A stretch of 64,000 nt of DNA, taken from positions 6,887,730 through 6,951,729 of the forward strand of contig CAIIXF020000007.1 of assembly GCA_903813345.2 (NCBI GenBank), in the 5' to 3' direction. The position numbers and the translations under genes are program-made. A model generated the notes under the pieces. That model was given only the letters and a program-made list of their open reading frames with translations. It searched no databases and was not told the origin of the DNA. Positions 1-64,000 of the stretch are shown here, one piece after another (positions within the stretch are counted from its first letter, which is position 1; each line of letters opens with the position of its first letter). This DNA comes from Owenia fusiformis (Eukaryota; Annelida; Polychaeta; Sabellida; Oweniidae).

Positions 1-118
1 GCTATTAGTAGTAACATGTAGATAACATTTAACAATTTTCCCGGCGCCGTATAAGCTAACATAGGGTGGTGCATCTGTTGTGTTGTTTTGGGTCAAGGTC
101 ACCGCTGGGTCATCTTAC

Positions 119-218
119 CCCATAGCATGCGGAAGCTTCATATGGATCTATTCCATAATAGTCCATGTCTTTGGCAGTCATTAGGAAATTCATTTCCGCT
201 TTTCCTGGAGAGAACCCC
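119..218 (-). CDS. PTPN4-like: PTPN4-like exon G (residues 200-233)
   Basis: It is 100 nt between TTATAG and GTAAGA. It completes Arg200, then encodes [20 protein letters not shown] and [13 protein letters not shown], the end of lobe F2 and entry to F3, ending at phase 0. The next exon is outside the window; bases 1-118 are intron. Confidence 0.88.
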
Positions 219-3200
219 CTATAATATTTCAAAGTAGACATAAGGTTGAAACATGCAATGTCTGTATGATGGTTGATCCATAATAAGTGGGTATTTTCTC
301 CGGCAGGAATGTCCCTTGTAGCAACTAAAAATACCACCATTTAAAGCGCATCCCTTGTTTATCTCCCAGTCATTCTGCTGCCTGCAGCTATAAATGTTGG
401 TTGTTTCAAAAGATTTATATCTGGAAAGATATTTCTTTGATATTGGTCTAGAATATAATATACTTATTAGACGCTTTAATTGAAATTGATAGCACAATGC
501 TTATCACTTTGCTTCTGAGCCTCTATATTTTAAAGGGTAAATAGCCTAGTATTACCCCACGAGGTCATATCTGAACATTTATCTGTTAATCAATACACTC
601 AGTGAATGATCTTAAAATCATCATCACCTTAATATACAGTAAAACCTCTCTACATTGAATACTGCTGGAAAAGTGTTCATATTGTAATCATCAAAACATG
701 TGATCCATAAAAAGTGTTCACATTGTAGCAAATTCTTTTTAAAGAGGTTTTCACATTATGCAATTTCACATATACAGGTTTTACTGTATTGGGATAATAA
801 TCTTAAAGTGTTCATAAATACAAAATTTACTATGTTAAGCTATTTTCATGTGTTCACAAACACAGGTTACTGTATTAATATACAGGTGTTCATGTAAAAA
901 GGTTTTACTGTACTGAGCTACATAAAGGTGTCCACATACACAAGTTTTACTTTATTGAGCTACATAAAGGTGTCCACATACACCAGTTTTACTTTATTGA
1001 GCTACATAAAGGTGTCCACATACACCAGTTTTACTTTATTGATCTACATACCGGTGCTGCCGATGCAACATAGCTACATCCTTCTCGAAAGCTTCAGTTT
1101 GACCTGGAATGAAGCGGAACTCTGAGAGATATCCTCCTGTGTGGTCTTCAGCACTGAAGTCACCTAATTCAGCTGGAAATAAAAAATAATATTGAGCTTC
1201 TTCAAAAGGTACAATTTTGAGCTCAATTTTGCAAATATAATTAAACTTCATTGATGCATTCCAATTTTAGATGCCGTTGAAAGAAATAATTGTATCCATG
1301 TTTGAATTAATTTTTGAAAAAATAATTGGGTTAGCCTTTTTTATATTTTCAACGTAGAAGTATATAAGCACTCCTTCCAGATATTTGCAAGTTAAAATTA
1401 GTGAATTCTGCAATTGAAAAGGGCCAATTCCACAAAATACATCATGAGGAATTCATCAAAATTTAAGATATGGCAAATCTGTGTCCTAAAGACATGTTGC
1501 CCAGTTCAACCCAACCTCTTTAAAGGACAAATTATGAAAATAACGAGACTGGCCAGGCAGAAATCATAATATCAATAGTGCATTAAGACAGTTAACATAT
1601 TTTAACATGTACAAATTAGAAATTAAGCCGTACTTTATGGTCCATTATAATGTAAATAGACCTGTTTAAAACACCTATTTAAAGAAAATATTAATGACAA
1701 ATTGACTAAAAATGACAGCTCATACCAATAGTACATGAAGACATAACAGCATTTTTTCATATAAAATTAAGACTCTAAACTGTACCTTAAAAAGATTAAT
1801 TAAGCTCTAAGCAACCTCTAATAAGGAAAAATGGCACTTATTAAGGAGTAACTTCATCTTAACTAGACAGGTAATTTGACACTTCATTAGATCAGCTCAC
1901 AGCATCAAAATAATTCCATTTTTCAAGATTAGGGCAGCGATTGCAACCTGTTCAAGAAAATAAAGGGTTTACACATTGAACAGCGATTCAACCATCGTCA
2001 AATAAAACCAATCAAATTGCTTATTTTCATAATCTCTTTTTTTCTAGAGAAGCAAAATGATCTCTCCCTAATTAAATCCATGACATGAGTGACATTCTAA
2101 GCAGAATCAACTAACAAATATATTGATCTAGAAGAACAATTAACTAAATTTTATCTATAATTGAATTCTAATTATCAAGGCCAGTCATCTCTAAGTCTAA
2201 ATACTGTATCCAAATACAAACTATTTTGAGCTGATAACTTCCAATTTATTGTATTAACTTATTATGAACTGCTAAATTCAAATATATCCAATATTCTAGG
2301 TGTTACCCATTGTTACCCCCTCCCTTATTTGTCTTTAAAACACATCTTTTTGGAAATTGACAAAAACAAAATCATTTTAATTTTTCTTTATTTACAGTAG
2401 AGGGATCTTATTGATTAATTGTTGATATGAAATATGAATTACACTCAGTCATAAGATCATCATCATTAGATCAATTCATTAAAAAAAAGAATTGCAATAA
2501 AAATGACACAAAATATTACTTTAAAAATATTTTGTTCAATTTCAATAATAATCATATGCAGTGTCTTCATTGGATACTATATTGGAAGACTCAAAAGTGT
2601 TGGATCCTTTACATCAGGAAGTTATCAATTTTGGATTCCCTCAGCAGAAAGAACTATAAAGAATCAACAAATAGCACGAAACATAAACAAGGTTATCATA
2701 TTTACCTATAGAAGAAGTGGGTCTAGTTTTTTTGCTGAATTGTTCAACCAGAACCCAGATGTTTTTTATATGTTTGAGCCCCTGAAGGCCATTGAAGATA
2801 ATTATGACATTAAAGACCTCCCACTCATCGGACCTCCCTTCTTACGACAAATCATGGATTGTCATTTTCATAACAACACATTTCTATCACAAGTAAAAAC
2901 CATGAAATATTGGAACTGGAAACAGATTTTTAGGAATATGAACCAACTAGAAGAAGTTCAAAATAAATGCAAACATGCAAAAATAGTTGTTGCAAAGATA
3001 ATCCGCATGGAAAATATTGCTCAAATTATTCCGTATTTTGGAAAAGATACCGCGATTATTTTCTTGACGAGAGACCCACGAGCTATCCTCAACTCCCGAA
3101 ACCATGAGAATGACAAATATATGAAGATGTCATTGGATAAAAAAAGACAAGACATGCTCAGTGTATGTCAGAACACCCTAATGAACATAAATATAATACA

Positions 3201-6200
3201 GAACCTAAACACTGCCATAGAAACAATGCCTTTAGTAAAACAAGTTCTGTTTAAAGATTTTGCATATAATACTCTTAACAACACAAAGTTGTTATACAAA
3301 GCCCTAAAGATAGCTTTCAATGAACAGATTAAGCAATGGATAGAAATCAACACTATTAAGGATTCAAACTATATATGGAACCACACGCAATTCATCCACA
3401 ATACCTATAAAGTGGAGAACCCACTTAAATTCAGCTGAACTTAACATGATTCAAAATATTACAGACTGTGCTAAAGTAATCAGTTTGCTTGGCTTTGCAG
3501 TGATATAACAACAGTACTAAAAGGTATTGTAAACTGTGCACAAATGACTGGCAAATTGGACATCTGCTGAAAAATGATCATGATGTAACCACAGTCAGCG
3601 TTATAAAAATGTTTCTAATCATCTCTTTCCAATTAAGTAACTGTGGAGTGAGGACTGACTTTAATTGCAAAACGCCTATTAGGCGGCTGTAGAGAGATAA
3701 CTGACTTACATTGCACTGCAAAACTTGCCTATAAGGCGGCTGTAGAGAGATAACTGACTTTAATTGCACTGCAAAACTTGCCTATAAGGCGGCTGTAGAG
3801 AGATAACTGACTTACATTGCACTGCAAAACTTGCCAATAAGGCGGCTGTAGAGAGGGGATTGACTTACATTGCACTGCAAAACTTGCCAATAAGGCGGCT
3901 GTAGAGAGATGATTGACTTACATTGCATTGCAAAACTTGCCAATAAGGCAGCTGTAAAGATAGGATTGGCTTACATTGCACCGCAAAACTTGCCAATAAT
4001 GTGGCTGTAGAGAGGGGATTGACTTACATTGCATTGCAAAACTTGCCAATAAGGCAGCTGTAAAGATAGGATTGGCTTACATTGCACCGCAAAACTTGCC
4101 AATAATGTGGCTGTAGAGAGATGATTGACTTACATTGCATTGCAAAACTTGCCAATAAGGCAGCTGTAAAGATAGGATTGGCTTATATTGCACCGCAAAA
4201 CTTCCCAATAATGTGGCTGTAGAGAGGGGATTGACATACATTGCACCACAAAACATGCCAATAATGTGGCTGTAGAGAGATGATTGACTTACATTGCATT
4301 GCAAAACTTGCCAATAAGGCGGCTGTAGAGAGAAGACTGACTTACATTGCACCACAAAACATGCCAATAATGTGGCTGTAGAGAGATGAGTGACTTACAT
4401 TGCATTTCAAAACTTGCCAATAATGTGGCTGTAGAGAGGGGATTGACTTACATTGCACTGCAAAACTTGCCAATAAGGCGGCTGTAGAGGGGGGACACAC
4501 GAGTCTCGACTCAAGAATGTCCTTCTTCAGCTGTAGAAAGAAGTGGTACCTACAAGAAGAAACAACAAAACAGAAATTACACCAGTGATTACACCACTAT
4601 CAAATAAACTAGACAGTGTGAAAAATACATTTGGTTTTAGTGAATTTAATGATAGTTAGTCAAAATTAAGCGTTTTGTGTCAAATTCAGACTTCCTAGAC
4701 TTTGACTCACAAAATGGTCAGCTCCGACATTGCTGACCACGTTCCTTCCACCCAAACCACATTCTCACAATGCGAATATCTTTAGTTGCAAACCACCAGT
4801 TCCTCTCTCCTAGACTCATTCCTCCACATCGCTGACCATACAGTGCTGTGAAAATGTGATTCGGTTGGAAGGAACATGGTCAGCGAGGTCAAAACTTCAA
4901 AGCACATTTTCCTATTATTGTTGTATTGTATTGTATTATGTTAATATGCCATAATGGCTACTAGGACAGTGTCTGTAATTCTGCTCATTTGTCAACCCAA
5001 AGTGCCAACGATGACCTTCTTTTTTAAGATATTGGTATCAAATGTGAAAAAAATTGGCTCACTTAAAAGTAATCAGCACGAATCCATAATGAAAAAAATT
5101 TCACCCTGCATTTCAAGTTTTGTCATTTTCAGAAAATAAGGTTTATATCAAAGACTATGTAAGTTACATCTAACATTACAGATTAATAGACTAGACTAGA
5201 CTAAACTTGATTTATGTCATTAATATATTCAAAATTCAAAAAGTGATGTCAGATTTAAAGTTTACATGTAAGATTGCATCGAGGAATGTGTTTTAAAAAT
5301 CATTTATCATTTTACTTTACTTTAAAAATGTGACTTCTAGATCGGTGAGTTTCCCAATAGACCCCATGTTATAAAACCTGAAAAGTGAAACATCTTTTCT
5401 TTTGTTTGACAGATATTTTCTCGTTCCGCACATATTTTCATTTGTACTATTATATCAGACACATCTGGGTTATATGAAAACTGAACTACTAAAACTGATG
5501 AATATTCAAGTTCAAGGGAACTTTCTACTATCTCTGCAATGTTATCTGACCAAAATTAGCCACCTGGTGGTGTAACTTCCTCCTGACATCTGGGTTATTA
5601 AAGGGTTTATGAAACATTCTGAGGTAATTCAGGATCTGAAGTACAGACTGACCCTTTAAGAATCAATAATTCTGGCTTGATAGCATAAATGATTTAAAAT
5701 GACAAGTTACAGAGTTCTCCGAGGATTTTTTCTCGTGTAGGTTCAAAACTCTTATTTTTACAATTCAGACGAAAATTGGTCAAACTGTGACGATCTTTCA
5801 TGATCATTCTCATTATCAAGTGGGTGCAAATGGATTTTCAGGTGTGTGTCAGCCTGTTTTTAAAATATCAGGTGGGTGCTGCGCCCACTTGCTTTAATGC
5901 TGGGGAGATCACTGAGTTTGCTTAATCTGAACATTTGCATTCAAAATCCAACTTAAGATATTGAACAAATATTTCACTCTATTGAGGTGAATACCTGTAC
6001 ATCTTTCACAAGTGATATTCCACGAAGCCCGAAGGGCAAGTGGAATATCACCTTGTGAAAGTGCTACAGGTATTCACCGAAAATAGAGTGAAATATTTGT
6101 TTTATTATATCACTGTCTAGCTAAACATCCCTAATATTATTAAGTCATAGGTTAACATTGAAATACATTGAATCTACTCGGTTCGTCTGCCATTTTGACT

Positions 6201-9200
6201 TACACTGAACTAAATCATTTACACTGAACGAAAACAAATTCTTTGAAAATTCCCGGGAGCGTGAGATATCGCTAGATATCTCACGGTTGTCTTATCTGAT
6301 TAGCATTGCCATTGAATATCGCCAGATATCCCACGACATGTGACCCGGTTTTGACCAATCATACTGTCGCTAGCTAGATAGTGATATAATAAATATTATT
6401 ATTCTATGCAATCAAGAACAAAGGAGGAGCATTAATACAGTATGATGATGATTATTTTAAAAACCCTCTTCTGACATTAGTATAAATATGTAAATAAATT
6501 TCTATATTACAAATTGTTATGGAATTCCCTTTGCAGGATGCACTTACTGGAAACTCATTTGTCTTAACTGATGTTGCCATAGTAACGTTATTTAAAGATA
6601 ATTAAAATTCAAGAATTGTGATCCAAATTATTTTATAATAGCCTCGATTATACAGAAATGAATGGGGAGAAATTATAGGCTTAAAAATATATTTATTACT
6701 TTAAACTTACCTTGTATATTCTTCGGCTAATTTACTAGGATCAGATACATAAAACTTGACACGGAACCACAAGGTATATGGTGGACCCACTGAAACAAGA
6801 CACATAAACTGATGACACAGAAATATTAGGTGTCTACATACTCTAGATAGAAAACATTGGGAATAATCTGGACACATGTATCATTTATATTGCAAATTGA
6901 ACACTACAGTGAGACTACATCATGCTTATAAAGCAAAGATGCAATATCAAAACTAAAAAACTTTTTTTCTGAAAAACATTATCATTACTTGGAAATAACG
7001 GGAGATAAAGTAGAGATATATAATATTTCAAATACTAGAATAGTAGATTTTACAATATAAAAGTTAAACCTAATCATATGCCTCATGAGGGAAAAAACAT
7101 ATACATGATAATGTACATTACATGTACAGGGTGATCATTAAGTTCTGGGAATTGGTCTGCCATTTCAAGATTTCTCAACCATTTGAGTTGAAATTTTCAG
7201 CAGGTGTACATTGTATAATTCTGAATTGACAAGCAATGTTTCATATACATATCACATCTACAATTTATTTTATTGTAATTACAAAAAAAGTAAAAGTGGT
7301 AAGTGGGTCAGCAAATTTTGACTGATGTTAATCTGAAAATTTCCTGCCAAAACATATTCAACTTGCCCAGATGGTTGCTTCAAACTACTTGTACTAGAGG
7401 CAGAACAGTACTCTTGAAGTCATTTATTCAGAAGTATTCTTCATTGCTGAGAGGATCATTTCATTTATAATTGTTTCCATTAGCCTGGACGCACGTGCGT
7501 TGTTGACAAACTTAGTCCATAAAGTTGTGTTCCAGTCCTCCCTTTGGTATCCTTTGAAGATTTGCCCAAGCCGTTGAAATCAGTCCCTCATCGGAATCAA
7601 ACTTATGACCTCTCATATAATGCTTTAGCACCCAAAATGTAGTGAAGCCTAATGGTGCTCCATGTGGTGAATATTGTCTGGTGAATATGGGGCAGTAATA
7701 ACTTGTGTGAACCCCAATTCTTCAAGAGTAGTATGGGCAGCTTGAGTTGTGGGAAGGAGCATAGTCATAATGGAAGATAACTCCCCGCTATTTTGAGTCA
7801 CGATTGTGACTTTGAGATGCTGATGAATGATACAAAAATAGAGCAAAGTACACTCTTATATAACAATACAGATGTTACTTTAGAAACTAAAGTAAGAAGT
7901 ATTTGAAAATATGAAAAATATGAAAAATCACAGAAATATGTCCACCAAATAAGTATTTATTAATCATACTTTTGGATCAAGCAAAATTTGAATTTATTTT
8001 TATTTTACTTGACCCGCTACGCCATTTGTCATGTTGCTATAGTAACAATAATTATCCATTGTGACATCAGATGACAATGAGACTGTTTTATCCAACCCAA
8101 AATTACATTCCCCATTTACCTTGAAAATTTCAAGTAAATTGGTTTAAAAATAATGAAATGACAGATAAATTCCCAGAACTTAGTGATCACCCTGTACATG
8201 TACCATTATGTGACTTACATCTAATTTGTTTCTTCACTGTTTTAAGAGGGTCCAGCCACCTCTGAAAACAAAAAGGGTAAAAGGTTCATTATGTAAACAA
8301 AAATGCAAATGCAACCATAAATATAGCAGTTTCATCCTGTCAAATATGAATGGTGCAAGATGATGAGCCTCCTGTCCGCCATGGTCCATGTTACCTTTGG
8401 TGATCACAAATAAGGTTTATTTGAAAGACTGGATACTATGTACTTAAGTGGCACATATCATTGTGACATACCATTGATCAAACAAGTATGACAAAATGTC
8501 ACCACCTAGTTGCTCACAATATTACTAGTTCAACCTTAAGTCAGATATGAATTTCTGAGAACTTGTAGATTTTATTGCCATTAATCATTATAAGTACATA
8601 TCATACATGAGGGACCCAATCGCCAGTGGCATTATACTTGTAGATGATTTTGAAAATAAAAATTGGTCAACTTGAAGCAAGTTGAAAAATGCCTTTTTTA
8701 CCCTGAGAAGGTCATTCAAGGTGAAATCTCAGATCTAAAGTCAGATTTGAACTTCTGAGAACTTGTAGATGATTTTGAATAAAAAATTGGTCAATTTGAA
8801 GCAAAGTTGAAAAAAGACCCTTTTGACCTCGAGAAGGTCACTGAAACTTACCAAAGATTCAGAGGTTGGCTGAGCTGCCTCTGAATACTGGAGTCCAAAG
8901 TAATCTTTTTCTATCAACTCCAGATGATCGAACACTTTGTCAAGCAATGCCTGGGCCTTGGACCGCTTCTGAAATATGAAAATTGAAAAGTGAAGACCAA
9001 ATTCTACAATAGGAAGGTTTTTGTAATACGTTATCAAATGATGTCTTGAACATGTGAAATGGAAATGTAAACATTGAAAGGCCATCAAATGTGAAGGCAA
9101 TAGGAAAGTTAAACTTTGAAATGCTATTATCAAGCAATACCTGCACCTTGGACGGCTTCTAAAACGTGAACATTGAAAGGAAATTCTGCAATGTTTTTCA

Positions 9201-11136
9201 AGCAATGCCCTGAACATGTAAAATGGTAATATAAACATTGAAGGGCCTTCAAATATGAAGGTTAAATTCTGCAATAGGGAGGTTAAATTTGCAATAGGGA
9301 AGTAAAATTCTGCAATAGGGAGGTTAAATTTGCAATATGGAGGTTAAATTCTGCAATAGGGAGGTTAAATTTGCAATGCTTTATCAAGCCATGCCTGGGC
9401 CTTGGACCACTTCTAAAATGTAAACATTGAAAGGCCTTGAAAAGTAAAGACTCTAATTAAAACATCCAACCACTCGATTGCTGATTTGGTAATATCTGTG
9501 AGTGGAAGATTCATGAAATATGAAGATTGAAGAGGTTTTCTACTGAAATATGAAAAATTAAAAGATTTCAAATTAACCCTGGATACTTCCCTTTTTCTCA
9601 GGAAAATAAATATGTCACCCTTGATATGATTTGAACCTTGGGAATGAATACTAATTGAAAATTCATATGACTAATCACCGCATATCCAGACAGAGTATAA
9701 TCTTATTTCGTGATCCATAATTATGGATAATTTATAGGACTATCATTTCCCAAGGGTGCGATTCTCTTTCATAACTCAATTGCCCAATCAAAGCATAGAT
9801 AAATTGTCACAATAAATCGCAATACTAGGAACAGTATTGATCAGAAATTATTACGGCTCAATATCAAAAATGTAATACTCATAGAAGTGAAGCTGTAATT
9901 GAGTTTTCAAATAGATTGGTATTCATCAAAGTTACATGACATGGTCAAATCCGCATAAATAAACCCTCAATGACCATCTATTTTTTACTTTTGCAACATT
10001 CTCTAAGATTTGAGTCACAGTACAAGTACAGTAAAACCTGTACATCAAAACACCTCTCTAATCTGAACACTTTTGCTACCATTTTTATTTACTTATCTAT
10101 CCCCATATAAGAAAACTTGATATGTGAACACCTCCAATAGTGGCTCGTCCTAATGATGTCTGAATTAGACAGGTCTGCTGTACTTCAAATATCGATAGAA
10201 CTCTTTTAGACAATCGTACATCGTGATTTTTATCAGGGCAATGATTACTTGCTTCCAGGCTGATCGAATGTAAATCCAATTGCAAGAGTTCTCATTCAAA
10301 ATAGAATATGGTACTTCCCGCATTTCCATTTTCTTTGCCAAATCTATACTTTACAAGACAATTACTCTTTTTATTGTAATAACATTATATCTTTCAGACC
10401 TGAGTATTCATATGGCTTTTATTCAATATTGATCAAACCTGCAATGCATCTGCTTCAAAATTATCTCTCCTGTTATTAAAATGGAAGAGACTGTTTCTCT
10501 TGCTTAACTTTACTTTAACTATGGTAACTCAAGCTTTTTTGGTTTACGAGAAGGTATCTGATTTTATATTATATACAGGTATTTCAAACAAATCTGACTT
10601 CAAACATAAAGACATAGACAAATTGGTAACGCAATTTAGTACAGTTTCCATATAAAAATATGTTGGTCATCATGCATGCCATTCATCTAATATCATTAAT
10701 AGCTGCATTGATAAAAATATCAAAACCAAAGGAAAAGGGGTAAAAAAACTGTATCTAAACTAGAACAGAAACCGTTCATACATTGCTTCGTATTTAAGCA
10801 TTCAAGTGTAATCTAAAAGTTTTTCTGATCATGTATTTATTATTTGGTGCCAACTCTCTGTGAAACATTTAATGACTTTCTTGCAGTTTTCTCTAACAAA
10901 ACAAAACAATTCATTTCATTTCATTATTTATAAGGAAGAGAAAACAATATTTGCAAAGTTAGATTATAATACATAAAGACTTACATCTATGTCGAATGTT
11001 TCCTGTGTGTCGTCAAGGAAACAAATGATGCAGCGAAGAGACCGATTGGTAGAGTTTGGTTCTCGTGCCAGTTCTGAGGCCCTAACATTGTATGTCCCAC
11101 TGGAGGCCCCCAGCTTCATGGACATCCTGTCCCCCT
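119..11136 (-). CDS. PTPN4-like: PTPN3/PTPN4-like FERM-PDZ tyrosine phosphatase, 5' part of gene (7 exons)
   Basis: Seven exons on the minus strand join as 11125-10985, 8968-8852, 8261-8219, 6789-6711, 4549-4452, 1172-1052 and 218-119. They give 699 nt, or 233 codons, without a stop, and every junction is GT/AG with matching phase. The product starts [20 protein letters not shown], and this [10 protein letters not shown] start is characteristic of PTPN4-type phosphatases. The FERM domain follows: [77 protein letters not shown] and [13 protein letters not shown]. Family knowledge: FERM targets such enzymes to the membrane cortex, and PDZ and catalytic PTP domains lie further on, here beyond the left edge. 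The acceptor at 11138-11137 implies at least one untranslated 5' exon to the right, which I could not find. PTPN3 and PTPN4 are not separable from this fragment. Introns hold a sulfotransferase gene, a mariner relic and several tandem arrays. Confidence 0.9.
637..786. mobile_element. Miniature inverted-repeat element, CAGTAAAACCTGT family
   Basis: It is 150 bp with ends CAGTAAAACCT and AGGTTTTACTG flanked by TA on both sides. The TA duplication suggests Tc1/mariner mobilisation. No coding capacity. It continues at the right into related 40-bp units. Confidence 0.7.
788..1050. repeat. Tandem array, about 42-bp unit, next to exon F donor
   Basis: Three nearly identical 42-bp units (GAGCTACATAAAGGTG then TCCACATACACCAGTTTTAC and TTTATT) run from about 914 to 1040, preceded by older degenerate units from about 788. 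The units resemble the end sequence of the CAGTAAAACCTGT element. A partial fourth unit (GATCTACATACCGGTG) runs into exon F across its donor. Confidence 0.8.
1052..1172 (-). CDS. PTPN4-like: PTPN4-like exon F (residues 160-199)
   Basis: It is 121 nt between TTTCCAG and GTATGT. It encodes [31 protein letters not shown] and VAMLHRQH, the lobe F2 region of FERM phosphatases. The donor lies at the edge of a 42-bp tandem array. Confidence 0.9.
1253..2426. other. Intron sequence without recognised features
   Basis: AT-rich intron of the phosphatase gene between exon F and the sulfotransferase ORF. I see no ORF, RNA gene or clear repeat. A T-rich stretch precedes the sulfotransferase, but no convincing promoter element could be assigned. 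Confidence 0.6.
2503..3438 (+). CDS. Carbohydrate sulfotransferase-like protein (Golgi type II), C-terminus out of frame
   Basis: A single-exon ORF of 311 codons nested in the phosphatase intron on the opposite strand. A short N-terminal cytoplasmic tail is followed by a hydrophobic anchor near residues 8-27 ([20 protein letters not shown]), as in Golgi membrane sulfotransferases. The 5' PAPS-binding motif is [20 protein letters not shown] followed by FYMFEPL; the 3' motif is [13 protein letters not shown]. Both match the CHST family acting on sugar hydroxyls of glycans; the acceptor cannot be predicted. The frame ends early with VENPLKFS. Another frame from about 3412 to 3508 reads WRTHL, then [20 protein letters not shown], the usual CHST C-terminus. 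A single-base indel near 3405-3412 has therefore displaced the tail: a recent pseudogene, a null allele or a base-call error. Single-exon structure is common in this family, so retrocopy origin is not required. Confidence 0.85.
   Translation: MTQNITLKIFCSISIIIICSVFIGYYIGRLKSVGSFTSGSYQFWIPSAERTIKNQQIARNINKVIIFTYRRSGSSFFAELFNQNPDVFYMFEPLKAIEDNYDIKDLPLIGPPFLRQIMDCHFHNNTFLSQVKTMKYWNWKQIFRNMNQLEEVQNKCKHAKIVVAKIIRMENIAQIIPYFGKDTAIIFLTRDPRAILNSRNHENDKYMKMSLDKKRQDMLSVCQNTLMNINIIQNLNTAIETMPLVKQVLFKDFAYNTLNNTKLLYKALKIAFNEQIKQWIEINTIKDSNYIWNHTQFIHNTYKVENPLKFS
3439..3508 (+). pseudogene. Displaced C-terminal segment of the sulfotransferase
   Basis: After the ORF's stop, a different frame is open to a TAA at 3506-3508. 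It encodes a Cys- and Gly-containing tail ([16 protein letters not shown]) like the ordinary end of the family. The frame overlaps the annotated ORF from about 3412. This is the sequence evidence for the frameshift. Confidence 0.6.
3650..4490. repeat. 53-bp minisatellite, 16 copies, derived from exon E and its splice donor
   Basis: Counted by the CTGTAG/CTGTAA mark near 3682, 3737, 3790 and so on to 4483, there are 16 units at a very regular 53-bp spacing. Read on the minus strand, a unit is an acceptor-like CTCTCTACAG, a 30-nt block coding LLASFAVQ in the phosphatase phase, then usually GTAAG. The highest-coordinate unit is the true end of exon E. Three low-coordinate units carry an in-frame stop; the other copies are open. 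Some units alternate between two subtypes (GGCGGCTGTAGAG and GGCAGCTGTAAAG), suggesting higher-order duplication. Confidence 0.95.
4452..4549 (-). CDS. PTPN4-like: PTPN4-like exon E (residues 127-159), founder of the adjacent 53-bp array
   Basis: It is 98 nt, beginning after TTCTTGTAG and ending at GTAAGT. It completes Arg127, then encodes [18 protein letters not shown] and [14 protein letters not shown], closely matching FERM lobe F2 of PTPN4. It ends with one nucleotide that joins CT of exon F to give Ser. Its last 42 nt or so and the donor are the first unit of the 16-copy array on its downstream side, so this is the only copy with the full 5' half and true acceptor. Confidence 0.9.
4561..5960. 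other. Intron sequence without recognised features
   Basis: Intron between exons D and E. An imperfect inverted pair (GCTGACCACGTTCCTTCCA near 4731 and GGAAGGAACATGGTCAGC near 4864) suggests a small degenerate inverted-repeat element. No coding signal was seen. Confidence 0.45.
5966..6397. mobile_element. Composite hairpin plus inverted-repeat element A
   Basis: A near-perfect hairpin has arms 5966-6023 and 6039-6099 around a loop GAAGCCCGAAGGGCA. It abuts a body bounded by TTTATTATATCACTGTCTAG (from about 6100) and TAGCTAGATAGTGATATAAT (from 6371), which are inverted copies. The body holds further GATATC-rich inverted pairs. It is non-coding and likely non-autonomous. The same layout with different sequence occurs at 49698-50312. 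Confidence 0.75.
6711..6789 (-). CDS. PTPN4-like: PTPN4-like exon D (residues 101-126)
   Basis: It is 79 nt between TTTCAG and GTAAGT. It completes a split Leu codon, then encodes [20 protein letters not shown] and AEEYT, the strand opening FERM lobe F2. It ends with two nucleotides of the next codon. Confidence 0.9.
7127..8194 (-). mobile_element. Mariner-type transposon, decayed
   Basis: It is 1068 bp, bounded by CAGGGTGATCATTAAGTTCT and the inverted copy ending AGTGATCACCCTG. TA flanks both ends (7125-7126 and 8195-8196). The terminal repeats remain similar for about 26 bp and weaker to about 40. The minus strand holds transposase remnants: HTTLEELGF and APYSPD around 7670-7740 (the last catalytic Asp region of mariner), then [11 protein letters not shown] near 7590-7615. 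Frames are broken by indels and the length is short of a full mariner, so it cannot encode a transposase. Confidence 0.85.
7649..7846 (-). pseudogene. Mariner transposase fragment
   Basis: A 65-codon open stretch inside the mariner element. It contains [20 protein letters not shown], matching the mariner catalytic-domain region that ends in the third catalytic aspartate. The preceding Asp-Asn motif is not readable in this frame. Upstream and downstream parts lie in other frames. Confidence 0.75.
8219..8261 (-). CDS. PTPN4-like: PTPN4-like exon C (residues 87-100)
   Basis: This 43-nt exon encodes [14 protein letters not shown] plus one nucleotide. It is preceded by TTTTCAG and followed by GTAAGT. 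The RWLDP..K...KQ motif is conserved in this position of the FERM domain. It ends only 25 bp from the right end of the mariner relic in the next intron. Confidence 0.88.
8852..8968 (-). CDS. PTPN4-like: PTPN4-like exon B (residues 48-86)
   Basis: It has 39 codons between a TTTCAG acceptor and a GTAAG donor and encodes [20 protein letters not shown] then KDYFGLQY, the F1 signature of FERM proteins. Both ends are phase 0. Degenerate copies of its acceptor and first 30 or so nucleotides recur upstream in the intron near 9131-9165 and 9382-9420. Confidence 0.9.
8930..9450. repeat. Degenerate tandem repeat containing copies of the exon B edge
   Basis: Units of about 190-250 bp repeat CAAGCAATGCCTGGGCCTTG (8941 onward) as variants at about 9131 and 9382. 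The first instance is the true acceptor edge of exon B. Other shared segments include ATGTAAACATTGAAAGGCC. Between 9255 and 9375 a nested short repeat (GGAGGTTAAATTTGCAATA, about 20-22 bp) is present several times. Confidence 0.8.
10029..10180. mobile_element. Miniature element, CAGTAAAACCTGT family
   Basis: It is 152 bp, bounded by CAGTAAAACCTGTAC and AGGTCTGCTG with TA on both sides. The right end has diverged. Non-coding. Confidence 0.6.
10985..11136 (-). CDS. PTPN4-like: PTPN4-like exon A (start codon, residues 1-47)
   Basis: The ATG is at 11125-11123, followed by 47 codons ending in QETFDID at phase 0 and a GTAAG donor (GT at 10984-10983). An AG at 11138-11137 after TTTGT places 11 nt of 5' UTR in this exon. 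A second in-frame ATG lies two codons later. The first was chosen because its length before [10 protein letters not shown] fits the family. It encodes the start of FERM lobe F1. Confidence 0.88.
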
Positions 11137-12327
11137 CTACAAACAGATTTTCACATTATTGTATAATATAAAAGAAATAGGTATCTGAAACTATGTATCA
11201 TACAAAGCATTACTAAGGTAGATCCATATAGTGATTATGTTTGTGCAATTACCATGGTTACACCCTGATTGACAGGTAAACTTAATGATAAGTTCGGGAA
11301 ACTGGGCATGTAAGACATAACTGCAATGCTATACCTGCAATGTTGTATCAGTTGAGAGTCGGTATGCTATTTAGCTAAAGAGGAGGAGCGCTCAACATGT
11401 GATTGGAAGGTTTTGGGTTTATTTCAAAATTGTATGTAGATATTTACAAATTATTGGAGAATACGTAATTCAAAATCAAAATATTTTGATAAAATTATGT
11501 TAGAATGACACTTCCATGATATTATCTATTCAATTTTTTAAAAAATCTGGAACATTAATATATGTGTAACAGGGTTCTGTTTAAAAAAGTGACCACCCCA
11601 CAAAATAAGTATAGCACAGAGTAATGCCTTCTTTTAGCATATTAGATTGCAATGCCCCTAATCATTTGGATTAGTACTCATGATTTTATTAAACTTCATG
11701 ACAATTAGAGCATGAAATTTCCAAACAAAAAAATCCTGCATTTGACCCATGGGTGCCATCATGATCTAAGATCTTAAAAAGCAATGTTATATAACAAACA
11801 ATACTATATACATATTATAATATACAATGATATCTCTTCAGAAATGAGACATCAATCATGCATTTATTGTTCCCTTCATGCAAATTCTGTCGAAATTACC
11901 TCCAGGTTTTCTGAATTGGGTGAATTCCCATCGAAGTGTAGCTAATCTGCTCCGGAAAAACATTTTTAATATTTCGCTAAACTCTGCTAAAATTTTTAAT
12001 CCCAAGCATAACAGAGAAGTATATAATGCAACATAATAATTCGTTTTGTTGTGGTATGTTGTTAGCGCTGTTCTCCGAATACCAAGACGATAATATGTCC
12101 ATATATATCCATATATATTCCATATATACTAGTAATTTAACTCCAACATGCTTTATTGTTTTTTTGTTAATTATTCATAAGAGTAACTATCTGATCCAGT
12201 TTAGCTCTGTTTCCAGCCGGGTAAATGTTGAGTAACAGTTTAGTGGGAAGTGGAACAGAACAGGCAGGGCCATACATCTCATTTAAGAGCGTCTTCTATT
12301 GCCAGAGTTGATAATTATGTACCTAAC
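11137..12327. other. Noncoding stretch
   Basis: Upstream side of the phosphatase exon A. No exon, RNA gene or repeat family was recognised except a short (CCATATATAT) run near 12100-12130. The untranslated first exon and promoter of the phosphatase must lie somewhere to the right of 11136, but I could not locate them. Confidence 0.5.
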
Positions 12328-12495
12328 CAGCGGTTTCACTAGAATTTCTCACAACAGGCTTAATAAATGAAAACAACAGGCAAAATTAATGGAAATCATA
12401 AATTTAGCGGGTTGACAAGTTCTTAAAAACAACAGGCTATTTTGTGAAAACAACTGATGAAAATCGCCTGTTGCCTGATGCTAATGAAACCCCTG
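12328..12495. mobile_element. Miniature element with CAGGGGTTTCA ends (hAT-like)
   Basis: It is 168 bp starting CAGCGGTTTCACTAG and ending CTAATGAAACCCCTG, which are inverted copies. The interior repeats ACAACAGGC/GCCTGTTG. A second copy lies in opposite orientation at 35590-35763. The CAGGG ends resemble hAT elements, but I see no 8-bp target duplication. Confidence 0.6.
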
Positions 12496-12679
12496 TATAA
12501 TATAAATAAATGAGCTTTTGCATAAAATCTCTGGACCCATCCTCCTTCCCATATCAAATTTATCTCCATAGGTAGGGTGTGCAAGGAGGGAGGAGGTCAT
12601 AAAAGTGGGTCATTGTTAGATTTCTTTGAAAAAAGTTGTATACTGATGGTCAGGGCTGATTAAAAAAAAATGAAATTCC

Positions 12680-13085
12680 CCAAGAGGGGATCGAACCCAT
12701 TACCCTTTGCATTCGTTTGACTTCACTTCTTAAAAGAGAGCTTCGTCTTCACTCTTTCAAACTAAAATAAACCTGTGAACTCACCGCGCCAATCAGTGTT
12801 CGTCGGCCAAATTTGATCGACGTTCTATATATGGTCATTCCTTCTGACGTCATCGTTGAGCCCGGAATTGACCAATGACATGCGCATATTTAATTAGAAC
12901 GCATTTGGCGTATGTTTCTTAAAGCTCGCTGATTAGTGGAAGAAAGGTCAGCGCTTAGGTCAAAAGTGATTTATTACCCAAACTGTCACCGTTACCTGTC
13001 GTGGGGGCGGGGCTACTAAACTGTAATATGGTCTCTACTAGGCAGAGTGTAGTTTAACTAGACTCTGCACGCAGGGTACGAACCC
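12680..13085. repeat. SINE-like dispersed repeat, copy 1
   Basis: About 400 bp shared with 36507-36842, beginning at TACCCTTTGCATTCGTTTGA and ending near CTCTGCACGCAGGGTACG. It holds AAAAGAGAGCTTCGTC and GGGGCGGGGCT. On the minus strand TGGGTTCGATCCCC near 12675-12700 resembles a tRNA B box, and TGGGTTCGTACCC occurs at the other end. No full tRNA structure is visible. Confidence 0.55.
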
Positions 13086-13589
13086 ATGAACCTGGAATAA
13101 TACCAAATACAGTATTCTTAACACGGCTTTTTTCTCAAGTTGGTACAGCAAAATCTCCTTTTCAATATTCTGAACATAATAAACCTATACATAATACTTT
13201 TCAAATACTTTTCAAAATCTAAACTGGATGCATGCAGTGCCCTCTTTCATCAACCCTGGGAAGCTCAGTAGTATCTTGTAGTGTAGAAATCATATTAACC
13301 AAAGAATCTGCCTGATGTACAATGATTATATTAGGTGCATACAATGCTTCATTTTTGGCAAAAGAAGTCCCTCTCACATTTACATTGTTTGGTAACATTA
13401 CCCATACCAAAATAGCCTTCCCTCTTGAAACAAAAGGTGTGAATTATCAACTGGGCATATAATTATACATAACAATCATGTTATCTCAGAACATATTCTA
13501 CTTTTCTAGCTGAGTATTACTTAATATACATGTCTTAGGTTAACTTTCTTTAATTATTGGTAACTTCAAATTGATAATTTAGAAGGATG

Positions 13590-13680
13590 TGTACAGGTAA
13601 TTCCAAGTATACAGGTAATTTATACTGTGTAAAGGTGATGAATTATAGACAGGTAACTTAATTATAAATACAGGTAACCT
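13590..13680. repeat. Short degenerate CAGGTAA repeat
   Basis: ACAGGTAATT or ACAGGTAACT recurs at irregular 20-30 bp spacing four to five times. It appears to be a small decayed minisatellite. Confidence 0.5.
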
Positions 13681-14318
13681 CAATTATCTCTCTGGGATTA
13701 ATGGTTACTGACCAATACAGACAAGAAATTGTATCTAACCTATGAATAAAATCACATAAGTCAAACAAAGAGGGATTAACAAGGAAATTATATTTTATAT
13801 TATCCCTTCAACATATTATTAACATTTCAATAAAAAGAAAAAGTCTACATAGACACGCTCAAAAAGAAACTGGATGGTGCAAATCATAACCTAGAGTATA
13901 ATCTCCAAGTTATGAACACAGATATAACCTTAAATGAAACTTACTTTATTTATAAAATTATATATTATATCTCACAGCAGTGATCATCTTTCAAACATAA
14001 CATAATAATGACAAGGAATATGAAGGACCGCTAGAAATCAAGGATTGTGTCAGTGGTTATTTTCAATATTTTGATTAGGCCCAAAGGAAAAGGATTCAAC
14101 AGGTAAGCAGGTTTTATCAGTATGCCATTCAATTAGTGTACTAACAACAGTGGGATCTGTTTACATGGAACAAGATCAAGTTCTGAGATTCCAAGCAAAT
14201 TGATGTTGTGCCTCTTATCATGAAATTGTACCCTTAACTAGTGTTCAGATTCATCTACTGTAATCACCCTTAAGAACGTAGTGTTGCTTGTGAAATTGGA
14301 ATGGAATAATGTGAAATA

Positions 14319-17074
14319 CCCTTAAGAAAAAACGCTTGTTTTCTCCTCATGAGGTTAAAAGATGACCTTTTTTAACCACATTTTTACCATTCAAGATATG
14401 TAAAAGTGTGGTTGTGGTCACCTGTTTTGACACACATAAAAGTGTGGACCCTGCTGGTATTTCTTCCACAGTTCCAAGAAACATCTTCCCATAGTTTCTC
14501 CTCATAATGAAAAAGTGTGGTTAAGGTGTTCATGAAACTATGGAGAAGCAGGACATTCACATTGATATGATTTAAGATTACCATATTGTTAATAGGGGTA
14601 AAAAGGGTTAATGGTTGCCATAAAATATTTTAGGATATACCGAACATGATAAGCCAGTGCTATACCTGTTATTCTGGCATCTAAATTGTTTTAAGCATCT
14701 TCTTTCAAATATTCCATTATGCATATCGCAAATATGAGAATGTTGTATGATCGAAGCATAGGGAGATTCTTTACAAAATATTTCAGTAAAATGACATAAG
14801 GATTAGAGGCAAATGAATGATGCTCCCGGGATTGATGCTCGACTTTTCTATTTAGGTAGATCAGAAGTTTGCATGAATATAAAACAAAGTATTTAAAATT
14901 AGTTATTCTAAACTGAAGTTTATTTTGACTGAACTGACTAATCTTATCATGAGACTAATATTAAAGAATAACAGGATGTGTCTGCTGTATTAAAAGGATA
15001 GAAATACATGTAATCAATATGTTAAAATATAGTCCAGACATGATTTTATTATTTCTTAGACATCAAAGACTTGAAGAGTCACAAGAATTAAAGTAATACC
15101 TGTAGTTAGTGAATTTATTTGAATTATATCAATGTTAATTTTAATAATGAGATTCTAATTCTAATCAAGAGTCTAAATCTAATGATTAAATAAGAAAAGG
15201 ATGTTGCTGATATGTTTATAAAAACAATAGCTCAATGAGTCAGTTAACTTGTTATTACACATTCCAGAATGTGCTTTGTGGAAAAATTAAGTCCTAAATA
15301 TCTTTTCAAAAACCTTATATTCTTGCAAATGAGGAAACCCAGCAATGTGATTTTTATTTAACCATTAATATCAGTATATTTTCCATGACATATTTTGTAC
15401 TTAATCACCCTAAGCCTTAAGGCTACAGTTATATGGACAGATTATTAAAAGCAGTTTTAGTAAAAACTATGAGATTCTGAAAAACACAGTTTAAGTTGAT
15501 ACCAAAGCTTGATAGTTTATTGTTCTATAGCAACAACCCAACTTGATGCATTTTGTGGGAGATATTTATATTCATAATCATGTGATCCTTTTTTCGTAAA
15601 TTGGTGGAAGTGTATTTTTCTTCTATTTTCAGTGAAGGTCTAACATAACTTTGCCTTATTGTAAACATTTGCAATGTACATTATTGTGCTTGGGGACCAT
15701 ATTTCAGATTTGTAAGGAGTTTTAACTGATAATTCAATCCATCTAAATGATACTTTTCTGTACATTTTGTGCTTAAAAATGTACTAAAATGTGATATCTA
15801 TCTCGGTGGCATGTTCTGATTGCCTCTGTATGTTCAGTCCAGACTCGTCACTTCAATGTGTCTCTTTTTCAGTACCATTAATAATTATTTGATAATAATT
15901 AATTACATGATAAATAATTATAAGTATAATGATTGATCTTGGATGCTAATTTTCATTAAATCTATATCTGATCCAGATCTGAATAATAAACTCATTTTGT
16001 CCTAGCTGTGGAACTTAACATTGTTTAACTTATGTAAACATTTAACTTATGTAAACAATTTTTGGTTTGTTGACTTAAAGACCACACTTTCCCCACACTT
16101 TTAGTCCACACTTTTTATTATTCATATTGCACATCACCCATACCTGTACTGCTCTTATACCATCTCCAAACCACACTTTTACCACACCCGACCCACACCT
16201 TTGAATCGTATGGTCAGTGGTTTTTATATTTAATGGAATTCTTTTAATTCAATTTAGTTTTTACACTGCTTAAAATTGTTAGATTTCTCATAATAGAACA
16301 ACCCATCCTACCTGGCAATAGACTCAATCTTAACCTTGGTATGAATAGCAAATGCTCATTTTTTTATTTACTGTTATTAATCTCCAATGCTTACACTTTT
16401 TATATGTTTCACAAAATTTACTGCAGAATTCTCATTGGTCACAGTCAGGTGAAAGGTGTGAAGCAGCCTTCAATGAACGGTGAATAGTCATATTCAAACA
16501 TCATCCTCTTTGATAGTGAATAAAAATTAAGGTTGATTTTGATTTTGTTTCCCAGATATTTGGTCCTATATTTAGATATTTAGTTTGATGATTAAAATAT
16601 ACACCAATAAATCAATAATAATTGAGACAAATAATTCATTCTTCAATCATACAACATTCTCATTTGTGTCACATACATGTATGTTTAATAAAATATTTGT
16701 TTGATGATGAAAAAGATGCATGAAACAATTTAGATACCAGAATATCATGTACAGTAAATCCAAAAATACATTTAACAAGCATTAACCCTTTTAACCCCTA
16801 TAAATAATATGGTAACCTTAAATCATATTAAGGTGAATGTCCTGCTCTTCCATAGTTTTGGTAACACCTTGACCACACTTTCTCATTATGAGGAGAAACT
16901 ATGGAGAGATATTTCTTGGAACTGTGGAAGAAATACTAGTGGGGTCCACACTTTTAGGAGTGTCAAAACAGGTGACCACAACCACACTTTTACATATCTT
17001 GAGTGGTAAAAATGTGGTTAAAAAAGGTCATCTTTTAACCACATGAGGAGAAAACAAGCGTTTTTTCTTAAGGG
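14319..17074. mobile_element. 2.76-kb element with long terminal inverted repeats (about 450 bp)
   Basis: The left end CCCTTAAGAAAAAACGCTTG and right end CAAGCGTTTTTTCTTAAGGG are exact inverted copies. Similarity extends inward to about 14770 and 16625, with indels. The terminal repeats carry several AAAAGTGTGG motifs. A further cluster in inverted orientation lies internally at 16080-16200, so this motif is a candidate transposase-binding repeat. No transposase is recognisable in the 1.8-kb interior. I found no clear target duplication, although TTAA sits three bases inside each end. Superfamily unassigned. Confidence 0.85.
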
Positions 17075-17216
17075 CATTGAGAAAACATACAAATATCAAT
17101 TTTCTCAATTTTTCTCCCATCTTAGATAATAAAACTACTCAAGTCAGATGTGCACTCTTTGCACTATTTGTGATCTAAATAGTATATTAGTATACTTTTT
17201 GAATTCAGGAAGTGAA

Positions 17217-17300
17217 ACACCAGACACCAACCATCATCCACAAAAATTGGAGACTATAACAACATGTCAGTCACCACTTCTGCTGGTGATATATTTATGT
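17217..17300 (+). repeat. Dispersed ATGTCACCACC repeat family, partial copy
   Basis: It contains CATCCACAAAAATTGGAGAC and TATAACAACATGTCAGTCAC, the 3' half of the family seen complete at 23569 and 42514. Confidence 0.6.
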
Positions 17301-17403
17301 CAAGAGCACTCTTTTGTGTTGTCTCTTTCCTCAATGCTTTGTCATAGATAATGAAAGTTTATTGCTAATACGAGAGTGTGATACAAAATGAATCCATCTT
17401 GAA

Positions 17404-17543
17404 AAGGGTAAGTCTACAGAGACATTTGCACTCTGAGGAAAACAGACAATACTGCTGCACTTTTATGGCTGTAAAGGGTAAGTCTACAGTGATATTTGCA
17501 CTCTGAGGAAAACAGACAATACTGCTGCACTTTTATGGCTGTC
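17404..17543. repeat. 70-bp tandem duplication
   Basis: Two nearly identical 70-bp copies starting AAGGGTAAGTCTACAG and ending CACTTTTATGGCTGT. They differ at only a few bases, so the duplication is young. Function unknown. Confidence 0.9.
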
Positions 17544-17865
17544 GGGTTAACTTTGCTTGAACTTTTAAGGAACAAGAAGGAAATAATATCTTATCTAGAA
17601 ATTTCGATGCTATTTCTGAAAAACTAAAACAGCTTGCACATATTTAAAATGTCACGGGGTAAATACCTTTTCAGATTTTTTATGGTAAAAGAACATAAAC
17701 AGGGTACTTCATTTTGCAATATCTATATAATCGGCTTAAACGCTTATAGCTGTACTCATTATATCAAACAGTCTGCTGTATTTTTCCATATCGAAAATAA
17801 CTACAATGGCTTTTATTGATAGGTGTGACTTTGTATGGTTTTCTAAGAATGAAAACAAGTATTAT

Positions 17866-20022
17866 CACTGGGGATGAACTGGAAACGAGGGAGGTTTTGC
17901 CTCGTATCAAAATGGCGGCGCGTGAAAAAATTTCATTCGGTAAGATTTTTGTTTTTTACAATTTTGGTGCTTTTATCCTTCAAATTAAAACTTAATATTT
18001 GGCAAGTAAATAGTCTATAAGTTCCGGTTTTATAATATGATTGCAAATTATAAATCAATACAGACATTGCTGAGATATTTACATTTCAATTCTCTCACTT
18101 AGGAAACGAGGCACCTGTCTACATTTTGTAACAATGAAACGAGGCAATGTTTGACTTGCAACGAGGCAACTATTCTTTCTGTGATAGTGTCTACATTTAA
18201 TGATCTTATTTCCACCGTTCTGGTCACATACGACCGATTACGTTTTACACGATATACATGATTATATATGTAAGAGCAAAGAAAAGTCTAACTGTACCAA
18301 TTTAGTTAAGCTACATGTTGTAAAGGTTCATCTTTAAGTACAGAAAATGCCCATGCACTTCACTTGATTCATTCTTTGCTGCAGCTTAAAATTTATGCTA
18401 AGGAGTTATACTGTTTTATTTTTAAATATTTCGAAAACGTTAAATAGCATTGCTTTGAGTGTCAATTCCAATAAACGAGCCAGCTATCCGAGCTATCAAT
18501 GGTAGCGCATATATCGTCAAAATGTTCTCTCAAATAAGAAAAATCACGTTCAAAGAAGTCCTATTTTAATAGGGAGCTTAAGCTACACGTATTTTAGAAA
18601 TGGCGAACGTAAACGTGAAATGACCCCTGGGAACTATAGTTCCGTTCTGGATTGACTTATACAAAGACCCAATTAAAACAGTTTAACTGATACCTTTGTA
18701 ATCATTCATGCAAATAAAGACGTTGAAGACAAGAACTAGTTCTCTGAAGATTGCAATTTTACACGTTTACGTACACTTCTCTTTAAAACATGTGTCGTTA
18801 AACCTCCCTACTAATCGTACGCAAATGGGGCATTGTTGTTGCTCGAGATGGCTATATTTGATAGAATATAATTCCAGATACGATAAAAAACGAATGACCA
18901 TGGTAATAATTAAATGACTCGCCTATATTACAAAAATAGCAGAGTCAAGGAGCACACTGGCATTGTCTCATTGGTGTACATTGGATTTTACTGTTTGTAT
19001 TCTTTAATGTCTGTATGTTCCTTATTATGTCACTATCAATTATGTTATTCTGCATATAGTCCAACGAAATGTGGAAATGTTCGGCGTCTTGAGTTCGGCG
19101 TCTGGCGTTTTGCGTCAATAGCAAATTATTTAGCAATTTTAGCAACTTTCAAAAACTGAACAAATGCGTACCGCTTAGACTGACATCATATTTTACTGTG
19201 AACAATTATAAACTTATTATGACTTTCAAGTATTTCTTAGAACATATGTTACAATGGTAGCAAATAAATGGACTTATTTGTTATTACTAAGTTACAACAC
19301 GTGTCATATGTTAATGCCTTGTATTTTCTTAAATGCTAGAAATGGCAATGCATTTGTAAATGAAATATTCATAGATAGATGGTATTTTCTAGATTATTAG
19401 CCATATGAAAAATGTTAATGGTCGATGGCATAGATATTATGATGTCGCTATCGTGAATTAAAATAAATGATGTTTCAAGGTAGAATAAAAGCAAGCTTTG
19501 TTCACAACTGTCTATATCTGCTTCCCTATTCAACATAACATTTTTGCTTTTTAGGAAGCTTCAACATATTGCCAATGGAGGGGTCTGTTGCATCATATGG
19601 AATACAATATCAGCAACGTTGTCGTTTCCTGTGTTACAGAAATAGCATTTGAACAGGGACGCTTCTTTTTGTAGGCCCCGTTCTGTAATAAAAACAAAAC
19701 ATTTTTAATTAAATATGGTTGCCTCGTTTCATTCTTAAGAATGCTATATAGCTGCCTCGTTTCCTTGAGAAACATGCCTCGTTTCCTAAGTGAGAGAATT
19801 GATATGTAAATATCTCAGCAATGCCAGTATTGATTTCTAATTTGTAATCATATTATAAAACCGGAACTTATGAACTATTTACTTGCCAAATATTAAGTTT
19901 TAATTTGAAGGATAAAAGCACGAAAATTGTAAAAAACAAAAATCTTAACGAATGAAATTTTTTCACGCGCCGCCATTTTGATACGAGGCAAAACCTCCCT
20001 CGTTTCCAGTTCATCCCCAGTG
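17866..20022. mobile_element. 2.16-kb element with 248-bp terminal inverted repeats and 5-bp target duplication
   Basis: Left terminal repeat 17866-18113 and right 19775-20022 are about 95% identical inverted copies beginning CACTGGGGATGAACTGGAAA. ATTAT flanks both ends (17861-17865 and 20023-20027). The motif GAAACGAGGCA occurs three times at the inner side of each terminal repeat, at 18103, 18136 and about 18159, and inverted at 19720, 19753 and 19775. The terminal repeats also carry CAAAATGGCGGCGCGTG, resembling a YY1 site. No transposase is recognised in the interior. The CAC start with a 5-bp duplication resembles Transib-type elements, but the assignment is only a suggestion. Confidence 0.9.
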
Positions 20023-20025
20023 ATT

Positions 20026-21400
20026 ATAGACAAATAACGTTGTCTGATCTGATCTCTATTGTCAGATGACTAGTACTGTATTGTGATTATATTAAGATGT
20101 GATTATCAATCATAATATGATTGAAATGTGATATATATATGTAGTATCATTTAAAATGAAATGAAATTGCAATTGTGAATTTACATGTATATCAGGAAAT
20201 GAATATATTTCAGATGTTTTTTGATATGTTTTATACATTTTTTCTCATTATTTTGCAATGATTTTGCAGAGGAACATTTGCCTTTATGTGTATATCATAT
20301 TTAAAATCAAAAGTCTGCAGTCATCAAAAATCAATATGATTTTTACTCCTGCATCAGGCCCCTCTATTCCATTACCATCATTTCTTTCCAACATAACAAG
20401 AGTATATGTATATTAATATGGAAGCATGAAAGGCTTAGATTTGCCATGACAGCTTTCCTTTTTCAGTTTTGACAGAATTTTTAAGATCCACATGCCTGTA
20501 GCCAGGGGGGGGGAGGTGGTTGAGGGGGTCTGACCAAAAATCTATCCAAAATCATTTCATTTTCATTACAATTGCGAGCACTTTTCAAGTGATTTTGGGC
20601 CTAAATTGTCAAATTAGGTAACATTATTAGAATTAGAACATTTTAAAACTGGCCACACCCACCTGCAAAAGCTGGCTTTTAGCAAAAAATGTGAAAAATG
20701 ATAAAATGTGAAACATATTTACCATCACTACTATCTTCATGTGAGAATCTTTCTTCCTGGTCCATTCTTCATATACATGTATGTTACATATTCTTCATAC
20801 AGTCTGACATATCCTTCAATTGTCTTGGATATACTTGCAATGCTCTTTTAATTTTGCTATAACTTATACTTCACAGCATATGTCATCTGATATATGTAGT
20901 ATGTATAACATTTGTTATCAGTCATCAAAACTTTGGAATAATTCTCGGCTGCTGATTTTGGTATATTTTCCAGATCCTACACTGATACATATGATCATTC
21001 AAGAGCATTCACAGCCAAGTTTTGGGGTAATCCAAAATCGTTCACTGCTGATTTTTAGAAAAATTCAAGACCATATAGTGTCTAAAAGCATTCTTACGTT
21101 CCATGACTTTCCATAAACTTTTACACCAATTTTGGTTTCATCATTGTCAAATTTGTCCAAGTTCCTTAAAAGTAATTGAATATGCAAGTTTCAAAGCTGC
21201 ATGGATACTCAACTGTAATCCTCAAGTGACAATTCATGAGTTAATCAGCAGTAAACCAAATATATTTTCAGCTAGCTTGCTACAATGATAATCCAAGAGA
21301 TTTCACACTAAAATTATTGAGTTAACTTTCCAAATATTTTCTCAATTTGTTGAGGTGATTTAAATTGATCTGCTGTACGTTGAAGTAATCCGAAAGTATC
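20026..21400. other. Noncoding stretch
   Basis: AT-rich DNA with a G-run near 20508 but no recognised gene, RNA or repeat family. Short ORFs at 20820-21288 show no protein-like features. Confidence 0.5.
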
Positions 21401-21416
21401 CAACTTTAAAAAGGCA

Positions 21417-21625
21417 AGATCCTAGATCATACAGGCCAATCCTAAAACATTAGGGCCTATCCTTGATCACAAGGGCCTATTCTAGATCTTAGGTATCTAT
21501 CCTCTGATATGCAGGCCTATCCTTAATCATATAGGCCTACATCAAACATCACTATCTACAATCCTGTAGGCCAATCCTTGATTTTAAGGGCTAATCCAAT
21601 ATCAGCAAGACCTAGATCATTCAGG
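21417..21625. repeat. Degenerate AGGCCTATCCTTGATCAT repeat
   Basis: About nine variants of a 20-30 bp unit (AGGCCTATCCT plus GATCAT, with CCAATCCT variants) lie in tandem. It is an old, decayed minisatellite. Confidence 0.75.
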
Positions 21626-21629
21626 CCCT

Positions 21630-23560
21630 TAGATTACATCGACAAATCAAAATTAGCAGCACTGATTACACAGGCTTCTCTTTTCTCTAATATACTCTAG
21701 AGAAGTCTATTCTAGACAGCATTTGCCATTCCAAAGAACCAGTAGGCTCATGATCATTTTTATTTGCCCACCTGTTGACCTACATCATCCTACTGCTTTT
21801 TATTCAAAGTTCATTACTTCATGTCACAAATGTAAAAAGTTCAGTCAGTGTTACTTTCTTAATATCTGCTTGTTTGATAGATCCTTTGATGATAGCACAC
21901 TTGCAGGGATGATGTCCAAATGTTCAGCTGTTAAAAAAAAGTTAATTTCATTACATTTAAAACCCTTGACATTATGAAAGTTGATCGGGCTTATAAAAAT
22001 CAACATTCTTCATGATTAAAATCATTATTTAGTCCCTCCCTGATGACATCAAATTTAATTTTTCACAAACTGTTAACATTTGGATACTTTCCCTATATGA
22101 TGAGCACTGAGGATTCCTAAAGTATGTATTGTCTCCTACAACCTACAGAGTCATCATCTCTAAATCATAGATCCTTTTTCACTTCCTCACATATCTCAAA
22201 ATGATCATCACAACTGCAAAACAAAATATCATAATAGCCAGACTTTAAAAACCCAAAAATACCGAAAAACAGTGAAATTAAGAAGGAATGGGGTGGAAAA
22301 ACCTGTAGCTGATACCCTAAATTGTATGGAAACATGAAAAAATCAAAAGTTTTAGTTTATTTTAGAGGGATATTGTACAGAATAAGCTCAACAAGGGTGA
22401 CATTTTGGAACAGAAACCCAACATTCTTTTAATTCATTGAATTGTTCATTCCTCTATGTGGTTAGTATTCATCTATCATGTTTAATGTTTTATATATGAA
22501 TGTCCCACACACGATCTAATTTCAAGGTTAACTTAGTTTTTTTCACTTGATGTGCCAGACTAGTCAAGTTCTATAAGCATTTGGTAACTTGATAATAATA
22601 AGTAGTTTTTGACACAAAGTTAGAGCGACCCGACCTCTATGTATCCTGTATGTTAGAAACCATCTGATAGAGAATCAATTTAATGAACATAATTTTCACT
22701 TTCTTGATTTTTCCTTACTTTCTGTTGAGATTGATGGCTGATTTTTACATAATTCGAACAGATGTAGTAATAAACAATATTTGCATTCTTGTTTAAGACC
22801 CCATATGCAGCCAATGGCATCTGCAATGTTTCTTAAAATCTCCGCCATAACATCTATCAAAATACAACTGGAAGGGAACCTCCATAGCAAAGATAAGACC
22901 AAAATTCCTCATTACTTTGAGAAAAAAATAAAGAAAATAAAAGTAGCCTCTAGTGGCTCAATTAAGTCGTTGTTATTGGCTATTTGCTTCAGTGCAAAAA
23001 TCGTTGCTACTGAAGAGGCACAGACTTTGAAGAAAGCCAAATGACATAATTGCCCAGACTCATGCATTGATTAATATACAATGCGGTGTGTTAGTTATGA
23101 CGCGATGCCATTTAAAGTTGATTGTCATTGCAATACGTATTGTGTACTTCAAATTGATTTATCACTAACCGTATTGCATGAGGAAAAATACTTCTCCTAT
23201 AGTATAGTGACATTTACATAAAACTGGAAACAAAAGAGTCTCGGAATTGTTCAAGTTACTCAAAATCGCTCAAGCATGCAATGGTTCCTCCATGTCTAGG
23301 TCATCTGGCATCTTGCCTATTGCAGCTCTTCTGTGTCTTATATGCAGTGCTATATATTAACATTGATAATAACAATAGAATTCTCGCTCCTGTAATAGGA
23401 GTACATAATATGAATATTTTCTTCTCTAATGACATTTACTCCTTATGGGAAATTAAGGAGGAATTGTAAATTATAGAGGTAAAATGAGAATTTTTTTTCA
23501 TAAAGTGAATATTTTCTTCAATTTATTTTTCATTGAGAGAAACATGACCAGTGCATTTTA
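21630..23560. other. Noncoding stretch
   Basis: No gene could be supported. A 68-codon minus-strand ORF at 22696-22902 includes an ATGGCGGAG start near 22840, but it shows no domain, splice donor or composition that would mark it as an exon. Confidence 0.45.
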
Positions 23561-23568
23561 TGATCACA

Positions 23569-23712
23569 CAAGGCACTTACACATGCAAAATGTCACCACC
23601 TGCCATTTGTTACAGATGCCGAACTCAGAATGCCAACTGGCGGACAATGAACACCATTGCAAAAAAGGTGGAGGCCATAACAATATGTCACCACTAGTGG
23701 TAGTGACATAAA
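23569..23712 (+). repeat. Dispersed ATGTCACCACC repeat family, complete copy
   Basis: It begins AAGGCACTTACACATGCAAA, followed by ATGTCACCACCTGCCATTTG, and ends with ATGTCACCACTAGTGGTAGT then GACATAAA. The terminal segment can fold as a hairpin and is inverted relative to the start. About 145 bp, non-coding. Confidence 0.8.
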
Positions 23713-24020
23713 TATGATGCAATATTTGAATTCACCTGAATATGACCTTAACTCAAAACTACCCGAATACTAAAACTTTGGTCAATAAAACAGCCGAAAA
23801 AATGATTTTCTAAGCATATGGACATACAGTATGTGGAGTTTTTTTCATGGTGATGCTAATCAGAATCTAGATATATTCATTAAGGATCCAGGTTCTCTCC
23901 AGGATATTACTACCCAGGAATTGCTATTTACTTCAAACAGCAATAAGCATTAAGCCTGCACTTGTCACTCTCACCTTGAAGCTTTACATGTGACACACTG
24001 ACTGTAGCATGTACAATACT

Positions 24021-24172
24021 CCCTTATGGTAAATGATCCCTCCCGAGTTTATGATCCCTTTAGGGTATGATCCCTTATGTAATGCTAGATCCCAATAGCA
24101 TATGATCTCTGATCGCTCTAGCATATGATCCCTTATATTATATGATCCTTATAATTCCTTATAGTATTTGGT
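24021..24172. repeat. Degenerate TATGATCCCTTAT repeat
   Basis: About eight variants of ATGATCCCTTAT at 15-25 bp spacing. Simple decayed tandem repeat, with no coding signal. Confidence 0.75.
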
Positions 24173-24179
24173 CTCTGTA

Positions 24180-25310
24180 CTCATTCAGAAATTGAGTACA
24201 TGTATCTATTCATGTATTATGTTTTGCTTTGATGTAATTGTCAACATGTGAGCACCTGACTATTATTACATGGCACCATCTTTATGCATCTCAAGCATGG
24301 TTATATTCCCTATGGCTCATATTGCCCAAGATAACCAGGTGAATAAAATATATAATCCAGGTCTTTCTGTTGTTGTTGCTATCCTCAAAGAATGTAAATA
24401 TTTGATGTTCCGGTGTATCAGTGCTTCAAGGAATGCAGTCGCTGATTCTGATTTTATTTCCAATTATATGGTACTTTGAGATATGGCATGAAACACTATA
24501 AGGTTATTTGTGAAGATTGTACTTCGGCTCAAATATGCAATTCTTTATAGAAACCCTTACACTAAAAACCACGATCTCAAAACTATGCTCCATTCTTACA
24601 CATATGCGCCCAAGATTCACTGAAGATATGCACTTTTATATATATTCTTATACCAGCTCTTCTCTAAATTCCATGTCTTCACATTTAGTTCCAGGAACAA
24701 TATAAATGAACGAGAAGGGCACCAGACTTGAGATCTGTAGATGGAGGCCTGATAACTCGCATGTTACAATATTGGCTCTATAATTTCTGTGCACAATAAG
24801 GTTGGTGTGTTTTATGGTATGATTACTGTACTACAGAGTATGAAAAAATCAATGCCTAACTATCATTGGTGGAGGAACTCACAACTAAGCCTGCATACTT
24901 CGGGAACTCTAGCAAAGAAATTTATTCAAATCAGTCATATTAATGGTTTTATTTTCTCATTAGAATTGGATGTGTCAGATTTTTTATATCGTATATTACT
25001 CAGCAAGTTACTTTTTGTTTAATTTTCCTCTGTTTATATTGATCTAAGACAGATAACATTTAGATGTGACATTGACTGTCTGTAATTGGTAATAGCTGGA
25101 CATAAAGATGGCAGCATAAACGTTGATCAGTCTAAAGTGGATGATTATAAATCTCATACATGAAACAGAAAATCATATAGTCTGCGACATCCGTAAATCA
25201 GTCTGTTAACTTATTACATGTAAATTTTCCATATCTACCCAGTACCGACCCTAATTCTAACTGTAGATGAAGCTCTTTTTTAAAGAAACAAGATCAAACT
25301 ATGAGAAAGG
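24180..25310. other. Noncoding stretch
   Basis: AT-rich DNA. I see no gene or repeat family. Confidence 0.45.
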
Positions 25311-25312
25311 TA

Positions 25313-25437
25313 GTCTAGCTACAAGCCCTTATGAGCTTCCCCCTACAACACACCCCTTCTCTGTGCAAGAAGGTATGTAGATAAGTAGTGGAAGATGGGG
25401 GGGGGTCATTTGGGCTTGTTGCTAGACTATATGGAAA
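25313..25437. repeat. C-rich foldback sequence
   Basis: AGTCTAGCTACAAGCCC at the left pairs with GGGCTTGTTGCTAGACT at the right, and an inner CTTCCCCC pairs with the G-run near 25398. A similar layout occurs at 31702-31830 and 34272-34371. Possibly a foldback mobile element. Confidence 0.65.
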
Positions 25438-26202
25438 GGGTAGCCTCTTTAAAAGGTAGGTAAAGCAGAATCATACATATCATGTCTAAAAGTCATGTTA
25501 CACTGACTACCAGAAATTCGCTGCTAATAAATGTACTTACCGGTTCCTACTGCTCAATCTAAGCCATGAATGCTGGATGTTCTACTCTGGAAAAACAAAA
25601 AAAATATATAAAAAATGTGTATTTTACTACATGTAGAGGTTATATTGACAAATATGCCAGATGTGAAAAAAGCTTGTGTCAAGCACCTGTGTGGCAACTT
25701 TGACACATTTTAACATAAGGTTGGAGAAAATAAGCATTAATGAAAGAAACAGAGGTTTGATACAAGACTTATTTCAAATTTGAGTACTTCTATCATATTA
25801 GGCATTAACAGGACAAAATGTCAGCCAGGTTACTATTCACAATAACATAAGTGTTACAATATGTTTCAGGTGTCAAACATTGATACCAAACTCTAGCCAC
25901 AAAAATGATTGGTTTTACAGAGAGCATCAGTGTGACATACTAGTAAATGTGCGGGCAGACCTGAGGAGAAGGAAATACATCAGATGAAGATAGGTCCATC
26001 ATTTATGAATTCTAGGTTATTTTACCTCTTGTTAGACCTTGTTGAAGATGTTGAGGAACATGTCGATGCCAACCGTAGTATGACCCCACTAAAACCACTA
26101 GAGACACACAATCGTAGTAACATTTACCCCACTATCTACATATTCAATACACAAATTATTGAGTAAACTGTTAAATGTCCTTTTTCTGATATCAATACAT
26201 AT

Positions 26203-27642
26203 ATGAACACATTAGAAAAGATGGCGGCCGATACAAATCAGTGGTCAGAGCTCCTGCCAATGTTCGACGATATACCGGACGATATAAGCAGAATACTTCA
26301 AAAGGCAACCGTGGAACCTAGGAATACTATCCTAGAAGAGCTAGGTAGCATTGCTGAGGAGAATACACTCCGTAGAACACGGGATATCATATTTGAACTT
26401 TCGACACGTAAACTACAAAAAGTGAACAAAATCTCTAATGTCGGAGGATTGAAACTGAAGGCAAGAAAAGCGGAAAGACCTACAGGATATTGCAAGGATA
26501 TATACGATATGTTTGTTTACATCGCTGATCTGGATAACACGTTTCCGAGAGGGGTACTAGGTAGCTCATCGGTGAGTAACATTGATAATATGATATCGTC
26601 TGAAACCATGAACAATGCTCCGATGCGTATGTCTGCATCCGTTACGCCCAATGACGCCTCGTCTACGACACAGGCGTGCAACACGTACACTGAAACTGAA
26701 TGGGATGGGAAGGCTTTATTTACGAAACTCGTACTGATGCAGCATCAGTTGCAAGAACTGTCTTTTGAAAATACAAAAATAAAGGGCGACATTAAAAAAC
26801 TCCAGGGACAAGTCTGTAAATGTACATGTACGTGTTCCAAGTCCACTACGAACGAGGTCAGGTTGACAAAGACTAAGGAGCCTAATCCACCTAATACCAC
26901 GTCTAGCAGCAAAGCGACTACTCATGTTTCTAACACTGATACCCACTGTGTGAGTGGTGCTAATAACGACAAATATAATGGGACTAATAAACCGATGCAA
27001 AACACAAACACGGCGTTTAGGTCTAACTCACTACCAGATGTAATGAGCTCCGTCCAGCCAAAGCCCTTCATGCACTTAGTCACAGCAACCAATACAAAAG
27101 ATGTAAACAAACCCCACATATTGAACCATAACAACGAAGGAACACGCATTGAGGCCCGTGCCTCCACTCAACCGCCTCCCCCACCTACCCTTTCATACTC
27201 TCAGGTGACAAAGACATCTAGGCCTGTCGAGCGACACGATATGAGACCAACTCGTGATGTTCCTAGCAGACAGTCAAGCCTCAAGGGCATCAAACACGAA
27301 CGGTATCGTTGGTTGTACCTCGAAAACATTGCACGATCTGAGTACGACGACGACGACGCAACCATACATCAGATCCAGTCACATGCGCATATTACTGGAA
27401 TCCGAATTATGAAACTTAATGTGATACATAACCGATTTGCAATCGACAGAGTCGGGTGCAAAATTGCAGTCTCGGAGTCATCGGCGGATAAGGCTCTGGA
27501 ACCAGTATCTTGGCCATACCCGGTGACATGCAGGGAATGGGAGCAACGTCCTCGACGAAACGATATACCAAGATACCGATCCCAGCGACGCAACAACTAT
27601 TATGATAATGACAATTATGGCGACGACAACGACAACTATTAG
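26203..27642 (+). CDS. Non-LTR retrotransposon ORF1 (nucleic-acid-binding protein)
   Basis: An intact 479-residue ORF, five bases upstream of ORF2. It has an N-terminal helical part (to about residue 110), a short predicted coiled coil (LVLMQHQLQELSFENTKIKG, about 176-200), a Cys cluster (CKCTCTCS) that is not a CCHC knuckle, a Ser/Thr/Asn-rich linker with PPPPPT, and a conserved-looking C-terminal domain. The last begins RYRWLYLENIARSEYDDDD and includes GIRIMKLNVIHNRFAID and WPYPVTCREWEQRPR. This block resembles the RRM-like or C-terminal domain of LINE ORF1 proteins, which bind the element's RNA in cytoplasmic particles. The tail is Asp/Asn/Tyr-rich, from GAC/AAC simple sequence. The ATG at 26203 is the first in frame; another lies at 26221. 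Confidence 0.85.
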   Translation: MNTLEKMAADTNQWSELLPMFDDIPDDISRILQKATVEPRNTILEELGSIAEENTLRRTRDIIFELSTRKLQKVNKISNVGGLKLKARKAERPTGYCKDIYDMFVYIADLDNTFPRGVLGSSSVSNIDNMISSETMNNAPMRMSASVTPNDASSTTQACNTYTETEWDGKALFTKLVLMQHQLQELSFENTKIKGDIKKLQGQVCKCTCTCSKSTTNEVRLTKTKEPNPPNTTSSSKATTHVSNTDTHCVSGANNDKYNGTNKPMQNTNTAFRSNSLPDVMSSVQPKPFMHLVTATNTKDVNKPHILNHNNEGTRIEARASTQPPPPPTLSYSQVTKTSRPVERHDMRPTRDVPSRQSSLKGIKHERYRWLYLENIARSEYDDDDATIHQIQSHAHITGIRIMKLNVIHNRFAIDRVGCKIAVSESSADKALEPVSWPYPVTCREWEQRPRRNDIPRYRSQRRNNYYDNDNYGDDNDNY

Positions 27643-27647
27643 TCATC

Positions 27648-30600
27648 ATGTTATTCACAAATATCATACTCGTTTGTCTATATGTTATCGCAGTAACAGT
27701 GTTAATACCGCATAACATGATGAATCTTAGGCTTGCACAATGGAACCTAAATGGTGCAAACACGGCAAAACATGCACTTAAAGATCTATTAAATGAAAAT
27801 GACATAGTTGCAGTTAGTGAGCATATGTTATACGATTGCAATATCAAACAATTAAATGTCAATGAAAATGATTTTTGCATGCATGCAATTAGTAGCAAGC
27901 ACATAGATAACGCTGACTGTGGTCTAAAGTTTGGTTCAGGTGGTGTCGCAATGTTTTGGCGTAAAACCTTAGCAAAACAGGTATACCCTCTAAAAGCCTT
28001 ATCAAATGATAGAATGATTTGTGTTAAATTATGTATGCATGATAATTCTCGCCCATTGTATATCTTCTCAGTATATCTCCCACAACAGCAGTGTAAAAAG
28101 GACAATTTCGAGGACGTGCTACTTGAGCTCGAAAATAATGTTAATCAGGTATCATGTGAAGGGGATGTTGTACTATTGGGGGACATGAATGCCCATCTGC
28201 CGTATAATATCCATAACGGTAGTCGTAGTTGGGGCAGCGGTACCCCTAATGGTAGAATATTTCAAGAGTTTATTTTACGCAACGGTTTAATTGTAGCAGA
28301 CCTACTAGAATTTTGCGACGGCCCTAACTACACGTTTGAATCAGCCTGTGGTCACAAATCCTACATAGATCATGTTATTGTATCCAACACACTAGTGGCT
28401 CATATTTATAAATGCACTATTCTAAATACTTGTGCAAATTACGGCGCATCTTCAGATCACCTCCCTGTTATTACCGTCCTCAAAATAGAAAAAAGTACAT
28501 GTGACACAGAAGTGGAATCTTCAGTAAAATCTTCATGTTTCAAACGTGTAGCGTGGGACAAAGCCACGTGGGAAATGAAAAATAATTATGCTGATATGTG
28601 TAGCTCAATGGTTCAATACGTGCAGAGTGAGTTTCAAAAGAAAGGTGATAAGTTATCAAATGCCGAAATAGATCAGTATTTAAATGTAATAATATCAATT
28701 CTACATCAAGCAGCCGAAGTAATATTTCCAATTAAACAATTTAAGAAGCATCAAAAGCCATTCTGGGCCCCACACCTAACAGTTTTGGTAAAAGAGCGTA
28801 ATAGATTATGGCATCAGTGGCGCAATACGGGTAAACCAAGGTCGGGTGACATTTTTCAACAATACAAACTCGCTAAAAAGGCGTTCTCAAAAGCATATTA
28901 CATGGCAGAAATGGAATACGAGCGAGCTGAAATGGCTAAATTATACGAATCAGAGTGTGTTGACCAACGATTTTTTTGGCACCTACTTCGACGTAGTAGA
29001 GGGCAACAGTCAAGGCCTAGTTCATCAGTTCGCAATAAAGATGGCATCATCGTCACTGAAGCACAACAGGTTCGCGAAGTTTGGCGCAATCATTTCAAAA
29101 CATTGGCTTCTCCCGGGGATGACCCCCTATTTGATGATAAATTTAAGGATCAAGTTGATCGAGAAGTCAATGACTTACTTCACACTTCTCATCTTAATAA
29201 TAATGATTTTCTCGAAAATGACATTTCAATGGAGGAGATAAGTTCAGCATTATCAAAAATGAAGCCTGGAAAAGCCAGTGGGCCGGACGGAATAACGGTC
29301 GAGCATATACGTTTTGCCGGGGGTCCAATTCTGGAGATTCTGATATGTCTATTTCAAAGTGTGATAAATAACGAGTATACACCCTTAACCTTTCGTACCG
29401 GAACTCTCATCCCCCTCTTAAAAGGGGGTGTGCGGGACGTACTTGACACTAACCATCACAGGGGTATAACACTCATGTCAGTCATACGGAAATTATACGA
29501 CAAAATCATATTAGGAAGATACAGTTGGCGTTTAAAGTCGATTATACATCCTCTACAAGGAGGTTGTCTTGATGGGTGCTCCTCGCTACACTCATCACTA
29601 CTTCTGCATGAGACAATTGGATTTAATACCCATCATGACAGTACCGTTCACGTGGTGTTATTAGACATAAAATCTGCCTTTGATACGTGCTGGATAAACG
29701 GCCTGTTTTACAAACTGTACCATAAGGCCGGGATTAAAGGGAAACTCTGGCGATTGTTATATGACTCGTACAAGAACTTTGAATGTAATATCCTGGTAGC
29801 AGGGGGAGTATCCGAACCCTTCCCGGTGCTCCAAGGAGTATTTCAAGGAGCCGTCAGCAGTATGCTGCTCTATCAATTTTACATAAGTGACTTGTTGGAC
29901 GACCTTGAAAAATTAAATCTTGGAGCAAAAACCATGGGAATCAACACAGGCTCTATAGCATACGCAGATGACATTGCTCTCATTGCTATCTTCCCTAATG
30001 CAATGAACACTATGCTGCAATTAGCTTATGCCCACAGCAACAAATGGCGATACACCTTACACCCTGGGAAATGTGTAGCCCTGACCTATGGAAAAAATAC
30101 TGAGGTCCCACAGTTTAGGTTAGGCACGGGCGAAATACCAAATGCCAAATCTGCAAAGCATGTCGGAATTCCACTGTCGACAGATGGAGTATTTAGGGAC
30201 CATGTTAAAGACGCTATATCAAGCGGAAAGCGAAAACTATATTCACTATTCGGATTAGGTCATAGAACTGGTGGCCTTACCCCACTCGTAGCATCAAAAC
30301 TGTATAATAGCTTTAGCGTGCCAAAAATGCTCTATGGTGACCAGATAATTAATTATAAGCCTGAAGATCTTGAAACACTCGAAGTGGCACAGCGCCAAAT
30401 TGGGAGAAGATTACAAAGTTTTCCTAAATCCGCCAGCAACCCCTCGTCAACCATGACACTGGGATGGAACACAATGAAGCGGAGAATTGACTATGATATG
30501 CTACTTATGTTATTTGGAATGCTTATTTTACCACTTTCGAATATTTATAAACGTTTATTAATGTTAAGACTCATGAATATAACACTAGGATTGGCATCAT

Positions 30601-31229
30601 GGGATTCCCCAATTTCCAGAATGTGGTCTTGTGTTGTAAAATATGACCTCACAGAGAGCTTACTAGAAATGATACGTACAGCACAATTTCCTTCTAAACT
30701 TCATTGGAAGAGACTGATTAAAAACACAATCGGTAATTACCAGAGAAACGGTTACATGGCAACATGTTCGTTATATAGACGCCATGATATATGTGTTAAC
30801 ATTTCCGATGTAAATATACGTGTCGGATCCCTTGGATCTATGAAACCCTGCGTCTGGTGGATCTTGGCAAGGAAAAAACCACTATATACCCCGCAGTGTA
30901 AAACAATGATGAGACTAGCCACTGATTGTCACGATCTACGCGTAAAAAATTCAGGTGTAAATAGTATTTGTATTGTCTGTAACAGGTTCGAAACAGAAAC
31001 AATTGATCACTTTATCATGAGATGTCCAAAATGGCAAGAACATCGTAACCAAATAGGTTTAATTACAAGAAAATACGGTGCTTTTAAAGAACTAGATAAG
31101 ATATTTGCATATCCCGAGTGTGAAATTGATGACGATGATATGATAAGTATTGCATGTATAGTGCATAAAATGACTATTGTTAGATCAAACATTCTGAAAG
31201 AATACGTTGGACAGTTGATTATTACATAA
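27648..31229 (+). CDS. Non-LTR retrotransposon ORF2 (endonuclease and reverse transcriptase)
   Basis: An intact 1193-residue ORF. The N-terminus is an AP-type endonuclease: WNLNGAN, AVSEHML, VVLLGDMNAHLP, YIDHVIVSNTL and SSDHLPVI mark the metal- and phosphate-binding residues. The central reverse transcriptase has KPGKASGPDGITVEHIRFAG, LLDIKSAFDTCW, PVLQGVFQGAVSS and the catalytic SIAYADDIALIA. The C-terminus has a Cys/His motif, CIVCNRFETETIDHFIMRC, and there is no RNase H domain. It copies its own RNA at nicked genomic DNA. A hydrophobic N-terminal leader precedes MMNLRLAQWN, so translation may start at about 27717 rather than 27648. Domain order fits the CR1/L2/Jockey group broadly; I do not assign a clade. 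All catalytic motifs are intact. Confidence 0.95.
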   Translation: MLFTNIILVCLYVIAVTVLIPHNMMNLRLAQWNLNGANTAKHALKDLLNENDIVAVSEHMLYDCNIKQLNVNENDFCMHAISSKHIDNADCGLKFGSGGVAMFWRKTLAKQVYPLKALSNDRMICVKLCMHDNSRPLYIFSVYLPQQQCKKDNFEDVLLELENNVNQVSCEGDVVLLGDMNAHLPYNIHNGSRSWGSGTPNGRIFQEFILRNGLIVADLLEFCDGPNYTFESACGHKSYIDHVIVSNTLVAHIYKCTILNTCANYGASSDHLPVITVLKIEKSTCDTEVESSVKSSCFKRVAWDKATWEMKNNYADMCSSMVQYVQSEFQKKGDKLSNAEIDQYLNVIISILHQAAEVIFPIKQFKKHQKPFWAPHLTVLVKERNRLWHQWRNTGKPRSGDIFQQYKLAKKAFSKAYYMAEMEYERAEMAKLYESECVDQRFFWHLLRRSRGQQSRPSSSVRNKDGIIVTEAQQVREVWRNHFKTLASPGDDPLFDDKFKDQVDREVNDLLHTSHLNNNDFLENDISMEEISSALSKMKPGKASGPDGITVEHIRFAGGPILEILICLFQSVINNEYTPLTFRTGTLIPLLKGGVRDVLDTNHHRGITLMSVIRKLYDKIILGRYSWRLKSIIHPLQGGCLDGCSSLHSSLLLHETIGFNTHHDSTVHVVLLDIKSAFDTCWINGLFYKLYHKAGIKGKLWRLLYDSYKNFECNILVAGGVSEPFPVLQGVFQGAVSSMLLYQFYISDLLDDLEKLNLGAKTMGINTGSIAYADDIALIAIFPNAMNTMLQLAYAHSNKWRYTLHPGKCVALTYGKNTEVPQFRLGTGEIPNAKSAKHVGIPLSTDGVFRDHVKDAISSGKRKLYSLFGLGHRTGGLTPLVASKLYNSFSVPKMLYGDQIINYKPEDLETLEVAQRQIGRRLQSFPKSASNPSSTMTLGWNTMKRRIDYDMLLMLFGMLILPLSNIYKRLLMLRLMNITLGLASWDSPISRMWSCVVKYDLTESLLEMIRTAQFPSKLHWKRLIKNTIGNYQRNGYMATCSLYRRHDICVNISDVNIRVGSLGSMKPCVWWILARKKPLYTPQCKTMMRLATDCHDLRVKNSGVNSICIVCNRFETETIDHFIMRCPKWQEHRNQIGLITRKYGAFKELDKIFAYPECEIDDDDMISIACIVHKMTIVRSNILKEYVGQLIIT

Positions 31230-31446
31230 TAAAGACACTCTTGAAAGAACCAATGTCATATAAAACATAAGCAGTATTCATCCATTTAAAATGGAAGCTT
31301 TTTATTTAATTGTGTGATGTTACCAAATGTAAATATGTTTGTAAAACCACTCTGTTTAAATACAGGTAAATAAATAATTAAATTAAATTAAATCACTGGA
31401 AAATGTTCATAATACCATTATTGTTATATAAATCATAATAAATTTA

Positions 31447-31500
31447 ACATGCAAAATGTCACCACCTGCCATTTGTTACAATTGCCGACTGACAGACACC
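31447..31500 (+). repeat. Dispersed ATGTCACCACC family, truncated copy
   Basis: It holds the 5' part only: TTAACATGCAAAATGTCACC then ACCTGCCATTTGTTAC. It is followed by a diverged relative of the CAGGGGTTTCA element near 31540-31680 (TTCCATGTTAAAATTATAA). Confidence 0.65.
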
Positions 31501-31701
31501 AAATCAAAACACCCAGTCCCTATAAAAGGCTCTGAAATCAAGTCCCTATGTCCTGGAGTCCACATTTAATTTGGTTCTTTTCATCAAAATTGCCCCTTGT
31601 CTTAAAGAATTTTGCAGATGTTTCCATGTTAAAATTATAATTTCAAATAATTTTGCCTTTTATTTTAATTTATTTTGCTCTATTCTATAATCATGGAATG
31701 T

Positions 31702-31830
31702 AGAAGACTTTACATATATGTCAAACCTTTGTGACCCACCTCCTCTTAGACACCTCCCTTCCATTCTCTAAAGTAAACTAAATAGGAGGGTGGGGTCACT
31801 GGGGTGGTACTTAATGCAAGTCTACAATGC
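31702..31830. repeat. C-rich foldback sequence
   Basis: GTGACCCACCTCCTCTTA pairs with TAGGAGGGTGGGGTCAC, and an outer TAGAAGACT pairs with AGTCTAC. It has the same kind of structure as 25313-25437. Confidence 0.6.
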
Positions 31831-31879
31831 AGGTAAATAATAGCATTTCTGCATACTACAAATACCTTACTATAATACA

Positions 31880-33200
31880 TGTACTGTTTAAAGAAGGACA
31901 CAATTCATGTCTCTAGTTAACAACTTTCTCTAAAACTATTCAAGACTAAGTCATAAATGTTGGTTATATTGTGTCAAATTATATATACTTCCTCTAGAAG
32001 AACTCAACTAAACAAACATATGTGTAAAAAAACTTTATGCTACTTGTAGTATAAAGATAAAAGCTACTGAATAAAAGTATGTGTCTAAAATGAAACTTCA
32101 GACTAAAAGGTGTCACTTGAAAGTCAATACCAGATTAACCTCTTGAATCCCAGAACATTTCCCCTTTTTGCACCATATACACTGCTTACATATATTCATT
32201 GTATTGTATTGAAGCCCTCCGATTGGTCAGTTTTTTTGCCGTATCAATCTGTATTGCTACTGAAATTGTCCGAATTGATCATCTCCGTAGCAATACAGAA
32301 AATATTCGTTCGGAGGGGACAATCTCAGTAGCAATACAGAGAATACAGAATATTCCTTAGGAATTATCTTCAGCAGAATATATCCTGTATTGCACTTCAA
32401 ATCATTCAATAACTTATAGTACGATATGTGGCATTCAAGTTCATAAAAATATAAAAGTCAAAGCAATTAAACACATTTTCAACACAAGATACAAACACAG
32501 ATAAAATTTGATAAATATTACAAAGTAAGAGTCATTTTGGTGAAGAATTCTGTCTCTGTGGGTGTTCAAAGAGTTAAAGTACCTTTAATGCAAGTTATTT
32601 ATAACAGGTACAAGGGTTATTGGGTTAACTTTGCTAACAACCTTTTAACTCATCTTTCACATAATCAATACAAAAACAAGGCACTTAAAAAATAAATCAT
32701 GTTTCCTTTTCTAAAAACAAACCATTTGTGAGCTTAAAAAATCAAAAACATGTATCTTTGATTCCAAGGATTGGTTTATGGTTTAACAAAAATTACACTG
32801 AAAAGCGGGTATGAATAATAGGAAGCACTTGAAAAACAATGACTTACAAGGTATTTCGATTACAATATTGGAAATTCTGTTGGTAACACCTGATGAAATA
32901 AAACACTCAAAATTCCAATAGAACATGTATAAAGTGTGAAACCAATCCTAGTAAAAACAAAAACCACAACATATTCTCTCACCAGATTTTTTTATAGATT
33001 CCTGACAATATAAACCTCTCTGTGAACACGAGAGTACTCCTATATTATTATGGACAGATGTGAAAATTAACAAGAAATGGGGGGCAAGAAAGTTTTTGAA
33101 AATCCATTATTGATTTTGGCCTACTTTTCGATTTTAAATAATTGCAAAAACTCATCATGTGAGCTAAAAATTCAAAACTTGTCTAATCGAACATTACACT
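31880..33200. other. Noncoding stretch with one inverted-repeat cluster
   Basis: At 32205-32400, TGTATTGCTACTGAAATTGT (32250) pairs with ACAATCTCAGTAGCAATACA (32319), and a third inverted copy CCGTAGCAATACAGA lies at about 32285. A further pair (TGTATTGAAG and TGTATTGCACTTCA) flanks the cluster. It may be a foldback element. The rest holds nothing I can name. Confidence 0.5.
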
Positions 33201-33210
33201 GTCATTTGTA

Positions 33211-33350
33211 ACTAATTAACTGTCATTTGCAACAGACACACACCAGCCAAATGTCAAAAGCAAAACACAGACCAACATCTACAAAAACGTTGGAGACTAT
33301 TTACAATTTATATATAATAATGTCACCACTTCAGATGGTGACATAAAAAA
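33211..33350 (+). repeat. Dispersed ATGTCACCACC family, diverged copy
   Basis: It contains GTCATTTGCAACAGACAC, ACGTTGGAGACTAT and ATGTCACCACTTCAGATGGT then GACATAAA. The 5' end is degraded. Confidence 0.65.
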
Positions 33351-33641
33351 TTGAACCAAAAACAATTCACATTGTGAGGTGTTCAGATAAGAGAGCTGTT
33401 CAGATTTATAGATTTTGTACATGTATAATTGACTCCCACATTATCAAACCCACTCATTTTGCGCACTGTTAGGAAACCCAAGAAGCTTTTACTTCAGAAA
33501 GGATTTGCTGTATGTTATATTGTTACTTCTCTAAACATAAAAAATCAATGTATCATGCAATATTTATAATCTGTAACAGTTTGTTATTGTATTCAAGGAG
33601 TGGGTGGCGATATGGTTACACAATTCACAGGAAAAGCATCT

Positions 33642-33781
33642 AAGGCATTAACACGCAAAAGCTCACCACCTGAAATTTGTACTGACACCAAACACCAACA
33701 ATGGAATGCCAAACACCAACTGTTGAACACTGACCACCAAACACAATAAAGATGTGTCACCACTTCTGGTGGTGACATAAA
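33642..33781 (+). repeat. Dispersed ATGTCACCACC family, copy
   Basis: It begins AAGGCATTAACACGC and ends GTCACCACTTCTGGTGGTGA then CATAAAT. The terminal hairpin is perfect over GTCACCAC/GTGGTGAC. About 140 bp. Confidence 0.8.
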
Positions 33782-34149
33782 TAACATGGAAACCTTAAAT
33801 TCTCAATACTAGTATAGTTTGTACATTCTTACAATGGTTATATGTCGTGAAGCAAAATATGGATAAAATACACTGTGTTGATAAAATTAAAAATTCCCTT
33901 TTAAAGAATGTGTTTCAAAATGCATGTATGGAGGATTTATTTTCTTAGGTAAATCTTGAGATCGAAGACTAAACATACATGTTTATAATATAAAACAATG
34001 AATCACGCACAATATCTTAAAGAGGTCAGTCTGATCTATAATAAGTATGACATTGAAGACGAGTGGTTGTTCATCAAAACATTAAGTGGTGGTAAAACCC
34101 TATATTTGATATCTTAGGTCAGGTAAAGGGGCAGGATTTCAAGACAAAC

Positions 34150-34401
34150 AAGGCATTAACATACAAAATGTCACCACCTGCCATTTGTTACAGATACCAT
34201 GTTACAGATGGTGGCCACTGAAAACCAATCACTGTTCATATAAAAGTTGGAGACTATAACAATATGCCAATGGTGGTCTTGCTTCATGACTTTGGACCCC
34301 TCCCCCATCTACTTCTCCAATTCAACACCCTGGTGTAAAGTAGATAGGGGGTCCAGGATCTTGAAGCAATACAATGTCAACACTTGTGGTGAGGTGATAT
34401 A
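34150..34401 (+). repeat. Dispersed ATGTCACCACC family copy, interrupted by a foldback insert
   Basis: The family sequence starts at AAGGCATTAACATAC and resumes near 34372 (ATGTCAACACTTGTGGTGAG). About 100 bp between, at 34272-34371, folds on itself: TTGCTTCATGACTTTGGACC pairs with GGTCCAGGATCTTGAAGCAA. The insert is therefore younger than the host copy. Confidence 0.75.
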
Positions 34402-34409
34402 ATCAGCTG

Positions 34410-35580
34410 CTAGTCCCAGATTTTAGTCTTCTATCAAGCCCCTCCCCCTCAGGGGCAGGAAGTAGGTAACACAGAGGTTTAATAATACGAGACCATAATA
34501 GACAGTTATGACCCTATAACATCACTCTGACACCATTTCCACACATAATGTTCACCTTTTTTCGTGAGTTATGAATTATATATGGAGTATCTTTACAAGT
34601 TTTTTAGTGGGTGAAATGACATGTTAAAAAAACACAAACAAACACTGGCTAATTTAGTAAATATCATATATGCCAATAATTGGTACCAATCCTCAGCAAA
34701 TATGAAATATTTGAGGTTATATAGGAGAGTGGAAAAAGCATATAGGAGGGACATTTCTTTATAGCAAATACCCCTTTACCTTTTATTTTCTCATTACACC
34801 TACTATGTGATGTGTACATCTACTTATCTAGCAATAAATGACAATTTTACCATTTTAACAGGCCTATACTTAGAATATTGAGTGTTTGCTATGAAGGTGT
34901 AAAAAACTAGGTTAGGAAATGGGGAAATAATACAACACAGAAATATTTTCTACGAGTCATATTCTGTTCCCTTTGTAAAGTTTATCTTAGCATTTCTAAA
35001 GCAGAGCCTCTCTATTCTACGATAATATTTTGGGTACCAGGGCATTTTTTTCTAAAGAAAAGCAGTGAGACTGAATATTCAGTATAGTGAAAGTATTCAA
35101 GATACAGATTTCACCATGTCTGAAGATATGCAGTTTTAAGTTATTTTTATCACCATATTATTCATTTTCTGACTTTAATAAAGAAACACAATGTCAGTGT
35201 GACTTCCTGGGCAATTTTTCATTTAGATCTACCATTAACATTCAAGTATACAAAATAATCTGATTTACCTAATCTGGTAATTCTAATATACTCCATTGTT
35301 ATCTGGAACCCAAATATTTGAATAATGTAAAGTCAAAGAAAAAACTAAACCTTATATTTCAAAGATTAAACAATAATCTTATATTTATGTGTAAATCATT
35401 ATAGGCTATAATAATTGGGCTCGAGTTAAAATGACATTACTAATATATAGATTACGGAGGGAGGAAGTGTAGGAGACTTAATTATGCTTTGCGTTTGACT
35501 TTGCTTCTTAAAATAGATATGAACAAATAATATAATACTGAAAAACAAAAGAAATTCATAGGAAGTAAATGATCAACCGA
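34410..35580. other. Noncoding stretch
   Basis: AT-rich DNA with a short C/G palindrome (CCCCTCCCCCTCAGGGGC, about 34440-34457). No gene or repeat family was recognised. Confidence 0.45.
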
Positions 35581-35589
35581 TACTTATAT

Positions 35590-35763
35590 CAGGGATTTCA
35601 TTAGCAGCAGACAACAGGCGATTTTCACTGGTTGTTTTCACAAAATCACCTGTTGTTTTTAGGGACTTTCTAACTTTTCCATGTTAAAGTTATGATTTCC
35701 ATTAATTTTGCCTGTTGTTTTAATTCATTTAGCACGTAGTGAGAATTTCATGTGAAGCCCCTG
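35590..35763. mobile_element. Miniature element with CAGGGGTTTCA ends, copy 2
   Basis: It is 174 bp, starting CAGGGATTTCATTAGCAG and ending TTCATGTGAAGCCCCTG. It is the reverse-orientation homologue of 12328-12495. Interior shared segments include ACAACAGGCGATTTTCA and TTAATTTTGCCTGTTGTTTT. Flanking 8-mers do not match exactly. Confidence 0.65.
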
Positions 35764-36506
35764 TTTAGATATAGATGTGAAATTATGAAAGGGTTTTAAC
35801 GAGGATCGAAAAAAGATAAAGCAAATTCAAAATGAGTAAGCAAAAATTGAGCCTATTAAGATATTATATGTCATGAAACATAATTTTCACAGCAATTAAT
35901 TTAATTTTTTTTAATAATAATGCACCATCTCACAACTAGCCTTACCCCTGGATAGCCCTATATAACATAAAATGTACAATGTACTTTTAATATGTATGTG
36001 ATCGATTTGCTGTATTATTTGAACTTTTGGAAGCTATATAAGTAAGTGTCAATACAGTGTAAAGTGTAAAAAAGAATTGTATTTATGAATGAAACACTTA
36101 TTCCAGGTTGTCTCTTTAAATGAACCATATGATTTTAGCACCCCATTTTACTTATATGTTTTAATATATACATACTTAAGCTACCCTGAGCAATATTAAT
36201 CATTTACATACTCTAGCATTAATCATTTTATAGATAGGTACTCAACCAATAAGAAAGTACTCCAGAACCAGCTTACATAGAGTTTTTGAACAAATACTGG
36301 GGAACAAACATGGAAATAACCCCATGGCTGAGCAATAACAGACTCCGATTTGATCTAATAGTTAGTTTGGTGAGTTCGGAGCACTATCTGTAACATAAAG
36401 AGTGTGAGTGTGGTCATTTTTACAAAGGGGTAAGCTAAAGCCTAGCTTAGTTTGAAAGTAAGTAGGAATTTATATGCACTTTCATGACTTCAGCTACCCC
36501 ATGGAA

Positions 36507-36842
36507 TACCCTTTGCATTTGTTTGATTTCACTTCTAAAAGAGAGCTTCATCTTTACTCTTTCAGTTTACAACAAACCTCTGATCTCATCATGCCAATCA
36601 GAGTTTGTCGTCGAAATATGGACGACTTTCTACATGGTAATTTCCTCTGACATCCCCGCATAGTTAATGAGCATGTATTTAGTGCACATTCCTTCCACTT
36701 TGCTGATTGGTTGACAAAAGTCAGCATGGTCGATTTGAAATCATTTATTACCCGGGTTACACCAATCTTCAGGGCGGGGCTCCTAAACTGTAATATAGTC
36801 TATACTAGGCAGTTGATAACTAGATTCTGCACGGAGGGTGCC
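36507..36842. repeat. SINE-like dispersed repeat, copy 2
   Basis: Homologous to 12680-13085 over the whole length: ACCCTTTGCATTTGTTTGAT, AAAAGAGAGCTTCAT, CCAATCAGAGTTTGTCGTCG, GGGCGGGGCT, TAAACTGTAATAT and ATTCTGCACGGAGGG. It is more diverged, with internal deletions. Confidence 0.65.
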
Positions 36843-37797
36843 TATAGAAAGTCATGTACATACCAGTGATATCTATTGCATTAGAGCAACTGATTACCGC
36901 ACCCTTTTAGTATCTGAGAAGTCTGAAAATTAAATGCCACCCTGTTAAATATCTCTTTGCACACTGCCAAAATGATGAAACATCTAGGTAAAATTATGAT
37001 TTAGCACCATGTTCATAAAAATGATGATTGGTCAATAACACATCCAAAATGAGTCAGAAATTAGGTGCGATAAAAATGTTCATACAATAATAATGATAAA
37101 AGGTGTTTAGTAGTAAATCTTTGGTGCATATATTACTTCATCAGGAGTATGGAATAAAACAATAAAGCTGAATCCTCACATTGAGATATTTGGATTGGGA
37201 TAAATGACTATGACAACGATTATCTCTATTGTAAAACTACTGCTTGGGAAAACTCATTTGTATGATAATCAATGCTCCAAGGGAATCCTAATGTAGTTAT
37301 GCTTGAATGCCAATAACCTGATTCCAAAGATAACTATATGAGGCACAGGATATCTAAAATGTTATAAAGTTATAGGGGTATAATGCTAATCAAAGAGTTA
37401 TAATAAACCCATTTAAGAACATTTTTATTTTCATCTTGGCCTTTGCCAATATTCAATATTTGGTCTGGTAATTGAAGATATTGGGAAGATATTCTGAAGG
37501 AAAAGATATACAAGCGTCAACTTTTGACTTCTAATAATCTGAGGCAAAGATGCTCAAATATAAACCTTACTTTTTTTAAGTTAAATTTTCAAATTTTTTC
37601 AAAAGCATTCAAAATACAAATGTATTTATGTTTTAATTTCAAAGATATGACCTCTTTTAAAAAGCTGTACCATTGTTTACATACAACTTTGGCAGAAGGA
37701 ATAAATAGAAACTGAAAAAGACAATATGCAAAATCAGAAGCAAAAAATAGGAATTAAAACTGTAGTAGTATATAAGCTGATAAGGTGATTCTACTTG

Positions 37798-38123
37798 CCT
37801 TTCATTTCAATGCAGCAGGTGGCAAATTTCATTACTTGTATAGTAAGTCTTGCAGTCTTGTTTTACATTTTCACAGTTAATTATATGTTTTCGGGCTGCT
37901 TTTACAGAGCTTTTTACTCAAATCTAATACCAATAAAAGAACAACATAATTCTTTTTTTTCTTTTTTCAATGCAGCAGGTGGCAAATTTCATTACTTGTA
38001 TATAGTAAGTCTTGCAGTCTTGTTTTATAAATATTTTCACAGTTAATTATATGTTTTCGGGCTGCTTTTACAGAGCTTTTTACTCAAATCTAATACCAAT
38101 AAAAGAACAACATAATTCTTTAT
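37798..38123. repeat. 161-bp tandem duplication
   Basis: Two adjacent copies begin with TTCAATGCAGCAGGTGGCAA at about 37806 and 37967 and end at AACAACATAATTCTTT. They are nearly identical apart from two small indels, so the duplication is recent. No coding function is supported. Confidence 0.9.
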
Positions 38124-38199
38124 GTTCTAAATTCAAAGCAAAAATACATTACAATGATACAACAATACGAGTCTTTGAGGCATGCAAACTGTAACAGTC

Positions 38200-39690
38200 T
38201 ATTTATCAAAACAATGACATCCAAGATAATGGTTTAAACTAAAACTCACTCACTACCCCCACACTTATTCTAGGTCAAAGTCTGTAGACATTACACTGCT
38301 GGGCTTAATAAATAAGTACTTTTTTTCAAAAAACATGAAGTGTTCCTATCGAAAGGAACTATTGGCCTATACAGCCTATAGATCACTGAGACGACTTATC
38401 TTAAAAATACAATGCATAAATAAAGCAAATGTCTTGTTAATATAGGCAAAATAATTTTACCTGTTAATTTTGCATGCTTGTCATTTGCTTTTCGTTCTAT
38501 GGAATTTGTAAAAAACACTAATTCCCATGGAACGAAAAAGAGGACAGGAAAATATTTTTCTTTCTTGTCTCAATCATCTTTCATATCAAAGGAAAGTGCA
38601 TCATGGACTTTCAAGAGCTCTTGAAGGCCTGTGCTTGCATGAAATTCACTGGTCTATCAATGATGGTACTGACTTCGAGGTTTTGGCCTGATTCAGGTTT
38701 CAATCTCAAGTTTCTGTAGAGTCCTAGGCTAGACCCTATAGGCATAGATTTTTCCATGGGCTTTCAAGTCATGATTTTTCTAATTTCCCAACCAAAGTGC
38801 ATTCCTTAAGTTAGATAAATGCTTGTGTCATATACACCTCAAAAGTACAAGCAAGAATATCATGAACGAGCTGAAAACAATCCTCGATGTTAAATGAGAG
38901 AAATGTGTGGAAGAATGCATTCAAAATGATTTTTTTTTTCAAAAAATGAAAATCAAAAATATCACACAAGTTCTCTTTTTGAACCACAAGGGCACAATAA
39001 TGGAAAATCGGTTTACTCACCTTATTTCAGTACGCTGTATGTATCATGGCAACAACTAAATAAGGTCCAAATACATTGAATTATTCAAGAATCTATCCAA
39101 AAATGCATTCAACAAAGTTCAAAAGTGATAAACCAAAATGGCGGTAGAAATAACAAAATCACGTGATCACTTCCTACTTTCTTTATTTCAAAATTGAAAA
39201 TTGCTGCCATCTATAACTTACTGCCATCAATAAAACAGTATATCAAAACTTGTATTTGGAATTCAAATCCTTCTAGATAATAAACTTGATCACACCATGG
39301 ACTTCCAGGGGGGGGGGGTTATCTGATATCAATGCGGTAGCCTGACAGTCTCCCCAGGTAAAATGAGTTGTAAACCATAGATCTATTTTTAAATGTTAAG
39401 GTTTTAAATTATATTCTATTCAAATTCTATCACTGTTAAATTATATATCTGCTTTATATGGGCTAATTAGCCTTTTGCAGATTATTGACATAGACATATC
39501 TCCTATAAAATGTGGACCTACCTTTATGCTCCCTTGAAGAAAAACTTGCTCTTCCACATTCACTGGTCAAGTAGGCATTACTGTGCATTGTTTTTCGAAT
39601 TTGGGCATTATTTTTCAAAATTTGGCCCAATTTTTTTGTGGACATATCTGTGACCCTTTCCCTCTGTTTTTTAGGATCGTCTATGTGTTT
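38200..39690. other. Noncoding stretch
   Basis: No gene recognised. It contains a G9 run near 39309 and a short inverted pair (TTTTCGTTCTATGGAAT and ATTCCCATGGAACGAAAA, 38490-38540). Confidence 0.45.
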
Positions 39691-39699
39691 GTATTTTTT

Positions 39700-40490
39700 C
39701 AATTTCAGGACAAATTTTCAAAAAAAAGGCTATAAATTTTCAAAATTTGGGCCCGAATTTTGGTTTTAGGGGCCCAAAACATTTTACGCGCGGCCCTAGG
39801 ATGGGCCCAGAAAAAAAATGTTGGGCCAAAAATATTGTAGGGCCTCTTTAGTTGGCCTTTACTTGACCTTTTTACTTGACCTTTCAGGGCCTTATTTTTT
39901 TAAATCTTAGGCAAAATTTTCAAAAAACGAGCCATAAATCTTCAAAATTTAGGCCCAAGTTTTGCTTCTAAGGCCCTAAAAGAGTTTCCACCCGGCCATA
40001 GGATGCCCAGAAATATTGTAGGGCCTCATTAGTTGGCCTTTATGGGCCTTATTTTTTTCAATTTTAGGCCAAATTTTCAAAAAACAGGCCAAAAATTTTC
40101 AAAATTTGGTTCTAGGGCCCTAAAAGGTTCTCTGTGCAGCCATAGGATTGGCCCAGAAAAAAATGTTGGCCCAAAAATATTGTATGGCCTCTTTAGTGGG
40201 CCTTTTTGGCATTACTTGACCTTTTTGAGCCTTATTTTTTCAATTTTAGGCCAAATTTTCAAAGAAAGAATGGGCCATAAATTTTCGAATTTTGGTGTTA
40301 GGGCCCTAAAAAAATTTCTGCGCTGCCCTAGGATGGGCCCAGAAAAAAAATGTTGGCATTACTTGACCTTTTTGGGCCTTATTTTTTACAATATTAGGCC
40401 AAATTTTCAAAAACACATGCCATAGATTTTCTAAATTTTGGCCCAAATTTTGGTTTTAGGGCCCTGAAAAGTTTTTCCGTGAGGGCGGAT
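39700..40490. repeat. Tandem array of 150-200 bp AGGCCAAATTTTCAAAAA units
   Basis: Five units begin with variants of TTTTAGGCCAAATTTTCAAA at about 39705, 39905, 40060, 40245 and 40393. Each is followed by GGCCCAAATTTTGGTTTTAG then GGCCCTAAAA, AGGATGGGCCCAGAAAAAAA and ACTTGACCTTTTTGGGCC. Alternating AT-rich and GGCCC blocks give an odd base composition. No protein function; the plus-strand ORF across it is accidental. Confidence 0.85.
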
Positions 40491-40499
40491 ATTTTTTCC

Positions 40500-42500
40500 T
40501 GACTTCAAATGTGGGTCCCCCCTTGTTAGCTTCCAGATCCGCTACTGCCCTTTACAATACAAAGGGGCTTGGTTTAGCATGGGGAATTTTTTTTTTTTTT
40601 GGGGGGGGGGTTGATAAATCAGCGATGATGTCTCCTCAATACAGATTTACATTAAAAACATGTCTTATTTGAACCCTGGGGTTATTCCCCCTCTGAGCTT
40701 GTAGGAAATGTAGAATGTTACTCAACTTTTTGGTGATTTTGAAGTCAAGCCTGTCATGACTTTGGGACCACATATTCAGCCCAGATAGTTTTCATTAGAA
40801 TCGGTATTTGGGACCATGGGCATTCAATTGGTGGTGATATTAGGTCCCAACATCCACTTTCAATAGACATCGTAATTTAAAAATCCAGTACCTAGCACTG
40901 GTAGGGCATTGGATATATACGGCTTATGCACAAGAAGGTTTAAAATATGGGTTTATCTACCTAGAATCTTAGGAGATATGGATACAATCTAAATATTTCA
41001 CTTAAATCTTGGACAAACTAACAAACAAGCAATATATAGATTTTATATATCAGGACTATTTCTTCACAAATATCAATATAATATCAATACAATACTAAAC
41101 ATATATTCATTATCCATACATTCAATCAAGTCTATAGATTTTGAGATTTAAAAGGATATCATCAAATGTTCAGATAAATCATATAACCCAAAGAGTCATG
41201 GATACAGTCATACAATTTTTAATAAATTTATAATATTTTCCACCTCTATATTGACAACTCAGCCATCTTTTTAAAAGTAATCAAACAGTTTTAATACATT
41301 ATTATGCTTCCTAAGATCACATACTTTTTTCATATTGATGACAGCATTTTTTTCAATGAAGAAATGTAAGTGAGATAAGCACATATCTGAAATTCATTTA
41401 ACTTCCTCTAAAATGTGTTTTTCTTCAAGGCAAAATGTGGTGACATTGAATTTAAAAAACAAAGAATGCCTTTTGACACTCGATTCGACTACTAAAAGTA
41501 GCACAACACATAGTAACTACAGTGTTCCCAGTATACTGATTTGGAAATAGTCTGAACAGAAATATCTATCGACATATAAATAAACAAGGTTGTACCCAAG
41601 ATGTACCCAAAATATAAGGCAAATTCTATAAACCATACTAGCAAAATGTAAAATGAATTATTAAATGATATCAATATTACATCTGGCTCGTTGTATTTTT
41701 ATTGATGTTGAAAATATTCAACTTTTCTACGACCATTTTCCAGAATTTTATCATGCTTTTCATTATAAGAAATCTCTTACATTTGGAAAGTTGTTTTTAC
41801 ATTAATTAAATAGTACATACAGCATAGGTGTAGCCAAGGTGTGATGGGTACGTACACCCCCTCCCCCATAACCAATAGAACCATTAGATAGAAGAAAAGA
41901 GTTTTAAAATGCTTTATATTTGAAGCTTCTAGCTCAATTTTTGGCTTGCTTTTACCACTATCGGAACCCCTCTGACTGAAAACTAAATTTTTGGCAATCG
42001 CACCCCCCCCCCCCGACTGAAAACTGGCTTTGCCCATGTAAAGTATATTAATTGGCTATATTTGCTGCAAAGAAATGTGCCAAACTATCATACATAGACT
42101 TGGAACATATAATTTACATGATAAAATGTCATCAAGATGCAATTACAAAAATGTAACCATTTCATACTTAACGCTGATCACAAAAAGTCTCTTACAAAAT
42201 ATATTATACAAACATGAAGTTACACTTGTTTTCTTTTGGTAGAGATACCTCATAAAAAACCTCAACACACTTTCTTATCTTCATATCAGGGGATCAGTTC
42301 AAGATTTAATGAACTAACTGAATAACAACAGTGACATCTATTTTATATCTATTCCTAACAATATATCAGCAGATAAAATGTCACTCCGAAATCTCAAACT
42401 GCATTTTTGGATTTTAAATTGAATTTCGCAAGAAGAGGGCTCAATCCCTATTTTTCTTAAGCACACAGAAACCTAATTGTTGACCTAATTGTTAAATAAA
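40500..42500. other. Noncoding stretch
   Basis: It contains T/G homopolymer runs near 40590 and a C11 run near 42003. No gene or RNA was recognised. Confidence 0.45.
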
Positions 42501-42513
42501 CATTTGTAAGTGG

Positions 42514-42675
42514 AACAAGGCATTAACATGCAAAATGTCACCACCTGCCATTTTTTACAGACTCCATTAGTTACAGATGCCAAACTTTGAGTGCTGACTG
42601 CAAGACACAAAACACCATCCACAAAAAGGTTAGAGACTATAACAATATGTCACCAATTTTGGCAGTGACATAAAA
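42514..42675 (+). repeat. Dispersed ATGTCACCACC family, complete copy
   Basis: It begins AACAAGGCATTAACATGCAA then AATGTCACCACCTGCCATTT and ends GGCAGTGACATAAAA, about 160 bp. A lone end of the CAGTAAAACCTGT family (GCAGGTTTTACTGTATTG) follows at 42720. Confidence 0.8.
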
Positions 42676-42759
42676 ACTCTAAAATGGAACATTTTTCAGG
42701 TACCAAAGGTGCCTTACTTGCAGGTTTTACTGTATTGGGGTATTGGGAGAGAGCACTTT

Positions 42760-43265
42760 TGGTCTTTTAGTACTTGTTAATTCCACTTCAATTTCACTCT
42801 CAATATTTCAAACATGACAAACATAACATAACATTTAAATAAATCCTGTAAATATTTTAAAATGTACAATATACTACATATACATGAAGAGGGTAACATA
42901 TCATTTGTAAACTTGATCATCAAGTGATCACCCATTGACAGAATACAAGCGATAAATAAGAGATTCTTATAAACATGATAGGAGAAACTCATATAAAGGT
43001 GATTGTATAAACTTGATACAAAATTAGAGATAGTTAACTCATCTAAAGATAATAGAAGAATTCAAGAGTAAAGTCTAGTCAACTCATAGACATGATAGAT
43101 GGATAAGAGACTTCTAGGAAACTGATCTAAAGATAACAGAAAAAATAGAGATGATTAAGTCAACTCGCATAGACTGGATAGATAAATTAGAGACTTATAC
43201 ACAACTTGTATAAAGAAAACTGATGACAAATCGCATAAGTATTGTAGTAGAATTAGAGACTAAAA
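42760..43265. repeat. Degenerate GATAAATTAGAGACTTATA-type repeat
   Basis: Irregular recurrences of ATAGATAAGAGACT, AACTCATAGACATGATAG and CTAAAGATAA suggest an old tandem array with 30-60 bp units. Boundaries are unclear. Confidence 0.45.
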
Positions 43266-43530
43266 TCAAATAATGCACGAACAATACAAGAAGAAAGACA
43301 CGATTCTTCAAAAGTTAAACATTATGGATGCATCATTGTTAAATGTATTGTATATTACCAGCGTGCAATATTTGACTTTGAAAATGTAAATACAAGTCAT
43401 ATAATAAATAAGAATATGATGAAGGAATAAGTACTCTTGGAAAGGCCACACATAAAGATGGGAATAAAAGTTTCTTCATCACATAAGTTCAAGTTAAACA
43501 TGTGAAAATTAATACTTGAATTAAACTGTA

Positions 43531-43887
43531 CTGTATTTGTCTTAAATTTGGCGCTACTTAATTTGGTGATTTTGTATTTTTGGGCCTATTGGTGTCTATT
43601 TAATTTGGTGGTTTTTCAAATGTCCCAGACATCCTCCCATCCAACCCAATTCAAGATTCAAGATTTCTTGTTGTTTATATTTTCTTCAATATTTCTTGTT
43701 GTTTATATAAATTTCTTCAATATTTCTTGTTTCTATCAATTTAAATGGCCCGGCCATCTTGGTATATACACCGAACAAAAAACATGTCAAATTCCCGAGG
43801 ATATTGGTGATTTTTTAATTTGGCGATATCCTTAATTCACCAAAATTTGCCAATTTAAAACACTTGCCAAATTAAAGACAAATACAG
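43531..43887. mobile_element. Miniature Tc1/mariner-like element, CTGTATTTGTCTTTAATTTGG ends
   Basis: It is 357 bp, bounded by CTGTATTTGTCTTAAATTTG and CAAATTAAAGACAAATACAG with TA duplicated on both sides (43529-43530 and 43888-43889). Subterminal AATTTGG motifs recur in both orientations. Internally, TTCTTCAATATTTCTTGT is locally duplicated. Non-coding. Confidence 0.85.
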
Positions 43888-44624
43888 TAACCTTATTGAA
43901 CATTCAGCAAAATACTTCACTCACAAGTTTATTTCCATAGTTTCAAACTGGATTTGAAATTTGAAAAAAACTGTGTCACTGAAATATTTAAGTACATATT
44001 GCAACCTCAATATAACTGTACAACAAAAATGAACAAACGATACTTAAAGCCACTTAAGAATCAATTTGAAAGACAAGATAAACAAAAAAGATTACAGTTA
44101 TTTTTGTAAATTTTTAACAAATTTTTTTATGATTTTCATTTCGGCTTTTTTAAAGTATACAAAAACGTACATATTGTAAAATACATCATAGGCTCACTGT
44201 GTTATCCAAAAATATTTATGTGCAAATAAAATTTCCAAAAAGGCAAAATTAGTGATTGAAATTTAAATTTATCTTCCTAACTATTACTTAGTCAGAATTT
44301 GATTGCACAATGTTTTCCAGTACTGAGTGTGTGGAAAACATCATTTTTGCAATGATAAAGATGTTGATTTCTAAATGAAATTGTAACAGATGTAAAAACA
44401 CCATTTTAAAGCTTGAGAATGTAAGAAAAATTAATTGCACAAAATTTCTCTAATTACGCTATCTATCTAGCTCGACTCTGTAAATTATACAGAAAGTTAT
44501 TACATCACATAGAATATTAGAATGATTCATCATCTAAAATTACAAAAACTAATAACATATGTATAATAATTTCAACAATTATTTAAAATAAATACTATTC
44601 TAACTAATAACACAATCTAAGGCT

Positions 44625-47425
44625 TCAGAATATTTCTTTGGGTTCCACTTTAACATCATGGACCTCTTGTTTAATTTCATTCACAGGAGGATCTCCTTCA
44701 TCACTCGTACTGCTGTCGTCCTCATTGTATGTTACATAGGTGGCGCCATAATCCTTCGAAACCAAGACAGCAGTCTCTGGATCTTCAGTTGGATGTGTCC
44801 GTCTAGAATGCTGGCAGATTCCTTTAGGACGGCCCGAGTAGGATTTATTGCAATGAAGACACTTGTATATACGTTGATAGTTGTGTAGCATATAGTGTTC
44901 ATTTACTTTACTTTTCCTTAGAGTTGAGAACTCACATCCACCGAAGTCACAAAATGTCAGTTTCTTGTCTGCGGCTGGCGATTTAGCTTTTGGGGACGAG
45001 GCTGTAGCTTTGGGGGATGAGGCCGCAGCTCTGGGAGATAGGGCCACAGGTCTGGGTGATGAGGCTGGGGTCTTGGGTTTGAGAGATGAGAATGCCGAAG
45101 TTGATAAAAGGCTTTGCACATATGCTAAGTCTTCTCCCTGTTTGGAATTCTCCGTGCGAAGAATAAGTTCTGGTTTAAAAGGCTCGGGGTGATAAACAGT
45201 AGGACTATCAGGAAGTGATTGGATTGCTTCACCATCATATTTGTCCTTTAGGCTTTGTTCTTTGTTGGGGTCCATAAGATTTGATGCTTTTAGGCTTACC
45301 TTGGGGATGTTAGTACTGTCATCCTGGGCGTGACTGCCATGATTGGCTTCAGGAGTCTGGGAACCCGATGCCTTCTGGGTAAAGGTGTTCACTCTATGAG
45401 TCCAGTCATGTGAGAACCATTGATAGTGAGATTCGCGATATTTCCCCATATAGTTACTCTGCTGTCGGATCAATTTAGAGCTACGAACTTTTTGATGTTT
45501 TGTAGATGCATGATCTAATGCTTCATCCTCTTTATCGAACACAAGATTACAGTGACGGCATTTGAACAATGACGTGTTGTGTGTATCTTTCATCATTCTT
45601 AAATGGAGGTACATCTGTGGGGACGAATCGGTAGAGTACTCACAGATGTTACAAGTGTAGCGAGGAATCGAGTGCACCTTTTGTAAGTGAAAATGAAGCA
45701 TATCTTTGTTGTCCGGAATGGATTTTTCAGACTCCGGAGAAGTCTTAACAGGGGTGGATGACAAAAATCCACATAGATTGCACTTCGATAAAAACACATA
45801 TTCTTTCCAGAAATCTGTCCCTTTGTCAGATAATTTGAAAATTGTGTCAAAATGTCGAGAATGGAGATCTTCAATTTGTACATCAACGTGTTCTGTCACA
45901 TTATGTTCCACTATGATGTGATTCATGATGAATGTGTCGGAGGCAGATTGGCGGCCGCACAATTTGCACTGGTAATGTAATACATTATGCTCCTCACGGA
46001 TGTGTTGGTATATCGACATCTGCTCAGGTTGACTTGTGTCATTTCCACACATAAAGTCACACAGCTGACAAGCATACATTGGGACGTCTAAAACGACATC
46101 TTTATATATAATCAGATCATCAATATCAAATGTGCGTGGGCTGTCACGCTCTCTCAAGTCATGTCTCTTCTCCTTACATTTTCTATCTTTCTTCCTTCTA
46201 TGGTGGTGATGCTTCTCTTTCTTTGGGGATTTTGGTGACTTTGGCGTCCCCGTTGGTGACATTGTAATGCACTGTGGGTTGAGTTTGATCCGAAGTGGAG
46301 GTACTTTCGGTTCATCTTGACTGTGATTCTCAGCGTTGTTCTTTACTTCCATCTCAACTTCATCATTTGATATTTCTTCTTTAATAACCAAATCATTGTC
46401 TCTTTCATCATTTTCACCATTATTAGGACTGTCTATACTGTTTGTGTCAATCTGCATTCCATATCCCATCAACATTAGATCCTTGTCATTTTCAATCTTG
46501 ATAGGTATGTCTGATGTAGGCTTAGTATAGAAGGACGTGGAATCCATGCTACGCTCTGAATCATTAGCGGAGTCGTTAATACTTTCCAATGGCGATTCTA
46601 CAGTACCCACGGCATTTCTCGACCTGGACCTCCCAGGATTCAATTGGAGCTTTTTACCATCTTCCGGATCTCCAACCGTCATGAATGTTGAATGGAGATT
46701 GATTAAACGACCAGAACTGTTATCATCCCGAACTCCTCTATATAAGTGGCCATCTGGTTGTAGCTCGTGTTCTTGAAATATGTGATTACGAACTTCTTTT
46801 TTAGTTGGGAAGAGTCCCTTACATATACTACAGCGAATTGAAAATCGACTGTTATGCTCCTTAATGATATGTTGTTTGATTTCCAAATCCAAATCATCGG
46901 AAAAGTCACAGAGGCTGCATTTAAAGCGAGGCTGACCATGGTCCAAAGATAGATGTTTGTGAATACGAAGCCTCGGAAACAACTTTTTGCAAAGCGTACA
47001 CCCAAATAACTGCTTGGAATTCTTCTGGCCATATTTTGAAAAATTAATTGTGGGAAACGAGCGGATGTCTAATTTAGAAGAACCTCCGTCAGAATTTGAT
47101 GGCTTTAGAGTAGGGCTCACAGTATTAAGTACTTCATTTGGAGATACCATGGCAACTGGAGTCGAAACCCCAGACATGGTACTCTCTGTCACAATTAAAG
47201 ATGGTGTTGTCAAAATAGGTGGCGCCGTTAGAATTGCACCTATAGATGGTGCTGTTGGAATAGATGGCATGGAGAGGACAGGAACTGGTTTCTTCTCAGT
47301 TTCTGGCTCATAAACTTTCATCTCAGATCGTATTATTTTGTCAATATCGATAACACGGCTGTTGGTTTCCTTCGGAACAGTGGGGCACATGGGTGAAGAC
47401 ATTAGCATGGATCTGATCAGTTCAT
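44625..47425 (-). CDS. Zinc-finger protein exon 4 (C2H2 fingers, stop)
   Basis: It follows TTTGCAG and runs 2801 nt to the stop. Finger cores in order are FGCTLCKKLF, FKCSLCDFSD, RCSICKGLF, YACQLCDFMC, YQCKLCGRQS, KCNLCGFLSS, YTCNICEYST, FKCRHCNLVF, FCDFGGCEFS and YKCLHCNKSY, mostly with paired His 3-5 residues apart. Spacing is irregular and linkers are not of the TGEKP type, so this is not a KRAB-like array. Ser-Pro repeats (ASSPKATASSPKAKSP) precede the last pair. Confidence 0.9.
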
Positions 47426-50400
47426 CTGCAAACATACAACAATTAGGTCAAATTAATGAATATCAATTAATAAACAAGAAAAAAGCGAACATCTAAAATG
47501 AGATGTAACAATGTTCGCCATAGCAACTTCAAACAAACTTTAGCAAGTGGCAATAATAGACACTTGAGCCGACACGATTATTTGAGACCATCAGTGTGAT
47601 GATAATGCGTCTCTATGACTATTTACTTCACCACTAATGTATTTGAAAGCAGAAGAGCCTCGATGGGAAAGATTTAAGATCATTATAAAACATAATAAGT
47701 AATAAGACACAACCAGCCATAAGGAAAACCCATAATATAATACTGATTCACTCTACAGTCTAGCATAATGAAATAAGAACAAAAAATACGATACCTTGGA
47801 GAGTTGCCAGTTTTATCTTTGATTCGCTATCATCCTTGTTTCCAGTATCCTTGGTGACACTGCCTTGGGGGAGAGATATACTCTTTATAGCAGATTTATC
47901 TAATCCCTCAGGTAAGGATATGGGTTTTACCCCAGATGTATTTTTGATATTCACCCCTAGCGTGGATTTATCCAATTCTGATAGAGGCCCCTTTGCTAGA
48001 GCTTTAAGGATCTCAGATGAGGATCTGGGAACCACCGATTGTCGTTTAGGATACACTTCTGGGGTGGTAGTGGGTAAAGGGGCATTGCATACAGGCTTCT
48101 CTGATGTAAGATCAATAGTACACAAAGGGTTGGACTGTTTTGCAGGGGAGCCACGAGATTTACTTGATGTGCGTCGTTTACGCCTTTTCTTTCTATTGGA
48201 GAAGTTGTTCTCCGATTCTAGGGTCCACTCTGGGCTGGTGGATTCTGAAGGGGTGTTTGGAAATGTAGAACTAAGATAGTCACTTATAGGAGAAGGGGCA
48301 TGTGTTGTTTTAGATGCCTCTTTCGTTGCATCTATTTGCCGACTCATACTCGGTTTTGGTAGCATTGAATAATTCCGCACCTCACTTAATTCTGGATGAC
48401 TTTTGTGGCTTTGGTGAGCTGCAGGGGGTGTCATCATGAATTGAAAGGCTCCCGGGGGTAAGGACTGCTGGGTTGTTTTACTGTGAGCAGGGGGAGGTTT
48501 CATAAAGGATAGCATCCCCGACTGTTCACTAAACGCTTGAGATTGGGCGGCAGCAATACGGTAATACTCCATCATCAGTAAATTCTGCATGTTAGTTGGG
48601 GGCAACCCTAGCCCTGGGACTCCAAGGGGGAGATTCCCCATACCCATAGGCCCTGGCATGGGAAGACCAAGGGGTCCTAAAGATCCTGGAGGATTGGAGC
48701 CAAAAGTCCCTGGTGGAAAACCAGGCATGCCAGCCTGCTTGGATTTCTTTTCAGCAGCCATTAATTGGGATACAAGAGATGGGGATGACATCATAGATTT
48801 CTTTTCAACCTTCTTGGTGTTCGAGCCTCCTATTCTCTGAAATCAGAAATAAATAAACTAATTAATTTTGAAATTTTAAATGAACTTACCCAATGTCATA
48901 TATGAGTTTATACATTGCATGAGGCCTTGATAAAATACTAAAACCAAAGCCAACAAACAAGCCAAAAAATAATTAATGCATAAGAAAACATCTTAACGTT
49001 CTAATTATATGTACTTCATTCGAGTCCTTTCATTATCATAATTAACACTTGCAGAAAGTATGCTGACATGTACTTTTATAATAAAATCTGCTGATAAAAC
49101 ATTAATCACCATAATTTACAATTTTGGCCTTCATATATCTTTTTAATTATCTTCATGACATTTAATCATAAGACAAGATGAACCATAATCCATGCTATCA
49201 AACATTTTTATTTTATTTTCAATGTCAGTTTAACTTTGATATCATGGCAGGAGTTGTTTGTTGTATTACAATGTCGATGTCACCAAGGAGATTTTAGTAA
49301 CCACACCAAGCAGGCTATATAAAGTGGCAAAGGGAAGCTATTTTCTCTTTTTGGACTCATAAAACAAATGGTTTATCCCCCATTCTAGCCACTAAGTTGT
49401 ATAATAGCTTAACTGTTCCTACGTTACTCTACGGTGATCAAATCATCAACTAGAACAATGTGATATTGATATGATGGAAGTAAAACCTAAGTGAATACCT
49501 CTCTCTAGTGAATATCTCTCTCTAGTGAACACCCCTCTCACTAGGCTAATGAATACCTGTCTTTAGTAGACACCCTTCCTCCATACTCTACTGACCTCTT
49601 GTATAAATAACCTTCTCTGAAGTGAACACCTCCAAAAACTGAACATTTTTTGGCAAAAATATACACAGGTGTTACTGTACTGTATATTATATACAGAATA
49701 TCACATCATTTTGAGTGATATCATTTTTATCGCCGAGTTGATAGCAAATATCAACACGAGTGAGCGAAGCGAATGAGTGTTGATATTTGATATCTACGAG
49801 GCGATAAAATGATATCACGAGAAATTATGTGATATTAGGTTTATCCCATGATTACAATCACCTTGTGATGTTCTGATCCAATTTCCAGGACATTGGCAGA
49901 CAATATAAACTAGAAATAAGAATATCAATTGAATATTTGAAACACTTTTTTTAACAATTAAAAGGAAATAACATGATATAGTTCGTCATAAATACCATTT
50001 TTAATCGTTAGTTAGCAGCCTTCTAATCAAATTATATACACAATCGTAATTCAATACACCAATGAAACTTAAAGAGAATAAATTAAGGGACCTGTTTTCT
50101 CAAAAGAGAATGAATTATCTGACCTAATTTCCAACAATATTGTGGCGCGAAATGCAAATGTGATATCACACGGATATGCGTGAGATGAACGATATCACAC
50201 GCATATGAGTTTGATAAACGATTTTCTGGAAAATATCTCACGGATTTCAATAATATCAGAAATATCAATAGCTGTTATTGTACAGATAACACATTAATCG
50301 TGGGATAAATCTAGTATATCTAACCTTTTTAAATACAGTAAAACCTGTGCACATTGAACATTTTTTACCAAGAAAAAATGTTTAGTGTTGGTAGGTGTTC

Positions 50401-53400
50401 ACAGCAGAAAAGGTAATTTAAACATAAGTCAATAGAGTATGTGCATGGGAAGGGTGTTCACTAGAGACAGGTGTTCACTAGAGAGAGGTGTTCACTTAAA
50501 CAAGTTTTACTGTAGTTTGATTTCACAAAAAGAGAGCTTCGTCTACAGTAATTCTATTTGTCTCATCTTCAGAATAGCAATCATTTACAGTAAAACCTGT
50601 AAAGGTGGGAACACTTTAAGTACCTCAATAAAAATGTGTTCCACTTCGATTATGTTCCACTTAAAGAAAAGGATTTTTTCTACATAAGGGTAACTGAATT
50701 CCTCTTAAGGAGATGTTCCACTTACAGAGGATTTTTTTTATATGGGAAATTTTTTACATATGGGAAATCGGTAATTGAACTTTGAAAAGTGACCCTTTTA
50801 AGGAGGTGTTCCACTTACACAAATATTCCACTTTACAGATTTACCCTATGCTAATGCAACATACCATGGGGCTGCTGATACTACGTGGAGGTGTGGCAGA
50901 CATTGAAGGTGGCGTCTCGGTGCTCTCCCGACCTGCCTGCGACTTCAGAAATGTCCTCAAGTGATTCCTGACGTGATCAGAGACACCTTGGGGAACATCG
51001 GGGAATGCAGGATTGATCACTGCATTGGAAGGTCTGTCATCTCCATGGTCGGACACTGCACTGTCATCCATCTCCAGAAGGGTGTATGATGATTCAATTC
51101 TCAAAGCTGGAAAATATTTTTGAATTCAATTTTCTGAGCACTATTGTGCTGTGTAAGGTATTTGAGGTAGTCATATTGTATAGAAATTTCACCAGTTGAT
51201 TTTTGATCCTATCAGTATCTTATATCTACATCAAACTTGGTCAAATCATCAGACAACATACCAATATTAAATTCTATTTTTGGGAATACATATTAGAGCA
51301 AGAGTGTTCAAGAAGGGTCAAGGGGTAATACTGTGTATGCAATGGGAACATACTTGTGAAAGTGACACCCAGAACAAAGAATAAAATATTTGTTTTCATT
51401 TTTGTCACAGAGATGATTATGCAAGTCCTATTTTAGCGTTGTCCTTAAAGATATTTCAAATAGGAAATCTACAAGGTTGAGACAAGGCATTTACGTGCAA
51501 AATGTTACGGTTGTCATTTGTTACAGATACTGACCACCAAACACCAACTGGCAGCACTGTCCACAAAAGAGCTGGAGACTATAACAATATTATGTCCACT
51601 TATAGTGGTGACATAAAAATGAAAGTAATTATATTTGATGCTTAATTGATTTCAGCCTGGAATTATGATCTGGCTCATTTCATTCATACCCGATTAAAAT
51701 AAAATGAATAGGAATATGGCCAATACCATGAAGACTCTGATTTTTGTATTCCATATTTATACAACTCAATAAGCATCCCATATTTATTAATTGATAAGAC
51801 CTTCCTAAATAAATCACTGGATATTGGTTGAAACTGATTCGACTTTTTGGTCCTAGCGTGAATACCTTCAGTTTTTCTTATTAATCTATATTTTGATATT
51901 TTCTCTAAGAACAAACTATTAACAAACAAACTGTTCTTATAATTCGAAAAATAACCAAATAAATCCTAATAAAAATAGAACAGGATGATATAATTTTACT
52001 CATTTACCATTCAGATCATGCTGAAAAAGGTGAAATTTAAGATAAAATCATTTCCTGTCCTGCTAATTTGCAGAAACAGTTATCTCCTCCCACTCTGTCA
52101 TTACATGTAACAAAAATAACTTCCATCTACAGCATGCATTTCATAATTTCTGTTTGCATAAATGTCATTTATTCTGATTCATATCACAGAGCAAATTTAT
52201 TATGGTTCACCATGTTCTAGACAATGATCACCATCAAATGATATGAACAGATATAACATACTTAAAATGATAATAACAATATTTCGAAATTTGATATCAT
52301 TTCATAGATTTTCCCACATATCCCGAATGGATCAAAATCTTAGTTTTTCAGCAAACTTTTTTCTCAAACATGGGAAATCACATTTTAATGTTAAAATATC
52401 CTAAGGGATAATATGATATCACTCCTCCGGGATAAAACCAATATACAATCCCTCCCTTGGTATAACCACATATGAAAAGTATAACAATTAAGTCCAAATA
52501 AGCAATTATATTTACCTGGTGGTTCTCCAACGGGACTACTTGGCTCGGCTTTAACAGAGGCTCTTTCTCCATACATCTCACCTTCGTAAGCTCCATCCTC
52601 TCGTTGTTCCACCTTGAATCCTGATTGGTTGAGTTCAGTATCAGCGTCCTCACTTGCGCCACTCAGCATCGTCTCGAGACCATAAGAGTGAAGCAGCTTG
52701 TCCATCTGGCGGGATGGATCCTCCATATAAGGATTATCAGAAAGGTCATCATCCGAATAATTCTGGATGACCTTCTGTGCCTTTGCTTTACGTCGACGTT
52801 TTCTTTTAGGGGGATCTGGCTCAGGTTCAGGAATTCGTTTATTTGACGTATCATCTTCTGGGCCAAGTTCTTGCGTTACTGCATGATTAACAATGTCACT
52901 AAGACTAAACGAGGATTTTCCTTTCATCAGGAGACCTCTAAGACTTGGAGCTTTATGAGCAGGAAGAGGTGGTTCTCTCTTCTGTGTGCTAAGTATAGAT
53001 GTAATAGTCGGGTGTTTCTCTTGCACAGTTTTGTCGTCAACAAGAGAGGCCCGAATAACAGCCTCGATTGATTCTGTAATAGTGTCTCGATCTTGATTTT
53101 TTAATTTGACATCTTTATGGATAATCTCAGTTTGTTTTGACAGATCATCAAGTGGAGAATTAGAATTGGGACTACTTCTCTTAAAAAGATTATTTAATTT
53201 GCTTTCTACTGGTATATTAATGGGACTTTTCCTGCTTATTCCAACGTAGCTTTCATTCACTTTCGAGTACTTTAAAGTATCTGCATTGTCAATTGACTTT
53301 TCAGAAGCTATTATTGGACTGTCATGATCAACATTGTCCATCACTTTGTCAATGGTAGCTTCAATAATATTCCATTTTTTATTCACAGGAATAGATTCTT

Positions 53401-54975
53401 CCATTTTCTGAGATTCCTCATTTCTTGAAGTACTTACTGTTTCACCATCTTTAATGCTGTCATTACCTGCAATATTTTTGTCAATGTCGTCACAAATGTT
53501 CAATTGGTCAACACCTTTCAGTGTAGAGATTTGTGAACCTTCAATTGTTGGGAATTCTTCAACATTTTTCTCTCCCATGAGGTCATTATCCATGTTAACC
53601 TCACTGAACTGTGACTTTATGAGATCATTCTGTATAACAGGTGAATTGTCACTGTCAATCTCATTACTCATTTTAATCAAATTCGCTATTTCACTATGCT
53701 GTGTCGATTGAGAGCTCTCAGAAAACATCGGCTCTAAAGTAGCTGCTGTCATTGCTTGTGGTGAAACAACACTGGGCAAAGGTTCAGATAGATCAGTTGT
53801 GTCATCTGTTTCAGATTTTTTCCTATCAAACATTTCACTCTTGATATCAAGGTCTCCATTCTGGTTATGATCATCTGTATCAGCCCTTTCATTTATTTCG
53901 CCATTTGTTTCTTTGAGATTATTAGTTACTTTCCCTGGACAATCTTTCTCCTCATTTATAACATTATTTTGATCGCAGTCATGTAAAGATATTTCATTAG
54001 TTTCAGATGCACCTGACATCTTTTCTACATCCTCTGTCAACATTTTAGAATCATTAATCATAACTTCAGAGTCATTTGGCATAATCTTTAAATCATTCAT
54101 CACAATTTCTTTGTCAACTGACATCATTTTGGAATCATTCACAGTGAATTCTGAATCTTTCTCCATTTCAAATTTCTGTTGAACAATGTCACAGTATTCA
54201 ATAGGTTTAGGATTCGATTCATCTCCTGTTGAATTAAAAGGCTCAGATACAAACTGTTCCAAAACAGGCATTTTATAACATTCTTGATCACTTTGAGGAC
54301 TTTTATTTTGTAGATTTGAGTCACTGTCTATTGAACTTGAATCAATACATTCATTTAAGTCATCATCACCTTGTTGACTTGAGTCATGATCCGTTTGATT
54401 TGAAATACTATATTGTCTAGAGTCATTATCTTGTTCATCCAAGTCAGCATTTTGTTCATTAAGTTCTATATTCTCCTGTTCATTAGTGTTAATGTCAATT
54501 TCCGACTCAATATTATTTTCTTCCTCAGTTTCATTTTCACATTCAATCTCCTCATTGTCAATAGTTTCACTTGGATCTCTTCTCTCTTCTTGGAGTTGAA
54601 ACAGCAGGTCATCTTGATCAACAGTGTTCATTGATGGTTGCATCCAATCATCATTGTCAGAATCATTTACATTTTCCATAATTTTTATTTTGTTGACAGG
54701 GTCAGTACACTTCTGACTGTGTTGATCGATTCCACCATTGTTAAATGTTACATGCTTCCCATTTCCTATTACATCATTATTGTCAATGTTTTCATCTTTC
54801 TTACTTCCCATATCATCATCTCTCTCTGTAGTTATGCTACTGGAAACTACTGTGTTAAAATACGAGTCATAATTGTCCTCATTCGTAAATGACTCACTGA
54901 AAGTGATGAACTTCGGTGTTTTTTCCATTGAGTTTTCTTCCTCTTCATCCTTGTTTGCATCGTCATCCATTTTAT
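44625..54975 (-). CDS. Large multi-C2H2 zinc-finger nuclear protein (4 coding exons, about 2179 aa)
   Basis: Exons 54975-52516, 51106-50865, 48836-47795 and 47425-44625 join with GT/AG borders and phases 1, 0, 1 to give one open frame from ATG 54970 to a stop at 44625. The first third is acidic and Ser/Asn/Asp-rich, with weak repeats such as NDSKMMSVD and NDSKMLTED, then a basic signal PPKRKRRRKAKAQK. Exon 3 is Pro/Gly/Leu-rich with NRKKRRKRRTSSK. The last exon carries about ten C2H2-type fingers at roughly residues 1389-1470, 1698-1760, 1795-1895 and 2080-2140, plus KEKHHHHRRKKDRK. Fingers and nuclear signals imply DNA or chromatin binding; I do not recognise an orthologue. An acceptor TTTCAG before ATAAAATG shows a 5' UTR exon further right. 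Downstream, AATAAA on the minus strand at 43933-43928 is a possible polyadenylation signal. Confidence 0.85.
47795..48836 (-). CDS. Zinc-finger protein exon 3 (Pro/Gly-rich, residues 900-1246)
   Basis: It is 1042 nt from TTTCAG/AGAATAGGAGG to CAAG/GTATCG. It encodes a Gly/Pro/Met/Leu-rich stretch (GPLGLPMPGPMGMGNLPLGV), a basic nuclear-localisation-like NRKKRRKRRTSSKSRG and a Ser/Thr-rich tail ending KIKLATLQ. Confidence 0.85.
49305..49485 (+). pseudogene. LINE ORF2 fragment, same family as the intact element
   Basis: Inside intron 2 of the zinc-finger gene. Translated with frame shifts it reads SGKGKLFSLFGL, KLYNSLTVP and LLYGDQIIN, matching SGKRKLYSLFGLGHR, SKLYNSFSVPKMLYGDQIIN of the ORF2 at 27648-31229. 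It contains stops and indels; an old truncated copy. Confidence 0.75.
49478..49677. mobile_element. CAGTAAAACCTGT-family copy, left end degraded
   Basis: It runs from GTAAAACCTAAGTGAATACC to ACACAGGTGTTACTG with TA after it. CTCTCTAGTGAA units repeat inside. Confidence 0.55.
49698..50312. mobile_element. Composite hairpin plus inverted-repeat element B
   Basis: The hairpin has arms 49698-49757 and 49777-49836 around GAGTGAGCGAAGCGAATGA and contains ATATCATTTTTATCGCC in inverted copies. It is followed by a body bounded by GGTTTATCCCATGATTA (from 49838) and TAATCGTGGGATAAATC (50295 on). Body repeats (GATATCACAC, ATATCTCACGG) echo element A. Non-coding. Confidence 0.75.
50336..50512. mobile_element. 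Miniature element, CAGTAAAACCTGT family
   Basis: It is 177 bp with ends CAGTAAAACCTGTGC and CAAGTTTTACTG and flanking TA duplications. GGTGTTCACTAGAGA is tandemly repeated inside. GAGAGCTTCGTC after it (about 50530) is a scrap of the SINE-like repeat. Confidence 0.75.
50588..50840. mobile_element. CAGTAAAACCTGT-family copy, right end unclear
   Basis: It begins after TA with CAGTAAAACCTGTAAAGG and carries repeated GTTCCACTT units. It ends close to exon 2 of the zinc-finger gene without a clean terminal repeat. Confidence 0.5.
50865..51106 (-). CDS. Zinc-finger protein exon 2 (residues 819-899)
   Basis: It is 242 nt between TTTTCCAG and GTATGT. It encodes LRIESSYTLLEMDDSAVSDH, then DVPQGVSDHVRNHLRTFLK and ESTETPPSM. 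The helical DVPQGVSDHVRNHL segment is not a domain I can name, but it looks structured compared with its neighbours. Phases match on both sides. Confidence 0.82.
51484..51617 (+). repeat. Dispersed ATGTCACCACC family, diverged copy
   Basis: It begins AAGGCATTTACGTGC and ends ATGTCCACTTATAGTGGTGA then CATAAAA. It sits in intron 1 of the zinc-finger gene. Confidence 0.7.
52516..54975 (-). CDS. Zinc-finger protein exon 1 (acidic, residues 1-818)
   Basis: Acceptor TTTTCAG at 54977-54976, ATG at 54970, donor CAG/GTAAATAT at 52516. The sequence starts MDDDANKDEEEENSMEKTPK. Over 2.4 kb there is no stop. It is low-complexity and strongly acidic up to the basic PPKRKRRRKAK motif, then ends SSPVGEPP with one nucleotide of the next codon. 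An internal ORF start upstream of the acceptor is intronic and was discarded. Confidence 0.85.
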
Positions 54976-55948
54976 CTGAAAATATATCAAACACAAAATT
55001 ATACTTCAAATTGAAAATCTTCAGCAGAAAGTACTGTACATCAAAAAGCTTCCGCAAGGATGTAAAGACAAAACAAATCCCTGCTACATGCTATTAGGCA
55101 AGCATATAATAATTTCTCAGTAGAACATCATAATGATGATTGGTGACAGTACACGTATTTATGTAATACGTGAAGTACTAATATTACTGCAGCCTCATCT
55201 AATAAGACATTTAATACATGCTCATTCACTAAAGCGGATGTGATATAAGAAATCCTATCCTTTTAAAAATCTCATAAAAAGCTAGCTCATTTTCTAATGT
55301 CCTCCCTTTGGTAGGTGTTATGACAATTCCAATTTTCTAATGCTTCAAATATTAGTTTCTTCTTGAAATAATTTCAGAGATGTGATATGATTGAGGTATT
55401 ATTTCATGACTAACACACATCTTTTGAATATAATTACTTAAAAGTTTCATGAGGTGATAATTATTTCGCGAGCCTGGCAAAGTAATAAGCAATAAGCAAA
55501 CATCACCTGATACAATCTCAAACATTCAGGATTATAAATTTTCCCAAATTTCCTCCCTGCCTGGGTTATCTACATTTCAATAAAAATCTAAAAACGGTTC
55601 ATATTGAAATTTCTGCTTCAGGCTATGCCATTTTAGTTTTTGGAAGTAATTTAACGGAATTTTCTTAAGGAGTCTCTTGATTCTACCATACCTAAATACA
55701 GTTTCTCGCTACTTTGGCTCCCCTTTGGAAGAACATAGCTTCCATCTATACTCTTCAGGAAGATGTTTTTAAGAATTTGTAGTTAGAAAATCATTTCGAA
55801 TTCAAACTCACCAAAAAGTCATAAAAGCGTTATTTAAAATGCTGACTTATCAGCATATAACTGAAGAACAGTAGATATAGTAAAACCTACAATAATTCAA
55901 ATATAATAATGATAATAAATAAATAATATAATATAATTCAGATAAGAA

Positions 55949-56100
55949 CAAGGTATTAACATACAAAATATCACAACCTGCCATTAAGTACAGACAATGG
56001 CCGACATACTCCAATCACCGACTGTCAAACACCAAACACTGTCCACAAAAATGTTATGGACTATAACAATATGTTACCACTTGAGATGGAGACATGAAAA
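55949..56100 (+). repeat. Dispersed ATGTCACCACC family, diverged copy
   Basis: It begins AAGGTATTAACATAC and ends CTATAACAATATGTTACCAC then TTGAGATGGAGACATG. It lies upstream of the zinc-finger gene's coding exons. Confidence 0.7.
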
Positions 56101-56629
56101 TGGAACTGAAAAGGTGAAATGTTCATGTTTATGAGAATTGTTCATATTCTGATCAAACACAAATTAGAAATTGAATTTGAACAGTTTTTTCATATTTCAA
56201 AGCTCATAAATATTTAATACCAAATAATTGACAGTGCACTTTCTGTTTCGTCTACGAGGGAATAATAATTGCATTCTTTCATGTAAAAACACCCAGGGGT
56301 AGTCTTAAATGTCTGTTGGGTGTTAAAAAATCAACTCAACACCATCAATATGGAGAATTTGGACGCTACCTGTTAAAAATACATTTTGAAATCAAATTAA
56401 TTAAATTTTGGCTTCATTTACTTCATCTTTCACCATGAAACATTCTTCATAAAACGTATATGTATGACCGTGAAATGAGTCAATTAGGTTTTAAAAAGTG
56501 CGATTTATTTTAATATTGGGATACTCAAAAGATTGATGATGCCAATATTTTTATCAAGACAAAAATACTGTATCAGAATTATAAATCTCAGTGGAAGAAG
56601 GATATATTAAATTACCCGGTCTTAATTAA

Positions 56630-56830
56630 ATTCAAAAAGAGAGAGTTTGAATATCAAAAATAAAAATTACAGGCAAGCAATTTGTAGATTTAGGCTTAGT
56701 TCCCACAAGTTACATGTAGAACTTCGTTGAAACCTGTAGATGAACGTTTATGTAATATTTGTGATATCTTAGAAGATGAACAACACTTCATCATGATTTG
56801 TATGAAAAACACTACAGAAATTTTTGTTTG
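56630..56830 (+). pseudogene. LINE ORF2 C-terminal relic
   Basis: One frame reads ERLCNICDILEDEQHFIMIC at 56738-56797. This is the Cys/His motif C..C......E.HF...C found at the end of many LINE reverse transcriptases. The surrounding frames are broken. It is not obviously the same family as the intact LINE. Confidence 0.6.
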
Positions 56831-57119
56831 ACACCCTAACACAATTTAATTTTGGAGGCAGTTCTGACTTTATTTTTTAAAGACTGATGTCTCATAAAAA
56901 TTCTTATGTAATTTTACATTTAGCAAAGTGAGTGGCCATTTTGAAAATCGGCTTTTGAGCAGAACTTCTACCCCCATAGGGTATATGTGTACAAAATATG
57001 AACAAAATCGGGCCAACGGTATTTGAGTTATTGCCCAGACGGATGGAGGCGTTCCATATATTCCTCAGAACTTCGTTCGATGGCATAATAAAAGATAGAT
57101 ATATATAGTTAACCTCCCC

Positions 57120-58770
57120 CCACATTATCCCTCTATTAAAGAATGAGATGAGATATAGGGATGACTGGTCAATTTCACATCCAAGCTTAGTGACACAAGA
57201 AACAGTTCTTTATTCCAACGCTTATATATACATACATAACTGTTCATTGAGCAATGATGGGAAAGTAGCTCTGAAGATTGAGGTCTCCTACGACAATCAA
57301 TACTTGAAGTGCGTGGCACGTTAAAGGTCACCTGTACATAGGCAAGAATTATATTCACAAAGCAGTAGATTATAAATAAGATTGCTTCTTGATATTTGAT
57401 CTACTCATCGGAATTATAACGACTTATTTCTGATGGCAATAATGTATTAAATACGTCAAAGGAACTACCTTAGTATATCATGAGTTCATGTCATCTAGCC
57501 ACCCTACCATCTGACGATAAATGCTAATGTCAGTTTTGATGCTGCAAAGATCTTAAATGCAATTTGTAGATTCCCTGTTGCAACACTATTCTCTTACTAT
57601 CACCTATTGAGATCTTAATGGTCACAAATGAAATATATTCATGGATTCCTTGTTGCCTAGCTACAAAACCCTCTTACTGCAAATGTTACAATTTTGCTGA
57701 TTCATTCTGATTGGATATATGCTACGTCAAAAAACTATGTCTATTTTAAAGAGTGTGGGCAGTAAGGCAAACTCTTTCAAAGGGTCTTATATACTTTGAC
57801 CCCAAATTCCTTCAATTTGAGTCTTTGCTTGTATTATGTAAATATTAAATGAGGTATCAACATATTTTCCCCACATCCAGAAAGCATTAATGAATTACAC
57901 AATCTAAAAAAACAATTTCTAGGTCATAGCTATATGCTTATAGCATAGATGCAATGGTTTGACAATGACATGTGTTCTATTTAGACCACACAAAGAAATT
58001 ACATGATATCATATCATTTTGATGGTTAAGTTGTTTTTGTTCACATATCAAATACATAATTTGGATAGAGCTCACATAAATGAATGGTGGCACTTTAAAT
58101 CATCCTTCATATAATGTTGATTAATCAAAATTTGAAAAAATACTCCACCTACATTTTTCAAAATGGATCTACATGTGTACTCTAGATTTACAAGTCAATG
58201 GTGAAGAACAAGTATCTGCTATAGACATAATGGTTCAGTTATATTAATTATGTAATAATTGTTTAAAACCTGAAAGTTTATTAATGAGTCTTGTATTTAG
58301 ACAAACAGCAGTAGAATTATTCATTGAATTATAAGTTGATCTTAGTGTTACAAAGGTATCAAGTCAGGAATCCTATTGTATATGTAAGACAATAATACTT
58401 TCATAATACAGGGATACAAATATGTACAAGATGTCCCCCACCAACTGGTGAGATTCTCTTCCCATGGGTATAATGGTCTATCCCTTTATTCACTTAGGGG
58501 GCGAGGTAGCAGGGGGATCCAACCACTTGGTGCAGGACTTTGTCTTACTAAAATCAGTTTGACTAACTTTTCTCAAAAAAACGAATACAATCATAGAATA
58601 CCTTGTCTAAGATATACATAGAACCTACAGTATTTGCAATAACTAGGTGATAATTGTGCTTCTAAATGTTCTTAAAATAAAGAAGATGGTTAAGTATTCT
58701 GACAGTCAATCTAAAGCCCTAGAGCCAAGAAGTGTGTTGTATTATTAGCTCAGAAATGACAAGCTGTCAA
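57120..58770. other. Noncoding stretch
   Basis: No gene or repeat family was recognised. The nearby 56900-57100 segment (GTACAAAATATGAACAAAAT and CGGGCCAACGGTA) looks like a generic dispersed repeat, but I see only one copy. Confidence 0.4.
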
Positions 58771-58780
58771 AAAGGCAATA

Positions 58781-59205
58781 CAGTGAAACCTGTTAAATAG
58801 AACATTGCTTTAGTCAGTTTTACTGCTCCCATATATCATTAACATGACCAGGATTCCAATGGTCATGGTCAAAATGTCCCTTAACACAATGAAATAGCTT
58901 TTACAGCCCTCTGAAATTGTGACAGAAAAATATTAAAAGTTTTCCTTTCGGAAAGGTCACTGAACAGAATGATTTGAATTTTTCAGAAAATGTGCCCAAT
59001 ATATTGCTTTCAATGATAGAAGCTTGGAAAATATGAAAACATGTCTGAAAACACCTCTATTTGCAACACCTCTGTTAGTAGAACACTTTTCAGAATCCCA
59101 AGACCAACTAAGTTAATGTAATATGAAACTCTATAAGTGGAACACCTCCCATGTGAAACAATTTTTAGAGGTACCAAAGGTGTTCTACTAAGACAGGTTT
59201 TCCTG
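58781..59205. mobile_element. CAGTAAAACCTGT-family element, longer copy
   Basis: It is 425 bp from CAGTGAAACCTGTTAAAT to AGACAGGTTTTCCTG with TA on both sides. It contains GAACACCTC repeats. It is the longest copy in the window but has no transposase sequence. Confidence 0.75.
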
Positions 59206-59216
59206 TACCAGTTGAC

Positions 59217-59848
59217 TAGTGGAGCAACGATTGACTCGTGGACTCGAATACTACTCGCCAAACCCTGTAAATAGGATTCATCGATTGGTAAATTCTGACT
59301 CGAATTGAAAAAAAAATGAAAAAAATGATGAAGAAAATGTGATTTACCCACCTTTCAACCGCAATTTACATTAAAAAAAACACATCCAATGTACAACATT
59401 TCTGTACAATGTTTAGCAATGATGCCTTCCTTAATATATAGCATTGTAGTTTGATACCTTAACTGGAATAATAAATCAAATACGATAGGCTTTCTCGTGT
59501 TTGTTTTTATTTATTGATTACATCCGGTTGCGCATGTGCAATGCAATATTTAACGAGGTCAAACCAATTAGGGTAAATTGCTAAATTATTTACTTTTCAA
59601 TGCAAAACAAGAACATATAAAGTGTATTGAGTTATTCTATTTGAATAATTTGATGGGTATGTTGGAGGTATTCAAGGTAGGTTAAGCCGAGAACACTTGA
59701 AAACATTGCTACCGGAAGTGAAAGTTTGTAACTTTCCGAAGAAAGTTTTTCTGAACTTTTTTCCAAAATCATTCATTTTAATCGCGAATAAATCGAGTGT
59801 TCAAGAGCCTCTACTCGAGTAGGATAATTCACACGAGTCCCACCACTA
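59217..59848. mobile_element. hAT-type element with 8-bp target duplication
   Basis: It is 632 bp with inverted ends TAGTGGAGCAACGATTG and the complement of TAGTGGTGGGACTCGTG, which match well only over the first 8 bp and again at GACTCGTG. CAGTTGAC is duplicated exactly at 59209-59216 and 59849-59856. The 8-bp duplication and TAGNG ends are hAT hallmarks. No transposase coding was seen, so it is a non-autonomous derivative. CTCGAATAC and CTCGAGTAG motifs recur near both ends. Confidence 0.85.
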
Positions 59849-59859
59849 CAGTTGACCTA

Positions 59860-62800
59860 GTTCCTGGCCAACCTTCATAACTCTGGAAATCCAACTACAC
59901 TATACATTTATATGATCACACCTATTGCCTAACACAATCTATGCTTTGGTCTCACCATCCCCCTCCCCCTCAAAGAAACCCTGGGTTTGAATAACAAGGC
60001 ATCCTTGGCCCAAGAGTAATTCATTGCATTACATTACATGCTATGAAAGCAGTGAAGGACCGATCTTGAAGGATGATAACAAAGTGATGAGACCAATATA
60101 GTCCTTGATGCTAGGCTTTAGTTGAAATGTTGATTTGTCTTCATTAGAGCCATCGTGACCCCCCCCCCCCCCGCTTTACCCAACAAAACTCATCTCTATG
60201 AGACAGAAGAATGCAAGACCAGATTTTATGTCCGTACTCTGTATGTCCATATGCACTCTCCCACATATTCATTATTCATTCAATGAATGCTTAATAAACT
60301 AAATAAACACTTGTACAAATAAATAGTCACAAACTCAATATTTATAACATACACACCAGTCTAACTCAAAGAAATCAATAATGTTACAGAGACAAATTCA
60401 CTGAAAAAATCATCAAGCTTCGTTCATTGATCCTATACGAAAGTATGTAGACCTAGACCAGTCTGCAATAGATTCATCATTATCTGTAAACAACAACAAA
60501 ACAAGAGAAATGAGAAAATGGTGTGAAGAATATCAACCTACCTATATGTGTTTTAATCAAAATCAATGCTATGGCGCTCCAAGTATTCACTATCTTTCTT
60601 TATGCTTAGCCTAGTGTCTACATGACCTGCCAGTGACCTACATCCAATATTGAAAAAGCAATTTTCTCAAAGGCCTCACTGAGCTTTAGAACTTGGCTGA
60701 TTTACAGCAAAATTCAAGTAGGTCACAAGGCAATCAGTATTATGCCCTTTTGAAATGATTTCAGAATTGTTGTATTTTTTATGATTCTGATACATGTATT
60801 GTCATTTTCTATATTTTTCCTTGATATTGCTCCATCTTTAATGTCATAACTGTTGAGTAGTCTTTAAAAGCATATCAAATATGACATTTAGTATGTAACA
60901 TAGCAACCATTATAGACCTCTAGATTTGCATGTATAGAGTGCATATAAAGGTTCATACTTGCTATAAATACGATGACCTACATAAAGGCTAAAAATACCC
61001 AAATGGATAAACATTCTGAACGAGAAGGCAAACACAGTACTACTTCACCCAAACTTAAAAGGTCAATCTCCCCGAGTTCATTTCATTATTTTCCTCTCAA
61101 AATTGTGAAAAACCATCACTTGATTTTTCCGTCAATAAATTAATTATCTGTACTATTTTCTCTTAATTTACTTTTTTCCCCATGCTATTTATTTTACCGG
61201 GTTTTATGATTTCAAACTTGACCCGTATCACACTATATTTTCTGGTTCATTATGTGTTCCCTTCAAACCTGAGGTCAGTCACATATATAAAAGCATTTGG
61301 CATGAACTTAAAGTCCCTATTTAGAATCAACCTAAATGAAATTATGGATATAAAAATATATTTGAGACAAATAACTATATGACGTGCTTCATGGATAGCA
61401 CAAGATTTATGACTAAAAAAATTATTTCGAATAATTTTATGCTACTTTTTGTCCTTAATTTTTATTACTTTATTTGATTTTGTTTATTTCAAATTTCCCA
61501 CAAAATAACTAAGTATTAAATATTTTTCGAGGGTACAATACTTCATACAGAAGAGAAACATTTTATTTTATGTGTTTTTATGTTTTTTCACCAGCAAATA
61601 ATTAGATATGATCAAGGTATGAGACACAGATGATGACAATAGAATAAATACACATTCTGTGTTCCACAGTGTTAAAACCGCAGATCAGGATCCCAAGAGC
61701 CAATCAGATTGTTAGAATATCACAATCGAGTTTAGTATCTAAATAGGAAATATCCAACGAGGTATAATTGCAGATATTTATTACATGAGATATACGAAAG
61801 ATGAGTCAAGATGACCCAAAGCGCAACAACAAGTATAAAAATAGCTTTGTAACAATGCATAACACTGATTACTAATTTTATGTCTCCAGTAAAGAACACC
61901 GCAACCTCCGTTGCTACTGACAACCAGTTCCAATAAAATGTCTAGCATATTTTTTGTATTCTTAATCATGTAAGCCTCGACATCTAATATATAGCTACTA
62001 CTTAGGAAAATATCAAACAGAAAATGGTATTTTTGTTATAAAAGAGGTTATTATTGAATGTTGTCATCAAAGAAACTTTACATTGTAAAAATATAGAAAA
62101 GAATAACAATACAATACAACTACAATAGTTGTAAATTTCTACATCAGAATCCAGTTTCCAACAATGTATTGTATTTCTATCAGGGTATTGTATCTAGATT
62201 ATTTAGTATTTAGATTTCAATTAAGGAATCATGGAAAGTACAATGGGAAACCAGTACTATATAAATTAATGTTCTATTGAGAGGAATACCTATGATAATT
62301 TTTATATTTTCTCATGCCTGAGAGTAAAGAGGATAAAGGAATACTGTACTATTTTTGGAATTGAAAAAGACCCAATTTTTATCATTCATTGTGAATAACT
62401 CTTATTCTTGAGATTGGGTATTAGAAAACAAATTGTAGGAAACATTCACACTTGTTGTAAGCACCACAAAAAATATAATTGTACGTTTTGCAGTAACATG
62501 GACCTTATCTCTTGTATAAGGTCTCCTTTAACTTCTTTGTTATCTTCTCTCTGTTATCTTCTCTGTCAGTGATTTATATTTATACATTTCCTGAGGTTTT
62601 CACAAAAGAAAAATAACAATAAAATACTACATATATATGTAAAACGTGTATACAAACCCTAAAAAACTCATCTATAATACAGGAATTACAAAATTTGTGC
62701 TGTGATATGATTATTATCAAACAAACTGAATCTCAAGATGCACAAGCTCTATCTGATATGGATTCCACCTTATAATACGAGTCAACAGTATAAATAAGGT

Positions 62801-64000
62801 CAACTTTAACTGCTGAACTTTTATTATCATATTTTATATTTATGGCTAAGGTTAACAGTACAAGGACACAAAAGAAGTCATATAAATGATTTGGGTAAAC
62901 AGGTTTTGAATTAACAATATTTAGAATTTTGATCATCTTAACCTAGACAGCAGAAGGAAGTCGTGACATTTCTCATGGATCCGAATTTGCAGATGCAACA
63001 AATTGGGTTACATGTACTTTTTACCTTAACGCAGAACTAATATGTATAATTCAAATTAAATATATTTCTCATAGATTTTATTTACTTAATGATAATATAT
63101 AGTGACAGTATTTCAACTAGGCCATATTCCATTTATGTTCTCAATATATTGAATGGTAATACAAAGTACATTACCTACCACCAATATAATACAAGGAACA
63201 TGCCCCGGGACCATACACCACTCACTAAAATAAGCGCCACCTACTTTCATAAAAACCAAACATACACCATCATTTCACCACTCAGAACTTTTGATCAACT
63301 TTTACCTAATTTAGAAATGAATTCAAACAACCTTGTTGTCTTATTTTTATCAGATTTGGTTTGAAGGCTTGAGCTTCAGATGTTAAATTTCACTTGTAAA
63401 GAGTAATATAAGAAACGTAAAATTAAAACCAAGAGTTAATTTAATCTTTATTTCAAATACAAACAGACATTCTCCCAAACATAAATGATTTCCAGTCATA
63501 ATTTCATAAACTACAAGCATTCTTGAAAAAGTTATATGGTAAAGGCATGGCTAACATAAAGGATAGGTATCGATATGGTGAACTGAATTCAACAATGTTT
63601 TTCTCTTAAAACCAATTATTGAAAAAATTCTGTAAAAAACATGGTCCTTTATGTAATGTTGACTGATTGGCAAAAATTTAATGCAAAAATTATTTATATA
63701 TATTTTTTATAACTGTTTTTGTTAACATTTTTGTTTTTTAGTGCAATTGTTTTTTGTTCCTTTCTACCAATTCTTGAGAATGAAATAAAATGTCTTTCCG
63801 AACCTTGTTGGAACAAAATAGCATATACAACATTTTCTTAGACCTCTCAATATTATATAGTTATACAAAGGAAATTTTGGTTGATTTAACAAAAAGAAAA
63901 CCCCCCAAAATAGATAAAAATTAAGATAAATCTTTTATTTCATTAACACAGGCTGGTATCGAAAGATTTGTCCGCTGTGACGGAGCATGCTATTTTTATA
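59860..64000. other. Noncoding stretch to window end
   Basis: AT-rich DNA with a C12 run near 60160. Short ORFs (for example 61182-61382, 63089-63364) show no protein-like features or splice context. No RNA gene was recognised. The 5' UTR exon and promoter of the zinc-finger gene may lie here or in 55-59 kb. Confidence 0.45.

Follow-up and report, generated by a model that had tools for sequence, protein, structure and literature searches.

The window, the whole 64,000-nt stretch of Owenia fusiformis DNA analysed here, contains a coding exon whose end has been copied, together with its splice donor, into an array of 53-bp units in the adjoining intron. Each unit resembles a short exon with splice-like signals of its own, which raises the question of whether the array is a working set of extra exons or an ordinary repeat.

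Host gene, array and its growth

When joined, exons E and F (Table 1) encode a 73-residue FERM F2 segment that reads through without a stop. Among the 44 distinct PDB sequences matched by this segment, the best was the tyrosine phosphatase PTPN3 (6t36, E 4.5e-18), with band 4.1 proteins next (E 2.9e-16), and the Pfam match was FERM_M (E 2.4e-15). With human PTPN4 as a tblastn query, seven collinear stretches were returned from the minus strand, running from 11095 down to 146, five of them with E ≤ 0.001 and two weak (0.008 and 0.59). By these similarities, the host is a PTPN3/PTPN4-like FERM gene on the minus strand. As the phosphatase domain lies outside the window, the label 'phosphatase' rests on the FERM similarity.

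Table 1. Exons of the host gene and units of the 53-bp array (positions in the window)
Feature	Position	Strand	Details
Exon A	10985..11095	-	Protein-match bounds, tblastn E 0.001
Exon B	8879..8980	-	Protein-match bounds, E 1e-05; match extends into intron at 5' end
Exon C, likely	8220..8261	-	Weak match in order, E 0.59
Exon D	6710..6787	-	Protein-match bounds, E 4e-07
Exon E (FERM F2)	4452..4549	-	Length 98 nt; phase-1 3' end, …CAA T before the junction
Authentic donor of exon E, GTAAGT	4446..4451	-	From the sequence; GT at 4451
Exon F, next exon after E	1052..1172	-	121 nt; in frame with E
Exon G, downstream	146..217	-	Protein-match bounds, E 0.008
Unit 0 of array	4438..4490	-	Last 39 nt of exon E and first 14 nt of intron
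Units 1-14	3696..4437	-	53 bp each exactly; 12 distinct sequences
Unit 15	3649..3695	-	Two small deletions leave ~47 bp; exonic block has stop codons; donor GT absent
Possible trace of another, decayed unit	3625..3648	-	Alignment 3651-3625, 18/27 match

TRF reported a 53-bp period at 3666-4489, with 15.6 copies, 86% matches, 0% indels and a score of 1158. The whole array extends over approximately 3649-4490 on the minus strand and comprises 16 units, 15 of exactly 53 bp and a shortened 16th (~47 bp). Units are numbered here along the minus strand from 4490, with unit 0 containing the real exon end and units 1-15 downstream of it. In the phase chosen, each is a copy of the last 39 nt of exon E and 14 nt of intron; an earlier sequence-only reading, which had the 3' part of exon E repeated 16 times, donor included, in 53-bp units, is therefore upheld by TRF and by unit-by-unit alignment. 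The 30-nt exonic block is unchanged from the exon in units 11 and 12, and two pairs of units (6 and 10, 7 and 9) are identical. The units lie head to tail in a single array, fall within the ~10-100 bp size of minisatellite units and include variants set in a higher-order pattern (12 distinct sequences among units 1-14; dimer P 0.0004). Because unit 0 runs from the last part of exon E through the donor, the array spans the real exon-intron boundary. At the far end, the alignment listed in Table 1 has nine mismatches over 27 bases and shares a few bases with the end of unit 15; this stretch could be a weak remnant, or possibly a chance alignment.

The exonic block codes for a stretch common to PTPN4, PTPN3 and band 4.1, indicating that the array was copied from the exon and not the reverse. 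A blastn search of the 64-kb window found no further copies of the unit beyond one 11-base match (E 0.52). As this was the sole other match and the block codes for conserved protein, we rejected the possibility that a dispersed satellite had landed beside the exon. An exact 31-base unit pattern had 0 matches in viral contigs and 0 in genome contigs, as expected for collections that are non-eukaryotic.

Units two apart differ at a mean of 4.4 positions, compared with 7.0 in shuffled order (P 0.0004); at lags of 1, 3, 4 and 5 they are no closer than in shuffled order. The resulting 106-bp dimer pattern shows best across units 5-10, with 2-4 differences per 106 positions from one dimer to the next, and alternating dimers of this kind are what unequal exchange would be expected to produce. 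The copy closest to the exon is unit 11, with a single difference, and unit 1 differs by eight. Thus, the middle of the array appears to have turned over since the first duplications. At the start of the copied piece, the exon and the first copy share TCCCC[C/T]CTCTACAG (13/14 bases), which, depending on the original intron sequence, is possibly a duplication junction with short homology.

We infer that a 53-bp piece spanning the donor of exon E (39 nt of exon and 14 nt of intron) was duplicated in tandem, and that repeated slippage or unequal exchange, partly by steps of 106 bp, then brought the array to ~16 units. The copies lie within the E-F intron and would in most cases probably be spliced out with it via the first donor of exon E. 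Their splice-site look-alikes would have been inherited from the exon, as its donor and a coding run, CCCCTCTACAG, without maintenance by selection.

Several other features of the window were seen. A second array (42 bp × 3.5, 902-1050) occupies the start of the intron that follows exon F, within ~2 nt of the exon's donor, with decayed copies continuing to ~765-850 and related pieces near 50478-50632. It does not look exon-derived, as it matches the exon only at CACC and its copies lack GT. At 17403-17542 there is a 70-bp direct duplication, the unit of which holds GGTAAGTCTACAG, with donor-like and acceptor-like motifs side by side. The E-F intron also includes, antisense to the host gene, a 322-codon ORF on the plus strand (2470-3435); its sulfotransferase match is barely above the Pfam cut-off (22.3 vs 22). 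Two overlapping long frames on the plus strand at 26167-31226, the second with endonuclease and reverse transcriptase domains, probably belong to a non-LTR retrotransposon with long open frames. Three further long frames (940, 360 and 899 codons), on the minus strand at 44628-55090, had no Pfam match above the cut-off.

Splice-like signals and variation among the units

ACAG is found in all 16 units and GTAAG in 12. GT directly follows the 30-nt block in 13 of the 16, and is absent from units 5, 13 and 15. The exact 9-nt donor of exon E is carried by 10 units counting the exon (9/15 downstream), and the exonic block is stop-free in 13/16, with stops in units 13, 14 and 15. An AG, an open in-phase 30-nt block and a GT occur together in 11 of the 15 downstream units, which are potential ten-residue mini-exons. 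The gap from a donor to the next AG is 23 nt between neighbouring units and 76 nt between alternate units; 23 nt is too short for an ordinary intron.

These counts agree with the sequence-only reading on the 13 units that lack a stop, on the gap of about 23 nt and on a 30-nt block in frame with the flanking exons, which adds ten residues when joined between E and F. In its layout of motifs one point is corrected: CTCTCTACAG is not an added acceptor. This motif is a copy of the exon's internal coding stretch CCCCTCTACAG, which encodes P-S-T-A, and the P-S-T-A region is common to protein relatives by position and partly by sequence. As the acceptor-like run and the donor were both inherited from the exon, copying alone suffices to generate sixteen mini-exon look-alikes. 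Both ends of the block are in phase 1 and the AG lies within parent codons, making an in-frame length of 30 nt a 1-in-3 coincidence, and we therefore rejected this length as evidence of function.

When donors were scored with an approximate matrix, uncalibrated for this species, those of nine downstream units scored 86, the same as the real donor of exon E, and the six donors of the gene scored 81-99. Ahead of the AG region, 8 or 9 in ten bases are pyrimidines. The consensus unit has a single branch-like motif by the yTnAy rule, which is likewise approximate and uncalibrated for the species. This motif is separated by 45 nt from the next AG, three other AGs intervene, and the CCACATTAT units have lost its pyrimidine.

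Within the 30-nt block, the units show ten distinct departures from the exon, three synonymous, six nonsynonymous and one stop, where the fractions expected without selection are 0.25-0.33, 0.63-0.70 and 0.04-0.05, respectively. A check for synonymous bias among the units, which had been proposed from the sequence, thus returned no excess. Units 1-14 depart from their consensus by a mean of 8.8%. Among them, the donor GT is intact in 12/14 (null mean 11.6, P 0.56), GTAAGT in 9/14 (8.1 expected), the AG in 14/14 (11.7 expected), and AG and GT jointly in 12/14 (null mean 9.6, P 0.29). The 9-base block that includes the AG is among the least variable (3/126 cells, P 0.08 vs random columns), and six other 9-base windows are equally quiet. 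Variable columns account for 4/6 of the donor, 9/30 of the exonic block and 5/8 of the linker. As tests of selection these have low power, with just 10 distinct changes and units that are non-independent; at that weak resolution, the variation is compatible with neutrality. The sequence-only reading was right to treat functional use as inference, and the units gave no sign of such use, in the form of either a synonymous or a donor-GT excess. A role in RNA structure was also considered and rejected, as the exon and array folded no better than shuffles (z +1.57), 20/20 of which folded at least as well.

Expected splicing

The array is probably a neutral minisatellite that was created when a segment crossing an exon-intron boundary was duplicated in tandem, and that is normally removed with the intron. 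The intact AG in 14/14 units, the open block in 13/16 and the unchanged exonic 30 nt of units 11 and 12 are points against neutrality. With that many units open and the exon's 9-nt donor in 9/15 downstream, the signals are intact enough for occasional use. On balance, the first donor is expected to be used in most splicing events, and leakage to later donors is possible. When later donors were joined to exon F in a model, a premature stop preceded an out-of-frame exon F in all 15 products (12 of them from units with a GT). Leakage would be self-limiting because such products carry stops.

The later donors might instead act as decoys, in which case some transcripts would have exon E lengthened by a multiple of 53 nt, and degradation of the stop-bearing product would slightly lower or tune the output of the gene. 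The downstream copies of the exon's 9-nt donor, which by the approximate matrix score within the range of the gene's own donors, are consistent with this, as is the stop ahead of exon F in 15/15 modelled extensions. However, the real donor precedes all the others, exon E has an ordinary length, and the donors are conserved no better than the rest of the unit. We consider regulation of this kind unlikely. It is very improbable that the array acts as a working bank of in-frame mini-exons, from which one unit at a time, or several that are not neighbours (alternate units, for example), would be spliced as 30-nt exons. If it were, the F2 lobe of the phosphatase would gain at least one ten-residue repeat, the repeats would be of several sequence types, and copy number would differ between individuals. 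The 11 downstream units with AG, open block and GT, and the pyrimidines ahead of the AG region, are what such a bank would need, but the acceptor-like run is plain coding sequence of the exon, the branch-like motif identified by the yTnAy rule is distant, separated from the AG by others and incomplete in the CCACATTAT units, and there is no synonymous bias. The insertion site in FERM F2 is presumably a helix, and an insert there would probably harm the fold. Splicing out of a multi-copy tandem repeat with cryptic sites does have a precedent in fission yeast (PMC3629103).

An assembly error that accounts for part of the array or of its copy number is very unlikely. The identity of unit 6 with 10 and of 7 with 9 leaves the mid-array copy number open to assembler mistakes, but 12 distinct sequences among units 1-14 and a decayed far end are unlike a simple copying artefact. 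Overall, the array looks like an ordinary repeat and not like a working set of extra exons. With RNA, the neutral minisatellite favoured here would provide a natural test of how the first is chosen among ten donors with the same nine bases, spaced at 53 nt or multiples of 53 nt.

Comparable repeats at exon-intron boundaries

In the open-licence literature, we found no minisatellite linked to PTPN4 and no exon-derived intronic minisatellite with splicing. PMC12783039 and PMC4039745 were set aside as precedents, as the minisatellites in the relevant parts of their text are intronic and not exon-derived.

Internal tandem repeats at exon-intron boundaries, averaging 30 bp and 4 copies, have been described in human segmental duplications, where they can create alternative splicing and novel introns via activated cryptic sites (PMC2812944). 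Like the Owenia array, they have minisatellite-sized units that cross the boundary. They differ in having transcript evidence and in varying between paralogues, whereas the Owenia array is a single locus with 16 copies of a 53-bp unit. A title cited in PMC2572611 refers to a minisatellite that supplies multiple donor sites. There, as here, each unit supplies a donor; by that title, the donors function in the transcript, and the Owenia units also carry an acceptor-like AG.

In potato, an intron was created when a segment spanning one boundary was duplicated in tandem (PMC4974935). The duplicated segment again crosses a single boundary, with real and cryptic exonic splice signals adjoining. In that case one duplication inherited the acceptor side, a cryptic donor was activated and the new intron is spliced, whereas in Owenia the donor side was inherited, an exonic AG is the possible acceptor and there are ~16 copies. 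We do not class the Owenia array as an intron gain. In the fission yeast genes SPOG_01682 and SOCG_00815, 24-nt tandem repeats with cryptic splice sites became introns (PMC3629103). These share with the Owenia array several tandem exonic units with potential splice sites and an intron spanning units, but they lie in coding sequence and spliced ESTs exist. A general model for such an origin of introns has been reviewed (PMC3443670). Tandem repeats at exon boundaries are thus already known, and the Owenia array is a tidy further case, with more copies and with both splice signals in each unit.
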